This document shows positions 1-64,000 of a DNA stretch of 64,000 nt, piece after piece (position 1 is the stretch's first letter; each line of letters begins with the position of its first letter). The notes below the pieces were generated by a model. It was not told the DNA's origin. It did not search any database and was given only the letters and a program-made list of their open reading frames with translations. The position numbers and the translations under genes are program-made. This stretch comes from Candidatus Zixiibacteriota bacterium (GTDB taxonomy: Bacteria > Zixibacteria > MSB-5A5 > GN15 > JAAZOE01). The stretch covers positions 1-64,000 of the forward strand of contig JAZGGI010000035.1 in NCBI GenBank assembly GCA_036480375.1, in the 5' to 3' direction.

Positions 1-79
1 CGCCATAAGTAAGCGAAGTGCCGATAAACGCAAGTAGCAGAAAGGAGAGGAGGAATAGTACTGAGGTTCTTTTAATCAT
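1..79 (-). CDS. N-terminal fragment of an exported protein (cut by window edge)
   Basis: Read on the minus strand, an ATG at 79 opens a frame that stays open to the window edge. It encodes MIKRTSVLFLLSFLLLAFIG and then TSLTYG, a basic start followed by a long hydrophobic core, so a Sec signal peptide. An AAAGGGG ribosome binding site lies about 8 bases upstream. Only 26 residues are visible, so the mature protein and its function cannot be told. It would be transcribed in the same direction as the operon that ends at 416, but a 336-base gap with a hairpin separates them, so it is probably a separate unit. Confidence 0.6.
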   Translation of the reverse strand, partial: MIKRTSVLFLLSFLLLAFIGTSLTYG

Positions 80-163
80 AAAAGTACCCCTTTCGGATAA
101 GTAAAGTGTTGCGATTGTAGTAGAGGATCTTGGCCTATACTATACTTGAATTATTAGGATATT

Positions 164-213
164 GCCAGCCCCCTTAGGCAATTATTATAGATAAACTCTG
201 AAGCCAGCCCCCT
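164..213. repeat. 11-base direct repeat pair
   Basis: GCCAGCCCCCT occurs at 164-174 and again at 203-213, 39 bases apart, in otherwise AT-rich sequence. On the minus strand each copy reads AGGGGGCTGGC and lies in the leader of the exported gene starting at 79, one of them overlapping the possible -35 element. It could be a regulator site or part of a leader RNA. Two copies are too few to decide. Confidence 0.4.
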
Positions 214-372
214 ACATCCTATGTTTGGTTAAATATATACAATTATTGAGAAGTTGCAACGATTTTCATGCAGTTTGGCGAAGTTTTTTAATTATTGATA
301 TTAAATGAAAAGACACGCTGGAGTAGCCAATAAGCTCGGATTTCATCTTAATTAATATACTTTGTATCAGAA

Positions 373-396
373 CAGGAGCCTGATTTGAGGCTCCTG
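373..396 (-). terminator. Hairpin downstream of the 416-3965 operon
   Basis: CAGGAGCC (373-380) and GGCTCCTG (389-396) form a perfect 8-bp stem with an 8-base loop. It lies 20 bases past the end of the minus-strand operon. The T-run after it on the minus strand is weak, so this is a probable rather than certain terminator. Confidence 0.5.
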
Positions 397-415
397 CTTT
401 ATGCATGCGAAGAAA

Positions 416-2341
416 TTATTTTAATAGAATCATTTTTCGGCTATGAGTAAATTCATTTACGGATATGCGATAAAAATAGATGCCGCTGGCGACGAACAGT
501 CCATTTTCATCTTTCCCATACCAGGTGACTGTATATTCGCCTTTTTCCATCTCCGAATTAATAAGTGTTTTTACGCGTTGCCCCAAAATATTATGTACAT
601 TGAGTTGAACATGTCCCGCTTCAGGTATTGTAAACATGATGCTAGTCATAGGGTTAAACGGATTGGGGTAATTTTGATTTAAAGCATATCGCAGAGGAAG
701 CGAAACCTCTTCATCTTCCAAATAGCCTTTATTGCCGATCACCAACCGGGCCGACTTTATTTCATCCGCCAATGGTAATTCAATCCCATCGCTGGAATAA
801 ATCGTGGTACCGTTATCGAAAGCCAGCGCCACGAAATAGCCGGTTTCCAGATTATTAAGTCCGCTTAAGGTTAAGATTCTGTTTGAAGCTTCTGATATTT
901 CAATATCCCAGGTCAGGCCGTCCGAAATCTCCGGTCGCATATCGATTCGCCTGAGACGATCACTATTTTCGGGCAATTTGAAGGCCAGGTAAGGAGCGTT
1001 TGGCGCGGGAGGAGGCTCCGAAAGATCATATTTATCGTTTCCGGTCAGAGCATCGCTTTTGACACCGGCATAATTGGCGTCGTCAATCAAACCGTTTGAT
1101 TCTAATTTCAATTCAATAAACCAATCATTTGAATTCTCCGACACGAATGGTTTATTTACGGGTGGGGCTTTTTTGGAGCTCTGACGGTAACGAACCCATG
1201 CGGAAATGCCATGCCGGTGAGCGAAGACGAATCCGCCGTCCCATGCGGGAATGGTAACCACGTTTTGATATGAGGCGCCGTTATACCGGTAAAAAGCATT
1301 GTCTATGAGTGAATCCGGGAGGCCGCTAATAACGGTTCCGTTATACTCAATCAAGATATCGGCAAAGTTTACGTTGAAAGCAACGGGATTGGCTACTAAA
1401 TTCCATCCGGAGTCGAGAGGGATTTCATAATAAGGATTGCCCAGATACTCCTGATTAGGCCTAACTGACGAACCAGCCGAACCGTATGTCAAGCCGCCTC
1501 TCGCAATCAGCCAATATCCCCGGCCGGGGCGAACTGAAGAAACCGAGGGAAATTCGCTTACCGTTCCCGTCGCGCTATTGAAACTGCCCAATCGCCAAAC
1601 GGTTTTATCGGCGCTGCCCAAATCGTCGGTGAAGACAGCCGATGCCGAAGCCGAATTGGGGTTAAGCGGTAAACCAATAATACGATATTGAGCGTCTGGC
1701 ATCGGACCGGGACGCTGGGCTTCAGCATTATCCAGTTCGACTACAAACGCAAACGGTTCCTGTGCTGTGCCAATATTGATGGACGAAGCATCACGAGTGA
1801 TTGTAAAGTAATATTCGACGCCGCGTATGCCTAATTGATTGGCCGGATAATTATAAATTAGAGTGTCACCTGTTCCCGCAGACATCTGGGCAAGACTATA
1901 TCCGGTTTGGCCTCCCTGACGATAATAAATCGTACCCGATGCGATACCAGTGCCGCCTGAATAAGCGACTTTTAGTACCTGCTCCACGTTTTCGACAAAT
2001 TCAACATTTGGCCGGTCGTAAGCGACCGTTACCTGAGTCAAATCCGTAAGCGGCCCGATTATTCCACCGGAGACGATATAAGATCCGCTCGCGGAAACGC
2101 CGGAACCTGTCAGGGGTATACTTCCGGTTATCGCATAAGAGGTTGAAGCCGATGTTCCGCCTCCTCCTATTGGCCCGCTAAAGGTAAGTGAGTAATTATT
2201 GCTGGTTGATTGAGCCAGGGTCATGGTTGCGGGATAGAAAAGCAGAATCGAAATCAAAACAACGAGCCCGATAATTGACTTTAGACTGAATTGTCCCTTA
2301 GAAAGAAATTCGGTAATCGACGCATTATCAAAATACTTCAT
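416..2341 (-). CDS. Exported protein with a C-terminal sorting-type (NYPNPFNP) domain
   Basis: A 641-residue exported protein. A hydrophobic stretch near residues 25-43 ending in LAQ is a signal peptide or anchor. The start is supported by GAGG five bases upstream. The middle is a beta-rich extracellular region I cannot name. The last 85 or so residues contain NYPNPFNP, a GQRVKTL segment and a terminal GIYFYRI strand, the pattern of the FlgD-Ig-like / type IX secretion type A sorting domain common in FCB bacteria. In Bacteroidetes that domain directs passage through the type IX machine; whether this host has it cannot be seen here. The gene is last in a kinase-headed operon and starts 2 bases after the previous stop. 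Function of the passenger region is unknown. Confidence 0.8.
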   Translation of the reverse strand: MKYFDNASITEFLSKGQFSLKSIIGLVVLISILLFYPATMTLAQSTSNNYSLTFSGPIGGGGTSASTSYAITGSIPLTGSGVSASGSYIVSGGIIGPLTDLTQVTVAYDRPNVEFVENVEQVLKVAYSGGTGIASGTIYYRQGGQTGYSLAQMSAGTGDTLIYNYPANQLGIRGVEYYFTITRDASSINIGTAQEPFAFVVELDNAEAQRPGPMPDAQYRIIGLPLNPNSASASAVFTDDLGSADKTVWRLGSFNSATGTVSEFPSVSSVRPGRGYWLIARGGLTYGSAGSSVRPNQEYLGNPYYEIPLDSGWNLVANPVAFNVNFADILIEYNGTVISGLPDSLIDNAFYRYNGASYQNVVTIPAWDGGFVFAHRHGISAWVRYRQSSKKAPPVNKPFVSENSNDWFIELKLESNGLIDDANYAGVKSDALTGNDKYDLSEPPPAPNAPYLAFKLPENSDRLRRIDMRPEISDGLTWDIEISEASNRILTLSGLNNLETGYFVALAFDNGTTIYSSDGIELPLADEIKSARLVIGNKGYLEDEEVSLPLRYALNQNYPNPFNPMTSIMFTIPEAGHVQLNVHNILGQRVKTLINSEMEKGEYTVTWYGKDENGLFVASGIYFYRISVNEFTHSRKMILLK

Positions 2342-2343
2342 AT

Positions 2344-3252
2344 TTACCTCAATTCATTTTCAATATCCTGCAAATCAGGGGCGGCATTTTCTATACCGTC
2401 CGCGCCTGTATTGGCCGGACTGCTCACTGTTCCGTAATTAGTTGGAAAGTAGCAGGCCGTGATTTCCAAATTATAAAAGGCGTCACCCGGATTATATCCG
2501 GTCGTGAGTTGGCTATTTACATAAAACTTATAAGTCCCGGCTGCGGGGATTGTAAAAACGCGTTGAGCGCATACTGGCTCAATAAAAATACCCGTCGGTA
2601 GACCCGAAGGGATAATTTGGGTAATTAAACCGAAATTTTCGGGCACGATACTTTTTATCTCCGAGATATTCATGAATACCTGATCAGTGATACCCACAAT
2701 ATGGCTAAAAGCAAATGAAGTCGTAGCTGTCACATAAATAAATCCTGATGATGGAACTTGAATTGTAACTGAGTCCATGGCCATGACTGAAGCGGATAAA
2801 TCTCTTAATACAGCAGCCGGTAGAGACGCTCGATAGGTGATGCCCGGTTCATGCGAAGTTCGTGCCGCGGTGTGCGAAGCGGGGGCGGATGTCAAAAGCT
2901 GGCGGGGCATCATTTCGCCATCGCCTTCTATGTTTATGCCAAGATATCTTTTGGAACCGTCCAAAACGGTCGTGCTTAACGGTCCCAGCTCAACGGTGAA
3001 AATTCCGTTTTCATCAGCCGCGACAGTCATTGTGGTATCATACAGGATTACGGTGGAAATATCGTCGGTGGTTCCGATTGTGAACAGGACGCTGACCGGC
3101 GCACTGATGGGATTGCCGTCGGCATCGGTTAACCGGCCCTGGTACATAATTGTGTTGGCCGTATTATCAACAACCTGCCCTGCTGCCAAGGCCACAGAAA
3201 AAATCATGATGATTACTGTCAGACAAGTGGCTTTAATTATAAAGGCTTGCAT
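2344..3252 (-). CDS. Exported protein of unknown function
   Basis: A 302-residue protein with a clear signal peptide (hydrophobic core about residues 8-22, probable cleavage after LAAG). The start has AAGGAG six bases upstream. The N-terminal part contains YQGRLTDADGNPI, an opening often seen in exported proteins with a prealbumin-like or tail-collar-like beta domain in FCB and PVC genomes. The remainder is beta-rich with no catalytic motif that I recognise. It lies between the membrane-anchored repeat protein and the sorting-domain protein, all on the minus strand and closely spaced, so the three are probably one surface or envelope unit. Confidence 0.7.
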   Translation of the reverse strand: MQAFIIKATCLTVIIMIFSVALAAGQVVDNTANTIMYQGRLTDADGNPISAPVSVLFTIGTTDDISTVILYDTTMTVAADENGIFTVELGPLSTTVLDGSKRYLGINIEGDGEMMPRQLLTSAPASHTAARTSHEPGITYRASLPAAVLRDLSASVMAMDSVTIQVPSSGFIYVTATTSFAFSHIVGITDQVFMNISEIKSIVPENFGLITQIIPSGLPTGIFIEPVCAQRVFTIPAAGTYKFYVNSQLTTGYNPGDAFYNLEITACYFPTNYGTVSSPANTGADGIENAAPDLQDIENELR

Positions 3253-3290
3253 CCCGTCTCCTTAAGCGATTTACCATATCCTCTCCCAAG

Positions 3291-3965
3291 CTACTTCTTT
3301 GAAGCCGGAGGGTCAGGAAATCCGGGCAGGGTATTATCGACCGGTTCTTCATCGCCTCCTCCTCCTGAAGCGGCCACCACCACCGCCGCAACAACTCCGA
3401 CACCCAGGCCGATAGCCCACCATTTAGTATACCAGGGCTTGGATTTTTTAATGCCTTCCTCGGTTTCAGTGATAGTTGGAGTTTCCAACGCGGGTTCGGA
3501 AGTAACTTCTTTGACGACGGGCGGTTTTTTTTGTTCGGCTTCTTCATCTACCAATGTTTTAGCTTCATTCATCATTTCGATAAATTCGGTTGAACTGATA
3601 TCCAATTCGCCGCGCCAGTCTCGATAAGATTCAAAGGCGGCTTTGAATTGTTCAATTACTCGCGCTTTTTTCTCCTTGTCATTTTTTAATTTCGCGTAAT
3701 AAACCGCGGCCAGGAGAACGTGGGCGTCCGCTTTTTGTTCGATTGTCAACTGCTCTCCCTTTAAATAGTCGAGGATTTCCTGTTCGGCACAATTATAGTT
3801 AAGCGATTTGAAACTTATCCGGGCATTATCGAGAGCAGGATTGGATTTGTCATACGGGCACTCGATCGGTTGCGCCGACAACATCGATGGGGCCATTATC
3901 ATCTGTAAAAAGCAAACGAAGAGCGGGACAACGACCGCTCGATATATGAGGCTATTTTTACGCAT
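3291..3965 (-). CDS. Exported repeat protein with C-terminal membrane segment
   Basis: The start at 3965 is chosen because GGAGG sits five bases upstream and a signal peptide follows at once (cleavage likely at LSA-QP); a longer frame exists but lacks both. The 224-residue product has a helical region about residues 35-125 that looks like degenerate TPR helices. An acidic, Pro/Glu/Thr-rich linker follows, then a hydrophobic segment near 180-197 (WWAIGLGVGVVAAVVVAA) and a glycine-rich tail. The arrangement, a periplasmic helical domain with a C-terminal anchor, fits a scaffold for envelope partners. It directly follows the kinase gene (33-base gap) and may be its partner or substrate. Function not known. 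Confidence 0.7.
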   Translation of the reverse strand: MRKNSLIYRAVVVPLFVCFLQMIMAPSMLSAQPIECPYDKSNPALDNARISFKSLNYNCAEQEILDYLKGEQLTIEQKADAHVLLAAVYYAKLKNDKEKKARVIEQFKAAFESYRDWRGELDISSTEFIEMMNEAKTLVDEEAEQKKPPVVKEVTSEPALETPTITETEEGIKKSKPWYTKWWAIGLGVGVVAAVVVAASGGGGDEEPVDNTLPGFPDPPASKK

Positions 3966-3998
3966 AAAACCTCCAGATTTTGTGCTATTCAAAATTCG

Positions 3999-5804
3999 TT
4001 ACTGAGACCAATAAATAACCATCGGCACCGAGTTGATTTGCTCATCGCCTTCGGCTCCCAGCATAATATTCCCTTCTTCACCAAATATGGTACTGCGCGG
4101 TCCTCCCCCATGTGGAAAAGTAACGCATGAATCTATATTTATATTGCCTGCCGTTTCTTCTGATAAAGGTATTAGTTCCAGTGAAACAAACCATTCGCCT
4201 TTGGCCTGCCGCAAATCAAGAACCGGAAAATTGGTAAATGTTCTCTCGCGGCCGTTAAAAGATATTTTTAATATATGCTGTTCACTCCAAGGAATAACAG
4301 CTATCTGCATATCGATCAGTTCCGGCTGACCGTATTCGGCGATCAAATCGATAGAAATATTTTCGTTTCCTTCAGCCAACCTCAACGGTTTTCGATAGAG
4401 CGGATAATCAGGATGCATGGCCACCAATTCATAATTTCCCGGCGAAATTTCGGTTCTCCTGTCGGTATCCCATTTGTTTCCGTCAATTGTCAATACCATA
4501 TTGTCAGTCGGGGCGGCTTGCACCAAAAGTCGACTCATTGGCGGCGGGGGAGGAGGTTCCTCCGGTTTTAGCTCTTCCTGAGGAGGGATGGATTCAGTCT
4601 CCGATTCGGTCTGGATATTCGCCTGTTCGGTAGATTCTTGTCGGGCAAGATTATTTTCCGTATCCTGTTTAGCTGTTTGTTCCTCAGGTGATAAGCTTGT
4701 TATTTGTTCTTTTTCTCCGGAAATTTGTTCAGCCGTTTCAGAGGTTTCCTGATTAATTGTCTCGGCCGCGTCGCCTGAGCCGTCATCTGTGAGCGTTTTT
4801 TCTTCCGGCGCCTGTGCCAGTTCCGTCTGTTCATTCGATTGCGAAGCCGCGAAATACTGCTCCCATAATCCGGGGCCGTATTGCCAGCCCGCGATGGCGA
4901 GAATTATAACTAATAGGGCGCCGACAACCGTTTTGGTCGGGAATTTCCTGCCGGAACCAAAGGCGACATCGAGTTCTTCAAAATCCGCCGCCATGTCGGC
5001 CGTGGATTGGTATCTTTTTTCGGGATCGGGATGAGTCGCTTTGAGGAGAATGCGGCGAAGTTCGGGAGATAATTTTTCAGCGGCCTTGCCTCCCCATTCG
5101 GAAAAAATCGGATTGACGGGATTGCGATAGGGTAAACTGTTGGTGGCAAGGTTAAACAGCGTTATGCCCATTTCGTAAATATCGCTTTTGAACGGATTAT
5201 AATTTTTGTCGCCGGCCTGGCGTTCGGGTGCGGCGAACATTGGTGTTAAGGCGGTATAGGCGGTTTTGGTCGCGTCCCCGCCGATTTCTTTGGCGATACC
5301 AAAATCAATCAGATAAACGTGTTCATTTTTATCGACCAGGATATTTCCCGGTTTGATATCGCGGTGCGCGATTTTTTGCTTGTGAGCGTAAGCAACAGCT
5401 TTGCTCATTGAACGGGCGACAGTCAGAAATAATTTTTCCGGGAGGGCGCCTTGCGATTTCAATATTTTACTGCAGTCTTTACCGTCAATGTAAGCGACGA
5501 CGGCGGCTCCTTCGTCGGGGAGATAATCGAGGACGCGACAGATATTGGGGTGGTTCAGTTGACACAGGATGCGGGCTTCTTTGTCGAATTTTTCTCGGGA
5601 TTGAACCCGTTTGAAAAACTTCACGACAACCCGTTGTTCGGTTAAATTCTGGTTATAACCGGCATAAACCTCGCCGAAACCCCCTCCGCCGATATAGGTT
5701 TCGATTTTATATTTACTCCCGATGACCCAGCCGATTATTCCCAGCGGATCGGGATTATTTTGTGAGGAACCCTCATCTAACAAGGTATCATTATCATCCG
5801 GCAT
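3999..5804 (-). CDS. Membrane Ser/Thr protein kinase with PEGA-like outer domain
   Basis: A 601-residue Hanks-type kinase. Visible motifs are the glycine loop (about 39-46), the ATP-binding lysine in VVVKFF (62), HRDIKPGN (147-154) and DFG (167-169). A single membrane segment (about 293-309) follows. Then comes a Glu/Gln/Thr-rich linker with a proline run, a PEGA-like beta domain (about 420-490) and a beta-rich end. I chose the ATG at 5804 because AGGGAG lies six bases upstream; a frame start at 5846 lacks a ribosome site. It is divergent from the T6SS locus across a 287-base gap. In other bacteria the PpkA kinase activates T6SS by phosphorylating Fha, but no Fha or PppA is seen here, so a T6SS role is inference only. 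Confidence 0.88.
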   Translation of the reverse strand: MPDDNDTLLDEGSSQNNPDPLGIIGWVIGSKYKIETYIGGGGFGEVYAGYNQNLTEQRVVVKFFKRVQSREKFDKEARILCQLNHPNICRVLDYLPDEGAAVVAYIDGKDCSKILKSQGALPEKLFLTVARSMSKAVAYAHKQKIAHRDIKPGNILVDKNEHVYLIDFGIAKEIGGDATKTAYTALTPMFAAPERQAGDKNYNPFKSDIYEMGITLFNLATNSLPYRNPVNPIFSEWGGKAAEKLSPELRRILLKATHPDPEKRYQSTADMAADFEELDVAFGSGRKFPTKTVVGALLVIILAIAGWQYGPGLWEQYFAASQSNEQTELAQAPEEKTLTDDGSGDAAETINQETSETAEQISGEKEQITSLSPEEQTAKQDTENNLARQESTEQANIQTESETESIPPQEELKPEEPPPPPPMSRLLVQAAPTDNMVLTIDGNKWDTDRRTEISPGNYELVAMHPDYPLYRKPLRLAEGNENISIDLIAEYGQPELIDMQIAVIPWSEQHILKISFNGRERTFTNFPVLDLRQAKGEWFVSLELIPLSEETAGNINIDSCVTFPHGGGPRSTIFGEEGNIMLGAEGDEQINSVPMVIYWSQ

Positions 5805-6020
5805 TGACGGCTCCCTGCCTGAGTATATTAATTGCCGCTCGGGCATAATTATAGAGTTGGTTTTATTCTAACCCGAATCGGCGCCGCACTCTATTACAGC
5901 CTAAAATGTATTGTGTTTTAATTATTTACCGCAACAAATTTTTTTCAAAAAATAATCTACGCACGAAAGAGAAAACTCGGAAATTCTTATTTTCAACGAA
6001 TGAACGCAATCAACAAAATG

Positions 6021-6050
6021 TTGACTTGAGAAACGTATTGTATGTATAAT
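6021..6050 (+). promoter_or_regulatory. Sigma-70-type promoter for the T6SS accessory block
   Basis: TTGACT (6021-6026) and TATAAT (6045-6050) are separated by 18 bases and lie 41 bases before the PAAR start codon. The match is 5/6 and 6/6. The ribosome site AAAGGAT follows near 6077. It should drive 6092 to about 15878. Confidence 0.7.
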
Positions 6051-6091
6051 GCGGTAGCTCAATATCAAATTATTCAAAAGGATAGGCGAGG

Positions 6092-7150
6092 ATGGCCGGA
6101 AAACCCGCAGTTTGTGTCGGAGATCAAACAGCCCACGGGGGCGTCATAACCGGTCCCGGTTGCCCGACGGTTTTAATCGGAGGTAAACCGGCGGCGGTGA
6201 TGGGAGATATGCATACCTGCCCGATGGTGACGCCGGGCGTGCCGCCTGTCCCGCATGTTGGAGCAACTGTTATGGCTACCGGGGTATTGGTTTTGATAGG
6301 CGGCAAACCGGCGGCTCGTATGGGCGACACGGCGATTTGCACCGGGCCTCCGGACGCGTGTATTGTCGGAAATCCAATGGTATTAATCGGCGACGGTGGA
6401 GCCGGTGGAGGCGGAGCCGGTATGGGGCAGGCCGCCAAAAAGGCGACCGGTTCGACCGCGGCGGTTGAAGATAAGGAGTCGCATTACCTCGATGTTAAGT
6501 TCAAAGACAAAGGCGGTAAGCCGATTACGGGAGTTAATTATACCGTTAAAGGGCCGGATGGTCGCAAAGTGCCTGGGAAACTGGCAGGGCAGATAAAGAA
6601 AGTCGGCGTCGAAGAGGGGAGCTATGAGATTGAGCTTAAAGCGATCACTGACGCCAAATGGTCAAAGGAATCGGCCAAGCTGGGCGACAAGGTAAAGCTT
6701 CAGGCAGATATGTCCGGTATCGAGGATGGGACCGATGCGGAATTTAATGTATATGTTTCGGATATAAATTTTCCTGAGGAAAAATTAACGGCGATTACTA
6801 CAAAAGTATCAGGAGAAAAGGCTGAGGCCGAATGGGAATTGAAAATCGATAAAGATTTATTGTCAATTCAGGATGGTAAAGAAAAAAAGAAAAATTATAG
6901 CTCGCCTTCATTTTGTTTTGAAGTGATAGCCGATGGCACCAAGAGGCGTTCAAAGTATATTACCTATAAAGCTGAAGTCAAAATCAAATTGAAAGATAAA
7001 GACGGTAAGCCTGTAAAAAACGCCAAATATAGGGTTAAGATGCCGAACGGCAAAATCGTATCGGATAAACTGGATTCCAAGGGAGAGGCGAAAATTAAGA
7101 ATGTTCCGCCGGGGCGAGTTCGTGTCTCTTATGAACCAAAGAAAAAATAG
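6092..7150 (+). CDS. PAAR-repeat spike-tip protein with beta-domain extension
   Basis: A 352-residue protein. Residues 1-105 are a typical PAAR domain: repeated short strands with VGDQTAHGG, LIGGKPAAVMGD, GGKPAARMGD and VLIGD. PAAR proteins form a cone at the tip of VgrG and carry effectors. The tail has three beta modules: a prealbumin/SpaA-like unit (about 131-185), an Ig-like unit (about 187-290) and a second prealbumin-like unit (about 295-349) ending in VPPGRVRV. The last two are clearly shared with the protein at 12684. There is no catalytic motif and no membrane segment, so the tail is more likely an adaptor than a toxin. It is the first gene of the accessory block, with a promoter directly upstream, and is 15 bases from the large metalloprotease-like gene. 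Confidence 0.92.
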   Translation: MAGKPAVCVGDQTAHGGVITGPGCPTVLIGGKPAAVMGDMHTCPMVTPGVPPVPHVGATVMATGVLVLIGGKPAARMGDTAICTGPPDACIVGNPMVLIGDGGAGGGGAGMGQAAKKATGSTAAVEDKESHYLDVKFKDKGGKPITGVNYTVKGPDGRKVPGKLAGQIKKVGVEEGSYEIELKAITDAKWSKESAKLGDKVKLQADMSGIEDGTDAEFNVYVSDINFPEEKLTAITTKVSGEKAEAEWELKIDKDLLSIQDGKEKKKNYSSPSFCFEVIADGTKRRSKYITYKAEVKIKLKDKDGKPVKNAKYRVKMPNGKIVSDKLDSKGEAKIKNVPPGRVRVSYEPKKK

Positions 7151-7165
7151 TGATAGTGGGGAATT

Positions 7166-10100
7166 ATGCATGGTCCGGATGTAGTCGGTGTCGGCGCTGA
7201 AGCGGTAGCCGATGCCGGCGGCGAGGCTGAACATCAAATTGTTCCCGTTCCGATTGATATCATTGAATTTGAAAATACTCTTTTTAATGATGGCAGTTCG
7301 GTGTTGATGCCGGATCGGATTGATGACGTCGAAGCCGATGAGCCTCCCCCACCAGGTTTTGCACTTCTGGCGCTGGCCTATAAGCAATTTGAGATGGATG
7401 ATCGCAAGAAGATGCTGGTGGCGGGCCATTATGACGCGGGTGAAAATTCTGCTCTAAATCGAAGCATCTCGGAATTTCGGGCCAAAAGTATTTTATATTT
7501 GCTAACCGGCAATAAAAATCAATGGGCGACGGTTTCAGCCGGACATCATCAAATCATAGACTATAAGAGAATCATGGCTTATTTCAGCGGCGTTAAAGGC
7601 TGGAACTGCACTCCTCCCGAGATAAATAATGAATGGGCTGACGGCGATGACGGTGACGGGCCGATGGTTCGACGCTTTTTCCGCCGTTATAATCGTTCCG
7701 TCTCAAGGGCCGATCGCGTTCCCAACAATTTTCATAATTCGATAAATTCAAGTGAAAATCATCTCTGGCCGGAGCGAGCGTGGCAAGTTGTCTATGATCT
7801 TTATATAGATCGCATCCGACGGGCGTTGGGCGTTCGCCTGACAGAACTGAATACTCTACGCGGAATGCATCAGTACGCCAATCCCGCGCAATGGTTGTCA
7901 TGCGCCGACAGGATTCCGGTTCATGCCGATTTTCACGACCGATATCGCGGCGGCGATAATAATTGCCGGGTGGAAATACTGTTTTTCAATCAGGACGTAA
8001 ACGTATTGACCTGCCCTGAAGCGGAAGCTGTCGCCGAGAGGTTCCCGATGTGCGAGCGGGGCGGATACGAGCTTAACTTTTGCGATATAGAAGATCTCAA
8101 TGCGTGGCCGTATCATTTGAAGTTTACATACTATAATCGGGCAAAAAATTCGGTGGAAGCGGTTATCAATTGTCTGGAGATTAAGGCGTACTCGGGGCGT
8201 CGGCGTCGGGAAGTAGAAAATGTACGGCAGGCTTTTCAAGACGGAGTATATACGGTCAAGGTACCGCAAAACAGGATTCGAAATCAAATTCATTTTGGAT
8301 TTGAGACGGTTCCGGGCGATCCATACCCGCCGACCGACACGATATTTCTTTATACCGATGCTGAGGATGCGGTACCGGAAAGGAGAGCTCTATCAACGGC
8401 GCAGGTAACGGCTTTAACGGCTCTGGACCGGCAGAAATATTATGACTTGCCGTATAAATGGTCCACCCGAAAGTACTGGACACGATATCAGGACGGGGAT
8501 AATCTGGAAGGGGCTCGTTATCGTCAGGTTGTCAGGAGTGAACTTCGCCTGAAGCCTTATAGAAATAATAAAACCAAAGCCAGCGAGTCTTTGTTGTTTT
8601 CTTTGGATGATATCGTATTGGCTAAAAACAATCGAAGCCAGCAGGTTAAGGATTTGCGTCCGAACGGCACGACCGATCGTAACCTGAGCAATGATTCCCG
8701 TTATGCTTTATTTCATATTGAACATCGCGATATCGCCGGTATGCCGGAAGTCGCCTATGATTTAAAAAAACTCAAGGCGCTGCGGATTCACAATCCCAAG
8801 GCTGATGAGCCAAGTTTCACCAACCATGAATTTAGTAGAAATCTAATTACCGATGTGCCCGATGACACTCGGGTAATTTGTTTTGCCGGTAAATTTTATG
8901 ATGTTTATGACAAGAGATCGCATGACCGGGATCCGAATTTCAGATTTAGCCGCAATCACGTTCTGGGCGCTCGTCTGGCGGTGCTGGAAGATACTTCGGT
9001 ACATATTAAGAAAGTGGTTGATGCAAAAAATGACGCCGATGCCCGGACAAAGAATTACGGTCTCAGAAAAAGAAATAATTTGGCGGCGGTGGGTAATTAT
9101 GAGATGCATTATATTCATAATTGCGCCGCGTTCAATGATAAGATGCTGGCCTATCTGATAATTTACTGGTCGACCCGCCTGACTCGGGTTAATAAGTCCG
9201 GAGGGAGACAACGAGGGACGGTTGCCGACGTGACCAATCATCGCGAAGAGGGTATGAATAACGCGATGAAAAGATCAAATAAGGATTATTTGATAGAAAA
9301 GCATGGTCCTCCGCCGGCTCCTCCTCCTCCCGACGCGGAACCGGTTCCGGACCCGCATGATATTATTATTCGGCCGTTTCACTTTTTTGAAGTTAAGAAA
9401 AGCGGTCGCGGAGGCAAAGCCAAGGCAGTGACCAATATCATCGCCAATACTCTCAGCAGCGGGGCGGCTTCGGGCGCCTGGACGATGCCGGAAGAAGCGC
9501 AGCTGCGTGCCCGTGATTATGAAGATGATCCCAATTATTTTGGGACGCCCGATCCTGATAATGCCCTGGCGGATACTGACGGGAATACTTACAATGTGTT
9601 AACCAATCATCATGAATTCGGACACGCGACGGGCAACTGGGATGATTATCTATATGATTTTGAAGACAGCTCTGATAATAACTGGGGTGATTTGCCCAGG
9701 TACAATCAGCCATATACGGCTGAAGGCGGTCCGTATATGTGCGATAAATTGTCAAGAATGCGCGTAAACCGCACGGCACGCATGAGAAATTTTTGGAAAT
9801 TCGTCTGCTGGTTACATGACGATTCGGCGGATAATACAAAACCGCTTTACGATTTTTTTCATAATACCGAATTCAAATTAACATGCAAGGCAACAGACAC
9901 TTTAACTCATAATTTTCGACTTGAAGAAGCAAATCGTAATGTGGCCGAGGCGGCTCGGACCGAAATAAATTACACAATCGAACCGGATGTTGATTGTGAT
10001 TTGCTTTTGTATAAACTTGGCGATGGTGAGTTGAGCCGTATGATTCATGCAGGTCAGGTTTTTGATTCAATCCTGGTTGTGAGAACGAAACTGGCGATAA

Positions 10101-10579
10101 AGTTTGATAACAATCCGGATGACTGGGATTTCGCAAACGCCCGAGCGTGGGCGCAGAATTTAAACACCGCGCTGGGAACTATGCTCAATGATAAATTCCG
10201 AATTGGCTGCACTACCGCTGCAAATGGTTTTAAAAATATCTATTTGTATTTCGTTCCCCATTATCAGGTTTATGAGCTTGATACCACCGGCAGCGCTCCC
10301 GCTTTTTCTTACGCCGGAGCGGCGCCGGGTGACGCTCATTTTGATTTAAGGATAAAATTCCAAGCCGCGCATAGTGTCGCTAACGCTGGTAAAGTAATAA
10401 ATGCGGATTGGGGGGATCTTGCGGATAGTGGGGCGGATTTGCGCACAAGACTTATTCGGCGTTTGTTCGGCGAAACCGGTACGGGCAATTTGGTAAAGGC
10501 TGATTTTGCAAGAATTGTCGCATGGGTGCAGAATCATTACGGTGACGCTACCCACGCCTATGCTATTAATGATTTATAG
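7166..10579 (+). CDS. Candidate T6SS effector: OmpA-like domain plus metzincin-like protease
   Basis: A 1137-residue protein with no signal peptide. The N-terminus (about 25-120) has the outline of an OmpA-like peptidoglycan-binding domain: IIEFENTLFNDGSSVL, a LVAGHYDAG strand, then an N/R-rich helix with RAKSILYLLTG. The long middle is not recognised. At 816-826 the sequence HEFGHATGNWD matches HExxHxxGxxD, the zinc signature of metzincin peptidases (ligands H816, H820, D826; catalytic E817). M858, about 38 residues later, is a plausible Met-turn. The zinc motif is seen directly; secretion and target are inferred from the position immediately after the PAAR gene. The lack of a signal peptide fits export by the injection machine. 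The OmpA-like part could hold the enzyme at the victim's cell wall. The lipoprotein at 11693 may protect the producer. Confidence 0.75.
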   Translation: MHGPDVVGVGAEAVADAGGEAEHQIVPVPIDIIEFENTLFNDGSSVLMPDRIDDVEADEPPPPGFALLALAYKQFEMDDRKKMLVAGHYDAGENSALNRSISEFRAKSILYLLTGNKNQWATVSAGHHQIIDYKRIMAYFSGVKGWNCTPPEINNEWADGDDGDGPMVRRFFRRYNRSVSRADRVPNNFHNSINSSENHLWPERAWQVVYDLYIDRIRRALGVRLTELNTLRGMHQYANPAQWLSCADRIPVHADFHDRYRGGDNNCRVEILFFNQDVNVLTCPEAEAVAERFPMCERGGYELNFCDIEDLNAWPYHLKFTYYNRAKNSVEAVINCLEIKAYSGRRRREVENVRQAFQDGVYTVKVPQNRIRNQIHFGFETVPGDPYPPTDTIFLYTDAEDAVPERRALSTAQVTALTALDRQKYYDLPYKWSTRKYWTRYQDGDNLEGARYRQVVRSELRLKPYRNNKTKASESLLFSLDDIVLAKNNRSQQVKDLRPNGTTDRNLSNDSRYALFHIEHRDIAGMPEVAYDLKKLKALRIHNPKADEPSFTNHEFSRNLITDVPDDTRVICFAGKFYDVYDKRSHDRDPNFRFSRNHVLGARLAVLEDTSVHIKKVVDAKNDADARTKNYGLRKRNNLAAVGNYEMHYIHNCAAFNDKMLAYLIIYWSTRLTRVNKSGGRQRGTVADVTNHREEGMNNAMKRSNKDYLIEKHGPPPAPPPPDAEPVPDPHDIIIRPFHFFEVKKSGRGGKAKAVTNIIANTLSSGAASGAWTMPEEAQLRARDYEDDPNYFGTPDPDNALADTDGNTYNVLTNHHEFGHATGNWDDYLYDFEDSSDNNWGDLPRYNQPYTAEGGPYMCDKLSRMRVNRTARMRNFWKFVCWLHDDSADNTKPLYDFFHNTEFKLTCKATDTLTHNFRLEEANRNVAEAARTEINYTIEPDVDCDLLLYKLGDGELSRMIHAGQVFDSILVVRTKLAIKFDNNPDDWDFANARAWAQNLNTALGTMLNDKFRIGCTTAANGFKNIYLYFVPHYQVYELDTTGSAPAFSYAGAAPGDAHFDLRIKFQAAHSVANAGKVINADWGDLADSGADLRTRLIRRLFGETGTGNLVKADFARIVAWVQNHYGDATHAYAINDL

Positions 10580-10596
10580 TATTTAGGGTTTGGATT

Positions 10597-11706
10597 ATGA
10601 GCGATATATATAGTCGATATTTTGCTAACAGCCGCCATGACGGATGGGTGAACCAAAATGTTACCTCTGGGGGAGATATTGCCTGGAGGCGAATTATTAC
10701 CGGCGATGAAAAAGTGTCGGCCGAATCTCGCCTGCTTCTGAGTTCTGATAATCAAATAGTCGTCGATGGAATGCGGAAGATATTCGTTTATTCTTCCGAG
10801 GGTTTACAGCTATGGAAACGCGACAAGTATTACGGGTGTCAGGTAGCGCTGCAAAATGATTTAATCAACTATAGATCAGCCGATTCCGTAAATTTAATTC
10901 ATGCGGTATCGGTGGTTGATGGAAAGAAAGCGCATGATATTTTTCTGTCGGGAATAACCAAAAATTCTGATTTGGTTTTCTTCGAGCCTCTGGAAAAAGG
11001 ACTTGTCGCTCAATTACAATACACATCTTCGCATGATAAGCCTTCTGATGAGATGCTCATCTATCTGCTTACGGGGACCATGCCGGGATTTGATTGGAGT
11101 TGTATATTCAAAGGGAATAGAAGCCCGCTGATACCTCTGGCCGATATTGAAAATCGCCGTTTCGTAACATCTATACAGGGCGAGTTGGTCGTATTTGACC
11201 TCGATAGTCAGAATCGAACGCCCGAGCCTGTCAGTCAGTTTCCGTTTCCGCTTGAACAGCATACCGCCTGGATGAGTTGCGGCAAGGGCGGAAAATTGTA
11301 TTTTGCGGGGTGCGGCCCGAAAGGGCTGGAAGTGGCGATTGCGGAATTTAACGGTGAATTAACGGCACATTCTGAGAATCTTGATATTCCGCCGGTAAAA
11401 CCAATTGCGCCGCCGATTTTGTCGGATGAGCATGTATTTATTCTGACTTCATCAATGTTAATTGCGATTAAGGATGGCGCGGTGGATTGGACTTTTAAGC
11501 CATTGCGCGGCAATTTGCTTTTTGGGACGGCTCTCTCCGACGGTTCAATTCTCGTGGCTTCAACCGATATGGTTTATCATCTCAATGAAGCCGGTGAATA
11601 TTATTTTGAAACGGTCATCGATGAGCCGATCGTGACCCCTCCCGTTGTCGACGGGAATGGGCAGGTATTTGTCGCCAGCAGGGATACTCTCTATGCTATC
11701 GGGTAG
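10597..11706 (+). CDS. Cytoplasmic PQQ-type beta-propeller protein
   Basis: A 369-residue beta-propeller without signal peptide. Repeated four-strand units carry patterns such as VFVASRDTLYAIG at the end and DGSILVASTDMVYHLN before it, as in PQQ-repeat/WD-like propellers. No PQQ-binding or catalytic residues can be assigned. It lies 17 bases after the metzincin-like effector gene and overlaps the next lipoprotein gene by 14 bases, so it belongs to the accessory block. It could be cargo, a docking platform for the large effector, or an effector domain encoded separately. I cannot choose between these. Confidence 0.7.
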   Translation: MSDIYSRYFANSRHDGWVNQNVTSGGDIAWRRIITGDEKVSAESRLLLSSDNQIVVDGMRKIFVYSSEGLQLWKRDKYYGCQVALQNDLINYRSADSVNLIHAVSVVDGKKAHDIFLSGITKNSDLVFFEPLEKGLVAQLQYTSSHDKPSDEMLIYLLTGTMPGFDWSCIFKGNRSPLIPLADIENRRFVTSIQGELVVFDLDSQNRTPEPVSQFPFPLEQHTAWMSCGKGGKLYFAGCGPKGLEVAIAEFNGELTAHSENLDIPPVKPIAPPILSDEHVFILTSSMLIAIKDGAVDWTFKPLRGNLLFGTALSDGSILVASTDMVYHLNEAGEYYFETVIDEPIVTPPVVDGNGQVFVASRDTLYAIG

Positions 11707-12199
11707 TTTATATAAAGTTGGAATCTCGGCGTTGTTGGGTATTTTTTTGATTGGCGGATTAAACGTATCCTGTAAGGAAAACGAGCAAATGCCGGAAAAA
11801 TTGACTTACAAGTTTTCATACGGTCCGAAATTGCAGAAAATCGGGGATAGTCTCACCGTTTCGTATAAGCCTCATTCTACAAACACTCAACGACCTCAAC
11901 CTGAAGATTCGCCGTTGCAGCAAAAAACGGTAACTCTGAGCACCAATGAATTTAAGTCGGTCTGGAAGAAAATAAAAAAGATAGACGTGCCGCGATACAG
12001 CAATGTACCTGATGAAGATTTTGTACCAACTCCTCCGGATGTTAATTACACTGAAAGATTGCGTCTTGTGATTGATGATGAAGTTATAATTGATTGGTCG
12101 CATGAGTTTGGCAGATTAAATGATAAATTGGTTAAACCTTTGAATGAAGTAAATGAAGTTCTGATGGAGTTGTTTAATAAACGGTTGGATGAAGATTAA
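11693..12199 (+). CDS. Lipoprotein, possible immunity protein
   Basis: I take the ATG at 11693, inside the end of the preceding gene, because it starts directly with a lipoprotein-type signal (MLSGSLYKVGISALLG, then LNVSC with Cys27). The lipobox is imperfect at position -3. The 168-residue product has a mature domain of mixed strands and helices containing LRLVIDDEVIIDWSHEFG, a pattern seen in small bacterial proteins of unknown function. Lipoproteins next to T6SS effectors are often periplasmic immunity proteins, and this one follows the protease-like effector and propeller with tight spacing. Immunity is inference from position. TssJ, the T6SS lipoprotein, is smaller and does not look like this. 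Confidence 0.65.
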   Translation: MLSGSLYKVGISALLGIFLIGGLNVSCKENEQMPEKLTYKFSYGPKLQKIGDSLTVSYKPHSTNTQRPQPEDSPLQQKTVTLSTNEFKSVWKKIKKIDVPRYSNVPDEDFVPTPPDVNYTERLRLVIDDEVIIDWSHEFGRLNDKLVKPLNEVNEVLMELFNKRLDED

Positions 12200-12246
12200 G
12201 ATAGATTAAATTTTTTGGATGAGAAACAAATTACGGGATAGAGGAA

Positions 12247-12681
12247 ATGAAAAACAATATATTCACATTGGAGCTTTCGGATAATTGGGTAGACCGGACA
12301 ACGTTTTTATACATGGGTCTGGAAGACGGCGGGATGCAGCATATTCTTAATTTGAGCGTTGAACCTGAAATCGGCGACGCTGATTTATATGAATACGCCC
12401 GGGAACGGATAGACAATGCCGTTACCGCTATGCCCGACGCCGCGATTATCAAAGAAGAAGATAAGACTCTGCCAAACGGCAACGCCGCTTATGAATGCGT
12501 TTATAAGTGGATATCTCCCGATGGAAAGATGGTATTTCAGAAGTTACTATTTTTAATCATTGAGGGCACCGGATATAATTTTTCGGCCAATTTTTCAAAG
12601 AAAACTCTAAAAACTCTCAGGCATGAAGTGGACGGAATAATAAATTCGTTTCAGCCTGTGCCGCATTCGGATGATGAGTAA
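12247..12681 (+). CDS. Eag/DcrB-like (DUF1795) T6SS chaperone
   Basis: A 144-residue cytoplasmic protein with the layout of the DUF1795/DcrB family: an N-terminal FTLELSDNWVDRT strand-turn, a central helix (LYEYARERIDNAV), paired strands around PNGNAAYECVYKW and a C-terminal helix ending GIINSFQ. In T6SS clusters this family supplies the Eag chaperones, which shield transmembrane segments of PAAR-linked effectors before loading. The placement between effector genes fits a loading role. However, neither the PAAR protein nor the putative effectors here show an obvious transmembrane hairpin, so its client is unclear. A general DcrB-like role remains possible. Confidence 0.7.
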   Translation: MKNNIFTLELSDNWVDRTTFLYMGLEDGGMQHILNLSVEPEIGDADLYEYARERIDNAVTAMPDAAIIKEEDKTLPNGNAAYECVYKWISPDGKMVFQKLLFLIIEGTGYNFSANFSKKTLKTLRHEVDGIINSFQPVPHSDDE

Positions 12682-12683
12682 TT

Positions 12684-13589
12684 ATGCCTTTGAAGTTTAC
12701 AAAATCAACCGATACCGAGCATGAAATAACTCTGGATTCTTCGATGGCATCGACCCGATGGAGATCGGGTTCGGCACCCATCGGCGGCAAGGCGGAATTT
12801 GAAATAATAACGGCTTTTGTCGGTAATGGGGCCAAGATAAAAGTGACCGGAAAATCATCAGGCGGCAGTAGTCTGGGAAAAATCTCTTCGACTATAAGAA
12901 ATAATGTTTTTGTCGGCTCGTTTGATATTCCTGATGATGTGGAGGCGGATGAGGAAGTTTACTTTGAAGTGAAACTATCGGCCAATGGTCTTTCCGGGGA
13001 ATCTAATCGAATTCTGGCCCGCCCGCGAATTGTCGTAAGCAATATGCGATGGAGCGCGGAAGAGGCTCGCCGGGGAGATACTCTGAAATTATCGGCTGAT
13101 GTTTCCGGGTGCCGCGATAACGATGAGGCAAAAATCACTATTTATGAATATGACAGTGACGGCGTTCACGACCGCATTTGTGAAATACCTGCCAATATCC
13201 GGGAAAATAAGATTGAAATCGAATGGGAGTATGAATATCACGAGGATACCGATGAAATCCCGACGCAGGAAGAACTTGACCAATACGGAAGCAGCTATAA
13301 TCCACCCGAATACTTTTTTGTAATCGAAATTAACGGGCAGAAATTCGGTCGCGAGCAGGAATCAAAACTTTTGAAATTTAAGGATTTTGTGGAAATAAAA
13401 TTACTCGACGAAGAGGAAGTGCCAATCGCAAACGAGGATTATGTTTTGATTCTTCCGGACGGTAGCGAGAAAAAGGGCAAAACGGACGGCGATGGCAATA
13501 TCCGGATTGATGACGTTCCGCCCGGACGAGTGAGGGTTGAATTCCCCGAGGCAATAGAAGCTGAGGTCTCTGAACCGGAGAGAGATTAA
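12684..13589 (+). CDS. Adaptor-like protein sharing beta modules with the PAAR protein
   Basis: A 301-residue acidic protein built of three beta domains: an N-terminal Ig-like domain (about 15-115), a second Ig-like domain (about 118-230) and a prealbumin/SpaA-like unit (about 235-289). The last two match the tail of the PAAR protein in order and in wording: MRWSAEEARRGDTLKLSADVSG against AKWSKESAKLGDKVKLQADMSG, and an identical VPPGRVRV near the end. It starts 2 bases after the Eag-like gene stop and abuts the LysM gene. There is no signal peptide and no catalytic motif. It probably bridges an effector to the spike. The domain match is seen in sequence; the adaptor role is inference. Confidence 0.7.
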   Translation: MPLKFTKSTDTEHEITLDSSMASTRWRSGSAPIGGKAEFEIITAFVGNGAKIKVTGKSSGGSSLGKISSTIRNNVFVGSFDIPDDVEADEEVYFEVKLSANGLSGESNRILARPRIVVSNMRWSAEEARRGDTLKLSADVSGCRDNDEAKITIYEYDSDGVHDRICEIPANIRENKIEIEWEYEYHEDTDEIPTQEELDQYGSSYNPPEYFFVIEINGQKFGREQESKLLKFKDFVEIKLLDEEEVPIANEDYVLILPDGSEKKGKTDGDGNIRIDDVPPGRVRVEFPEAIEAEVSEPERD

Positions 13590-15110
13590 ATGTGCGATAA
13601 GGATGGATTTCATTACACAATTAGAAAAGGTGATACATTGTCCGGAATTGCGCGGCGCTTCGGTGTCGCTCACTGGCGGATAATATACAATCATTCTGAA
13701 AATGAAGCATTTAAGGCATCTCATCCCGATCCCAATTTAATACATCCCCGCGAAGTAATCTGGGTACCCGGGGTTAAGGCGAATCAAGTTGCGGCGGCCA
13801 GCGGAAAGCGAATTAAAGTAGTCGCACCCCGGCAGCGTCCTGGCAAAAAGCCGATTGCCAGCATAAAATTGGTATCGATTACTTATATAACCGATCATCA
13901 TGTGATGCTGGCTAAGTATGACGATTGGAAAAATCCGCAAAACGGGGATGAACGAAAAAAAATCGAAAAACCCGAGTTTATTGCCGGCAAAAACGATGAT
14001 GAAGCTCTTCCGATAAGCCATACCTGGAAACAGAAAATTAAAATGAAGGTGAAGATGAAGGTTGAGCCGGTAAATTGCCTGTCTGCCAAAGGCAAACTAA
14101 TTGGGACCGGAAAACATCCAGGTTTATCATTTAAGTCGGGGAAAACGAAATTTGTCAGCGGTTTTGTTGAAGTTGTCGTAACGGCTGATGATAAACTTCT
14201 TGAAGAAGTGGGCGTTGTCGAAGATTATGAGATTAAATGGAGTGTTCAGGGTGATGGCCTCAATATACAAGATGCCGGAACGTCCAAGCACGATATATAT
14301 ATAACAACCGGCACCCCTAAAGTGGCTAAAAGCTGGCCGATGGCGAATAATGACGGAAAGAATCATAATTATCTGACAGCCAATCGAGTCAGGTATGCCG
14401 CCTTAATAGCACAAAAGAAAAAAGACCCGCATGAGATTGTAAAATCTATCTGGGAAAGTTATAACGGTTCATATGATTTAAGCGCCAACGGGAATAAAAA
14501 TCCATGGAAACTGGTGGTTGATGATGAGCGGGGTCAGTGTATGACTATTTGTTCGTTTATTGAAAGCGCGGCGGCGATGCTGGGGTTGAAGGGACAGTTG
14601 GTTTTTGTCTGGCCCAGTTTTGCCAAGCCAAAAGGAAAGGGGATGACCCGAAGTCATAACGATTACGCCAAAGCCTGGGCAGCGGCGTCTCCCGTTTATC
14701 AAGAGCAAAAGCGCTCTTCCAGCAAAAGACCTCCCCATTCAGCCAATTCCGAACATCATAAACATTTTCCAAAAGAAATCGTATCCATGGTCGATCATGC
14801 AACTGCGGGAGACGGAGTGACATGGCTGCCGGGGTGGAATACTTATGAAGCGACTTTTAGATTTACGGATAACAAAGTGACAAAATATTATGGCGGCGGC
14901 GGGCCTATTGAGGATTCCCCAAGCGAAATCCTGGAAAAAGTTTGCGCTTTGATTTCCTGGTGCTATTATGTTCCCAAGCCGGGTACGCAATTTTTGTACG
15001 CCCAGACATTTTGCCTGACCGACGGCCAGGAAAGCTGCTTGTGGTGGAGTACGCATCATAGAAATCCCTGGCCGCCTCCACCTATGGCCGCGGAAGTTTT
15101 GCCGGGGTAA
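13590..15110 (+). CDS. LysM protein with possible cysteine hydrolase domain; candidate effector
   Basis: A 506-residue protein without signal peptide. Residues 6-62 are a LysM domain (YTIRKGDTLSGIARRFGV ... VIWVPG), which binds peptidoglycan or chitin-like glycans. The central region is beta-rich and unassigned. The C-terminal part (about 300-430) has GQCMTICSFIESAAAMLG around C317, then a His-rich stretch (H389, H390, H392, H403) and a WNTYEATFRF strand. The order Cys, helix, His and strand is reminiscent of transglutaminase-like or papain-fold cysteine enzymes, but the triad cannot be fixed by eye. The start codon directly follows the preceding stop, and GGAGAGAG lies upstream. A wall-degrading or wall-modifying T6SS effector is a reasonable inference, with the lipoprotein 3 bases downstream as possible immunity protein. 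Confidence 0.65.
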   Translation: MCDKDGFHYTIRKGDTLSGIARRFGVAHWRIIYNHSENEAFKASHPDPNLIHPREVIWVPGVKANQVAAASGKRIKVVAPRQRPGKKPIASIKLVSITYITDHHVMLAKYDDWKNPQNGDERKKIEKPEFIAGKNDDEALPISHTWKQKIKMKVKMKVEPVNCLSAKGKLIGTGKHPGLSFKSGKTKFVSGFVEVVVTADDKLLEEVGVVEDYEIKWSVQGDGLNIQDAGTSKHDIYITTGTPKVAKSWPMANNDGKNHNYLTANRVRYAALIAQKKKDPHEIVKSIWESYNGSYDLSANGNKNPWKLVVDDERGQCMTICSFIESAAAMLGLKGQLVFVWPSFAKPKGKGMTRSHNDYAKAWAAASPVYQEQKRSSSKRPPHSANSEHHKHFPKEIVSMVDHATAGDGVTWLPGWNTYEATFRFTDNKVTKYYGGGGPIEDSPSEILEKVCALISWCYYVPKPGTQFLYAQTFCLTDGQESCLWWSTHHRNPWPPPPMAAEVLPG

Positions 15111-15113
15111 ACT

Positions 15114-15878
15114 ATGCTTCGAGAACTATATTGCCACTCCGTTGGTCGTTCGGTTATAATGGGTTTTCTGGTCATGTTTTTGTTTTTTGGAGCCGGATGT
15201 TCGCAGGAGGAAAAAAACGGTGATAAGGAGAAAATTATGAAATCGGAATGGCTGGAAAATAAATTGAAGTCAAACGGACTCTCATCCATCTTTTTCGAAT
15301 TTGAGGATATTGACTTTGATAGTCTGGGCAAAGGTCCGCGAGCGGCAATACGATCGGCGGAAAGTTGGCAGGAGGATTTATTAAGCGATGATTTTTCGGT
15401 TCCGGCGATCGCCTTAAAAAAAATACATCATAGAAGGGAAAACGAGCCGGATGCGCTGTATTTTAAGTACAAGACAATTGATTTCGGAGTTGAAGTTTGG
15501 CATCAAATGGATATGTTGGTCATTGTACTCACGCCGAATGAATTGACCCTGGAAGAATTTGAAAAAAGTGGATTAAAATCGGAACAAAGACTTAATGGTG
15601 TGGCCCGTAAGTTATTATTAAATTCGGAAAAAATGGAACTGGTGAGAGATGATTACAATAAGGGCGCCTATTTTGGATCGCATAAGAAAATTGAGGATAA
15701 GGAGTTTTATGAGCTCTCTCCGGTGGAATTATTACGCTGGTGGTATACAAAAAACGAAATCGGCTTTGCGGTTCTCAAAATAACTCCGGTAATTGAAGGC
15801 AATATTCCTTCCAGTGCGGGCATGAGCGATCAACAAATTCATATGTGGTTCGATGCCATCGTTGCGAAAAGATATTAA
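15114..15878 (+). CDS. Lipoprotein, possible immunity protein of the LysM effector
   Basis: A 254-residue lipoprotein: the hydrophobic core MGFLVMFLFFGAGC gives a lipobox with Cys29, followed by a charged linker. I keep the start at 15114 because GGGG lies six bases upstream; an inner ATG at 15159 would also give a shorter signal. The mature part is a mixed alpha/beta domain that I do not recognise. It begins 3 bases after the LysM protein stop, a spacing typical of effector-immunity pairs, and ends the accessory block; the next gene has its own promoter. Immunity is inferred from position and localisation only. Confidence 0.65.
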   Translation: MLRELYCHSVGRSVIMGFLVMFLFFGAGCSQEEKNGDKEKIMKSEWLENKLKSNGLSSIFFEFEDIDFDSLGKGPRAAIRSAESWQEDLLSDDFSVPAIALKKIHHRRENEPDALYFKYKTIDFGVEVWHQMDMLVIVLTPNELTLEEFEKSGLKSEQRLNGVARKLLLNSEKMELVRDDYNKGAYFGSHKKIEDKEFYELSPVELLRWWYTKNEIGFAVLKITPVIEGNIPSSAGMSDQQIHMWFDAIVAKRY

Positions 15879-15922
15879 AGGCTTTTTTGAAGATTAATTG
15901 ATGCGGCAGACAGAATTAGTAG

Positions 15923-15952
15923 TTGACAACAGCGTGGTAGTTATTGTAAAAT
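15923..15952 (+). promoter_or_regulatory. Sigma-70-type promoter for the T6SS structural operon
   Basis: TTGACA (15923-15928, 6/6) and TAAAAT (15947-15952, 5/6) with an 18-base spacer stand 84 bases before the ClpV-N start. The spacing is the same as for the PAAR promoter at 6021, which suggests that both blocks use the housekeeping sigma factor. Confidence 0.65.
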
Positions 15953-16036
15953 AAGGGGTTATCGCAGGCAGGGTAATTGCCGGCATAATTTGACATGCGC
16001 ATACAATATTAACAACGAATCGAAAAGAAGGCGAAT

Positions 16037-17491
16037 ATGGATATTGCCAACTATTCTTCGGATTCACGGGCATTAATAAAAAACGCTCGCGAGATCACAC
16101 AGTCATTTCGTCATCCTGAAATCGAAGTCGAACATTTATTAGTCGCGACTATCCGGCAGGAAGGGTCGCAGGTGGAGTCGATTATCAATCAGCTGGGGAA
16201 GAGCATCGCTTTTTTGGAATCGGTCATCGAGACCCATTTAAAAGATCAATCAAGCCGGGGCTCAACCCGGGAAAAAGTGGCGGTGTCGCCTTCGGTGCAG
16301 GAAGTATTAAACTGGGCTATTGAGGAGAAAACGAAATTATATGACGCGCTGGTAGAACCGGAACACATATTTATCGCCATATTCGACCCCAAATCGCAAC
16401 TGGCACCTTATGTACGGGAAAAGCTCGAAATCACCAAGGAAGATATCTATCGAGCCATCGCCGACAGCAAATCAATCGAGGAGATAACGGCGACAGCCGA
16501 AAAGAAAGCCGGAGCTGCCGCGTCCGAAGAGAAAAAAATATCGGGGACACTGCGATATTGTATCGATTTGACTAATCGAGCCGCGGCCGGTGAATTCGAT
16601 CCTGTGATCGGACGGGATAAAGAAATCCAACAAGTTGTTCAGATTCTTCTGCGGCGGCGCAAAAACAGCCCGGTTTTAATCGGAGGCCCGGGGGTTGGTA
16701 AAACGGCAATCGTGGAAGGTTTCGCGCAGTCTGTAGTCGATGGCGAAGTAGCTGAGGCTCTAAAAGATGTTAAGGTAATGGAACTTGATATGGGAGCGAT
16801 GGTGGCGGGAGCCAAGTATAAAGGTGAATTTGAAGAGAGACTAAAAAATCTTATCGGAGAGGTCGTCAAGACGGCGGGCAAAGTGATTTTATTTATTGAT
16901 GAGGCTCATACTATCGTAGGGGCTGGCGGCACGACCGGCGGAACTGACGCCGCCAATTTATTGAAACCTGCTCTGGCCCGTGGACAAATTCGGCTTATTG
17001 GCGCGACGACCGAAGAGGAATACACCAAGCATTTGGAAAAAGACAAGGCCCTGGAGAGAAGATTTGAAAAAATCCGCATCGAGGAGCCAAACCTTGATGA
17101 TGCTATTCGTATTGCCCGAGGAATAATTTCCAAGTATCAGGAGCATCATAAGATTGAATATACATCCGAGGCAATTATCGGGGCTGTAAAATATGCCAAG
17201 CGGTATTTGAGCGAAAGAAATTTGCCCGACATCGCTCTCGATATAATTGACGAGGCTGGTTCGGAGTTTAGCGTCAAAGAGGAATATGCTAAGAAACATA
17301 TTCCGCTCGTGGAAAAAGAAGCCAGGGATGTGGAAAAACTGATTTCCGAATGCGAAGGCAAGGATCCTGATAAAGACAAGGAAGATTTTGAAAAACTGCG
17401 AATCGCGTTCGATGAATTCGCTCGCAAAGTTGATATGCTTGACGGATACTGGGGACATCGCGTTGAAGTTGCCAACAAGGAGTCGGCATAA
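16037..17491 (+). CDS. ClpV N-terminal half (Clp_N domain and first AAA+ domain)
   Basis: A 484-residue protein. A double Clp N-repeat (about 5-150) precedes the first AAA+ module. That module has Walker A GGPGVGKT (about 216-223), Walker [10 protein letters not shown] (about 283-291) and an Arg-finger region [11 protein letters not shown]. It ends in charged helices like the coiled-coil M region. ClpV unfolds contracted TssBC sheath for recycling and is normally one chain of about 850-900 residues; here it stops at the boundary before the second AAA+ module, which is a separate gene overlapping by one base. Together the two give 846 residues, close to full length. The gene opens the structural operon. 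Confidence 0.92.
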
Positions 17492-17493
17492 TG
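17477..17493 (+). promoter_or_regulatory. Ribosome binding site and TAATG coupling at the ClpV split
   Basis: AAGGAG (17477-17482) lies 8 bases before ATG (17491-17493), whose A is also the last base of the upstream TAA stop. A proper internal ribosome site with stop-start overlap argues that the split is a real gene boundary with coupled translation rather than a sequencing frameshift. Confidence 0.8.
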
Positions 17494-18579
17494 GAAACAA
17501 AGATTAATCTGAATGATCTCAAGGCTGATTATAAGAGCAAAGTAGAAAAGTTAAAAGCCCTCAAGCCGGTTGTCGATAATCTGGAACCCCGGATTGAGGA
17601 TGCCGATATCGCGGCTGTGATTGCCCGTCGGACGGGGATTCCCGTGACAAAAATGCTGACCGCCGAAAAAGACCGCCTGATAAATATGGAATCTTATCTG
17701 TCCAGGAAAATCATTGGGCAGGATCAGGCTATCAAGGTTATTTGTAATGCCATTCGCAAAGCGCGTTCGGGTCTCAAGCTTCCGTATCGTCCGGTAGGAT
17801 CGTTTTTATTTTTGGGGCCGACCGGAACGGGAAAGACCTATTTACCCAAACTATTGGCCGAATTTTTATTTGATGATAAAAACGCGATGGTGCGGTTGGA
17901 TATGTCGGAGTATATGGAGTCACATTCGGTGGCCAAAATGATTGGCGCGCCTCCCGGATATGTCGGGTATGAGGCGGGCGGACTTTTGACTGAAGCGGTC
18001 AGGAAAAAACCGTTTTCGGTGGTGCTTCTTGATGAAGTTGAAAAGGCTCACATGGATGTCTTCAATGTTTTATTGCAATTGATGGATGACGGACGTTTGA
18101 CTGACGGGCAGGGAAGGACGGTTGATTTTTCCAATACGATTGTGGTTTTAACCTCCAATTTTGCCGCCGAGAAAATTCTGGAAGCGGACCGCGAGGGACG
18201 CGACCTTGATATGGAAGAAGTACGGTCGTTTTTATTTTCCAAATTCCGTCCGGAACTGCTCAACCGCCTTAATGATATTATCATATTTCATTCGTTTACG
18301 CAGAAACAGGTAGAGAAAATCGCGGCTTTGGAATTTGAAAATCTGTGCGTATTACTTAAAGACCAGAATATACAGGCGAGTTTATCAAAGAAGGCATTAG
18401 CCAAACTTGCCAAAGACGGTTATACGCCTGAGTTAGGAGCCCGGCCGATTCAGCGAACGATAGAAAAGGATATCATTAATAAGTTATCGGTGGATATCAT
18501 TACCGGAGATGTATCCTCCGGCGATGAGATTGAGATAGATGTGAAGAATAAAGAGTATGTATTTTCGAAAAAGAAATAG
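17491..18579 (+). CDS. ClpV C-terminal half (second AAA+ domain)
   Basis: A 362-residue protein. A short helical lead (1-60) is followed by RTGIPVTKMLTAEK, the usual linker before the second AAA+ ring of ClpB/ClpV. Then come IIGQDQAI, Walker A GPTGTGKT (about 110-117), MSEYMESHSVAKMIGAPPGYVGY, Walker B VVLLDEVEKAH, sensor/Arg-finger region FRPELLNRLNDIIIF and the D2-small domain with GARPIQRTIEK. After Walker A the residues are YLPK where ClpB has ELAK. The chain can bind ATP but has no N-domain, so it presumably works only as a heteromer with the upstream half. Confidence 0.92.
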   Translation: METKINLNDLKADYKSKVEKLKALKPVVDNLEPRIEDADIAAVIARRTGIPVTKMLTAEKDRLINMESYLSRKIIGQDQAIKVICNAIRKARSGLKLPYRPVGSFLFLGPTGTGKTYLPKLLAEFLFDDKNAMVRLDMSEYMESHSVAKMIGAPPGYVGYEAGGLLTEAVRKKPFSVVLLDEVEKAHMDVFNVLLQLMDDGRLTDGQGRTVDFSNTIVVLTSNFAAEKILEADREGRDLDMEEVRSFLFSKFRPELLNRLNDIIIFHSFTQKQVEKIAALEFENLCVLLKDQNIQASLSKKALAKLAKDGYTPELGARPIQRTIEKDIINKLSVDIITGDVSSGDEIEIDVKNKEYVFSKKK

Positions 18580-18609
18580 AGATTAAACTTAAATAAAACG
18601 GAGGATTTG

Positions 18610-19053
18610 ATGGCCAAATTTATTCTGGGCGCGACTGAAAAGATAAAGCGCGACGATTCCATCCCGGTGGAATTACTCCCCTCCAACAAACTTCTTTATG
18701 CGGCGAAACTGAACAACGATGAAGACGCCGACGTGACTCCGGTGCGGTGCAACAATCTCAAAGAAGTTTTCGAGAAATATCGTCCGTCTTTTTCGGTCGA
18801 GATGGATTCCACGGATGGGGAACAGGTCAATGCCGATTTCGAGATTAAGGCGATGAAAGATTTCGGCAGTAAGCAACTGATTGACCAGAATGATTATTTG
18901 CAAAAAGTGTATTATGGGAAAGAGATATTAAATGATCTCGAAAAACAATTGAAGAAAAACAATTCCCTGAAGAAAACTCTGGCGGACAAAGACAAGAAGG
19001 AAGCGCTTCTAAAACTCGCCAGGTATTACATTGACCTGTTAAGCGAAGAATAA
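18610..19053 (+). CDS. tssB: T6SS contractile sheath small subunit TssB
   Basis: A 147-residue protein. The ATG at 18610 is preceded by GGAGG; a TTG just upstream is less likely. It shows the TssB pattern: an early VELLPSNKLLYAAKLN strand, NNLKEVFEKYRPSFSVEM, and a C-terminal helical pair rich in Lys (KNNSLKKTLADKDKKEALLK). TssB pairs with TssC to form the cytoplasmic sheath whose contraction drives the Hcp tube outward. The next gene, 16 bases downstream, is tssC, the universal order. It is short beside proteobacterial TssB (about 165-170), closer to Bacteroidetes-style forms. Confidence 0.88.
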   Translation: MAKFILGATEKIKRDDSIPVELLPSNKLLYAAKLNNDEDADVTPVRCNNLKEVFEKYRPSFSVEMDSTDGEQVNADFEIKAMKDFGSKQLIDQNDYLQKVYYGKEILNDLEKQLKKNNSLKKTLADKDKKEALLKLARYYIDLLSEE

Positions 19054-19069
19054 AGAGAGGTGAGGATAA

Positions 19070-20506
19070 ATGGGCGAAGAAGAAAAAAATGAAATGCAGC
19101 CGCAGCAGGCTGAAACCGCCGATGCCGCACCCCAAAAGGAAGCGGTTGAGATAGAAAAGATTTCCGATGAGGAATTCGCATCTATTTTGGGCGAGAATTT
19201 CGGCGATTATAAGAAGTTATCGGCTCTAATGCCGTCGTTTAAGACTCCGGATGGCGATCTGGTTCGAGGGGTTGAATGGTTGGATCCCAAGAAGAGTTTC
19301 CAGCGCAAGGAATTTCTGAACAAGAAAGATTTCGCGGGTCAGCGCAAGCTTTTGGCGCAAAGGCTGGACGCTTGGATTAACGCTCTCGCCGCCGATGAAG
19401 CGGACGATGATAAGCGCAAGAAACTCAGCGAAAAATCGGCCAAGCTGGAAGAGAATCTTAAGAAAAACATGAAGAAAGTGCATCGTGCCAACCGCGAAAT
19501 CGAAACAACGTATCGGGCAATTGATAAGTTTTTTGCCAATGCGCAACAGGAACCGGATGAAAAGGTAAACGCTTATTTCGTTAATGCCAGCGCTGAAGAA
19601 TTGGCCAACCCTGATGACAAAGAGAAATTTGAGGAAGTTTCCAAGGCGGTCGCTGATTTGTACCGGGAATGGAGTATCAAAGAATGTTTCTCGATGGCTG
19701 TCGTTCCGGGATATCTGGGGAGCGTTGAAAATATTGACGGTTTCGCTCGGATGCTGGGACTTCCCAATAAAGTCCATGTTATGACCGATTTACCCGATTT
19801 TGAATCGGTCGATGAGGTTATGGATATGCTTGACGATCCTAGTTACGCCAGTCTGGCCGGAATCGACGATTATAAGCAATACGTATCGCTGTTCGCCAAC
19901 TATGTTCAGGCCAGAGCCGCCAATGAATATGAGGATGAAGATATGTGGATACCGCCCTCGGCGGTCGTGGCCGGCAAGATGTATCAGGGCGATACGACAG
20001 CGGGTATGCAGCAGCCAATGGCCGGATTTAAACACGGTAAGATAGCCGACGCCAAGTACTTACGGTTTAAGGCTAATCAACCGGATGCCTCCAAGATAAA
20101 TGAAAAGGGCGTTAATCCAATGGTTAGTTTTGAAGGTACGGCGGTGGCAATGGGTGCCGCGACGCTGTTTACCAAAGAGACGTTCAATATATATTCGATT
20201 CGCCGGACTTATGATTATGTGTACAAGACATTGAGAAATTATCTGAATAAACAGACTTTTTCGGTTATTGATCAGAAGTTTGTCGATACTATGCGTCGCG
20301 ATATCGACAAATTCATGAAGGCCATTTCGGGCGGGGATAATATTTTGCAGGATTACAGAGTTGAGATTTTCGCCGATGATGAAATGCGTAAACGCCAGGA
20401 GATCGATATCAAGGTTGCTCTTAATCCCAAATATCCGGCGCGGACTTTCAATATTGAATTCACAGCGTGGAATGAGGATAACGCAACCAATGTGAAGGAT
20501 AAGTAA
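19070..20506 (+). CDS. tssC: T6SS contractile sheath large subunit TssC
   Basis: A 478-residue protein, close to the family's usual 490-500. After an acidic, Gln/Ala-rich start it has a helical N-terminal part, a central section PGYLGSVENIDGFARMLGLPNK, SLFANYVQARAANEYEDEDMW, PPSAVVAGKMYQGD and the C-terminal sheath domain with FNIYSIRRTYDYVYKTLRNYLNKQTF and DYRVEIFADDEM. The conserved C-terminal domain interlocks with TssB to build sheath rings. The ribosome site GAGGTGAGG is good. The usual SSEF(A) wording is replaced by IPPSAVVAG, which shows distance from the proteobacterial family. Confidence 0.9.
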   Translation: MGEEEKNEMQPQQAETADAAPQKEAVEIEKISDEEFASILGENFGDYKKLSALMPSFKTPDGDLVRGVEWLDPKKSFQRKEFLNKKDFAGQRKLLAQRLDAWINALAADEADDDKRKKLSEKSAKLEENLKKNMKKVHRANREIETTYRAIDKFFANAQQEPDEKVNAYFVNASAEELANPDDKEKFEEVSKAVADLYREWSIKECFSMAVVPGYLGSVENIDGFARMLGLPNKVHVMTDLPDFESVDEVMDMLDDPSYASLAGIDDYKQYVSLFANYVQARAANEYEDEDMWIPPSAVVAGKMYQGDTTAGMQQPMAGFKHGKIADAKYLRFKANQPDASKINEKGVNPMVSFEGTAVAMGAATLFTKETFNIYSIRRTYDYVYKTLRNYLNKQTFSVIDQKFVDTMRRDIDKFMKAISGGDNILQDYRVEIFADDEMRKRQEIDIKVALNPKYPARTFNIEFTAWNEDNATNVKDK

Positions 20507-20545
20507 AAAACCTATTGTAATAACTAAAAATAAGGAGAGCCAGTT

Positions 20546-20950
20546 ATGGCACGGAGACCAATTTTGGAGATTGATGGAGTTGTGTACAAAAACGTTTACA
20601 AGGTCGAATATGGCCTGTACACCGCCAAGGATGAAACCGGACGCCCGTCTGACAGGGCCCACGCCGGTGTCATTAAAATAACCCGCGAATCGGATGAAAC
20701 GGTTGATATCGCCCGCTGGGCAATGGATTCGAGCAAGCCGAACTGGAAAGCGGGTAAGGTTACTTTCAACAATCCTGACGATGCGGCGATGAAAGAGCTG
20801 ACCTGGGAAGAAGGATTTATCACTAAGTATGAGGAACAAGTCCCTCATGTTAAAAATAATCCCGAAGATCAGATTTCTGAGTATTTCGAAATATCCTGCC
20901 ATAAATTGACTATCGCCGACGCGGAGATCGACAACCGCTGGCAAGAATAA
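20546..20950 (+). CDS. T6SS inner tube protein Hcp (TssD), Bacteroidetes-like form
   Basis: A 134-residue protein. It has the TssD pattern seen in Bacteroidetes T6SS: a short first strand, YKVEYGLYTAKDETGRPSDRAHAG with the conserved GRPS, WKAGKVTFNNPDD, and LTWEEGFITKYEEQ near the end. Hexamers stack into the tube inside the TssBC sheath and can carry small effectors. A strong AAGGAG site precedes the start. A GC-rich hairpin with a T-run follows the gene, probably trimming transcription so that hcp mRNA exceeds the rest. The form suggests relation to T6SS(iii), though the membrane genes downstream differ. Confidence 0.88.
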   Translation: MARRPILEIDGVVYKNVYKVEYGLYTAKDETGRPSDRAHAGVIKITRESDETVDIARWAMDSSKPNWKAGKVTFNNPDDAAMKELTWEEGFITKYEEQVPHVKNNPEDQISEYFEISCHKLTIADAEIDNRWQE

Positions 20951-20963
20951 TTAATCGCATTAC

Positions 20964-20988
20964 CGGGCGGGATTTATTATCCCGCCCG
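20964..20988 (+). terminator. Intra-operon attenuator after hcp
   Basis: CGGGCGGGAT (20964-20973) pairs with ATCCCGCCCG (20979-20988) over 10 bp with a 5-base loop. TTTAACAATTTT follows. It sits 13 bases past hcp and 28 before vgrG. The T-run is interrupted, so partial termination is more likely than a full stop. Confidence 0.65.
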
Positions 20989-21016
20989 TTTAACAATTTT
21001 ATCCACAGGCCGCATA

Positions 21017-22798
21017 ATGGTGAGTGAAGAAGAAGAATATTCCGATAACGAAAAGACAATAGATCTATTTTCTGATGATCTCCTTGAAGATGGGGGAGGT
21101 ATTTCGGGTGTTTTTGCGATTAAATTATGGATTGATGGCAAGAAAATCGAAAGCTCCGATATTAACCGAATCGAAATAATCCAGACAATTGATTCTCACC
21201 ATGTGGTAAAGATTGTAATTCATGAATATGGTTTCGATGAGAAAGAAAATGAGTTATCTGATTCAATCGGTTATTCAGATGTTTTGGGAAAGTCGATATC
21301 CTTTGAAGTTGAAATGGAGGTGCCGGATGAACCTAGACCAATTAAGTCAACTTTCGTGGGAATCATAACCAAAACCCAGATAAGAAATAGAATTGATGGA
21401 ATAAATGAAGGCATTATTACTGCACATGGCCCGACAATAGCAATGGACGGGGCCAGGCACAATAATTTTTTCATGGATCAGAGTGCATCCGATGTAATCG
21501 GTTCAATTTTGCGCAATTATCCCATTACTATTGGAAATGTCGAATCGACCGGCGGTCAAATGAAATATTGCGTTCAATATCGCGAAACTGATTTTGAATT
21601 TATTATGCGTTTGGCATCCGGTTCGGGATTGTATGCATATTATGACGGTGAAAAATTCAATGTCGAAAAGGCCCATCAATCAAACACCATAGAATTGGCC
21701 TGGCGATATACCTTGGGCGGCTTTGTATATGGTTGGGGAACGGCATCGGCCGAGTTTACATCGTCGGTTTATAACTATGAACAGAAAAAAACATTTGATC
21801 AGGATTCGAAATCATTACCAACCCAATCTTCAATTTCCGAGACGTCCAAGAAAAGCACGGAAGCATCCAAAAAAATATATACGGAATCCGGATTTAGCGA
21901 TGCTCCCAAATTTGTAGCAGACGCTCAAGGGCTCGACAAAGTACTGCAAAACGAGAGAAATAAAGCTATAGGAAAGATGATTTTATGTCAGGGCACCTGC
22001 AGCCACCCCCAGATAGCTCCTGGAAAATGCGTCAAGGCCGGTGGCTTGGGTAAACTGGACGGCACTTATTGGGTCACCAAAGTCCATCATACTTTTGGAG
22101 CGGGCAGCTATACCAATAAATTTGAGTGCACACCGGTTGATGTCGCCTTTCCCAAATCGCATTCGGCTCGAGCGTCGGTAACCAATCTACAAACGGCCGA
22201 AGTAGTCGATAACATTGATCCGGATAAAATGGGTCGCATCAAGGTCAAGTTCCCGTGGAACGCCGACGACACCATCTGGATTCGGGTCGCCGTACCCCAT
22301 GCCGGGCAAGACCGCGGCTGGTTTTCTGTACCTGAAATCGGCGATGAAGTGTTGGTCGGTTATGAACAGGGATCGCCTGATTTACCGATTGTAATCGGCT
22401 CCCTGTATAATAAGGATAACGCGCCGCATAGCGATACCGGCACGGATGATAATAGTGTTAAGGGTTTTATAACCAAGAGCGGCAATAAAATTATTATTAA
22501 TGATTCCGGCGGGGGGGAACAGATCGGGATAATTGCCGCCGATGGAAGCCAGGTGATTATTGATTCCGGCGGTCCGTCGATTACGGTTGAGACAGACGGA
22601 GACGTGACCATAAAATCGAAAAATATTACACTCAAGGCTGACAGCAAGATTGTACTGGATGGCGGCCAGATTGAAATCAAATCCGGTGGCGATATTAAAT
22701 CCGAGGCGAGTATGAATATGGCAACCAAGGCCGGTATTGAATATAAAATAGAGGGAACAATGGTTACCGTAAAAGGAACCCCGATACAATTAAATTAA
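21017..22798 (+). CDS. T6SS spike protein VgrG (TssI)
   Basis: A 593-residue protein. Residues 40-370 form the gp27-like base, including VQYRETDFEFIMRLASGSGLYAYYDG, a signature of VgrG and phage gpD. Residues about 390-480 form the gp5-like OB-fold with DPDKMGRIKVKFPW, WIRVAVPHAG and EIGDEVLVGYEQGSPDLPIVIGSLYN. The end is a repetitive beta-helix needle (VTIKSKNITLKADSKIVLDGGQIEIKSGG). It forms the trimeric spike on which the PAAR protein sits. There is no C-terminal effector domain, so cargo must be attached through PAAR or adaptors. It lies between hcp and the baseplate genes. Confidence 0.92.
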   Translation: MVSEEEEYSDNEKTIDLFSDDLLEDGGGISGVFAIKLWIDGKKIESSDINRIEIIQTIDSHHVVKIVIHEYGFDEKENELSDSIGYSDVLGKSISFEVEMEVPDEPRPIKSTFVGIITKTQIRNRIDGINEGIITAHGPTIAMDGARHNNFFMDQSASDVIGSILRNYPITIGNVESTGGQMKYCVQYRETDFEFIMRLASGSGLYAYYDGEKFNVEKAHQSNTIELAWRYTLGGFVYGWGTASAEFTSSVYNYEQKKTFDQDSKSLPTQSSISETSKKSTEASKKIYTESGFSDAPKFVADAQGLDKVLQNERNKAIGKMILCQGTCSHPQIAPGKCVKAGGLGKLDGTYWVTKVHHTFGAGSYTNKFECTPVDVAFPKSHSARASVTNLQTAEVVDNIDPDKMGRIKVKFPWNADDTIWIRVAVPHAGQDRGWFSVPEIGDEVLVGYEQGSPDLPIVIGSLYNKDNAPHSDTGTDDNSVKGFITKSGNKIIINDSGGGEQIGIIAADGSQVIIDSGGPSITVETDGDVTIKSKNITLKADSKIVLDGGQIEIKSGGDIKSEASMNMATKAGIEYKIEGTMVTVKGTPIQLN

Positions 22799-22806
22799 CG
22801 GCTTCT

Positions 22807-23181
22807 ATGGAAAATTTAGCGTTACCTTTTGTTTTGCGGGAAGGATACCTCGACCGCGCCAAGCTTGATGAATCGATTAAGTTTTCAATCGGATTAATCC
22901 TGTGCACGCGGCGCGGATCACTACCTTTTGAACCTGATTATGGCAGTGATATCTGGGAAAAGGAATTTTCGGATTTGCTGACCGCCAATAAGGCCGATAT
23001 CCGATCCAATTTGCGAAACGCGTTAGATAAGTATGAAAAAAGATTGTATAATATTTCTGTTTCGCTGGTGAGAATTGACGGTGCCACGCCGCACTCGGTG
23101 AGTATGGCGATTAAGGTTACCGGCAATTACAAAGAAGACAACGAAGAGCAGAAATTTGAGGCGAGTTATCTACTGGGGTAA
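22807..23181 (+). CDS. tssE: T6SS baseplate protein TssE (gp25-like)
   Basis: A 124-residue protein of gp25/TssE size. It has the family course: SIKFSIGLILCTRRGSLPFEPDYGSDIWE, where the GSxPFxPDYG segment is characteristic, and a later helix (RSNLRNALDKYEKRL) followed by strands. TssE is part of the baseplate wedge with TssF and TssG and starts sheath polymerisation. The gene is 8 bases after vgrG and 3 before tssF; its own ribosome site is weak, suggesting coupling. Confidence 0.88.
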   Translation: MENLALPFVLREGYLDRAKLDESIKFSIGLILCTRRGSLPFEPDYGSDIWEKEFSDLLTANKADIRSNLRNALDKYEKRLYNISVSLVRIDGATPHSVSMAIKVTGNYKEDNEEQKFEASYLLG

Positions 23182-23184
23182 AAT

Positions 23185-24873
23185 GTGAACGATAAATCCG
23201 AAGCCATACGTCATTCAAAATCCAAATCACAAGAGGAAATTTTTGCCGAGATGCATCGGCAATTGCGGGCTTTTGACAATACCATACCGGCCGCTCCGGA
23301 ACGGATGGATCCGGTCATGAGGATATTACTCCAGTTATACGCGCAGCAACTGGAAAGAATTGACGGTCGGCTGGATATGGTCTGGGACGTGGCCGTCAAT
23401 ACTCTGATCCGGTCAATGTGTCCGGAAAGTATGCGCTGGCCGGTTCCGGCGTTTACGGTTATGAAGTGCAAAACTAAAGACCCCTTAGTTCAGGTTGATA
23501 TCCATACCAAATTTTTTTATAAAGAAAAGCGTGAAGGGGGGCAGACGTTTTTCTTCTCACCGCTTAAAACCGAAAAATTGCTGGATGTCCGCATTGATAA
23601 AGTATTTGTTCGTGTCGATGACAATCTGGTCGATTTATCTCCTGTAAGCGAGGAAGAAATGTCGTCAACGTCCCGGATAAGAACGTCATTTCCGGCAGGA
23701 GCAAAATATCAGATATATATTGGACTCGATTATTCGGGATCCCCGGTTGATTTGACAGGAAGCACGATTTTTTTGAGCGGCATCCCCAATGTTCTCAAAC
23801 AGCTTCGCTGGGCCTGGTGGTATCCCGGGTCGAATTTTGGTTCGTTTCAGGAAGACTGCGGTTTTTGCCCCGGTTTAACCAGTTCGCTGGAATCGATTTT
23901 CGCCGAGAATGGCAGTTATTCGGATTGGGGAGGATTGCGGAATAGCTCGGAGTTGTTCAAATCTCTGGAAGACAGTTTTATTGTCCTTCCTGAAAATTTT
24001 GCATCGACCTGGGAGCTGGGGCCCGCCGATCCGGAACTGGTTGATTTGGCCGAAAAAGATGGATTGCGTGATCTTGATGATCTGGAACATTTATACTGGA
24101 TACGCCTCGATTTACAGTCGGGTGGCGATAAAGCACGATTACAATCATCATTTGAAATAAATTTCGATAGTTTTATCGCGGTCAATAAAAACGATTTGAC
24201 GCTCTTCAAACATACCGGCGGGAATCGTTTGGTGGAGGTGGAATTGCCCGAGGATTTATCCAGTATTCTCGAGATTACCAGTGTTGTTGATAGTCATGGG
24301 CGAACTTATACTCCGCGTCATTTGATTACGCAGTCATCTGATAGATTTTATTCACCGGAAGAGCGCAATAACCGGCTTGTTTTATGGTTTGATTTTCCGT
24401 CGGAACTTGAACTTCCTCCGGAATCGATAACGGTCAACTATTCTGTCACTGCCGGGATTGAGGCTAATGGCATTGAGGCGGGGATGATCGAGGAATTATA
24501 TGAGAACCATCCGGGGATTGATTCAGCCATTAATATAATTCCGGTCAATGGAGCGATTCCGGCCAAGACCGAAAAACAAATAATGACGGAGGTGGCGGCC
24601 AGGTTGCGTAATCGGGATCGGTCGCTGAGTTTTTCGGGGATTTCAAGATGGGCGAAGACTTTTGATCCGCGAATTGTGGGCGCCGAGTGTGAGAACGGTA
24701 TCGAGCGATTGAATTCCGGCGTTCGAAGATGCATTATCGCAAAAGTTACGGTAAAAAAGGATAAGTTTTATTCCGAGGATGAAATTGAGCTTCTCAAGAC
24801 GAGGCTGGCGGCTTTCCTGAAATCCCGTTCGCCTGTAAATACGCACTATCGGGTGGAGATTATTCCGGGATGA
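23185..24873 (+). CDS. tssF: T6SS baseplate protein TssF
   Basis: A 562-residue protein. The start is GTG, with GGGG six bases upstream overlapping the tssE stop. The early part has MRILLQLYAQQLERIDGRLDMVWDVAVNTLIRSMCPESMRWPVPAFTVM, corresponding to the N-terminal region of TssF (VasA, gp6-like). The end contains MTEVAARLRNRDRSLSFSGISRWAKTFDPRIVGAEC, as in gp6/baseplate J-type wedge proteins. TssF and TssG make the wedge around VgrG. Length (family about 580-620) and position between tssE and tssG support the call. It overlaps tssG by 4 bases (ATGA). Confidence 0.85.
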   Translation: MNDKSEAIRHSKSKSQEEIFAEMHRQLRAFDNTIPAAPERMDPVMRILLQLYAQQLERIDGRLDMVWDVAVNTLIRSMCPESMRWPVPAFTVMKCKTKDPLVQVDIHTKFFYKEKREGGQTFFFSPLKTEKLLDVRIDKVFVRVDDNLVDLSPVSEEEMSSTSRIRTSFPAGAKYQIYIGLDYSGSPVDLTGSTIFLSGIPNVLKQLRWAWWYPGSNFGSFQEDCGFCPGLTSSLESIFAENGSYSDWGGLRNSSELFKSLEDSFIVLPENFASTWELGPADPELVDLAEKDGLRDLDDLEHLYWIRLDLQSGGDKARLQSSFEINFDSFIAVNKNDLTLFKHTGGNRLVEVELPEDLSSILEITSVVDSHGRTYTPRHLITQSSDRFYSPEERNNRLVLWFDFPSELELPPESITVNYSVTAGIEANGIEAGMIEELYENHPGIDSAINIIPVNGAIPAKTEKQIMTEVAARLRNRDRSLSFSGISRWAKTFDPRIVGAECENGIERLNSGVRRCIIAKVTVKKDKFYSEDEIELLKTRLAAFLKSRSPVNTHYRVEIIPG

Positions 24874-25781
24874 TATATTTCGGCAAAGATAAAATGCCCG
24901 ATTTTTGTCATCGGCATCATCCGTTTCATTATACGACCGCTCTCAATTTGCTTACTCGCATGGGAATTGACATTGATCGGATAAATCTTCTGGCGGTTGG
25001 CGAATATGAGAATTATAAAGGCGAGGTTCTCAATCAGAGTCCGTCTCCGGAATCTGATTTGCGCAAGGATGCGTCGATAACATTAGAGATTGGATTTCTC
25101 AGCGCAGTTGACTTTATGCCTTATCAGTTTTTTTATGGCCTGGAAGGCCGGTTTGCTCGCGGCAATTGGGAGCAGGGCTCCCGGCATTTTATGGCGCCTT
25201 TTGACGGAGCCGTAATTCGCTTTGAATCCAAAACAAGATACCATGCTTTGAAATATAATTTCGGAATTGTCGAACGGGAATATCTGGAAAAGTATTTGGC
25301 TCTTTTCGATTTTGATGTTAAAAAAGAAACGGGAAGCGACAGCGGTCACTCTCTTTGGGCGGCGTTATTGCCTATTTTTAATGAATGGGCTGGGAATGCC
25401 GTCAGTGTTGAGAAAATTCTCCAGGCTGTTTTGGGTTACAAATTTAAAATAATTGAAAATCTCCCGCGCGAATATGAAATTCCGAATGACCTGCGGTATT
25501 ATCTCGGATCGATGACCGGCAGGCTGGGGCGGGAATTGATTTTGGGCAAATCTTTTACCGAATGCGATTCCTGTTATGGCGTACGCGTTGGCGGAATCAA
25601 GCGGGATGAGATTAAAGATTTCTTGCCGGGCAAATCAAAACGGAAGAAATTGGAGACTTTACTTGGCCTATGTATGCCAAGCAATCTGGAATATAAACTG
25701 ATTTTTCAAGTTTCGGACAATCAGACAATCATTGGAGAGAAAGATAATAATGCCATTTTAGGGTATTCGGTTCAGATTTGA
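24870..25781 (+). CDS. tssG: T6SS baseplate protein TssG
   Basis: A 303-residue protein, start codon overlapping the tssF stop by ATGA. Motifs of the TssG (VasB) family are weak but placed correctly: YTTALNLLTRMGID near the start, MPYQFFYGLEGRFARGNWEQGSRHFMAP in the middle, and a C-terminal part with FLPG-like wording. TssG is a wedge partner of TssF and TssK. The assignment rests more on gene order (E, F, G, K) and length than on motifs. About 100 bases follow before tssK, with a possible promoter. Confidence 0.75.
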   Translation: MIYFGKDKMPDFCHRHHPFHYTTALNLLTRMGIDIDRINLLAVGEYENYKGEVLNQSPSPESDLRKDASITLEIGFLSAVDFMPYQFFYGLEGRFARGNWEQGSRHFMAPFDGAVIRFESKTRYHALKYNFGIVEREYLEKYLALFDFDVKKETGSDSGHSLWAALLPIFNEWAGNAVSVEKILQAVLGYKFKIIENLPREYEIPNDLRYYLGSMTGRLGRELILGKSFTECDSCYGVRVGGIKRDEIKDFLPGKSKRKKLETLLGLCMPSNLEYKLIFQVSDNQTIIGEKDNNAILGYSVQI

Positions 25782-25808
25782 CTCAAAGTTAAACATACCG
25801 GCTAAAAT
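25778..25808 (+). promoter_or_regulatory. Possible secondary promoter before tssK
   Basis: TTGACT (25778-25783) overlaps the tssG stop and TAAAAT (25803-25808) follows after 19 bases. A second TTGACT lies at 25827 without a good -10. It might boost tssK and the membrane genes. The spacing is one base longer than at 6021 and 15923. Confidence 0.3.
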
Positions 25809-25878
25809 ATCAATCTGTCAACTTTCTTGACTTAATCAGCCGGCGACGCTAACTTGAAAATGGAATTAAGGCGGAACA

Positions 25879-27321
25879 ATGAGCGATATGAAATTGCAAT
25901 CAGTTAATTGGCAGGATGGGATGCTTATCAATAAAAAGCATCTTTCCGACCAGGAAAAATATTTTGAAGAATTGATTCGCTGGCACGCATTGCGCGTTTC
26001 TGATAATTTCGGTTTAATCCGGAAATCGGCTTCGGGTCAGGGAGCATTATCTCTAAATTTAACATTGGCTGGAAATCGATTGCGGGTCGAAGTCAATCAA
26101 TGCCAGGCGGTGACATCGGAAGGATATTATATCAATGTTGATGAAAACAGAATTATTAAAGGCGAAGCCGATGTTAATGCGACCGTTATACCCGTCTATC
26201 TGGCGGTCAATCCTGAAGCCAAGAAACCGGGAGGCGATCCCGAACCGTCGGAAGATATCCCTCGTTTACCATATCTGACAAATGATTATTCCCTTCATGT
26301 CGGAACGCCTCCGGATTTGCCGCAGGGGTGTTTTATCCAGATTGCCCGGTTGAATATTAACGGCAGCGAAGTTGTGGTTGCGCCCGACTATTATCCCCCG
26401 TGTCTGAATATTTTTGCCGATAGTCGGCTTTCGGAGAAGGCCAGCGAGTTGAAAAATCGGGTGGAGAATTTATTATCGCTATCGACGCGGGCGCATGGGG
26501 CCATTACCGTCAGCGGAACTCTGAAAGGGGAGAGCTCCGGTCTTCAGATCGCATTCAAAGAAACCCTGGGGCGGGTAATTCTGCATCTGGCGGCAAACAA
26601 TGATGGTTTTGTCACCGGCTCCAATGCCGGACATCCTCTCGATATGATCGTTTATTTCAAGAAATTATTCCGGGTCGTTTCAACTCTTTTGAACCTCTAT
26701 CCGGCTTTGAAAGATTACCTGAACGAGAAGTTTTTTACTCGCGAGTTGCGGAGCGATATTGGCAGTTTCTTAGCTTCGATTGATTCTTTTATCTTAATGG
26801 AATATAATCATCAGGATATCGGTGGTATGATACAGGCCATAGATGGGATTTTGAATCCGCTGCGAGACCTGTTTGCCTTTTTGGCTCAGACCAGGAAAGA
26901 AGAGCTGGGCGAACAGGCTATGGCTACAGAGACTTTGACCTATTCCGGGAAGACCTATCGAAACCTGGCTTATTCGGCGAGTCGTCTCGAACAAGTGGGC
27001 GAATTGAGTTACCTGATAATCAATATTACTTCCGCTTCTCCGGTTTCCGATACCGTGATTCTTATGTCGAAATCATTGTTTTCCGATAGTGAATGGCGCA
27101 ATATGCAGGTTCGGCTGGGGATTAATGAGGCCCGGGGATTGGGTGAAACCGATCCGGTCGATATCGATACCCTGGCATTCGGAAATAAAGTCGCTCTCCA
27201 TCCTCGAGATTTATTGGAGTCGTCATCGGTCCATCAGATGACGATGATATTCCGGGGAGCCCCGGATTCTTCGAAGTTTGATGGATTGGGTCAGATGGAT
27301 TTAATTATATATAGTCTTTAA
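25879..27321 (+). CDS. tssK: T6SS baseplate-membrane connector TssK
   Basis: A 480-residue protein with the TssK opening VNWQDGMLINKKHLSDQEKYFEELIRWHAL, matching the usual W..G.ll...hf..q..y.e pattern, and an N-terminal shell-like domain to about 170 (YLAVNPEAKK, GCFIQIARLNI). A helical middle carries NLYPALKDYLNEKFFTREL, and a C-terminal head domain includes VILMSKSLFSDSEWRNM. TssK joins the baseplate to the membrane complex through TssL/TssM. Length is within the family range (about 440-460). It begins after the longest gap in the operon. Confidence 0.87.
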   Translation: MSDMKLQSVNWQDGMLINKKHLSDQEKYFEELIRWHALRVSDNFGLIRKSASGQGALSLNLTLAGNRLRVEVNQCQAVTSEGYYINVDENRIIKGEADVNATVIPVYLAVNPEAKKPGGDPEPSEDIPRLPYLTNDYSLHVGTPPDLPQGCFIQIARLNINGSEVVVAPDYYPPCLNIFADSRLSEKASELKNRVENLLSLSTRAHGAITVSGTLKGESSGLQIAFKETLGRVILHLAANNDGFVTGSNAGHPLDMIVYFKKLFRVVSTLLNLYPALKDYLNEKFFTRELRSDIGSFLASIDSFILMEYNHQDIGGMIQAIDGILNPLRDLFAFLAQTRKEELGEQAMATETLTYSGKTYRNLAYSASRLEQVGELSYLIINITSASPVSDTVILMSKSLFSDSEWRNMQVRLGINEARGLGETDPVDIDTLAFGNKVALHPRDLLESSSVHQMTMIFRGAPDSSKFDGLGQMDLIIYSL

Positions 27322-27344
27322 AGTGACAGACAGGTGCATGAAAT

Positions 27345-28259
27345 TTGGATATTAGATCTTACATTGACGAGCTTTTTGCCTACATCGATACTTTTGAGAA
27401 TCAATACGCCGAGTTTAAGACGGAGGCATTTATACAAACCTATAACGGTATTTACGCCATATTTCAGGCTTTGCGAAAGCAGCGCGATAAGGCGATTAAC
27501 GTTGATCAGTATTTCCTGAGCAAAATACAGAAATCGCCATTGACCTCGTCAGACCTTCGTCAGACCACATTGCAGGTTTTGATTACTTTCTTCGAATCGG
27601 AAGCGGACATTGACGGACAGTCTAATAAATCTTATTTGTATTGCCGCGATCTGCGAGCAAGCAAGCGGGATATCGCGTTTTTTGAGGGACAGCTTCTTAA
27701 TTTACTTTTCAGAGAAGGCAGTCTGAATAATAATTTTCGTTTGAATTTGTTTCTTATGAAAGAGCTGGCGCGGTATTTGAATAAGTTTGGACGGGATGTG
27801 GACGCGGGATTGACTCCCGAGTCGTTTGATGCGATGTCAGATCCGGTCAAGTTTTTGGAACTGGCTCGGAGGAGAATTTCCCTGGGCAAGGAATTATTAA
27901 CAGATCGCAACAGTCTCGAATTTCACCTGCATCGCATTGATGCTTTTTTGAAACTCTCCAAAAAATCCAAACTGAACAATGATTATCTTCAGGAATGGAA
28001 TTACCTGAAGACGACCAGCTTCTGGTCGAAAGTGGCCGAGTTCTTTTCCGAGGTTTGGGGAAAGATCAAAGGCGCTTTCGCAAGTTTCGCTTATTTCAGA
28101 TTGGTGATGAGTCAGCGCTCGGCGGCGTACGGTTTTTACGCGGTTATGATAATCCTGTTTATTTTGCTGGCGTTTTATGTGCCCAATAAATGGATTAGTT
28201 ATTCCGAGGAGACATTGGAGAGATTTAACCAAAAAGCCAGTGAAATTCAGGGCGGGTAG
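27345..28259 (+). CDS. One-TM helical protein in the TssL position
   Basis: A 304-residue protein, almost entirely helical and charged up to about 255, with a single membrane segment at about 262-281 (YGFYAVMIILFILLAFYV) and a short periplasmic tail. The start is TTG with AGGTG upstream; a stop lies just before it in frame and no ATG is near. TssL/DotU proteins likewise have a cytoplasmic helical hook and one C-terminal membrane segment, and the gene lies where tssL lies, between tssK and the large GTPase. But I see no DotU motif, so I call it a positional analogue. A lineage-specific membrane subunit such as those replacing TssJLM in T6SS(iii) is equally possible. Confidence 0.65.
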   Translation: MDIRSYIDELFAYIDTFENQYAEFKTEAFIQTYNGIYAIFQALRKQRDKAINVDQYFLSKIQKSPLTSSDLRQTTLQVLITFFESEADIDGQSNKSYLYCRDLRASKRDIAFFEGQLLNLLFREGSLNNNFRLNLFLMKELARYLNKFGRDVDAGLTPESFDAMSDPVKFLELARRRISLGKELLTDRNSLEFHLHRIDAFLKLSKKSKLNNDYLQEWNYLKTTSFWSKVAEFFSEVWGKIKGAFASFAYFRLVMSQRSAAYGFYAVMIILFILLAFYVPNKWISYSEETLERFNQKASEIQGG

Positions 28260-28265
28260 TTGACG

Positions 28266-30464
28266 ATGAAATTGGGCAAGATTTTCAAATTTTTCAAAAA
28301 GGGCGCCAAAGCAGCCGGCGGGGCTAAAGGCAAAAAAGGCGAGACTCCATCTCACTGGCCGTCGGGAACTCGAATCGGTATTTATGGCCATTCCAATTCG
28401 GGTAAGACGGTATATTTTACAGTCCTCAATGAAGAGTGTAAAATCTCCAAACGATTGCAGATATCGGTAACCGATAATATTACCGCCGGTGAGTTTTTAT
28501 CGAATTATCGTTCACTCTGGGGATTGGGGACGGCGGCCGATGCCGGGACTGTCGTTGATTTTCAAAGCGAGAAGAAATTCCCCGACCCGACTCCATCGGA
28601 TAAATTGCTTCAATTCAACGCTATCCTCGATCGCAGCAAAAAAATCTCGATTGTGGCCTATGATTATGGCGGCAGGGCAATCGCGATAACGGGTCAGAAT
28701 GATCTGGCTGACAAAGTCATAGATTATATGACGGGATGCGATGGGATTCTGTTTTTCTATGATCCCAAGATTATGGGAGCCGAACTCGAAAGCCAGGCTC
28801 ACGTGGCGTCGTTTATTAATATTCTTGAAAAACTGGCGCCGTTGAAATCAAGATTGCCAATTCCTATCGGGATAGTTATTACAAAGTCCGATATTCTGCC
28901 GGGGTTTTCCGGAGAGGACCAGGTTTCACTGATAAAAGCAGAAGATGAGTATCTGGCGTCTGAGGATTTTGAATCATTTCTCGAAAAGATACTGGCCGAT
29001 CCCAGAATAAATTCCAATGCTTCCTGGGCCGGTTCGGTCAGGAATATTCTGATTAGATTGAAAGATTTCTTTCGGGTTGTTCTGGAGAGAACTCTCGACT
29101 TTCAGATATTTTTTATTTCGGCGACGGGACAGACACCGGAGAAAATCGGAGCCGATATTGGGCGGTCGATTTATGCTCCTCCGGAGAGGATACGTCCGAT
29201 AGGTGTTAAAGAGCCGTTTTACTGGCTTTTGAATTCAATCGTAAGAAGCAAGCGGATTTCCAAAGTAAGGTCATTGGCCAAGCTGGTCGCGACGATAAGC
29301 ATAATTTGGTGTGTCGTATTTTCAATTCCTTTTCTATATCATCATAATTTTTTACTGCCCCGGACGGAACGGGTTGAGGAAAACATTATTTCGGCCTATG
29401 ATGGCAAGATATTCAATACGACCGACAGGGAGAGAAGGCGGATAATTCAGGCTTATGACAAATATGAGCGATCGTGGGCGGTAAAATGGTTTTTTGACAA
29501 GTATCAGGCGCCGTCGCAGAGGATTCGGGAAGCGTATAGGAGGTTTAATCAGCAGGAAGCGATTCAACTTCTCAATGGCCATATTTCCAGGATGGCGGCC
29601 GTTGTAGCCGATACGAATTTATGGCCCAGGTTAAATCCATCCGATCAGTCTTTGATACTCGCCCCTGAGCATAACAGTCTGTTGGAATCTCTGCAAAGCT
29701 ATCATCAGGGAGACGAGTCTTCGATCCTTTACAAGCGCAGTGGACGGGCATTGGTATATTGGGATTTGTTCGCTCAGGGAGTAACCAACCCTAACGATAC
29801 GGCCGTGTGGCAAACGATTCAACAGCAGGTTCAGACGGATCGCGGGCTTTACGGGCAAGAATTATCCAAAGAAGAAATGGCCCTTGGCGATGTTTTATCC
29901 GAACGAAAGATAAAGAAAGTCCAAAAAGTCGCCGCCAAGAAAGCGGCAGTAGAATTGGGCGATTTGATTGATAAGGTCAACGGGAATGATTCCCCGTCCT
30001 ACCGGCTTGATCGGGCGGTCGCTGAACTCAGGACGATTAAAAGTCAACTTGACAGCGAGGCCGACAAGGCCAATCTGAAAATGATAAATAATTATATTTC
30101 CGACGCCAAAAAATGGTGGAATCCGAGAACCTATACTTATAAAGTCGAGAGTATTCCGGGAGACGGGCATCTGCATGTTGAGGTGACATCCAGGGGCAAA
30201 GACCCAGCCTGGGCGGAGCAAACCCAGGTTTTGTCCGGATTCGAATATAAGCTGACATGGAAAAAAGGCGACGTGATTCATATCGCGCTCGATACTCTGG
30301 GGGCCGCGGAGATGTGGGGACGTGATGCGAGCGATAAGAAGATTTTGAAAAGTGATTTTTCTATATTTGACATGGACGGCGAAATTTCGTTTGATAATAT
30401 AGGCAAGAAAATTATTATTACTTTCAATCCGGGACTCAAAGGAAGGATGCCGGAGTTGAAGTAG
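28266..30464 (+). CDS. TssM-like membrane GTPase, shortened
   Basis: A 732-residue protein; I use the ATG at 28266 rather than a TTG six bases earlier. After a Lys/Gly-rich start there is a GTPase domain: P-loop GHSNSGKT (41-48), YDYGG (about 131-135) as the switch II DxxG and TKSD (206-209) as the base-specificity motif. One membrane segment lies at about 336-358. The rest (about 360-732) is a helical region rich in Arg and Gln followed by a small beta domain, presumably periplasmic. TssM/IcmF has two or three TMs, an inserted NTPase domain and about 1100-1200 residues. Here the GTPase comes first and only one TM follows, so it looks like a minimal analogue or an independent replacement. Confidence 0.7.
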   Translation: MKLGKIFKFFKKGAKAAGGAKGKKGETPSHWPSGTRIGIYGHSNSGKTVYFTVLNEECKISKRLQISVTDNITAGEFLSNYRSLWGLGTAADAGTVVDFQSEKKFPDPTPSDKLLQFNAILDRSKKISIVAYDYGGRAIAITGQNDLADKVIDYMTGCDGILFFYDPKIMGAELESQAHVASFINILEKLAPLKSRLPIPIGIVITKSDILPGFSGEDQVSLIKAEDEYLASEDFESFLEKILADPRINSNASWAGSVRNILIRLKDFFRVVLERTLDFQIFFISATGQTPEKIGADIGRSIYAPPERIRPIGVKEPFYWLLNSIVRSKRISKVRSLAKLVATISIIWCVVFSIPFLYHHNFLLPRTERVEENIISAYDGKIFNTTDRERRRIIQAYDKYERSWAVKWFFDKYQAPSQRIREAYRRFNQQEAIQLLNGHISRMAAVVADTNLWPRLNPSDQSLILAPEHNSLLESLQSYHQGDESSILYKRSGRALVYWDLFAQGVTNPNDTAVWQTIQQQVQTDRGLYGQELSKEEMALGDVLSERKIKKVQKVAAKKAAVELGDLIDKVNGNDSPSYRLDRAVAELRTIKSQLDSEADKANLKMINNYISDAKKWWNPRTYTYKVESIPGDGHLHVEVTSRGKDPAWAEQTQVLSGFEYKLTWKKGDVIHIALDTLGAAEMWGRDASDKKILKSDFSIFDMDGEISFDNIGKKIIITFNPGLKGRMPELK

Positions 30465-30492
30465 AACCTGTCAAGGTTGAGGAGTTGGTATA

Positions 30493-31020
30493 ATGAAATT
30501 CAACACAATATATAGAAATTCGTTTTGCGTGGGGCTGGTTGTGTTTTTCTGGTTTGCATTTACGGCCTTGTCATTTGGAGCCACGCTGCAGCTTCCGCAG
30601 GGAACCGACGTGAAGTTGAAATTCGCTCCGGGAATTAAGATTTCTTCGGGAAACATGAGTGCCGATGTACCGATTATTTGTTACCTCGCCGAGCCGATTC
30701 AAATCGGGGGAAAGACGGTTGTGGAAGAAGGGGCGCAGGCGATGGCCAAAGTTGCCGAAGTGAAACCGGCCGGTAAAGGCGGGAAAGGCGGCTATATCAA
30801 GGTTGAGTTTATTGAATTTGAGACAAAAGGCGAATACAATACGGTTGACGGTTCGAAAATTAAGTTGACCGGGTATATTGACAATACCGGGAAGAATAAG
30901 AAAACCTTGTCATATCTATTCATCTTCGGGCTATTCATCAAGGGTAGTCAGGGTGAGATAAATACCGCTTCTATTTATACCGTAAAAACAGCGGGAAATA
31001 CGATTCTGGAAAGTAAATAG
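30493..31020 (+). CDS. Small exported protein at the end of the T6SS operon
   Basis: A 175-residue protein with a signal peptide (hydrophobic core about 13-28, FGA cleavage) and a beta-rich mature part starting LQLPQGTDVKLKFAPG and containing GGKGGYIKVEFIEFETKG. The GAGGAG ribosome site is good. It is the last gene before the terminator and 28 bases after the TssM-like gene. TssJ, the usual outer-membrane partner of TssM, is a lipoprotein with a transthyretin fold; this protein has no lipobox cysteine but could play a related periplasmic part. I do not recognise the family. Confidence 0.65.
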   Translation: MKFNTIYRNSFCVGLVVFFWFAFTALSFGATLQLPQGTDVKLKFAPGIKISSGNMSADVPIICYLAEPIQIGGKTVVEEGAQAMAKVAEVKPAGKGGKGGYIKVEFIEFETKGEYNTVDGSKIKLTGYIDNTGKNKKTLSYLFIFGLFIKGSQGEINTASIYTVKTAGNTILESK

Positions 31021-31046
31021 ATTTTAATCTATTCTGAATTTCGATA

Positions 31047-31073
31047 AGGCGGTCCGAATGGCCGCCTTTTTTT
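31047..31073 (+). terminator. Rho-independent terminator of the T6SS operon
   Basis: AGGCGGTC (31047-31054) faces GGCCGCCT (31060-31067) in an 8-bp stem with a G-T pair and a 5-base loop, followed by seven T. It ends the plus-strand T6SS operon and overlaps the stop codon of the convergent gene. Confidence 0.85.
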
Positions 31074-33048
31074 ATTGGACAATTTCGATTTCAGCTTTGA
31101 CTACATAGGCGTCATATCCGCCCGAGCCAAAAGATTCCGTGGCGCCAACTATTATAATTTTGTTTTCGGGAAGATTCAATATATCGAAGGCTTCGTCATT
31201 ACCGCGGCCGCCAAAGGTCGTAAAAAGTACTTGGTTGCCGGCCTCATCTATTTTGAGAAGGCAGGCGTCGCTGTTGCCTGCACCTTCCGAACCGGTCGCG
31301 CCGCCGATGAGATACCCGCCGTCTCCGGCGGTTATGATTGAACTGCCGTAATCATATCCGGCTCCGCCATAAGTCTTTTGCCAAACGAAGTCGCCTGCCT
31401 CGTTTATCTTGATAAGATAAATGTCGCAGCTTCCGACGCCGTAAGAAAAGGTGTAACCGCATAATAAATATCCACCATCCGGAGCGGCAATTATTGATTT
31501 TATCCAATCACGCATATCGCCGCCATAAGTGTTTTCCCAGATGATATCTCCCTGTTCGCTTATTTTTGCGGCATAAATATCGAAATCGCCGGTTTGTTGT
31601 GATCCGGTAACTCCCGTTATTATATAGCCATTGTCTGAAGCCGGAATGGCCGACATACCTTCATCATAATCATTGAGATGAATTGTTTTTTCCCAAATCG
31701 ATGTTCCGTTTTGACTAGTTTTAATAATATAAATATCGCTTCCATGAACGGAATAACGATTGGCTTGTCCCGTCAGTAAATATCCTACGGTATTGGTCGG
31801 GATGATGGAATTACTACGGTCATTTTTAGTATAGCCAAAACTATTTTGCCAGACAACCAGACCGTGAGCATTGACTTTTAACAGATAGGCATCGACGCCG
31901 CCATTGCCAAATGAACTTGTCCAACCGGTTATGACTACTCCATCGGATTCGATAATCAAATCATAGCCGCCGTCGTTACCTGAACCTCCAATGGTTTTTT
32001 CCAGAAGAGGTCGACCGGTTGAGTCGATATTAATTAAATAGATATCCCAATTCTGAGAAGAAGGCAGAATACCGCCCGCACTGGCAAGCGTTTGCCCGAC
32101 GATTGTGAAGGAACCGTCTTGATTTTGACCGATGCTATTGCCCCAATTTTCTCCTGATTTGCCGAAGGTCGTTTGCCAGATTATGTTAGTGAGGGTATCA
32201 TCGCCGGTCGGGATATCTCGGAATAGTTCAATCAGGGCGCCGTCAACGGCGATGTCGGCAATTGCAATCGAGTCACCGATAAGCTCAGTTGCCTGATATA
32301 ATTGAAGGGACATAACCGCGACATCAGAGGTTAAGGCCGTCGCCGAATGAGTTCGAAAATAAAATGTTACCAAAGTGCCATATCCTGATGTATCTGTGAG
32401 TGAAACAGGGGTAGTACCCTGCAGGATGTTTATCGCAACAGATGTGGCGGAATATTCAGATAAAAGTCGCGTATCGGTATTGGCGTTGGCCTTAAGGATT
32501 ACCGAATCCGGAATAACCAATCCATCCGTCCCGGCAAAATCAAGACTGAACGATATGGTTGACAGGTTCTTCAGTTTATATGCCTGAACGTCGACGGTAA
32601 ACGGTTCCCCCATTAAGATATTAGTATAACGCGGCGTAATGTTAAGCATCGGTATGGCAGGATACATTTGAATATCGAGATTAATGGCACTGTTTTCGGT
32701 GACATCTGAGACGGTTTCGCCACGATAGATAACGCGGCCGTCAAGGGTTAATCCTTCGAGTAAAAAATGTCTTTGAGGCCCGGCGGGGACTTCGACCTGG
32801 CATTCCAGGACGCCTTCAAGAGGGGTTATTATAACTTCAATAGGTTCAAAATCGTTACCGCTGACCGTTAACCTGTAAAAATCGGGATTGAAAGCGGCGG
32901 CATGATTAGGCTTATATCCAAATGAGATTTTTAGATAAAGAGTATTATCGTGATTTATAATTTTATCCGAACAGCCCAGATTTAAAAATAATAATAGAAC
33001 AACAATCCCCCAACCAATCGCCGCGTTCTTTACACCCCGTGATTTCAC
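31072..33048 (-). CDS. Lipoprotein: cohesin-like domain plus seven-bladed propeller
   Basis: A 658-residue lipoprotein (FLNLGC, Cys26). It starts with GTG, supported by GGGAGG six bases upstream. Residues 35-130 are a beta domain with VPAGPQRHF. Residues about 135-275 look like a cohesin domain: PRYTNILMGEPFTVDVQAYKLKNLSTISFSLDF, then a run of strands to VDGALIELF. From about 290 there are seven repeats of a blade ending in W.K(T).GG...D.G.S I and G.Y..L.KI...G, a typical SBBP-like propeller. The first two modules are paralogous to the whole protein at 33112. The protein would sit on the outer membrane and may hold dockerin proteins. Cohesin assignment is by eye. Confidence 0.75.
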   Translation of the reverse strand: MKSRGVKNAAIGWGIVVLLLFLNLGCSDKIINHDNTLYLKISFGYKPNHAAAFNPDFYRLTVSGNDFEPIEVIITPLEGVLECQVEVPAGPQRHFLLEGLTLDGRVIYRGETVSDVTENSAINLDIQMYPAIPMLNITPRYTNILMGEPFTVDVQAYKLKNLSTISFSLDFAGTDGLVIPDSVILKANANTDTRLLSEYSATSVAINILQGTTPVSLTDTSGYGTLVTFYFRTHSATALTSDVAVMSLQLYQATELIGDSIAIADIAVDGALIELFRDIPTGDDTLTNIIWQTTFGKSGENWGNSIGQNQDGSFTIVGQTLASAGGILPSSQNWDIYLINIDSTGRPLLEKTIGGSGNDGGYDLIIESDGVVITGWTSSFGNGGVDAYLLKVNAHGLVVWQNSFGYTKNDRSNSIIPTNTVGYLLTGQANRYSVHGSDIYIIKTSQNGTSIWEKTIHLNDYDEGMSAIPASDNGYIITGVTGSQQTGDFDIYAAKISEQGDIIWENTYGGDMRDWIKSIIAAPDGGYLLCGYTFSYGVGSCDIYLIKINEAGDFVWQKTYGGAGYDYGSSIITAGDGGYLIGGATGSEGAGNSDACLLKIDEAGNQVLFTTFGGRGNDEAFDILNLPENKIIIVGATESFGSGGYDAYVVKAEIEIVQ

Positions 33049-33111
33049 CTGAAACCTCCCGCCGGGAATTACCGGATTGGCTGATTTGGGCGCCCGATGG
33101 ACATTCAGCGC

Positions 33112-33960
33112 CTACTGAGGAAATATAAGGAATATTTCAGATTCGTCAACATATACCGAGTTGACAGGGATGGGGCCTTGATCGGAATTGCCATACATGC
33201 TCTGAATTACAGCGGTGATTTTTACTGTGGCTGTATCAAACTGCCAATCGGCATAAGTACGAAATATAGAGCGAGCCAACTGGGCGTCGCCATTAACGTT
33301 ATCAGTTAATGACCAGACTACCTGGCTGGTATCATACCTGATCCAGGCTCCGATCGCCGTGCCCTCGTGCCAGACATCGCAGCTATCACAAAGAGTTATG
33401 CCTCTGGTTGTATACATGATTTCCATCGGACCGGTTTGCGTTACCATAAGGTCAATGGAAATACTACCAAGATCGGGGATGTTAAACAGATTTATATCTA
33501 TTATAACGCTATCGCCCATAACAACTTCACTGTAATGAGGCGTAAAGTTGAGCATGGACCCGAAAGGGCGGAGTTCGATAGGTAGTTCAATAGCGCTATC
33601 GGGTAGTATATCAGTTACGGCTGAGCCGTAATACAAAGGCTGATTGGTAGCATCATAGACCTGAATTGTAAAAGTCCTATCGGAACCGGCTGGGACAATG
33701 ATCTCACCTATCATAAAACCGTCGATATATTCCAAAGTATCGACCAGAGTCGAATCTATATCGCGGGCATTGACCGCCAAAAGACCATGTGTCACGAGAG
33801 CCGATAGTTTTGAGGATGGAATTTTTGTATTGATACTAACGGCTGTGTATTCGGCATTATTCGTGTTAGTAATTCTTTCAGAACAACCGCCTATCCAATA
33901 TACAATGAGGCCTAAACAAGCCAGAAGTATCAGTTTTTTATAAGACGTAAATTTCCGCAT
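33112..33960 (-). CDS. Lipoprotein with cohesin-like domain
   Basis: A 282-residue lipoprotein (YWIGGC, Cys26). Residues about 35-128 match the N-terminal module of the protein at 31072, including VPAGSDRTFTIQV, and lead into SMLNFTPHYSEVVMGDSVIIDINLFNIPDLGSISIDL, the start of a cohesin-like domain that fills the rest. Two cysteines (CDSCD) lie in a loop that the paralogue lacks. There is no propeller. It lies 12 bases after the beta-barrel gene and 63 before the larger lipoprotein, in one operon. Probable role: display of dockerin-bearing proteins on the cell surface. That role is inference. Confidence 0.7.
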   Translation of the reverse strand: MRKFTSYKKLILLACLGLIVYWIGGCSERITNTNNAEYTAVSINTKIPSSKLSALVTHGLLAVNARDIDSTLVDTLEYIDGFMIGEIIVPAGSDRTFTIQVYDATNQPLYYGSAVTDILPDSAIELPIELRPFGSMLNFTPHYSEVVMGDSVIIDINLFNIPDLGSISIDLMVTQTGPMEIMYTTRGITLCDSCDVWHEGTAIGAWIRYDTSQVVWSLTDNVNGDAQLARSIFRTYADWQFDTATVKITAVIQSMYGNSDQGPIPVNSVYVDESEIFLIFPQ

Positions 33961-33972
33961 AGTTTTTCTCTT

Positions 33973-35112
33973 TTAAAAGGCGGCGATAAGACCACCGGTT
34001 ATTTGAAATCCACTCAGTTTAATTTTGGCGCCATCGGCATCGCCGGTGAAGTAAGTCACTCCAGTATTAAAATCAACGCCTTCGCCAATATTTCGTGCGT
34101 ACTCTCCACCAAATCCAAAAATCGCGGAACTTCCTTGCTTATTGTCATCTTCAAATTCATTGTTTCCGATTACTCTCAATTGTACGAGTGGTGTGAAAGA
34201 CCATAATTTATCGGGGTGATAAACCAGAGCGGTATTTATGAAAAATTCATTTCCATAAAGGCGCAATTGCTCAAACACTTCTTCATTATTGTCATAATTT
34301 GTTATTCGACCCCTCAGGAGTAAAGCAACATTTCCCAAATAGCTGTATTTTGGCTTATGCGTTTCAAATCCCGTTGAAATTTCAAATTGGCTTGAAGGTT
34401 TTCTTAGTTTCTGCCCATCGGCTTTATCGGCGGAGAAAAGAGAAAATGTCATTGACGCCGAAAAAACGGTATTCCCTTTTTTAGTGTCGCCGTTGGCTGA
34501 CAGGCTAATCATATCGCCGGGATCATAGTCGCCAAGACTATCAAAAGGATTATATTCTCCGAGATATTGATAAGAAATCGTTCCTCCAAGTCGTGACACA
34601 CCGTTGGAGGCCGCTCCACCGAAAAGGAGATTTACTCCCATCCCTTCGCCCAGGCGCCGCACCGGAAATGATAGATAATTTAGGGATAGGAGATTCATCA
34701 CGATCAATTCTTCGCCAAGGTTTAATTTTTTCTTTCCAGTGGGAAGATTTAATCCGAGACTGAATAGAAACCTATCGTCAGAAAGGGAATGATTTACCAT
34801 CAAACGAAGGTCGCCAAGACCGGAAAGGCTGTTTTCGGTTCCGTCATTCAATTCAACTCCACCGGATATACTAGCGGCATGATAACGCAGTTCCCAGTTG
34901 TCCCGAAGGGGTAAAAAACCGTTTACAGGAATCATAAATTGGTTAACGGTAAGACTATTGCCATTTTCGTAATCAACACTCCAATTGGTATAGGTCATTC
35001 GCGCCTTGACTGAGGCCGATTGACCGTATACAATTTGGGCGGATGCAGTCTGAATGTTGCCAATTAGAATGGCGCATATTATAACTGCTAAGATTATTTT
35101 ACCAGTTTGCAT
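33973..35112 (-). CDS. Outer-membrane beta-barrel protein
   Basis: A 379-residue protein. I take the ATG at 35112, which starts MQTGKIILAVIICAILIGNI and gives a signal peptide cleaved at ASA-Q; it overlaps the preceding gene by 14 bases. The mature part has many amphipathic strands alternating with Gly/Asn/Asp turns, LPTGKKKLNLGEE, TGFETHKPKYSYLGNVALLLRGR and a last strand ending in FQITGGLIAAF, i.e. a C-terminal aromatic/aliphatic strand as in outer-membrane barrels. It resembles MetA-pathway or phenol-degradation type transporters only in style. Its neighbours, two CsgG-like proteins and two lipoproteins, suggest a surface export or display unit. Confidence 0.7.
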   Translation of the reverse strand: MQTGKIILAVIICAILIGNIQTASAQIVYGQSASVKARMTYTNWSVDYENGNSLTVNQFMIPVNGFLPLRDNWELRYHAASISGGVELNDGTENSLSGLGDLRLMVNHSLSDDRFLFSLGLNLPTGKKKLNLGEELIVMNLLSLNYLSFPVRRLGEGMGVNLLFGGAASNGVSRLGGTISYQYLGEYNPFDSLGDYDPGDMISLSANGDTKKGNTVFSASMTFSLFSADKADGQKLRKPSSQFEISTGFETHKPKYSYLGNVALLLRGRITNYDNNEEVFEQLRLYGNEFFINTALVYHPDKLWSFTPLVQLRVIGNNEFEDDNKQGSSAIFGFGGEYARNIGEGVDFNTGVTYFTGDADGAKIKLSGFQITGGLIAAF

Positions 35113-36430
35113 CGAGAATCCCCCGAATAATAACGGTTCCATATCTGACAATTATTTCAGTTGTGCGGTCATCAATTCTCAACGGTGAATCTGTCGTTGA
35201 GCCGAAACGTCCGTCGTCGCGCATGAAGCCGTTTTTAGTCAAATTCAAATTTTGCAGATTATCCGCGCCGGATACAGTTTGTTCCTGATCGGACGCGGCG
35301 ACAATATCGGCTTCAAATTGATCAAACGAAGCCGATGTGGACGCATCGGTTGAAATGGCCCGGTTGACCGCGTCTCCTTCATCTCGGGCCTGGTTAAATC
35401 CGGGATCATTTTTGAGAGCATTGCGAAATTCTCGTTGAGCTTCCTGATTTAATCCCTGGCTCCGGTAATCCAATCCCCGGCAATAAGCCATAAAGGCCAG
35501 ATACGATTCGGTCGGAATCTCCTCTATCGCGTCGCGTTCTTCGGCGGTTAACGTAATACCGATATTGTCTATGACTTTGAATACAAAATCTTTCTGGACT
35601 TCGAATATTTTTTGGATATCCCCTTCGGTCGGATTGGTTACTTGCGATGAACTGTCGCCGGTATTGACGACGACTCCGTCCATGCGGATAACTTCATCCC
35701 CCAATCCGACTAATGATCCGGTTACGATGCGATTGCTGCCGACAAGTCGGCCAACTCGAGGTGCCATGGCGGGATCGACATAACCCGATTCGGCCATTTT
35801 TATCTCGTTCATGATGGCATCAATTTTCAGGCGGTCGACTACTTTCAGACTACCTATTTTGGCCAGGTCAACGGCGGTTAATTCCGCCAGGCCTTTACTG
35901 ATTGGCGCCAATTCTGCAGAAAGATAAGTATTGTCGAAATCCACAACCGCGATGGTGTTGTTCGGTATCGTATCGGCTTTGATTCCGGCTTCGTTGTTTA
36001 TTGCGGCGGATACTTCGCGTTGGATATTTTTTGCGATCAAGCCATCAAAACGAATTCGTATTTTTTTCTCGATGGATGAGCCTGGATCCAATCCCATGGC
36101 GGCTCGGTAAGATTGGATCGCTTTTGGAAAATCCTCCCGGCTTTCATGAATCAAACCCAGATAGAGATTTGTCCTCGCCATCGGTTTTATGCTATTGGCC
36201 TGGGACAATGCTTCTTCGGATTTGATCAGATCGTTCTTTTTATAGAAAACAACGCCCAACTCTCGCCAGGCCTCGGCGCTTTGGGGATTTATTTTTATTT
36301 CCTGATATAAAAGTTCAACGGCCTGATCATACCGACCCTCATCGGCCAGATGCCGTCCCTGCATGTACAGGCTTTGCGAACAACCCGTAACGGCCAGGAT
36401 GAGAAGCGCCAGTAATATTTTTCGTACCAT
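35099..36430 (-). CDS. TPR lipoprotein with CsgG-like domain
   Basis: A 443-residue lipoprotein (ILAVTGC, Cys17), start supported by GAGG. Residues 20-140 contain TPR repeats (GRYDQAVELLYQEIKINPQSAEAWRELGVVFYKKN). The next 160 residues form a CsgG/FlgO-like alpha/beta domain: NTIAVVDFDNTYL, GLAELTAVDLAKIGSLKVVDRLKI, GSNRIVTGSLVGLGDEVIRMDGVVVN. A last TPR (AQREFRNALKNDPGF) and a Gly/Asp-rich tail follow. CsgG makes the curli secretion pore; CsgG-like domains in FCB genomes are widespread and mostly uncharacterised. It is followed by the barrel and preceded by a second CsgG-like gene. Confidence 0.75.
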   Translation of the reverse strand: MVRKILLALLILAVTGCSQSLYMQGRHLADEGRYDQAVELLYQEIKINPQSAEAWRELGVVFYKKNDLIKSEEALSQANSIKPMARTNLYLGLIHESREDFPKAIQSYRAAMGLDPGSSIEKKIRIRFDGLIAKNIQREVSAAINNEAGIKADTIPNNTIAVVDFDNTYLSAELAPISKGLAELTAVDLAKIGSLKVVDRLKIDAIMNEIKMAESGYVDPAMAPRVGRLVGSNRIVTGSLVGLGDEVIRMDGVVVNTGDSSSQVTNPTEGDIQKIFEVQKDFVFKVIDNIGITLTAEERDAIEEIPTESYLAFMAYCRGLDYRSQGLNQEAQREFRNALKNDPGFNQARDEGDAVNRAISTDASTSASFDQFEADIVAASDQEQTVSGADNLQNLNLTKNGFMRDDGRFGSTTDSPLRIDDRTTEIIVRYGTVIIRGILDANW

Positions 36431-36464
36431 AATTACCTCATGCTTTTAATGGCAACAATCCAAA

Positions 36465-37517
36465 TTAACCCGAGGCGAGGGGGCGATAGATATCCATTTT
36501 GCGCTTGGCCTCGGTGAAAGTATTATCCTTCTCGTACGCCTGCCGGAAAAATTCATAGGCTTGCTTATAGTCATACTTATCCATGTAATACAGACCGCGG
36601 GAATACAAAGTCGCGGCGTCGTAGGATGCGGTACCGCTTTCATCGAGGAGATTAATCGTTTCGTCATTCAGCTCGATATCCAGCTTTTCGGCCAGTTCCT
36701 TAACCAGTTCTTTTTGCATGGCGAAGTAATCCGGCTTGCCTTCGCGTTCAACCGTCGTTATGATCTCTGAGGTTTCCACTTTAACGGCTTTAATCAACAT
36801 TTTGGAGTTATTTTTGTCGAGTTGAGTAATGCTCCCGAAGATCATCATCTGGGCTCCCAGCATCTTGCCGACACGGACAGCAGTTGAGGTTTCAACCATG
36901 CCGGATTTGCTCAATTCCAATTCCTTCAGGATATATTCAATTTTATCCCGTTCGACGACTTTGAGATCACTGATTTTACCAAAATCAGCCTCAAAGAAAT
37001 CAGCCAGACCTTTGGTTATAAAGCCGAGTTCCTCCTGATATTTTCCGACCGAGTAATTATCGAATTCCATTATAGCGATTGTTCTGATTTTACCGTCGCC
37101 TTCTTCGGGGCAGATCATCATATCGCGTGCCTTGAGAATCTTATACCAATGATCGCGAAGCTGCTGCGGCCAGAACTCGTAGGGGAGATGAATTTTGCAG
37201 GGGCCGATATTAGCCATTTTGTCAAGAAGCGAAAAAGATTCCTTAATGAAGTTTTCGCCTTTTCCGAACGTTAATAAGCTTGAGACCGCGTAAACAGCGA
37301 TACTGTCTTTGGGTTCCAGGTTCCCCGAAGCCAAAAGCTCATTGGCGACCGCGATGCCTTTATCGAACTCCAGATCAGTATAGTACGTTATGGCATCGCT
37401 GAGACGATCAGATACTGTCACTTCATCCTGCGCCGATGCAATGGCTGGAAGAGATAATATTAGCAATGGCACGAGTAAAAAGAAGATGGTTTTATGAAGT
37501 GGATATTTGGTTAACAT
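36465..37517 (-). CDS. Exported CsgG-like protein with TPR tail
   Basis: A 350-residue protein. The ATG at 37517 is chosen because GGAGG lies eight bases upstream and a signal peptide follows (hydrophobic core about 11-27, ASA-Q cleavage). Residues 30-140 are helical. A CsgG/FlgO-like domain follows: KIRTIAIMEFDNYS, GLADFFEADFGKISDLKVVERDKI, GAQMMIFGSITQLDKNNSKM. The end has a TPR-like pair (YDYKQAYEFFRQAYEKDN). It shares this domain with the next gene (35099), so the two may act together as paralogues. It comes after the kinase gene. Confidence 0.75.
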   Translation of the reverse strand: MLTKYPLHKTIFFLLVPLLILSLPAIASAQDEVTVSDRLSDAITYYTDLEFDKGIAVANELLASGNLEPKDSIAVYAVSSLLTFGKGENFIKESFSLLDKMANIGPCKIHLPYEFWPQQLRDHWYKILKARDMMICPEEGDGKIRTIAIMEFDNYSVGKYQEELGFITKGLADFFEADFGKISDLKVVERDKIEYILKELELSKSGMVETSTAVRVGKMLGAQMMIFGSITQLDKNNSKMLIKAVKVETSEIITTVEREGKPDYFAMQKELVKELAEKLDIELNDETINLLDESGTASYDAATLYSRGLYYMDKYDYKQAYEFFRQAYEKDNTFTEAKRKMDIYRPLASG

Positions 37518-37601
37518 GAAAGATACCTCCACCTGTATATTTTTTATTTTTATCCTTACGGAAAATTCCCGTTTTTCGAGCACAAATTCAGATTCGATTT
37601 T

Positions 37602-39350
37602 CTATTCCTCAAAATCGAAAATTAGCTTATGTGATCCGCCTTTTTCAACAAAAACTGTATCTGTTTTTTCGAGCTCCCGGTCATTGAGGACCAAAACAGC
37701 CTTGATTATGTGTCGCCCGACTTCCATTCTAAATGTATTATTGGTTCGCCGCTCCTGTGGAGTACCGTCAATAAATACGAGAGCGCCGATTATCGGTTTG
37801 GATCCGATCCGGACTTCTCCGTATTCTTTGGCGGGACGCTGCGGCGGAAACGTAAACGCAAAAGATTTTACAATTGTATCATTGGCCGGGATTTCAATTT
37901 TTTCGCTAAATCTCTTTTGCCGACTGCGGCTGTTTTCGACTTTTATCGTATATGGGCCTTCCGGTAATTCAGCGGTGAATGATTTTTGATCGCGAGCTTG
38001 AAGCTCGTCATCGATATATATGTCGCCGGATGGATTAACGCTCAATCTAAGATAACCGTTCTCGATAATTTTGTCTTCAATCGTTTCTATATAAAATATC
38101 CGGGCCCGCGAATATTCGCTCTGATTCCCATCGGCATCAACAGATTTTACTCTCCAATAGTATAATCCATCCGCCATATCGATATTGGGAGTGTATCGGT
38201 TGTCGGTTAATTCAGGGATGTTTTGCGACGATATAAAATCGGCGTCATCGCCAATTTCCAATCTGTATGTTGATGCGCCTGTTGCCGGAGTCCAGGTAAA
38301 ATCCGGCAATGCTGTCATAAGAGTATCGTTATTTCCGGGGGATACCAATCCGGGCGGATTGATAGAACGTGAATCGTCGCCACTCCAAAAAACGAAATAG
38401 GTGATTGCCGCGAGGATAATAATTGAAATGCCGGAAATAATGACGGGATTGTTTTTCTTTTTCGTCATGATTTTTTTCGATGATGTGATCGGAGATACTT
38501 GCGGTTGGGGCTGCGCGACCGGAATTTTATCTTTTACAGGCGCGTTGGTCAGCAGTTTTTCAAGAGCTTCGCGCATCTGGCCGACCGAAGCGTACCTGTC
38601 CTGCGGTTCCCGACTGATTGATTTCATAACAATGGTGTTGAGCTCACGAGAGATTTCGTTCACGATATGCCGCGGCTGTTTGGGATCATTAAATAACTTG
38701 GCGTCGCGCAAAGCGAAGGCATTGTCACCGGTGAAGGGCAATTTCCCGGTGAGCATAAAATACAAAGTTGTTCCCACGGCGTAGATATCGGCCTTGGCAT
38801 AATCTATATCTTTGGTCGGATTGAATTGTTCGGGAGGCATATAGGTTGGAGTGCCACAGGAGCTTCCGGCCACGGTCAGGTTGGGATCGCTTTCGCCCTT
38901 GGCAATCCCGAAATCAATGATTTTGACCTGGCCGTTCCTATCAATCATGATATTGCCCGGTTTTATATCGCGGTGGAAGATACCTTTATTGTGAGCGAAT
39001 TCGAGGGTTTCCAATACGCCGCAGATGATCTGGATGGCTTGCTGGGGTTCGAGGCGCTCCCTCTCCTTAATCATATCTTCAAGGGTAACGCCGTCAATGT
39101 ATTCCATGGCGATAACAATATCGTCACCGTGATTGAAGAAATGCTTAATCTGACAGATGTGGCCGTAGCCATCGAGAAGAGCCAGTTTATCGGCTTCCTG
39201 TTTGAATCGTTCGACGAGGCGCGGATCAGAGAGGACTTTTAACACCACTTTCAGGTTAGGAACATCCTGGTGAACAGCCAGATAGACCTGGGCCATGCCA
39301 CCCGCGCCGATTTTTTTCAATAATTTATAATTTCCGATTTTTTCCGTCAT
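37602..39350 (-). CDS. Membrane Ser/Thr protein kinase with FN3-like and PEGA-like outer domains
   Basis: A 582-residue Hanks-type kinase: glycine loop GAGGMAQV (15-22), K38 in VVLKVL, HRDIKPGN (126-133), DFG (146-148) and a TY.PPEQ activation segment. One TM lies at about 300-320. The outer part has an FN3-like domain (FTWTPATGASTYRLEIGDD, YYWRVKSVD) and a PEGA-like domain (LRLSVNPSGDIYIDDELQ) with a second beta unit (VRIGSKPIIGALVFIDG). It heads the operon of CsgG-like, barrel and lipoprotein genes, as the other kinase heads the operon at 416-5804. Substrates are unknown. Confidence 0.9.
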   Translation of the reverse strand: MTEKIGNYKLLKKIGAGGMAQVYLAVHQDVPNLKVVLKVLSDPRLVERFKQEADKLALLDGYGHICQIKHFFNHGDDIVIAMEYIDGVTLEDMIKERERLEPQQAIQIICGVLETLEFAHNKGIFHRDIKPGNIMIDRNGQVKIIDFGIAKGESDPNLTVAGSSCGTPTYMPPEQFNPTKDIDYAKADIYAVGTTLYFMLTGKLPFTGDNAFALRDAKLFNDPKQPRHIVNEISRELNTIVMKSISREPQDRYASVGQMREALEKLLTNAPVKDKIPVAQPQPQVSPITSSKKIMTKKKNNPVIISGISIIILAAITYFVFWSGDDSRSINPPGLVSPGNNDTLMTALPDFTWTPATGASTYRLEIGDDADFISSQNIPELTDNRYTPNIDMADGLYYWRVKSVDADGNQSEYSRARIFYIETIEDKIIENGYLRLSVNPSGDIYIDDELQARDQKSFTAELPEGPYTIKVENSRSRQKRFSEKIEIPANDTIVKSFAFTFPPQRPAKEYGEVRIGSKPIIGALVFIDGTPQERRTNNTFRMEVGRHIIKAVLVLNDRELEKTDTVFVEKGGSHKLIFDFEE

Positions 39351-39471
39351 GCAAAAATATACGGATTTAAAAAATGGCAGGCAATAATAATAAAAAAATG
39401 GGGAACCAAGTTTTGAATCTTCTGTTAGTGTATTCCAATAATCAGATAATGATCAAATTGGAGGAAGTCTG

Positions 39472-39663
39472 ATGAATTCAGCCGCGCGATTTATTTCGGC
39501 CTTGATGCTGGCAGCTTTACTTATAACGGCTCTGCACGCTTACGCAGCCTGAGATAAATTAGGTGAAGAGCAGAAAAAGGCTATGGCCGATTATCAAGGG
39601 CTCATTCAACCTGACCAAGAATCATTTAAGATGATGGAGGTAACTTCTATTCGACAAAAATAG
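39472..39663 (+). pseudogene. Tiny exported ORF interrupted by in-frame TGA
   Basis: GGAGGA (39460-39465) lies six bases before ATG 39472. The frame encodes a clean signal peptide (MNSAARFISALMLAALLITA, then LHAYAA) and meets TGA at 39550-39552. Reading through, the frame continues 36 codons as a hydrophilic, Lys/Glu/Gln-rich tail (DKLGEEQKKAMADYQG...) to TAG at 39661, followed directly by a hairpin and T-run. The good ribosome site, signal peptide and terminator make a real small gene likely. The TGA is either a nonsense mutation, for example from TGG, or a recoded codon such as selenocysteine. Only a 3-bp stem lies at a suitable distance after it, so recoding is not supported by structure. 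Confidence 0.5.
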
Positions 39664-39696
39664 AAAAAGCGGACTTTTCGGGTACCGCCTTTTTAA
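39664..39696 (+). terminator. Terminator after the small exported ORF
   Basis: AAAAAGCGG (39664-39672) pairs with CCGCCTTTTT (39685-39694) apart from one bulged C. It sits directly after the TAG at 39661-39663. Its A/T arms would also work for the minus-strand CBS gene that ends at 39718. Confidence 0.55.
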
Positions 39697-39717
39697 GATT
39701 TCTCGTCCTTTTATTAT

Positions 39718-40113
39718 TTAATCGGCGATAATACTCTCCGCCCGCGCCTGCACAATATCTCTAATTGAAATTATACCCGTTAACTCATCATTATCCATTA
39801 TGGGGATATGCCGAATCTTATTGGCTGAAATCAGGTCGGCGATTTTATCAATATCGTCGTCAGGTGAGCCCATAACCAGGTTTCCGCTCATGTGATCGCC
39901 GATGCGCATATCCATCATATCTCCCCGGTACCGAAAAGCAAGATGAAAGATATCCCGCTCGGTAATTATTCCGATTGGCTTTTTATCAGCGTCAACAACA
40001 ATGAGTGAGCCGATTTTATTGTCGATTAATATTCTCATAGCCGACTCAATGGTATCACGATGTTTTATAGTAACGGGCGGTTTCTTGTTTTTTAATAGTT
40101 CTTTAATCTGCAT
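39718..40113 (-). CDS. CBS-pair protein
   Basis: A 131-residue protein made of two CBS motifs: residues about 8-60 (VTIKHRDTIESAMRILIDNKIGSLIVVD...GIITERDI) and about 75-125 (DDIDKIADLISANKIRHIPIMDNDELTGIISIRDIV). CBS pairs bind adenine nucleotides or similar ligands and act as sensors. The ATG at 40113 has GGGGGA six bases upstream, so I prefer it to a TTG one codon earlier. It stands alone on the minus strand between a kinase-headed operon and a long intergenic region. Its partner is not evident. Confidence 0.85.
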   Translation of the reverse strand: MQIKELLKNKKPPVTIKHRDTIESAMRILIDNKIGSLIVVDADKKPIGIITERDIFHLAFRYRGDMMDMRIGDHMSGNLVMGSPDDDIDKIADLISANKIRHIPIMDNDELTGIISIRDIVQARAESIIAD

Positions 40114-40713
40114 CAAAGTCCCCCGATCGGTAAAAATGTTTCCTAATAATTAGCGAATTAACCCATTCCTGTCGATACAATATACCACAATTGAACCATT
40201 AATTCAAGTCGTTTCACGATATTAACGTCTCCTGTAAACCGTATCGTCAAGAGTGCTATAAATATATACGGATTCTCATAGAATATTATTGCATATGATG
40301 ACGTGTAAAATATTGACGGCGATATAAATTGTGTTTTCCCTGGTAATAATTTGTGCAAATGAGTGCACCGAAATAGGTTTGTGTTGATTAAGATATATCG
40401 GATATCAAAGCGGGCAATTCCTGATTTATTCGAAGATTATTGAAAATGGCAATAGCCGTCAATCTAAATTTCGGTTATGTTTAAGAATGCGTTAAGCTTA
40501 AATGCTTTCCCCAAATAATTTAAAACACCCCGGGGGAAAATCCGTTGTTATTTATAGGTGTTCAAAAATCGAACAACCTAATTAGTTTTTTCCGCCGTAC
40601 GGTTTGAAGATTGGTATATGCTTTGCTCAATATCGATTGGCAAAATCCGTTGCTCGTTACGGATTAATAAAAATATCGCGGCCAGTAATTCCGGCCCCAA
40701 CCGGAGATTGTAT
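40114..40713. other. 600-base intergenic region
   Basis: No gene is supported here. It separates the CBS gene (minus) from the dockerin exoprotein (plus) and should hold both promoters. AAAATCCGTTG occurs twice, near 40535 and 40644. I see no riboswitch or tRNA. A GGAG site directly precedes the start at 40714. Confidence 0.5.
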
Positions 40714-42867
40714 ATGAAACGTCTTACCATTATCATTTTAATGATCGCGTTAGGTATTTTATGTCTCAATGTCGTTTATGCGGATAATGACTCTGCGACA
40801 CGGCAAAAGACGAAAGATTTGCGTTTGGGAAAAACTCAAACCATGTTATTTCCTTCAGCGCCAGTAAATCTAACCAGTACGGGCAAAGAGATTAAAAGCC
40901 CGGGCGCCAAAGCGGTGGGAGCGTTAGAAGTCACTCAGGGAGGTGACAATATTGCCTCGGCGGTCGTCATTAATTCAATGCCTTTTACCGGGACGGGTAC
41001 AACGGCCGGATATAATGATGATTACGAAGAGAGTTGCAACAGCGAAGCGGATCAGGATTTTGCAGATGTTGTTTATTCATTCACTCCCAGTGTGAATGGC
41101 TTACTCAATGTCGTCTCGTGTAACTCCTCTTATTTTACAAGGCTTTGGATTTATCAAACCTCAGAGAGCAATTTAATCGCCTGTAATCGGGTTAATCCAA
41201 TTTGTACCGGGCTTCCGCGCGCTGCTTTGCTGGATATTTCACTTGAAGCCGGTGGTACTTATTATATAATTGTTGACGGCGATAGATTATTGGGCGAGGG
41301 ACCGGGAGCATATACGATCGAATGCTCTTATGAAACCGCGCCGGAATTAACCGACTCAACGATGCTGCACCCGGCGGCGGCCTATTCCGGAACAACCGAT
41401 ATTATCTTTGGCTGGGAAGAAAACGCTGCCGATACAGCAGTGTTCTGGTATGGCTCCAGTGACGCCGGTATGAATTTTCCGTCGGCCGGGGCTTTTAACG
41501 GTGAATTTTATTATCCTTCGGTAGATTACTGGGGCAACGGTTCTCAGTTTTATGGTACCATGGTTCCGGGGTCGAGCGAAGAAAACGGAGCTCCGATATT
41601 ATTGGTTAGTTTCGAGAGTTCGACTGATATAAATACATGGAGTTTATCATCATGGAGCTGGGGGTCTATGGGGTGGAGAGACATGAAAATGGCTGATATC
41701 GCCTGCGAAAGCTCACAGGAATTTTCACAAGCTCCCGGCCAATATCGCTTTGGTGTAATTTCATTTATCAGCACAACCACTTATGATGTCGGTATGACCG
41801 ACGGTCCGCATTTATTTTACCAGGCCGACGGACCGGATATGGGGACGTTAAGCCTGTATTGGCTTGACGGTTGCAACTCGACGACCTGTGATATAGATCC
41901 GGTATCCAAATTTTCTTATGCCGTTTATGATTTTTATGATCCCGATGCCAGTCAATGGCAATTATTTATTCGTCGGGATTTATTCGGCGATCCGAACGAC
42001 ATTACTTATAGCAACGCTTATATTTATTCTATGGAAGACGCTTCCGATCATGTCATGCACCCTTCGATTGCAGCCAGCGACAGCAATATTGTAATTCTGA
42101 GTGAGTTTTATTCGGATAGTACTTCTGAAGATCGGGATATTATCTGCTGGTATAATGAGGGATCTGACGGGGATCATGGCTCGATGCTGACCAGCGTTGT
42201 CGTCGCCTCCACCGATGACGAACGATTTCCCCGAGTCGTAAATGTTTCCGAGGATATTTATATGGGGACGTTTATCCGAGGCGACACCCTATTTCAGATT
42301 GTAACTCACGATGCCGGAGTAACCTGGACCGAACCGCAGGCTATTAGCGATGTCGAGACCGATGAGGTTGTCAATGAATACCGTACTTCGGATTTGTCAG
42401 AATACGGGACCATTGCCGTATGGGAATATCAAATGAAGGGCGATCCCGATACCAGTAAATTCATTCACTTCGCCGGAATATTTTTAGATACTGACGAAGA
42501 CGGAATTAGTGAGGCTGTCGATAACTGCCCTTCGGTTCCTAACCCGAATCAGGATGATGTTGATGTCGATGGTGTCGGCGATGAGTGTGACAACTGTCCC
42601 AATACATATAATCCCGATCAAGCCGATGGTGATGGGGATGGAGTTGGGGATGTTTGTGTGGTAATTTGCGGTGACGCAAACGGTGATGAGAATGTGAATA
42701 TTGGCGACGCTGTCTGGCTTATAAATCTGGTTTTCAGAGGCGGACCTGCTCCTGAACCCCTTGAAGCAGGCAATGTTAACTGTGACGACCGGGTCAATAT
42801 CGGCGATGCCGTCTGGCTGATAAATCGGGTTTTCAGAGGCGGTCCGGGGCCTTGTGAATGTAGGTGA
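40714..42867 (+). CDS. Exported protein with PPC-like domain, TSP3 repeats and dockerin
   Basis: A 717-residue exported protein. The ATG at 40714 is used because GGAG lies before it and a signal peptide follows ([19 protein letters not shown], cleaved near VYA-D). Residues 80-210 look like a PPC-type beta domain ([34 protein letters not shown]). The middle is a large beta-rich region, probably a propeller. Residues about 590-650 are thrombospondin type 3 calcium repeats ([24 protein letters not shown]). The last 66 residues are a dockerin-like pair ([42 protein letters not shown]). It may dock on the cohesin-like lipoproteins at 31072 and 33112. A perfect terminator follows. Confidence 0.82.
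42697..42842 (+). repeat. Imperfect 47-base tandem repeat coding for the two dockerin units
   Basis: The 47 bases at 42697-42743 recur at 42796-42842 with a 99-base period and six mismatches, mostly silent. Both encode [10 protein letters not shown] and VFRGG. The similarity at DNA level points to a fairly recent duplication or gene conversion of the unit. Confidence 0.7.
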
Positions 42868-42893
42868 TATTCAAACAACAAGAAGTACTCTGC

Positions 42894-42920
42894 GAGCCCT
42901 TGAAAAAGGGCTCTTTTTTT
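42894..42920 (+). terminator. Strong rho-independent terminator
   Basis: GAGCCCTT (42894-42901), a GAAA tetraloop and AAGGGCTC (42906-42913) form a perfect 8-bp hairpin followed by seven T. It ends the dockerin exoprotein transcript. Confidence 0.9.
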
Positions 42921-43099
42921 GACTGTTACCGTAATGGATTAATCGATAATAACTTAATGAATATTGTAGACCCCAGACAATTAACGTATAATTTTATACT
43001 TTGTGAAAGATTTCACTTGATTTTTTCGGCCAATAAACCTATCATTTTAGTAGGTTTTTGAGTTAAAACAATGTTTTTGGGTAATTGGAGCTATCGGAA

Positions 43100-43624
43100 A
43101 TGAAATTTCCAACCCGGGCTCGATATGGTTTAAGAATGATGGTTGAATTGGCTCGTTTACAGCAAAAGACCGCATTGGTTCAATTGAAGAATATCGCAAA
43201 GGTAACGGGCTTATCGAAAAAATATTTGGGCCAGCTTATAATTCTTCTCAAAGATCATGGGTTGGTTATAGGAGTTTCCGGACGGGCCGGAGGTTATCAG
43301 TTGGCGCGGCCGGCTCGTGAAATAACTTTACGACAGGTTATAAGGGCGGTGTACGGTCCGATATTCGCGACCGAATGCGTGGCCAATCCGGATGTATGTT
43401 TGAATGCCGTGTTTTGTGAAACTCGAACGATCTGGTCTCTGATTTCTGACAAGGTGCAGGAGATATTGGATCAATATACTCTCGCTGATTTAGTTGACCG
43501 GGATTGGATAACTCGGATTAAGGACGAATATCCGGATTCGCCATATTTGCATTTGCAAAGCCTGGCGTTGGAAAATAAAGATATTTATATGTTCGGATGT
43601 CCATCCGAACGAAGTGAATTGTGA
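43100..43624 (+). CDS. Rrf2-family regulator with three-cysteine cluster
   Basis: A 174-residue protein. The ATG at 43100 has GGAG nine bases upstream. The N-terminal winged helix carries the Rrf2 pattern: TRARYGLRMMVELA, IAKVTGLSKKYLGQLI, GLVIGVSGRAGGYQLARP. Cys93, Cys100 and Cys106 lie in the place of the [2Fe-2S] ligands of IscR/NsrR, with spacing x6 and x5 (IscR x5 and x5). The protein probably senses iron-sulfur status, redox or NO. It is directly upstream of the DsrM/DsrK-like genes, which it may control. A perfect 8-bp hairpin lies in its last codons (43591-43610). Confidence 0.85.
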   Translation: MKFPTRARYGLRMMVELARLQQKTALVQLKNIAKVTGLSKKYLGQLIILLKDHGLVIGVSGRAGGYQLARPAREITLRQVIRAVYGPIFATECVANPDVCLNAVFCETRTIWSLISDKVQEILDQYTLADLVDRDWITRIKDEYPDSPYLHLQSLALENKDIYMFGCPSERSEL

Positions 43625-43681
43625 TTGCTTGAAATAAGTGGGATTAAGAATATAAAAGGGCGGTAATATCTGGAGGGATAT

Positions 43682-44617
43682 ATGAACGCACTACAATTGT
43701 TTAATTACATCGCCATTGCCTTTTTTGCGCTTGTCGTATTAATCAAAATGATACGGATAGCGCGAATGCCGATTCATCTGAGGTGGGATTTATATCCCAT
43801 TCCCCATGAAAAAGGGAAGGGTGAATATGGCGGGTCGTATTATGAAGAAATTGACTGGTGGACCAAACCCCGGGATGTTTCACTTTTTAGTGAATTAAAA
43901 GAGATGGCCAAAGAAATCATTTTTGTCCATTCGGTATATAAGAACAATCGCTCCTTATGGATTTTTTCTTTTCCCTTTCATTTTGGACTGTATTGCCTGA
44001 TCGGGTTTTTGGTTCTGATTTTAATCGGAGCTTTGATGGGATTGTCTGGAAATGCGCTATCATCCGAATCAACGGGAATTGGCACTTTCGTTTATTCATT
44101 GACAAATATACTGGGTACGGCAGGCTGGGCGCTTAGTATCATTGGCGGAACCGGGCTTTTTCTGTCGCGTATTTTCAGGAATGATTTGCGCGGACCGTCG
44201 GTAATGTCGGATTATGTCAATCTCCTGTTTATGCTGGCGTTCCTGATCACCGGTTTTATCGCAGGCTGGATGTATGACGGCGGATACGTTTACCTGCGTT
44301 CGTATGCCCAAAGTTTGATTACGTTTTCTCCGGCGGGAGTAATGCCGCCGGCTCTTGAGACTCATCTCTGGGCTCTGGGAGCGTTGTTATTCTATTATCC
44401 GTTTACGCACATGACGCATGTCTTTAGCAAATATTTTACATACCATAAAATTCGCTGGGAAGATTCGCCTAATACTCGGGGCAGTAAAATAGAAAAATCA
44501 ATTATAAACGCTCTGGGATATCGCGTCAGTTGGTCGGCCTCTCATATCAAGGCAGGTTCGACCTGGGCCGAAGTGGCAACCACGAATCCGACCGAGGAGA
44601 AAAAGGACAATGGCTAA
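43682..44617 (+). CDS. DsrM/nitrate-reductase gamma-like cytochrome b subunit
   Basis: A 311-residue membrane protein with about five to six TM segments (near 8-26, 95-118, 135-160, 180-200 and 235-252). Histidines in or near them (FHFGLY, HLWALGALLFYYPFTHMTHVFSKYF) fit b-heme ligands as in the NarI/DsrM family. NarI-type subunits oxidise or reduce quinone and pass electrons to an attached iron-sulfur subunit. It starts after a GGAGGG site and overlaps the next gene, an HdrD/DsrK-like protein, by 8 bases. The pair resembles DsrMK or Hme modules; without DsrJOP the physiological substrate cannot be named. Confidence 0.78.
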   Translation: MNALQLFNYIAIAFFALVVLIKMIRIARMPIHLRWDLYPIPHEKGKGEYGGSYYEEIDWWTKPRDVSLFSELKEMAKEIIFVHSVYKNNRSLWIFSFPFHFGLYCLIGFLVLILIGALMGLSGNALSSESTGIGTFVYSLTNILGTAGWALSIIGGTGLFLSRIFRNDLRGPSVMSDYVNLLFMLAFLITGFIAGWMYDGGYVYLRSYAQSLITFSPAGVMPPALETHLWALGALLFYYPFTHMTHVFSKYFTYHKIRWEDSPNTRGSKIEKSIINALGYRVSWSASHIKAGSTWAEVATTNPTEEKKDNG

Positions 44618-46223
44618 ATCGAAAGTATCAATAAAAGATTTTGAAAGTAAAGAGGGGCAGCTTGTCAAACTCGATCAATCGAGATTTTTGCCATTACCGC
44701 CGCCATATGACAAGCTTGAACTGGAACCAAAATTTAATGAGCTGGCTCCGGAAAAGAAAGAAAGGCTGGAATGTGATCTGGACGGCGTGACGGCCTTCAA
44801 ATTTCCTCGACCGGAAACCGAGGAAGAAAAGCAGGAGTTGGTCGAGAAGTTTTTGGCAGGTCTTCAGAAACTATTCCAAAAAGAGAATAACTGGACCTTT
44901 TTACAACCGCTGTTTCTTACGATGGAGTACTGCGTCAAATGCCAAACCTGCGCGTCGGCTTGCCCCATTTTTAACGAATCGGGACAGGAGGAGATTTATC
45001 GTCCGACCTTCAGATCGGATATAATGCGGCGTTTGTATAAAAAATATGTCAAAAGCGGTGGCAAGATATTCGCCAAATTATCGGGCAATGATATTAATGC
45101 CAGCTGGACGATGGTGGCCCGTTTGATGGAGTTGTGTTATCGCTGCACGATATGCCGGCGTTGCGCGCAAACTTGTCCTATCGGGGCTGATAACGGATTG
45201 GTGACTCGTGAACTGAGAAAAATTTTCAGCCAGGAGATGGGCATCACCGTTACTCCGCTTCACGAGAAAGGCTCCATGCAGCAGCTAAAAGTTGGTTCCA
45301 GTACGGGCATGTCAACCGTAGCTTACCTTGATAATATTGAATTTCTCGAAGAGGAGGTTGAAGAGCGCGCCGGGATGAAATTCAAATGGCCGATGGATAA
45401 GGAAGGCGCTGATATCCTTCTTATTCATAATGCCGGAGAATTTTTGGCCTGGCCGGAAAATCCCGAAGCCTTCGCAATAATTCTCGAGGCAGCCGGAATT
45501 AACTATACTTTATCAAGTGAAGCAATTGGGTATGACAGCGTTAATTATGGCACCTGGTACGATGACATGCAATTCGCCCGGGTGGCCCTCAGACATGTGG
45601 AAGTCGCCAAGAAACTGGGAGTAAAGAAAATCGTTATAGCGGAATGCGGTCATGCTCATAAGGCCTTGACGGTCATTGCCGATCGTGTCTTGACCGGCGA
45701 TTTTAATATACCCCGTGAAAGTTCAATGACTTTACTGCGGGATATAATCAAAAGCGGACGATTGAAACTCGACCCATCGCGCAATGATGATATTACCGTC
45801 ACTCTTCATGATCCCTGTAATATGGTTCGTTTGATGGGCATCGTTCAGCCGCAGCGCGATGTTCTCAAAGCGGTCTGCAACAATTTCCGCGAAATGACAC
45901 CGCATGGAGTCGAAAACTATTGTTGTGGCGGGGGGAGCGGTTTTGCCATCACTCAGGATCTAAACTTCCCGGATTGGCGGCAAATAGTCTCGGGGCGCGC
46001 CAAATTGCGGCAGATTCTTGATGTTTTTCAGGATATTATTGAACCCGAACACAAGAAATATGTTTGCGCGCCATGCTCTAATTGCAAGGGCGCAATGAGG
46101 GATATGTTCGCGGCGTATGGTTTATTCGACCGGTGCAATATCCTCTACGGCGGGTTGGTTGAGCTGATTGTCAATGCTATGCCGGAAATCGAAGAGCCGT
46201 TCCTTGAATGGGATTGGCGTTAG
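44610..46223 (+). CDS. DsrK/HdrD-like iron-sulfur oxidoreductase
   Basis: A 537-residue protein. Two 4Fe-4S motifs are seen: CVKCQTCASACP (about 109-120) and CYRCTICRRCAQTCP (about 173-187). CCG-type cysteine segments follow: AECGHAHK, HDPCN, ENYCCGGGSG and CAPCSNC, the pattern that binds the non-cubane cluster in HdrB/HdrD and DsrK. Such subunits reduce a disulfide (CoM-S-S-CoB in methanogens, DsrC trisulfide in sulfate reducers). Coupled by overlap to the cytochrome b subunit, it should link menaquinone to a cytoplasmic thiol/disulfide pair. The partner here is unknown. Confidence 0.85.
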   Translation: MAKSKVSIKDFESKEGQLVKLDQSRFLPLPPPYDKLELEPKFNELAPEKKERLECDLDGVTAFKFPRPETEEEKQELVEKFLAGLQKLFQKENNWTFLQPLFLTMEYCVKCQTCASACPIFNESGQEEIYRPTFRSDIMRRLYKKYVKSGGKIFAKLSGNDINASWTMVARLMELCYRCTICRRCAQTCPIGADNGLVTRELRKIFSQEMGITVTPLHEKGSMQQLKVGSSTGMSTVAYLDNIEFLEEEVEERAGMKFKWPMDKEGADILLIHNAGEFLAWPENPEAFAIILEAAGINYTLSSEAIGYDSVNYGTWYDDMQFARVALRHVEVAKKLGVKKIVIAECGHAHKALTVIADRVLTGDFNIPRESSMTLLRDIIKSGRLKLDPSRNDDITVTLHDPCNMVRLMGIVQPQRDVLKAVCNNFREMTPHGVENYCCGGGSGFAITQDLNFPDWRQIVSGRAKLRQILDVFQDIIEPEHKKYVCAPCSNCKGAMRDMFAAYGLFDRCNILYGGLVELIVNAMPEIEEPFLEWDWR

Positions 46224-46251
46224 AATTGGAGTTCGAATTAGTCAAAAGGTT

Positions 46252-46288
46252 AAACGCCCGGAATTTAATTATAAATTTTCGGGCGTTT
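46252..46288. terminator. Bidirectional terminator between converging operons
   Basis: AAACGCCCG (46252-46260) pairs with CGGGCGTTT (46280-46288), with a further AATTT/AAATT pairing inside. T-rich arms on either strand let it serve both the dsrK-like gene and the hemG gene. Confidence 0.75.
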
Positions 46289-46315
46289 CTAATTTGATTT
46301 TTGAATTATTCGATT

Positions 46316-47686
46316 CTAATCATTTGATGCATCATTGAGATTTGAGACGACTTTTTCTGAACGGATAATGCAGTCATTGAGACCGATGCCGTCGTAGGCG
46401 TTGCCGGTAAAATACAGGCCGGGAAATTTGCTTTCGAATTCCATTAACTTTTTTATCTTATCCGGATGCCCCATGACAAATTGGGGGATTCCCTTTAACC
46501 ATTTGAATATTTTGACATAATCGGGTTCATTCTTTATGCCGAGAATTTCTGACAGCTCACGGTGAAAGAGAGCCGTGAGTTCATCATCAGTCAAATTAAT
46601 TGCTTCCGGATCGGTGGCGCCGCCGATCATGGTTCTTAGTTGCACCATATTCATGGGTGAACGCCCGAAGAAGATCGAAGACGTCCAAATGGAGCCAAGG
46701 ATACGCTTATCCTGATTACGAGGGATTAGAAAACCAAATCCGGAAAGGTCGTGCTCAATATATTCGGATTTGTATCCGAAGCAGGCGACGGTGATTGACG
46801 CATACGGAATAGATGATAATAATTGAGATAGTTCGTCGTTCAATTCCCCGGTTAAGGCCGAAGCGGCGTAGGCCGGGGCGGCGCAGATGACGGCGTCGTA
46901 TTTTTCGGCGGGAGTAAATTTGAAATTCAACTCAAAGCCATCATTGATTTTTCTAATAGCGATGACTTCCATTCCCGATTTTATGTCATTGAAATATTTT
47001 TTCTCAAAAGTTTCGATCAGAGTATTGAGGCCGTTTTTAAAAGAAGTGAGTCGCCCCTGCGGTCCGACCGGGCCGCCTTTACTTCCCTGTTTTTTTCTGG
47101 CTATCATGGCCTTAATAAGTGAGCCATGATTTTTTTCCATCTCTTCCATGATTGGAAAACAAGCTCGAAGTGATAGTTTTTGGGCGTCGCCTCCGTATAT
47201 TCCGGAAACCATCGGAACAATTAATGTTTCCGCAGCTTCACGACCGATTCTTCTTTGGGCGAAATCAAAGATTGATTCGTCGTCATCGTTAGTTTTTGCT
47301 TTAATAAAAAATTCACCCATAAGACGAGCGCGTCCTCTTAATGAAATCAGCGGGGAGCTTAGGAATTTGGGAGGAGAAGGATTAATCTCGTGTAGTTTTT
47401 TATTGCGATAGATGTAACGTTTTTCGGCCTTTGGATTAGCCGGTTCGAGCAAATCATCAATACCCAATTCTGAAACTAATTGCAGAGTCAATGGAACTTT
47501 ATCGAGAAATCCATTCGGTCCCCAATCAGATATAAAACCGTCTTTGCGGTCAGTCCCGATAGTTCCTCCCAGACGTGATTCCTTTTCAAAAAGTGTCGGG
47601 TGATATTTATCGCTATGGCGCCGCCTGAGAAAATGAAGGGTGGATAATCCGGAAATACCACCGCCGATGATTGCTACTTTTTTCAT
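46316..47686 (-). CDS. hemG: Protoporphyrinogen oxidase, FAD-dependent (HemY type)
   Basis: A 456-residue flavoprotein that oxidises protoporphyrinogen IX to protoporphyrin IX. The N-terminus has the dinucleotide fold VAIIGGGISGLSTLHFLRR, and FEKESRLGGTIGTDR contacts FAD. SDWGPNGFLD and the C-terminal YFTGNAYDGIGLNDCIIRSE match the family. It is the last gene of the heme operon and overlaps hemH by 4 bases. The enzyme uses O2 or another acceptor, while HemN in the same operon needs no O2. The amine-oxidase family is broad but the operon makes the assignment firm. Confidence 0.9.
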   Translation of the reverse strand: MKKVAIIGGGISGLSTLHFLRRRHSDKYHPTLFEKESRLGGTIGTDRKDGFISDWGPNGFLDKVPLTLQLVSELGIDDLLEPANPKAEKRYIYRNKKLHEINPSPPKFLSSPLISLRGRARLMGEFFIKAKTNDDDESIFDFAQRRIGREAAETLIVPMVSGIYGGDAQKLSLRACFPIMEEMEKNHGSLIKAMIARKKQGSKGGPVGPQGRLTSFKNGLNTLIETFEKKYFNDIKSGMEVIAIRKINDGFELNFKFTPAEKYDAVICAAPAYAASALTGELNDELSQLLSSIPYASITVACFGYKSEYIEHDLSGFGFLIPRNQDKRILGSIWTSSIFFGRSPMNMVQLRTMIGGATDPEAINLTDDELTALFHRELSEILGIKNEPDYVKIFKWLKGIPQFVMGHPDKIKKLMEFESKFPGLYFTGNAYDGIGLNDCIIRSEKVVSNLNDASND

Positions 47687-48723
47687 AATTCAACCGATTG
47701 TTTTGCCTCGATCTTTTCCCGCACCAGGGAATCCAGTAGTTCGATGAATTTCGGATCATCATTGAAAGACTCGGTGCGGATGAAATTTACGATCCCGGAT
47801 TCAAGAGCGATTTCTTTTAGCTCAATATCGATTTCATGCAAGGTTTCGATATGATCCGATACAAAGCTGACCGGTAAAACTACCAAATTTTTGACCCCGT
47901 CATTGCCCAGCTTTTTGATTAAGGATTTTGTTTCCGGCTCCAGCCACTTTACCGGGCCGCTTCGGGATTGATAGGATAGGTGATATTGATGCCCTTTGCC
48001 TGCCAGTCTAACCGTTTCCTTAACCTGAGTGACATAGGGATCGCCGCTCTCGACTAATTTGACCGGAAGCGAATGAGCGGTAAAGAGAATATGAATATTG
48101 TTCTTATCAGGCATTTTAGAAATCCCATCATTGATTCGGGAACGTAAAAGCGAAATAAAATCGCGGTGATCATACCAATGAGGGATTAATGATATGCTGA
48201 TATCGCTTTGCGAGTGACGAACCCATTTGATAATATCAGCAAGCGATGTCCCGGTCGTGGCAAGAGTATAGTGAGGATAGAGGGGCAGGATAATTATATG
48301 TTCACATCCGTCTTTTACCGCCCGGTCGAGTTTATCATGTATAGAAGGGGGCGTATATCGCATGCCGATATATGTTTTGACTTCAGGGAAAGATTCACTT
48401 AATAGTTTTTCCAATCCGCCAGCTTCTAATTTAGTCCATTTCAATTGCGGGGAGCCGCCGCCGATCATTTCATAGCGCGCTCTTACTTTTTGGGCGCGAC
48501 GGTTTGAGATAAATCGCGCCAGTGGTTTTTGCAGTAAAATTGACAAAGGCAGTTTAATAATGTTTTTATCGCAAAAGAGATTGAAAAGATATGGCTGGAT
48601 ATCGTCGAGGGTATTGGGGCCGCCCATATTCAATAAAAGGACGCCCCATTTCTTAGCCGAAAAATCAAACTCATCTGCGGGATATTCGAGGTAATTGCTG
48701 AGCGATTTAAATTTCTCAATCAT
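47683..48723 (-). CDS. hemH: Ferrochelatase
   Basis: A 346-residue protein that inserts Fe2+ into protoporphyrin IX. It starts the core with WGVLLLNMGGPNTLDDIQPYLFNLFCD, then GGGSPQLKWTKLEAGGLEKLL, a YIGMRYTPPSIHD segment, LPLYPHYTLATTGTS and LFTAHSLPVKLVESGDPY, where the His of TAHSLP is the conserved catalytic residue. SFVSDHIETLHEIDIE supplies the family Glu. It lies 6 bases after the hemN stop, with hemG overlapping at its end. No obvious ribosome site is seen, so translation is probably coupled. Confidence 0.93.
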   Translation of the reverse strand: MIEKFKSLSNYLEYPADEFDFSAKKWGVLLLNMGGPNTLDDIQPYLFNLFCDKNIIKLPLSILLQKPLARFISNRRAQKVRARYEMIGGGSPQLKWTKLEAGGLEKLLSESFPEVKTYIGMRYTPPSIHDKLDRAVKDGCEHIIILPLYPHYTLATTGTSLADIIKWVRHSQSDISISLIPHWYDHRDFISLLRSRINDGISKMPDKNNIHILFTAHSLPVKLVESGDPYVTQVKETVRLAGKGHQYHLSYQSRSGPVKWLEPETKSLIKKLGNDGVKNLVVLPVSFVSDHIETLHEIDIELKEIALESGIVNFIRTESFNDDPKFIELLDSLVREKIEAKQSVEL

Positions 48724-48729
48724 AATAAA

Positions 48730-50109
48730 TTAGATTGTCCTCGAAAACAGAGGAGTTTTTTCATCCCGTCGGTCGCGCAAATAAGCGTCAAAGACCATAG
48801 CGATATTTCGGACAAATATCATTCCGCCGGGCAGAACGGTAAGACCCTCATCTGAGCGATTAAGTACCTTATCGGAAATGAATTCAGACAAGTCTTTGTC
48901 TTCCTCCGCAAAATACTCCGAATATGACACGCCAAAACGGCTTTTGAGCTCCGTGAAATTTAATACTCCGTTGCACATAATTGAGATGATGGCCCAGCGG
49001 CGAATTTCATCATCTTCGCTTAATACTATGCCTTTCGAGATCGCAAATTGCCCACCCTCAATCGTATCCATATATTGGTTGAGTTCCGATATATTTTGCG
49101 TGAAGCACCCGCCGATATCGCCGATAGCCGACATCCCGATTCCGATCATATCGCTGGTTAATTTGCTCGTGTAACCCATAAAATTACGATGCAGAGTTCC
49201 TCTGCCGACCGCTTTGACCAGTTCGTCATCGGTTCGGGCAAAATGATCCATACCGATCTGGACATAATCGGCGCCAAGGAATTTTTCCACCGCCGTTGCG
49301 ATAAGATCATATTTCAGTTCAGCCTGAGGAAGCCTATTTTCATCAATTTTTCGCTGGTGTTCTTTTATGCTCGGCAGGTGGGCATAGCTGTAAACGGCGA
49401 CCCGGTCAGCGCCCATATCGATTACCTTTTGGATTGTATCTGAAAAATTTTCGACCGTCTGAAACGGCAAACCATAGATCAAATCAATGTTGATACCGGT
49501 AAAACCGAGTTCTCGGCAATGATTAAATAGTTTTTCAGTTTCCTCATGAGTCTGATTGCGACCGATTGCTTTTTGAACCGCAGGCGTGAAGTCCTGAACA
49601 CCGAATGAAATTCGATTGAATCCGTGATTGCGCAATAGATTTAACTGTTCGGGAGTCGTAATCCTGGGATCAACTTCAATAGCGATTTCCGCGTCATTCT
49701 CGAAAACGAATCGGTTCTTTACGGAATTGAATAGGCGCATGAGTTGTTCTTCCGACAAATAGGTCGGGGTGCCGCCGCCCCAGTGCATCTGAATAAGACG
49801 GTTGCGGTCTTTCAATCGCTCCGCGACCATTTGAAGTTCTTTATCAATGATGTTCAGGTAGTGGTCGGGTTTTTCGGGCTTTGATGTGACGCTGGTATTG
49901 CACCCGCAATAATAGCATCTTCGGCGGCAGAACGGAATATGGATATACATCGATAAAGGTTTATCCGTTTGCGAAGCGTTGTCGAGAGCCGTCATGTAAT
50001 CACTCGGGCCGAATTCGGATGGCCATTCCGGAACCGTTGGATAACTTGTATAGCGCGGGCCGGGGCGATCGTATTTATGAAGTAGTTGTCGAATCAATTT
50101 TGTTTTCAC
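48730..50109 (-). CDS. hemN: Oxygen-independent coproporphyrinogen III dehydrogenase
   Basis: A 459-residue radical SAM enzyme converting coproporphyrinogen III to protoporphyrinogen IX without O2. YDRPGPRYTSYPT near the start and CRRRCYYCGC (Cys61, Cys65, Cys68 for the 4Fe-4S cluster, Cys70 family-conserved) are diagnostic of true HemN rather than HemW. HWGGGTPTYL, the GFNRISFGVQDF segment and QIGMDHFARTDDEL follow. The start overlaps the end of hemE by 35 bases, an unusually long overlap, but the YDRPGPRY start is clearly native. An anaerobic or microaerophilic life is suggested. Confidence 0.93.
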   Translation of the reverse strand: MKTKLIRQLLHKYDRPGPRYTSYPTVPEWPSEFGPSDYMTALDNASQTDKPLSMYIHIPFCRRRCYYCGCNTSVTSKPEKPDHYLNIIDKELQMVAERLKDRNRLIQMHWGGGTPTYLSEEQLMRLFNSVKNRFVFENDAEIAIEVDPRITTPEQLNLLRNHGFNRISFGVQDFTPAVQKAIGRNQTHEETEKLFNHCRELGFTGINIDLIYGLPFQTVENFSDTIQKVIDMGADRVAVYSYAHLPSIKEHQRKIDENRLPQAELKYDLIATAVEKFLGADYVQIGMDHFARTDDELVKAVGRGTLHRNFMGYTSKLTSDMIGIGMSAIGDIGGCFTQNISELNQYMDTIEGGQFAISKGIVLSEDDEIRRWAIISIMCNGVLNFTELKSRFGVSYSEYFAEEDKDLSEFISDKVLNRSDEGLTVLPGGMIFVRNIAMVFDAYLRDRRDEKTPLFSRTI

Positions 50110-51139
50110 CTTTATTTTTGTAGTTGTATGTGTGAACCGTCTCTATAACAAGGCGAGCGTTATCGACAGGTGTTGTCGGTTGAATACCATGACCGAGATT
50201 GAAAATATATCGATTATAGTCGGACACTTCGTTCAATAATAGCATAACTTCGGTTTGAATTATCCGGGGCGATGTTAAAAGCAGATGCGGATCCAAATTT
50301 CCCTGAACGGTTTTACCGTCCAGAATAGAAAAGGCGCGTTTGAGGTCGGTTCGCCAATCAATCCCGATAACTTCGCAATCCAGACCGGCTAATAATTCAA
50401 GATAAGGAGAACAATTTGGGTTGAATACAATCCGAGGGATATCAGGGGTTTTACTTTTTTCGAGCGTCTTTTGAATATATGGCAGGGAGAAACGTTGATA
50501 ATCTTCCGGAGATAAAATTTCTCCCCGACTGTCAAATATCTGAACTATATCGGCTCCGGCCTTAATCTGGGCTTTTAAATACTCACCGAGGATATCCGAT
50601 AGAAGATCAAGAACTTTTTCGGCGGCCGATTGGTTATCATGAATAAAGCGATTAATCTCCGCTCCTCCACCGTTTCCTTTTCCCTCGACCATATAATGTA
50701 GAAGAGTAAAAGGCGCGCCGCAGAAACCGATAAGGGGGAGTTTGCCTTTTAGTCTTTTCTTAGTTTCCGATATCCCCTCTAAAACGATTTTCAATTTGTC
50801 TTCCGGATTATATTCGCGAAGAGATGCGACATCCTTGTCTGTTCTAATCAGAGGCATTATTTTGGCACCCGATTTATCGAATCCGATTTTAATGCCCAGA
50901 GGCTCGAGGGGGAGCAGGATATCAGAAAAAATTATGGCGGCATCGACACCGATTATATCCACCGGTTGCAGGGCAACATCGGCCATTAATTGGGGAGAGC
51001 GACAGATATCAAGAAAAGTGTGAGTTTTTTTGATTTCCCGGTATTCGGGCAGATAGCGGCCCCCCTGACGCATAATCCAGGCCGGTATGCGGTCATGCGG
51101 TTTGCCCCAGGCGGCGTCGATCAAACTGAAATTACTCAT
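50075..51139 (-). CDS. hemE: Uroporphyrinogen decarboxylase
   Basis: A 354-residue enzyme that removes four carboxyls from uroporphyrinogen III. PAWIMRQGGRYLPEYR is the family signature with the substrate-binding Arg; FSDILLPLEPLG carries the key Asp; GFCGAPFTLLHYMVEG and GIDWRTDLKRAF follow, with the NLGHGIQPTTPVDN segment near the end. It overlaps the response-regulator gene by 4 bases (ATGA) and hemN by 35, so heme genes and regulator are translated as a coupled set. Confidence 0.95.
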   Translation of the reverse strand: MSNFSLIDAAWGKPHDRIPAWIMRQGGRYLPEYREIKKTHTFLDICRSPQLMADVALQPVDIIGVDAAIIFSDILLPLEPLGIKIGFDKSGAKIMPLIRTDKDVASLREYNPEDKLKIVLEGISETKKRLKGKLPLIGFCGAPFTLLHYMVEGKGNGGGAEINRFIHDNQSAAEKVLDLLSDILGEYLKAQIKAGADIVQIFDSRGEILSPEDYQRFSLPYIQKTLEKSKTPDIPRIVFNPNCSPYLELLAGLDCEVIGIDWRTDLKRAFSILDGKTVQGNLDPHLLLTSPRIIQTEVMLLLNEVSDYNRYIFNLGHGIQPTTPVDNARLVIETVHTYNYKNKGENKIDSTTTS

Positions 51140-51846
51140 GAGGTTTCCCCGCCCGGTGTGAATTTGTATCCCGTACCCCAGATGGTATGCAGGTATTTTG
51201 GATGAGCCGTATCGGATTCGAAAATCTTTCGTAGCTTGACGATGAAATTATCAACGGTTCTATTGGAAGGATAAATGTCATATCCCCAGACGGCATCAAG
51301 GATCATATCCCGGGTAACGACTTCGTCAGCATGTTCGGTCAATAATTTCATAATCATGCATTCTTTCTGAGATAATTCCTGTTCACCGTTGATGCCTCGG
51401 GCGCGGAAAGATTTGAAATCAACCCAGAAATCTCCGAATGAAAATCTATCCTTAGATATCGCTTTGTCGCTGAACCAGGCCTGGCGTCTGAAAATGGCGG
51501 ACACGCGAACCAACAGTTCCTTTAGGTTGAACGGTTTGGTCAGGTAATCATCACCGCCGGCGATTATCCCCTCAACCCTGTCATCGGTTTGATCCCGGGC
51601 AGTAAGAAATAATATTGGAATGCGATCGCCATTCTTGCGAATCGTACGGCAAACTGTCAGGCCATCGATGCCGGGGAGCATAATATCGAGAATAATCAGA
51701 TCAAAGGCGCCCCGACGCCATAATTTCAGAGCCATATTTCCGTCTGCGGCGATAACAGCCTCATAACCTTGAGCCTCCATATTCATCTGGAGGCCGTCGG
51801 CGATATGAGCTTCATCCTCGACTATGAGTATTTTTTTCTTCATCAT
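51136..51846 (-). CDS. OmpR-family response regulator
   Basis: A 236-residue regulator. The receiver domain has the acidic pocket VEDEAH, phosphorylation Asp54 (LIILDIMLPG) and the Lys in DDYLTKPF. The DNA-binding winged helix starts about 135 (FWVDFKSFRARG) and has LTEHADEVVTRDMILDAVWGYDIYPSNRTVDNFIVKLRKIFE. It is coupled by 4-base overlaps to the kinase upstream and hemE downstream, so it presumably regulates heme synthesis or respiration in response to the signal sensed by the kinase. Targets are unknown. Confidence 0.92.
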   Translation of the reverse strand: MMKKKILIVEDEAHIADGLQMNMEAQGYEAVIAADGNMALKLWRRGAFDLIILDIMLPGIDGLTVCRTIRKNGDRIPILFLTARDQTDDRVEGIIAGGDDYLTKPFNLKELLVRVSAIFRRQAWFSDKAISKDRFSFGDFWVDFKSFRARGINGEQELSQKECMIMKLLTEHADEVVTRDMILDAVWGYDIYPSNRTVDNFIVKLRKIFESDTAHPKYLHTIWGTGYKFTPGGETS

Positions 51847-53183
51847 TTTGCTATTGGAAGAGTTATCACAAATTTCGAACCCTGGTTGGTCCCCCTGGAT
51901 GATGCCGTAACGGTGCCACTGTGGGCATTGATAATTTGCCTGACCAGATACAGGCCTAATCCGCTACCATTAACAGTACGAGTCATTTCATCGCCGATAC
52001 GGTAAAATCTGTCGAAAATTTTAGTGATTTCCGTAGGCGGGATTCCAATTCCGGTATCGATAATCTGTATTACCGCATTTCTTTCAGCAGCGGTAAGGAT
52101 TATTGAAATCGCTTTATTATCCGGAGGTGAATATTTCATGGCGTTATCGATTAACGCTCTGACGGCTCGCCCCAAAGCCTGATAATCGGTTTGGGCATAT
52201 ATATCGGGCTGAATGTCGCGATTAAGTTTGCCTCTATTCCGAGTTATATACGGTTCAATGCCGTCCAGATATTCCCCCAGATCATCGGATAAATTCGTCT
52301 TCCTGAGTTTTGGTGAATAATCGCTCTTGCTGAAATGACCGGCCTGTAAAACATTATCGATCATGTCTTCCAGACGATTGGTGTCGTCAATCATCCGGGG
52401 GATTATTTTTCCTGTTTTTTCCGAGTTGACGTTGCCCGATTGGAGTGTTTCCAGGTACAGTCGAAGAGAAGTAATAGGCGTCCTGAATTCATGGGTTACG
52501 GCTTGAATAAAATTCTGCTGTCGGGCCTTCAATTCTTCCGACCGACGCAACGTGCGATAAATGAAGGCAGCCCCCAAAAGAATAATCAGTGTAAAAAAGC
52601 CGCCTTCGGAGAAGAACATTCTAATCCGGCGATCAAGTTCATTTTCCAGATTATCTAATACTCCGGGAGAGATGGAAAACATTTCCGAAGATACCCAGTA
52701 TCCCGATTGGCCGTTAGATTGGCCGGAAAAATAGAATTCCAATTCAAGACTTTTTTGTTCGGCCAGGCGTGCCGGGTAGTTTCTGTCAAAATAAATTATG
52801 ATTCCCGATGACAATACGGTATAAAACGCCGAATCTATTTTACCTCCGGTTTGCCTAATATTGTTTTCCTCAGTCATCCATCCGGAGACACTTGCGTCAG
52901 TAAGCAGGCTGTCAAGATATTGAGCGAGATTTCGGTTAGAAGTTTTCTGCGATTCCAAATCCATAATGGCGCTTTCAAGTACTCGTAGAAATTCACTATT
53001 AATTTGGGCGGTAAGTTTCTCAATTTTTAATTCATAAATTTCGACGGACCTATGGTACAATGTTTGGGCTTGATCGATTTGGAAAATAATCCACCAGGTC
53101 AATTGTCCGATGCAAAACAGGACAACAAAAATAAAAACAATGAAGGCGAACCGGGTTGGTCTTTTTTCACGAATAGTCGTCAT
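51843..53183 (-). CDS. Sensor histidine kinase
   Basis: A 446-residue membrane kinase. Two TM segments (about 12-33 and 193-211) enclose a roughly 155-residue periplasmic sensor domain with a helical first part. After the second TM comes the H-box HEFRTPITSLRLYLETLQ, then the N-box LIDNAMKYSP, G1 IIDTGIGIPP, an F region and G2 GSGLGLYLVRQII. It starts the heme operon from a promoter at 53223-53250 and overlaps the regulator gene by 4 bases. The sensor domain is not a recognised heme-binding type; the signal is unknown. Confidence 0.92.
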   Translation of the reverse strand: MTTIREKRPTRFAFIVFIFVVLFCIGQLTWWIIFQIDQAQTLYHRSVEIYELKIEKLTAQINSEFLRVLESAIMDLESQKTSNRNLAQYLDSLLTDASVSGWMTEENNIRQTGGKIDSAFYTVLSSGIIIYFDRNYPARLAEQKSLELEFYFSGQSNGQSGYWVSSEMFSISPGVLDNLENELDRRIRMFFSEGGFFTLIILLGAAFIYRTLRRSEELKARQQNFIQAVTHEFRTPITSLRLYLETLQSGNVNSEKTGKIIPRMIDDTNRLEDMIDNVLQAGHFSKSDYSPKLRKTNLSDDLGEYLDGIEPYITRNRGKLNRDIQPDIYAQTDYQALGRAVRALIDNAMKYSPPDNKAISIILTAAERNAVIQIIDTGIGIPPTEITKIFDRFYRIGDEMTRTVNGSGLGLYLVRQIINAHSGTVTASSRGTNQGSKFVITLPIAK

Positions 53184-53222
53184 TAGCAGAAATTCCTCTG
53201 GAATATTGTCTTATTTTTCTAA

Positions 53223-53250
53223 CATATAATTTCTATACGCTAATTGTCAA
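53223..53250 (-). promoter_or_regulatory. Promoter of the kinase-regulator-heme operon
   Basis: On the minus strand TTGACA (complement of 53245-53250) is followed after 16 bases by TATATG (complement of 53223-53228), about 40 bases before the kinase start. The -35 is perfect; the -10 is moderate. Confidence 0.5.
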
Positions 53251-53364
53251 ATTTAACAATTTCGATAAAAGTAACCTTTCGTTGACGAATTTAGTTCCGA
53301 CCTAAAAGTAATTGTCATAGAAATGTCATGAGGTCTATATATTGGGGGACAGCGCAATGAATAA

Positions 53365-54246
53365 TTATTTTCCCCGCGCGAATATTTTGGGTGATGGCAA
53401 TCCTGAAACTACAAGAGATATGAAAATCAATACGCCTCCCAGGGCTCGATGCAAGATTGGGGTTTCGCCTCCGAAGGTCCAGGCAAAGACGGCCGCGAAG
53501 ACCGGTTCTGTCGCAAAAATCAGGGAAACTTTTAAGGGCGCCACAAGTTTTTGGGACAGAAGTTGGATCACGAAGGCTGATAAGGTCGGAAATAAAGCAA
53601 GGAAAACAATTACCCATCCTATTTCCGGCCCGGCAATAGTAAAGGGTAAATTGAATATAATTCCGGCTATTACACTAAAGATTCCCATAAACAAAAATTG
53701 TTGGCAGCTTAAAACATAGGCGTCGCTGCCGCCTTTCATGTATTTGTCAGCAAATAAGACATGGAGCGCGTACATAACAGCTGCGCCAACGGTCAGGATA
53801 TCGCCGGTATTTATATCCCGCAATCCTCCGGTTAGAATCCAGAGGCCAAGGAGTGCCAAAAATACAGCCAGCAACTCCATGAATTGTGATTTGCGACCAA
53901 AGATGATAAAATTAAAAACAGGGATGAAGGCGACAAAAAGTCCGGTAATAAATCCCGAATTTGAAGCGGTCGTATATTGGAGACCAATAGTTTGGAGAAT
54001 ATAGAGTATCCACAACGCTAACGCCAGAATAAATCCCCGGCGGAGATTCTGAAGAGCATTCCTCTTTGTAAATATCAGAAATAGAAGCAGAATAATTCCG
54101 GCAAGTAAAAATCGGTATGCTACCATAATTACCGGATCCACGCCGCTTAAGGCATCTTTGACGATAAAAAATGTCGATCCCCATATTGCGGCGGAATATA
54201 TCAAACCCGCGCCGGCGAAGGCTGATTTGAGCTTTTTGGAGGCCAT
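53365..54246 (-). CDS. EamA/DMT-family membrane transporter
   Basis: A 293-residue protein with about ten TM segments in two EamA repeats: the first begins AGLIYSAAIWGSTFFIVKDAL, the second DILTVGAAVMYALHVLFADKYM. KRNALQNLRRG and FATEPVFAAVFAWTFGGE are typical loop and helix wording of drug/metabolite transporters, which export amino acids, nucleotides or drugs or import metabolites. Substrate cannot be inferred. It lies alone between the heme operon and the bc operon on the same strand. The ribosome site is poor. Confidence 0.85.
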   Translation of the reverse strand: MASKKLKSAFAGAGLIYSAAIWGSTFFIVKDALSGVDPVIMVAYRFLLAGIILLLFLIFTKRNALQNLRRGFILALALWILYILQTIGLQYTTASNSGFITGLFVAFIPVFNFIIFGRKSQFMELLAVFLALLGLWILTGGLRDINTGDILTVGAAVMYALHVLFADKYMKGGSDAYVLSCQQFLFMGIFSVIAGIIFNLPFTIAGPEIGWVIVFLALFPTLSAFVIQLLSQKLVAPLKVSLIFATEPVFAAVFAWTFGGETPILHRALGGVLIFISLVVSGLPSPKIFARGK

Positions 54247-54324
54247 GATTAATCTTCAGTAAAACTATTGTTAAGGCAATGTCAAGTTATATTGCCCGGA
54301 GATATTGTTATCTATTATGGATTT

Positions 54325-54350
54325 AATCGGCCGTATTAAAACGGCCGATT
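54325..54350 (-). terminator. Terminator of the bc-complex operon
   Basis: AATCGGCCGT (54325-54334) and ACGGCCGATT (54341-54350) form a perfect 10-bp stem with a 6-base loop, 36 bases past the cytochrome gene. The T-run on the minus strand is weak. Confidence 0.6.
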
Positions 54351-54386
54351 TCAATCTTTTGAATCATGTGATGATTATAGATAAAT

Positions 54387-55622
54387 CTATTTTTCGATCT
54401 TTCTGATTTTCCTGTAGAGCATGATCGCGAGGAAAGTAATAATCAAAGTTGCGACCGCTAAACCTTGTCTCCGGAAATAGTATTCATCAATAAGTTCGGC
54501 CGACATAACCCTGACTGAATCGGCTTTGGCAATACCAAGTTTGGCTTTGGGCTCGACTGAGTCGATATTAAAGGCGTGAATATGCATTCGGGTTTGAATC
54601 AGAGACTGATCGACTTCTTTCATCAAAAATTCTTCATCGGTGGTCATCATCCCTTTAGCGATCGCTTCATCCAACGTTTGCTGAGCCTTTCCGTGAAAGC
54701 GGACCAAATTATCGATAGATACTCGCAAGCTGTCGGCCGTCATAAATCCAATCGTGCCGTCATCGGCGCTATGGCAGTCGGTACAAATGGCGGGTTCTTC
54801 GGAGCCGATCATGCTATCCGAAGGTTTGATGATGAAGTGATTTGAATGACAGATTTCACACATCGGAATATCATTTTCCCGGAAGGCCTCGGCATGAGGT
54901 GATCGATTGAAAAGTTCTGCCTCGATAGCATGACATAATCCGCAAACCGCCGCTAATGAATTAACACCGGGAGGGGCGGCGCCATGATTTCCGTGACAAT
55001 CATTGCAGGCCGGTGCGCCTAAATCATTTCTTTCGAGTAATGCCTGCCCGTGTATCGAATTGGTAAATTCGTCGAGTTGCGATGTCGAGATTCCATATTC
55101 AGCCATGTATTCGGTATCGGCGTGACATTTGCCGCATGTTTGCGGAAGATTGACCGGGTGGGTACTGGAATGCGGCATACGTCCCCCGCCTACTTCATGG
55201 ACTGAATGGCACGATACGCAGTTGGCAACTTTTTTGTCTTTCCTGCCGAATAATCTTTGTCCGTGAATCGAGGTTTTATACTTGGCTAACTGGTCAACGG
55301 GTAGAGAGGGATTATGTTCATGCATGTATGCGGCGTCCGAATGGCAGTGGGCACAAAAATCGGGAACTTTCAGGAAATCCGGAATTCCGATATAATCGCG
55401 GCTTTCGCGAACGTCGTCCATGTCATCGGCGGAAGTATTTCCACCGTGGCAATCGGCACAACCAAGGCCTTTTTGAAAATGAACATCGCGAGTTATTTTG
55501 TGCGCCGGTCCGTCATCGTCTTCCCAGTCGAGGTGGCAATTCAGACAATTATCACTGTTTCCCTGACCTAAAACGGGTATGTATAATAACGCCAACGCCA
55601 GTATGCTCAATATAGTTTTCAT
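54387..55622 (-). CDS. Membrane-anchored nine-heme cytochrome c
   Basis: A 411-residue exported cytochrome. I take the ATG at 55622, which has AAAGG nine bases upstream and starts a signal peptide (MKTILSILALALLYIPVLG). Nine CxxCH motifs are visible in order: CLNCH, CADCH, CAHCH, CVSCH, CGKCH, CNDCH, CGLCH, CEICH, CTDCH. A helical region and a C-terminal TM (VATLIITFLAIMLYRK) follow. It ends the Rieske-cytochrome b operon, starting 10 bases past cytochrome b, so it probably takes the place of cytochrome c1, carrying electrons from the bc core to periplasmic or outer acceptors. Histidines beyond the motifs could ligate hemes. Confidence 0.9.
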   Translation of the reverse strand: MKTILSILALALLYIPVLGQGNSDNCLNCHLDWEDDDGPAHKITRDVHFQKGLGCADCHGGNTSADDMDDVRESRDYIGIPDFLKVPDFCAHCHSDAAYMHEHNPSLPVDQLAKYKTSIHGQRLFGRKDKKVANCVSCHSVHEVGGGRMPHSSTHPVNLPQTCGKCHADTEYMAEYGISTSQLDEFTNSIHGQALLERNDLGAPACNDCHGNHGAAPPGVNSLAAVCGLCHAIEAELFNRSPHAEAFRENDIPMCEICHSNHFIIKPSDSMIGSEEPAICTDCHSADDGTIGFMTADSLRVSIDNLVRFHGKAQQTLDEAIAKGMMTTDEEFLMKEVDQSLIQTRMHIHAFNIDSVEPKAKLGIAKADSVRVMSAELIDEYYFRRQGLAVATLIITFLAIMLYRKIRKIEK

Positions 55623-55632
55623 AATCATGCCT

Positions 55633-56760
55633 TTATTCCACCAGGTAACCAATGATTGTCATAGCCAGCATAAACAGAACCACGACTGCCCCGAAGGCTA
55701 CGACTAACTTAGATCGTTTACTTTTTGCCGCCTTTCTGTCTAAAGCCGGTATTAATAGCCAGATCATCCCGCCCAGTCCAAACACAGCCATTCCGAAAAG
55801 TTCGCCTTCGATGAACCACACATGCGCGGGCAGCATTTTCAGGGCTTGAAACGCGAACATAAAATACCATTCGGGTCTGATAACGGCCGGGGGCGGTGCG
55901 AAGGGATCGGCTTTTTCACCCAACGGCCAATGGATAACGCCGATTCCATCCGGGAAAATAACCGCGAGGAGCGCGAGGATGTTTAACATTATCAGCCAAA
56001 CCAGAGCGTCACGATACAGAAAATTGGGGAAGAACTTGATATATTTTTTTTCTTCAGGTTTTTTGTCGGCCCATTCAAGAGGCTCGCTCATGCCCTGACG
56101 CTGGATAAAGATCAAATGTAAAGATAATAATCCAACGAATAGGGCCGGCAAGATCGCGACGTGCAATCCGAAGAATCGCCCAATCGTAGCCCCGGTAACC
56201 TCCTCACCGCCGCGCATGATAATCATCAGTTGCTTTCCAATAATCGGAACCGCGCCAGCCATCCCGGTACCAACTCGAGTCGCGAAGAAAGACAACTCAT
56301 TCCAGGGAAGAAGATATCCTGAAAACCCGAATGCCAATGATAACCCCAGGATGCCGATACCGGTGTACCAGGTTAATTCTCTCGGCTTGCGATAAGCGTG
56401 GGTGAAAAATACGGTAAACATGTGGAGGAAGGCAAAAAGGACCATCAAATTTGCCGACCATGAGTGAAGCGATCGAATCAACCATCCGAAGGAAACTTCG
56501 GTGACAATAAATTTTACCGATTCATAGGCCGATTCAGCCCCCGGGCGATAATACATCAACAGCAAAATTCCGGTGCAAACCTGAACCAGGAATAGAAACA
56601 GGGTAACGCCGCCCAGATAATAAAAAGAAGAATGATTATGCCGGGGGACGATTTTACTGCTCATGTAATCGATCAGGGCTTTAATTTTCAGGCGACTGTC
56701 AATCCAATTAAATGATAGCTCTTTCAAGTTCGAAACTCTGCGATTATTATCATTCGGCAT
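55633..56760 (-). CDS. Cytochrome b of a bc-type complex, b6-like with fused subunit IV
   Basis: A 375-residue membrane protein. Helix B has H-x13-H (RSLHSWSANLMVLFAFLHMF) and helix D has H-x14-H (GLHVAILPALFVGLLSLHLI), a spacing typical of b6 rather than mitochondrial b. The quinol-site PEWY (RPEWYFMFAFQAL) lies in the C-terminal part that corresponds to subunit IV, here in one chain with a single extra TM at the end. It shares its first base with the Rieske stop and is followed by the multiheme cytochrome. It oxidises menaquinol and moves protons. Confidence 0.92.
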   Translation of the reverse strand: MPNDNNRRVSNLKELSFNWIDSRLKIKALIDYMSSKIVPRHNHSSFYYLGGVTLFLFLVQVCTGILLLMYYRPGAESAYESVKFIVTEVSFGWLIRSLHSWSANLMVLFAFLHMFTVFFTHAYRKPRELTWYTGIGILGLSLAFGFSGYLLPWNELSFFATRVGTGMAGAVPIIGKQLMIIMRGGEEVTGATIGRFFGLHVAILPALFVGLLSLHLIFIQRQGMSEPLEWADKKPEEKKYIKFFPNFLYRDALVWLIMLNILALLAVIFPDGIGVIHWPLGEKADPFAPPPAVIRPEWYFMFAFQALKMLPAHVWFIEGELFGMAVFGLGGMIWLLIPALDRKAAKSKRSKLVVAFGAVVVLFMLAMTIIGYLVE

Positions 56761-57212
56761 TATGACGTCTCCCTGGCAACAAAGATTTCATCGCCGACTT
56801 CATTGACAATGTATTGTTCCAACGGTTTCGGGGGAGGGCCTGATATATTATTGCCGTTCAGATCGTATCGACCGTTATGGCAGGAACACCAGATTATTCC
56901 CAGATCGGGGCGATGCTGAACGGTGCAGTCGAGATGAGTACAGGCCGCGGCCAGAGCTTTTAGTTCGCCTTCGGGAGTTGCGACGATTATACCGAGAGAA
57001 CGGCCAAATTTGAAGGTTTTGGATTTTTTGGCTTCGGCTTCAATTTCAGCACGCCCGAATGGTAATTTGACTTGCGATACGTTGGCTTCGCCTGATTCGG
57101 GCGGAATAATGAATTTTACAACGGGGAAGAAAACCGATGCAAGAAAAGCGACTATTCCGCCCCCCGTTATCCATTTTATAAAGCCACGTCTGGAAACGTT
57201 TTTTTCCTGCAA
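56760..57212 (-). CDS. Rieske iron-sulfur protein of the bc-type complex
   Basis: A 150-residue protein. It starts with TTG, with AAAGGGT five bases before it; no ATG is suitable. SRRGFIKWITGGGIVAFLA is a Tat-type signal anchor. The cluster is ligated by Cys91 and His93 (CTHLDC) and Cys109 and His112 (CSCHNG), with Cys96 and Cys111 forming the usual disulfide. It is first in the operon, from a good promoter, and passes electrons from menaquinol at cytochrome b to the nine-heme cytochrome. Confidence 0.93.
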   Translation of the reverse strand: MQEKNVSRRGFIKWITGGGIVAFLASVFFPVVKFIIPPESGEANVSQVKLPFGRAEIEAEAKKSKTFKFGRSLGIIVATPEGELKALAAACTHLDCTVQHRPDLGIIWCSCHNGRYDLNGNNISGPPPKPLEQYIVNEVGDEIFVARETS

Positions 57213-57253
57213 TATTTACCCTTTCGATCAAAATTCCCGGATTTAAAAGCGCA

Positions 57254-57282
57254 CTTATACCCTGAGCAATATCTCAAGTCAA
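57254..57282 (-). promoter_or_regulatory. Promoter of the Rieske-cytochrome operon
   Basis: On the minus strand TTGACT (complement of 57277-57282), a 17-base spacer and TATAAG (complement of 57254-57259) lie about 42 bases before the Rieske start. Both hexamers match 5/6. Confidence 0.65.
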
Positions 57283-57506
57283 TAAAATTAAAACAACCCC
57301 TAATGTTGTAGATATCTCAGACAGGAATGTAATAATAATGTGTCACATCGGCAATAGAAAAATTGAGTTAGATAATCCATGATAGTCCATGATGCAGATT
57401 TTTATTGATAATATCACGATTGCTTACGTCAATATAATTGTAAAATCACGGTTTCAACAATTTTCGGCTTATTTATTGAATGCCGAAATGAATATAGGAG
57501 TGGCAA

Positions 57507-58097
57507 ATGTTGCGAGATATCCCGGAAGCTGTAAAAAAAAGAATGAATTATCTTGAAGAGATGGATGCCCGCGATAGAACCGACGGCACCGACCGAATGG
57601 ATCGCCTGCGTCAGATTCCTCCCGAATCGGGAAAATTTATTGCTTTGATGGCCGCTTCCGCTCCGGCCGGGGATATTCTTGAAATCGGAACCAGCGCCGG
57701 GTATTCCACTCTCTGGTTATCTCTCGCTGCGCGAGAAAGGAATTGTAAAATATATACATTTGAACTACTCGAGAAAAAAGTAAAGCTGGCTCGGCAAACT
57801 TTTGCCGAAGCGGCGGTGGAAGATGTGGTTTCGCTAATTGCCGATGATGCCTTAAATCATATTGATAAATATTCGGGAGTGGCTTTTTGTTTTCTTGACG
57901 CTGAGAAGGAAATTTACGCCGCGTGCTATAAAGAAGTTATTCCCGTACTCGCATCCGGCGGGATATTGATCGCCGATAATGTTATCAGTCATAAGGCAGA
58001 TTTGCAGCCGTGGATTGATGAGGTGTTAGCAGACCCAAAAGTTGACGCGCTTGTTATTCCTATTGGCAAGGGATTATTGCTTTGTCGTAAACGATAG
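57507..58097 (+). CDS. SAM-dependent O-methyltransferase
   Basis: A 196-residue class I methyltransferase of the O-methyltransferase family 3 (caffeoyl-CoA type): [33 protein letters not shown] holds the SAM-binding glycine loop, [13 protein letters not shown] the acidic residue after strand 2, and [18 protein letters not shown] the later strands. A ribosome site (AGGAG) precedes the ATG. The substrate is unknown; bacterial members often act on catechols or small phenolics. It stands alone on the plus strand, divergent from the bc operon. Confidence 0.85.
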
Positions 58098-58247
58098 ATA
58101 TTTTTGGAACATTCTTTTAGGTTGCCAGTATAAATCCATTAAACAAAGTAGCACTAATATTCGTCATTATATTAGCTACGTTCAAAATAAGGAGGGGACA
58201 TGCGACAAGAAAGAATCATTGAAAACAATTATTTGAAGGGGGATATC

Positions 58248-61085
58248 ATGAGGTGGGGAATTTACGTCCTGTCAGTATTAATTCTTTTAAGTACAATTCA
58301 TACCAATATTTCAGCTCGATCAGAATTTCAACAGGTACCGAAAACGGGTGAATTGAAAATCCTTGAATCAAAATCATATTCAAGCGGAACGGATGATTTA
58401 AGGTTTTACATCGTTCATAATGCCGGACTGGTAAATTTGCCTTTTGGAAGTGACGGTATATTTGGTTATTCCCTTAATATTTTCGACCCTGAAACTGGAG
58501 AAGATAGCAAGCCATGTGAGTATCCTAAATCAAGCGGACTGTATCATATTTTCAGTGGGGTACTTTGGGTTGGAGGTTTGGTCGGAGAAGATACATTAGT
58601 ATCGATGGGAACCGATGGTTGGGCTATAGGCGCCCATGAATTTGGACCGGATAATCCCGTCGGTGGCGCTTATCGTTCGGGGAATTTTGCCGATGATGAA
58701 TTCGTTACAACTTTTTCGGATGCTATTTTGGATTCGGAAAATCCTTTGAATATCGAGGTTGTCCGAACCAGTTACAGTTGGGCGGATACGCTGTATGATG
58801 ATTTTATTATTCTGAAATATGAAATTCGCAATATTGGTTCGCAGGAAATATATGATGGATGGAGTGGATTTTATTTCGATGGTGATATATATCATGAGTC
58901 AAATATATATATGGGTTATGCAGACGATATAACCGGGGCCTTGAATATAGATCTTTATGATGGTGATCCTTCAAGTTCAACAATTATACCATACATAATA
59001 GATAATGATGGAGATCCTACAGCTAATAGCTGGGATACCGCATCAATACGAAGCGCTATTTCAATGAGGGTTCTGGATTCTGATGTCGAGAATCTGGAAG
59101 TAAATTATAATTGGTGGATATCAAATAGTAGTCCTTATTTGGATTATGGCCCTAGACAATTAGAGGTTCCTTTTCGGCTTTTTGATAGCGATAATGTCGG
59201 TACTCCAGTCACGGATGGCGATCGATACTATATTTTATCGCATCCTGAGGTTGATTTTAACCAAGTGCAAAGCGCCAATTTGACTGAGTATAACGGCTGG
59301 CTTATGCCTACACGAATAGAGCAGGCTCGTGATTTTGCGGATGGATATGATACTCGATTTCTCTATTCTTTTGGTCCGTTTGATTTGCTTCCCGGCGAAT
59401 CAACGACGTTTTGGCTTGCTCTGGCTGCCGCGGGTGGGATTCATTCCGATCCTGATGGATTTGTAAATACTTTTGATCCCTATAATCCCGAGGCATTTGT
59501 TGCTCAACTTGATTTTTCCGATTTGATAAAGCATCATCAGCGGGCCGATTCGGTCTATAATTCGGGATTATTATTGCCTCATCCCGGACCTCCGGTTGGA
59601 TTAGAGCTTGTCACCTATAGTCAGGGAGAAGTTTCTATTGCCTGGAGCGCAAGCGAACGGTCAGATATCGCCGGCTATAATGTCCATTACACAGATTCCC
59701 TGATAGACGATCAATGGCACAAGGTAAATGACGATTTGATCTTACCTTCAAATTATTCTTTCACTGTGCCCGATCCCAATCACTATTACGTTTTATCAGT
59801 TACGCTGGTTGACAACCTGGATCGAGAATCTGAAAAATCTATTTCAGTGAGTACCGGCCCTACCACTGTTACCGGATTTAACGCTGAGTCGGAGGGGGCT
59901 ACAGTACTTTTATCGTGGGACAATCATCCGGACCCAAATGTTGAGAAATATTTGATATACAGACAGGTTACAGAATTTGGGGAGCCGGCGGATAACTTCA
60001 TTGTTTTTGATTCAACCACGTCGAATTTCTATAATGATTTTGATGTGACCTCCGGAATGGCTTATCATTGTAAAGTAACTGCCAAAGATATTTCAGGATT
60101 GGAATCTGTTCCAACGGATTTAATTACTGTTTATCCTTCGTCAAAACACAAGGATTTACTCCTTTTTAATATGAACTATGATAACGGTTTTAATATAGTT
60201 TATAAATTGGAATATGTTGATGAGATTTATGATTCTTTAGCCGTAGGTTTTGATATAGAGAGAGTTGACTATCAGGACAGTCTTTTGACTTTTAAGACTA
60301 TGGCAGATTATTCGACAATAATATTTCTTGGTGGATCTCGATATTCTAGTTTAAATGAATTTGTAGATCATTTAAGAACTGGTTTGGAAGCATACCTCTC
60401 TTCTGGCGGTAATGCTATCCTAAGTTTATTGACTTTGGCCGATGGTGTAAAAACCAATTTCCCTTATTATGGATTCGAACCGGAATATTTGGGTATTGAT
60501 AGCTGCGTCACAAATCTTAATGTGATGGCTGTCGATGGTGCTTTACCAGGGGATTTACTTCAGTGCAAATCAATGATTCCTACGCACTACCCGGATTTGA
60601 TACCCGATCAGAATAAACTGGACGACGCCTTATTCCCAATTGATGGATATATACCGATGAGCGGTTTTGTTTATGCTAATGATAAGGCGACCGGATTATA
60701 CAAATATCAATCTTCTGTTCCAGATACGATTAACCACAATCAGTTAAATGGGTATCGCGTCATGAATGATACCTATAAATTGATCGTTTTTAATTTTCCG
60801 CTATTTGTTATGGAAATTGGAAATGGGTTTTTGTCTTTGAAGGCAGCGCTTGAAGATATTAACGGTGTTTTAAGTTATAATTGCGGGGATGCCAATAACG
60901 ATGGGGATTTCAACATTGGTGATGCTGTGAAAATAATTAATCACGTTTTCAGGGGCGGTTCTGCGCCTGATCCAATATTGGCTGGAGACGCTAATTGTGA
61001 CGAAGATTGTAATGTCGGCGACGCAGTGTATATAATTAATACCATATTCAAATTCGGGCCGGACCCATGCGCGGCATGTCCGTAA
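58248..61085 (+). CDS. Exported protein with FN3-like domains and C-terminal dockerin
   Basis: A 945-residue exported protein. The start at 58248 has GGGGG before it and a signal peptide (MRWGIYVLSVLILLSTIHTN). The first half is a beta-rich region beginning DLRFYIVHNAGLVNLPFGSDG and including FYFDGDIYHES, seen in many FCB exported proteins but without known function. Two FN3-like domains lie near 465-640 (VSIAWSASERSDIAGYNVHY, VLLSWDNHPDPNVEKYLIYR). A flavodoxin-like stretch may lie at 650-850. The last 64 residues are a dockerin-like pair (CGDANNDGDFNIGDAVKIINHVFRGG, NCDEDCNVGDAVYIIN). It is the second dockerin protein in the window. Confidence 0.8.
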   Translation: MRWGIYVLSVLILLSTIHTNISARSEFQQVPKTGELKILESKSYSSGTDDLRFYIVHNAGLVNLPFGSDGIFGYSLNIFDPETGEDSKPCEYPKSSGLYHIFSGVLWVGGLVGEDTLVSMGTDGWAIGAHEFGPDNPVGGAYRSGNFADDEFVTTFSDAILDSENPLNIEVVRTSYSWADTLYDDFIILKYEIRNIGSQEIYDGWSGFYFDGDIYHESNIYMGYADDITGALNIDLYDGDPSSSTIIPYIIDNDGDPTANSWDTASIRSAISMRVLDSDVENLEVNYNWWISNSSPYLDYGPRQLEVPFRLFDSDNVGTPVTDGDRYYILSHPEVDFNQVQSANLTEYNGWLMPTRIEQARDFADGYDTRFLYSFGPFDLLPGESTTFWLALAAAGGIHSDPDGFVNTFDPYNPEAFVAQLDFSDLIKHHQRADSVYNSGLLLPHPGPPVGLELVTYSQGEVSIAWSASERSDIAGYNVHYTDSLIDDQWHKVNDDLILPSNYSFTVPDPNHYYVLSVTLVDNLDRESEKSISVSTGPTTVTGFNAESEGATVLLSWDNHPDPNVEKYLIYRQVTEFGEPADNFIVFDSTTSNFYNDFDVTSGMAYHCKVTAKDISGLESVPTDLITVYPSSKHKDLLLFNMNYDNGFNIVYKLEYVDEIYDSLAVGFDIERVDYQDSLLTFKTMADYSTIIFLGGSRYSSLNEFVDHLRTGLEAYLSSGGNAILSLLTLADGVKTNFPYYGFEPEYLGIDSCVTNLNVMAVDGALPGDLLQCKSMIPTHYPDLIPDQNKLDDALFPIDGYIPMSGFVYANDKATGLYKYQSSVPDTINHNQLNGYRVMNDTYKLIVFNFPLFVMEIGNGFLSLKAALEDINGVLSYNCGDANNDGDFNIGDAVKIINHVFRGGSAPDPILAGDANCDEDCNVGDAVYIINTIFKFGPDPCAACP

Positions 61086-61181
61086 TTATTGAATCGGTTG
61101 CTCGTACTTTAATGTATGCCGAGAGATGGAGCAGTAAAATTAATAGCATAAAATCAAAGCTGTGGTACTATGCTTATTGTT

Positions 61182-61478
61182 CTACAGTTCTTCGGTTAGT
61201 TCGATGAATCTTTTGTATTCTATCGCGGTCCAGCTTTGAGCCTGGTAAGCGCCGTTGGCGAGACTAATCATTGAGACTTTGGCGGCGACGTCGGGATTGG
61301 GCGCTTCATAAATACTCAAAAAATCAAAACTCCCCAATAGAGCGTAATGAGCGATAAAATTGACTTCAGGACAGGATTCTTTGACCTGCTTCATCCAGAT
61401 ATGGCCTAATTTAGCCCGCTCTTTTATCTTTTTTCCCGATTCGGCCGAAAGCTTGGTCATTAGTATAAAGGTTTGCAT
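61182..61478 (-). CDS. GYD-domain protein
   Basis: A 98-residue protein of the GYD family: TFILMTKLSAESGKKIKER at the start, VNFIAHYALLGSFDFLSIYEAPNPDVAAKVSMI in the middle (the family's GxYDxv position reads GSFDF) and a short C-terminal strand. Such ferredoxin-like dimers have no established activity. A GAGG-containing ribosome site precedes it. It is convergent with the dockerin gene and has no operon partner. Confidence 0.8.
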   Translation of the reverse strand: MQTFILMTKLSAESGKKIKERAKLGHIWMKQVKESCPEVNFIAHYALLGSFDFLSIYEAPNPDVAAKVSMISLANGAYQAQSWTAIEYKRFIELTEEL

Positions 61479-61813
61479 AAGATAACCTCATTTCTTCTTT
61501 TTTTTACCTTAATTATTATACGAATGAATCGGTTCAGGCGAAAACAAAATTCCTCTTCCTAACTTAACGTGATATTAATAGGGAACAATCGCATTGAAAA
61601 TCGGTTAATAATAACACAGGTAGAAATAGTCCACAATACGTATGTATTGTGCAAGTTAAAAATCGTAATGTGATAACGCGGGGATGTTGAAATTGCGGGT
61701 TAATTAGGTTTTACACCTGAAGAAAGATTTCAACCGAATTGTTGAAAATTTAATTCATTTTTGTCAAGGCCGGACTTCGCCATGTATCGTGGCTGGCTTT
61801 TACAGAGGGTGTG
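61479..61813. other. Divergent intergenic region
   Basis: About 335 bases between the GYD gene (minus) and the HAD gene (plus), AT-rich, with no gene seen. It holds a palindrome at 61632-61651 (listed separately) and must contain the promoters of both genes; none stands out. Confidence 0.5.
61632..61651. promoter_or_regulatory. Palindrome, possible operator
   Basis: CACAATAC (61632-61639) and GTATTGTG (61644-61651) form a perfect inverted repeat with a 4-base spacer in an AT-rich intergenic region between divergent genes. The size fits a dimeric regulator site; the absence of a T-run speaks against a terminator. Confidence 0.45.
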
Positions 61814-62557
61814 ATGCGATACGCACAGGTTAAGGGAATTTGTTTCGATCTCGGTTATACCTTGATCGATTACAAAACTCACAATTGGCAACAGATTGAT
61901 CTTGAGGGCAATAAACGGGGATATGATGATCTGAAGGAATCCGGTTTTGATTTGCCCGATTTCGAGGAATTTCATGTTCGCCTTGAAGATTTGAAAAAAA
62001 ATACTCGACCAACTGATAAATGGAAAATGGAAGAATGGAAAGCTACCGACGCTCCCAATAAATTATTTGCCGAATTGGGTATAGATAAGCCGTCTGAAAT
62101 CAGCAAGAGATTTATCGAGAGTACATACTCAGTGTCCAGACATTATATGAAATTAATTGATGGAGTTATCGAGACTCTCACTTTATTCAAGCAACATGGA
62201 TATAAATTGGGTCTGATTTCCAACACTCTATTTTCGCCGGAACTTATGAATGGCGATTTGGAAATGCTGGGCCTGGATGGACTTTTTGATGCGAAGATTT
62301 ATTCTTCTGAGGTCGGATTCCGCAAACCGCATCCGCGAATATTTTTTTATGCCGCCGGTAAAATGGGGTTGGCGCCGGATGAAATGATATATGTCGGCGA
62401 TCGTTATCGCGTCGATATGCTGGGGGCGCGTTATTCCGGAATGCATCCGATTTTATTTTATCGGGAGGATTTGGAATATCCCGGGTATATGCCTCGAAGC
62501 ATTCCAATTATAGACGGTATGCCGGGACTAAATGAAGTTTTGGGAATAAACCGATGA
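61814..62557 (+). CDS. HAD-superfamily hydrolase
   Basis: A 247-residue HAD protein. Motif I is FDLGYTLID, with the nucleophile Asp but Gly where most phosphatases have the second Asp; motif II is LISNTL; motif III Lys is in FRKPHPRIFFYAAGKMG; motif IV is YVGDRYRVD. A helical cap lies between about 25 and 110. Members with DxG at motif I include active phosphatases such as YihX, so activity is likely. The substrate cannot be told. The ATG at 61814 is preceded by AGAGG; a GTG one codon earlier is possible. Confidence 0.85.
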   Translation: MRYAQVKGICFDLGYTLIDYKTHNWQQIDLEGNKRGYDDLKESGFDLPDFEEFHVRLEDLKKNTRPTDKWKMEEWKATDAPNKLFAELGIDKPSEISKRFIESTYSVSRHYMKLIDGVIETLTLFKQHGYKLGLISNTLFSPELMNGDLEMLGLDGLFDAKIYSSEVGFRKPHPRIFFYAAGKMGLAPDEMIYVGDRYRVDMLGARYSGMHPILFYREDLEYPGYMPRSIPIIDGMPGLNEVLGINR

Positions 62558-62659
62558 GAATAAACATGTCGGATCAAATGATTTGGACTGAACAAAAAAT
62601 TAAATGGATTTAATCAAACAGATGTTGGCAGGCATCTTAAAAAAACCTGGAGGTTTTTT

Positions 62660-64000
62660 ATGAGGTACAGAGCACTAACCCTGTGGGCAATTTTGGCAAT
62701 TTTTATAGCGACGGGGGTGGCGGCGCAAGAAAGTCCGTGGCCGAAATTTCGTCATGATAAAAAGAATACGGGACATACGCCTTACACCGGTCCTTCTACG
62801 CCTGAGGTAGTCTGGACATTTCAGGCTGATGACGGGATCGTGTCCTCGCCGATCATCGGGTATGACGGTACAATTTACGTCGGGGCGGGGTGGCATTATT
62901 TTGGCACAACGGATTCATGCCTGTATGCTCTTACACCCGACGGCAACGTAAAATGGTGTTTTAAGGGGCAGGCGGGGTTTTTCTCAACACCCGTATTGGG
63001 ACCGGATGGAACTCTGTATATAACCTGTATCGATGGGCATATATACGCGATTGAAGATTCGGTTACTTACGGCAAGCAAAAATGGCGTACATTCCTGGAT
63101 TATCCGTTCAGCCTCTGTTCTCCTGCGATCAGCGATGACGGCTCAACTGTTTACGCCGGTACTCCAAGCTTTAAATTCTTCGCCATTGACGCCTCAAGCG
63201 GGACGATTAATTGGAGCTATCAAACCGGATGGTGCATTATTTCATCTCCAGCCATTAGAGACGATGGTTCCATAGTTGTTGGTTCAAAGGATCATCGTTT
63301 GCGCGCTTTTAGCGATGCTCTCAAGGGACCTATCTGGGAATTTCCGACCGGCACGTTTTTTGATGGACATTTAGTCGATTGCTCTCCGGCTATTGCCGAG
63401 GACGGTACGATTTATGTCGGTTCAGATCCCTATGGAGCCTCGGGTCAAGGACCTTTCGAGCAACCAACGAGCACGAGTTTTTGGGCCGTCAATTCCGATG
63501 GAACTCTTAAATGGATATTTGAAACCGGTGACGGAGTAGAATCATCTCCGGCTATCGGACCGGATGGAACAATTTATTTTGGCTCTTATGACAGCTGCTT
63601 TTATGCATTGACTGATATGGGCAACGAGGGAGTTCAAAAGTGGAAATTCAAAACCGGTGGAAAGATTGACGGTTCGGCAACGGTCGGTGGTGACGGCGTC
63701 ATATATTTCGGTTCCCGGGATTCTACTTTATATGCCCTTTATCCCGATGGCTCAGTGAAATGGACTTTTCCGCTTGACGACGGTACGGAATGTTCACCCA
63801 CAATTGATGATAAGGGAAATCTCTATATTGGTACGTTTGGCGGGACACTATACGTTTTGGGCACCGGTTTGCCTGATGTAGGCGTCACTTCGATAGATAT
63901 GCCTGGTATGGTGCAGACAGAAGTCTCCTACGTTCCCTCCGCCAGCATTCATAATTTCAGGAGTGACGGTCAGACTTTTGATGTCACCTGTAAAATTGAA
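62660..64000 (+). CDS. Exported PQQ-type beta-propeller protein (cut by window edge)
   Basis: The frame opens at ATG 62660 after GGAGG and stays open for 447 codons to the window edge. A signal peptide (MRYRALTLWAILAIFIATG, cleaved at VAA-Q) is followed by WPKFRHDKKNTGHTPYTG, a typical start of exported PQQ-repeat propellers, and repeated blades of the form SSPAIGPDGTIYFGS...LYAL...G..KW.F. After about residue 400 a new domain begins (DVGVTSIDMPGMV), probably Ig-like, and is cut off. Such proteins are often outer-membrane or secreted and structural; no enzyme motif is visible. A T9SS-type or dockerin end might lie beyond the edge. Confidence 0.8.
   Translation, partial: MRYRALTLWAILAIFIATGVAAQESPWPKFRHDKKNTGHTPYTGPSTPEVVWTFQADDGIVSSPIIGYDGTIYVGAGWHYFGTTDSCLYALTPDGNVKWCFKGQAGFFSTPVLGPDGTLYITCIDGHIYAIEDSVTYGKQKWRTFLDYPFSLCSPAISDDGSTVYAGTPSFKFFAIDASSGTINWSYQTGWCIISSPAIRDDGSIVVGSKDHRLRAFSDALKGPIWEFPTGTFFDGHLVDCSPAIAEDGTIYVGSDPYGASGQGPFEQPTSTSFWAVNSDGTLKWIFETGDGVESSPAIGPDGTIYFGSYDSCFYALTDMGNEGVQKWKFKTGGKIDGSATVGGDGVIYFGSRDSTLYALYPDGSVKWTFPLDDGTECSPTIDDKGNLYIGTFGGTLYVLGTGLPDVGVTSIDMPGMVQTEVSYVPSASIHNFRSDGQTFDVTCKIE

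Follow-up and report, generated by a model that had tools for sequence, protein, structure and literature searches.

ClpV (TssH) is the two-ring AAA+ ATPase that disassembles the sheath of the type VI secretion system (T6SS), and it is normally one polypeptide of approximately 850 aa. In the window analyzed here, a stretch of 64,000 nucleotides from a Candidatus Zixiibacteriota bacterium whose 3.59-Mb draft assembly is 97% complete, the domains of this ATPase are distributed over two adjacent genes, which raises the question of whether the locus carries a damaged clpV or encodes an unfoldase built from two chains. The first gene, clpV-a (ORF1; 16037-17491, + strand), encodes 484 aa comprising Clp_N, the AAA1 core, the D1 lid and the first middle-domain helices, and it was matched by the Pfam families Clp_N (PF02861), AAA (PF00004) and AAA_lid_9 (PF17871). 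The second, clpV-b (ORF2; 17491-18579, + strand), encodes 362 aa comprising a middle-domain helix, the last D1-lid segment, the D1-D2 linker, the AAA2 core and the D2 small domain; it was matched by AAA_2 (PF07724) and ClpB_D2-small (PF10431), and the N-domain is absent from this chain. The clpV-a stop codon (TAA, 17489-17491) and the clpV-b start codon (ATG, 17491-17493) have one base in common, forming a TAATG overlap (17489-17493, + strand) that is a coupling signal of the termination-reinitiation type. Additionally, a Shine-Dalgarno-like AAGGAG, read from the sequence, is located at 17477-17482 (+ strand), 8 nt ahead of the clpV-b ATG. An earlier note on this DNA had described ClpV as two coupled genes, and the frames, the overlap and the ribosome-binding motif all agree with that description to the base.

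The gene order after clpV-b is tssB, tssC, hcp, vgrG, tssE, tssF, tssG and tssK, all on the + strand. The sheath proteins, which are the presumed substrates, are encoded by tssB (18607-19053, PF05591) and tssC (19070-20506, PF17541), and the rest of the T6SS core occupies 20546-27321, where tssF (23185-24873) was assigned by position and synteny only. The markers of the subtype iii (Bacteroidota type) T6SS, TssC family PF17541 and TssD family PF17642, are present, and PF17541 TssC was found in 65 genomes of the window's phylum. As in ClpV/TssH, the N-domain, AAA1, middle domain and AAA2 follow in the same order, the pore, Walker and arginine-finger residues are retained, and the genes cluster with tssB/tssC. 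In contrast to ClpV/TssH, the window pair consists of two polypeptides cut in the middle domain, and its halves score 408 and 306 bits against NCBIfam TIGR03345 (VI_ClpV1), both below the cut-off of 885 bits. A one-chain homologue from Krumholzibacteriota (L045; 684 bits) and one Bacteroidota T6SS ClpV (632 bits) also fall below 885, so this cut-off excludes one-chain ClpVs of this branch as well. The window pair is ClpV by context and domains, although it is neither a single chain nor within the TIGR03345 cut-off.

The split was then sought in 132 genomes of the Zixibacteria/GN15 (Candidatus Zixiibacteriota) phylum, with a cut-off of E < 1e-110 for ORF1 orthologues. We found clpV-a in 55 of these genomes, and the frame was short in every one, with a maximum of 516 aa; orthologue identity was 60-80% with one exception at 44%, and a few frames were cut by contig ends. 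A search for the same split in related genomes was the check that the earlier note had suggested, and the one-base error that it had considered at the junction is excluded, as the split recurs in dozens of independent assemblies, including the single-contig genomes G008, G029, G044, G051 and G055. The 48 distinct junctions comprised 4-base overlaps (n=31), 1-base overlaps (n=11), one 8-base overlap and gaps of 36-75 nt (n=5), such that a tight stop/start overlap (4-nt or 1-nt) was present in 42 and missing in six, and a Shine-Dalgarno-like motif was observed at 40 of the 48. Four of the five gapped junctions belong to family f5 (L123, L124, L144, L145), and a close relative, L055, has a 43-nt gap; the f5 junctions indicate that the two cistrons are real even without an overlap. 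Comparison of the window with its nearest relative (L023), and of one further pair, gave differences in both halves of 11-17%, 5-9% and 49-57% at codon positions 1, 2 and 3, respectively. These third-position-biased differences indicate purifying selection on both halves, as judged from codon-position mismatches only, dS being saturated in three of four comparisons. The split is old and conserved, and it cannot be attributed to misassembly or to pseudogene formation. There is a negligible probability that the pair reflects a clpV that has decayed in one genome, or a frameshift introduced there by sequencing or assembly: the window comes from a single draft assembly, and in a few relatives one half carries an extra break (L007/L029 and G085), but the recurrence in all clpV-a-bearing genomes, the codon-position pattern and the conserved start and ribosome-binding site argue against it.

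The extra breaks themselves are of two kinds: in L007/L029 the clpV-b open frame has just 107 codons, and in G085 (C405) a TAG lies inside the clpV-a match. These are probably draft assembly errors or an alternative clpV-a end. Two records that would have extended the split to other phyla, 'Ignavibacterium sp.' (L046) and 'Calditrichota' (L059), were set aside, as both return the same phylum-sized genome set as Zixibacteria; their record names look wrong, and the genomes appear to belong to the window's phylum. A ClpB-type gene in G029 (L130) was also rejected as a second split, since its frame is ended after 498 codons by an in-frame stop and no T6SS gene was found beside it; it is probably a pseudogene or an assembly error.

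The position of the cut was located by comparison with ClpB and with a structural model. The clpV-a product ends 9 residues past the conserved WGHR (W-x-x-R) motif. Upon alignment with T. thermophilus ClpB (1qvr), the match to chain a ended at residue 459 and the match to chain b started at residue 500, and chain b from its residue 35 matched 4lj4, a separately crystallised ClpB NBD2 construct. One-chain L045 (842 aa) was modelled with AlphaFold2 (mean pLDDT 74, pTM 0.55), and a Foldseek search with this model matched ClpC and ClpB. In the model, the cut corresponds to approximately residue 479, in the 470-484 loop between the middle-domain helices 448-469 and 485-507, and the lid segment that follows sits, with the D1-D2 linker, in the part equivalent to chain b. 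Chain b modelled alone was predicted to have a helix at its N terminus (7-29) and, beyond a stretch of weak prediction, the D2 module (pLDDT 78). In ClpB, the segment directly before the D1-D2 linker is part of the D1 small domain. Because the corresponding segment is encoded by chain b, the cut is placed by alignment and model inside the D1 insertion, between middle-domain helices, and the division into genes does not exactly follow that into rings. PMC4239642 likewise treats the M-domain as inserted into NBD1. The earlier note had placed the cut at the coiled-coil boundary between the rings, which does not agree with this position; its description of one AAA+ ring per gene is correct in that each gene carries a complete catalytic AAA+ core, but chain b additionally starts with a helix of the middle domain and the last segment of the D1 lid (DIAAVIARRTGIP). 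Residues 1-34 of chain b vary, with a mean identity to the window of 0.10-0.36, and residues 35-55 are conserved (0.69), the latter as expected if these residues complete the chain a lid in trans. With the final D1-lid segment on chain b, chain a would have to bind chain b to complete its own small domain.

We also compared the catalytic residues across 43 aligned rows. Walker A is present in the window pair, and the Walker B motifs are FIDEAH and LLDEVEKA. Invariant positions in chain a were Walker A K222, Walker B D288/E289, pore Y261, sensor-1 T325 and the arginine pair R341/R342, which corresponds to R322/R323 of T. thermophilus ClpB; those in chain b were K115/T116, Y157, D181/E182, N223, R259 and sensor-2 R318. 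The earlier observation that both halves keep Walker A and B is therefore upheld, and both halves look active from their residues.

Taken as a whole, these results lead us to propose, with a probability of about 0.82, that ClpV (TssH), the unfoldase that recycles the T6SS sheath, is encoded here in two halves by clpV-a and clpV-b, that these arose by an old fission and that their products jointly form a two-chain ClpV. The most likely form would be a mixed a-b assembly in which 6a+6b make up a double hexamer and unfold TssC. Ribosomes finishing clpV-a would reinitiate at clpV-b and give roughly equal amounts of both chains; the N-terminal helix and lid segment of chain b would dock onto the middle-domain helices of chain a, completing the D1 small domain, and six a-b pairs would build a normal two-tier hexamer. 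The chain a N-domain would recognise the contracted sheath, and TssC would be threaded through both tiers, in a ClpV-like action with one nick per protomer. The threading of TssC by ClpV is reviewed in PMC4632598. The strongest external support comes from T. thermophilus ClpB, which remains active when artificially cut: its NBD1-M and NBD2 fragments, separately made, were active (Beinker 2005, as cited in PMC4239642). Those fragments, too, derive from a two-ring Hsp100 whose division lies close to the end of its middle domain; they differ in being laboratory-engineered and in belonging to the ClpB disaggregase, not to ClpV. The two-chain reading is further supported by the phylum-wide split, the coupled junctions, the purifying selection, the invariant catalytic residues and the T6SS context, and by the collinear one-chain homologue, the location of the cut in a helix-helix loop and the match of chain b to 4lj4. 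It is weakened by the poor conservation of the first 34 residues of chain b and by the junctions that lack a tight overlap.

A dedicated a-b interface is not apparent in the sequence, and separate action of the halves is compatible with it. Chain a could be a sheath-binding ring and chain b an independent single-ring unfoldase or disaggregase like Skd3. Both cores contain all catalytic residues, and single-ring Skd3/CLPB is active (PMC7343390); we nevertheless regard this arrangement as quite unlikely, because the genes are always adjacent and mostly coupled, chain a is without the last D1-lid segment, chain b is without an N-domain of its own, and the pair is collinear with one-chain relatives. 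It is still more improbable, to the point of being very doubtful, that a programmed frameshift yields a full-length fused ClpV in addition to chain a. At 42 of the 48 junctions clpV-b lies in frame -1 with respect to clpV-a, but any overlap of 1 nt or 4 nt necessarily produces this offset. The window junction showed no slippery heptamer, clpV-b is equipped with a start codon and a ribosome-binding site of its own, the gaps in family f5 (36-75 nt) are in varying frames, and one close relative has a gap of 43 nt.

The two-chain ClpV can be compared with one-chain relatives. In Krumholzibacteriota, the phylum of L045, a T6SS ClpV (L045, L101-L106) was found in 7 of 80 genomes with 61-65% identity to chain a; when the one-chain ClpV is compared part by part with the split form, the a part is 59-63% and the b part 75-79% identical. 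Six of the seven have one frame of 841-851 codons, and the seventh is a draft in which the halves are joined and a later frame break occurs. These T6SS loci are syntenic with the window, with TssB/TssC 70-77% identical in the full-length loci, and the one-chain ClpV is collinear with the window pair but forms a single open frame. The distance from WGHR to TGIP is 180 nt in the fused genes, 179-188 nt in the split genes examined and 181-182 nt in the split genes nearest to Krumholzibacteriota, a near-equal spacing that indicates a protein collinear across the junction. One-chain ClpVs were also found in the syntenic, more divergent T6SS of Zixibacteria families f15 and f16 (L140-L143, L147; 815-830 codons) and in five Bacteroidota loci with PF17541 TssC (824-869 codons), and the divergent split ClpVs of family f5 and genome G047 are cut at the same place. 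Single-gene ClpVs in related genomes, which the earlier note had named as counter-evidence, do exist in Krumholzibacteriota and in f15/f16, but every close relative in the window's own clade is split; the one-chain relatives thus bound the trait and do not refute it.

The ClpV tree placed the Krumholzibacteriota one-chain proteins inside the split clade, beside L010, L032 and L153 (98/98). A tree of TssB+TssC+Hcp+TssE+TssF, which has no gene in common with the ClpV tree, gave the same placement with a support of 99 (L027 in this tree is the same gene as L010). This nesting in two trees points to a transfer of a split-clpV T6SS to Krumholzibacteriota, followed by re-fusion of the genes, which is the history we favour. 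Alternatively, the Krumholzibacteriota one-chain ClpV may be ancestral, with Zixibacteria splitting theirs after separation and without any re-fusion, a history that we consider plausible at somewhat less than even odds. It is consistent with AU tests, in which a single clade of the main split rows was not rejected (p 0.168 for ClpV, 0.23 for TssB/C/Hcp/E/F and 0.091 combined), and with the minimum-variance root of the ClpV tree, which lies on the Krumholzibacteriota stem, outgroup-free rooting being inconsistent overall. Against it stand the agreement of two non-overlapping gene sets on the same three split rows and the f5 and G047 split lineages, which branch outside the main and Krumholzibacteriota rows, so that repeated fission at one and the same loop would be required. 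What can safely be said is that the split/fused state changed at least two or three times on these trees, and, where locatable, at the same loop, through re-fusion (favoured), recurrent fission or both. A bolder and rather unlikely extension of the re-fusion history is that a reversible split persisted over most of the T6SS history of the phylum, and that the split genes were then passed to Krumholzibacteriota and re-fused by a 1-2-base indel; when split, the rings would be able to associate and dissociate separately. If true, the split rings would be a control point on sheath recycling that is absent from one-chain ClpV.

We found no published report of a split ClpV in the open-licence literature, where absence is not proof, and no paper there on a Zixibacteria T6SS beyond two in which both terms occur. 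The plastid clpC of eustigmatophyte algae is a known case in which a two-ring Clp/Hsp100 ATPase has undergone natural fission: it is divided into clpN, clpC1 and clpC2, and AAA1 and AAA2 are encoded by separate genes (PMC3999925, PMC4603697). In contrast to the window pair, that ATPase is the proteolytic plastid ClpC, its N-domain is also separate and its middle domain is not identifiable; its split is a plastid-genome event, whereas the window has coupled cistrons of a secretion-system ClpV. The extent to which the rings of double-ring AAA+ unfoldases need to be coupled is a standing question, and dozens of natural two-chain ClpVs, with closely similar collinear one-chain counterparts in the same neighbourhood, offer a direct test of the importance of the covalent ring link in sheath recycling. 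The split also has a bearing on annotation: a pipeline built around a single TssH of about 850 aa can label these systems truncated or ClpV-negative.

Several further features of the T6SS loci were observed. Downstream of tssK, at 27345-31020, lie three genes of 304, 734 and 175 aa with no convincing Pfam or NCBIfam match. The membrane-complex genes of T6SS subtype i are TssJLM. Bacteroidota have five dedicated T6SS membrane-complex genes (PMC10781749). The three window genes, which start at 27345, 28260 and 30493, gave neither a match to a Pfam membrane-complex family (E up to 0.01) nor an NCBIfam match; the 304-aa and 734-aa genes are conserved next to other Zixibacteria T6SS loci, and all three are candidates for an undescribed T6SS membrane complex. 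Upstream of clpV-a, the region 6092-15878 encodes a PAAR protein with Ig-like domain matches, a 1137-aa protein without a family match, a DcrB-like protein, a LysM protein and a 301-aa protein that is conserved, with 54-59% identity in most loci. This gene set recurs near T6SS loci of the Zixibacteria phylum and Krumholzibacteriota, and its members are probably spike, adaptor or cargo genes. In the single-contig genome G078 (L148, L149), the genes from tssC onward lie approximately 1.9 Mb away from clpV-a/b and the tssB at the clpV end is partial, and the cluster appears to have been broken by a rearrangement between tssB and tssC.
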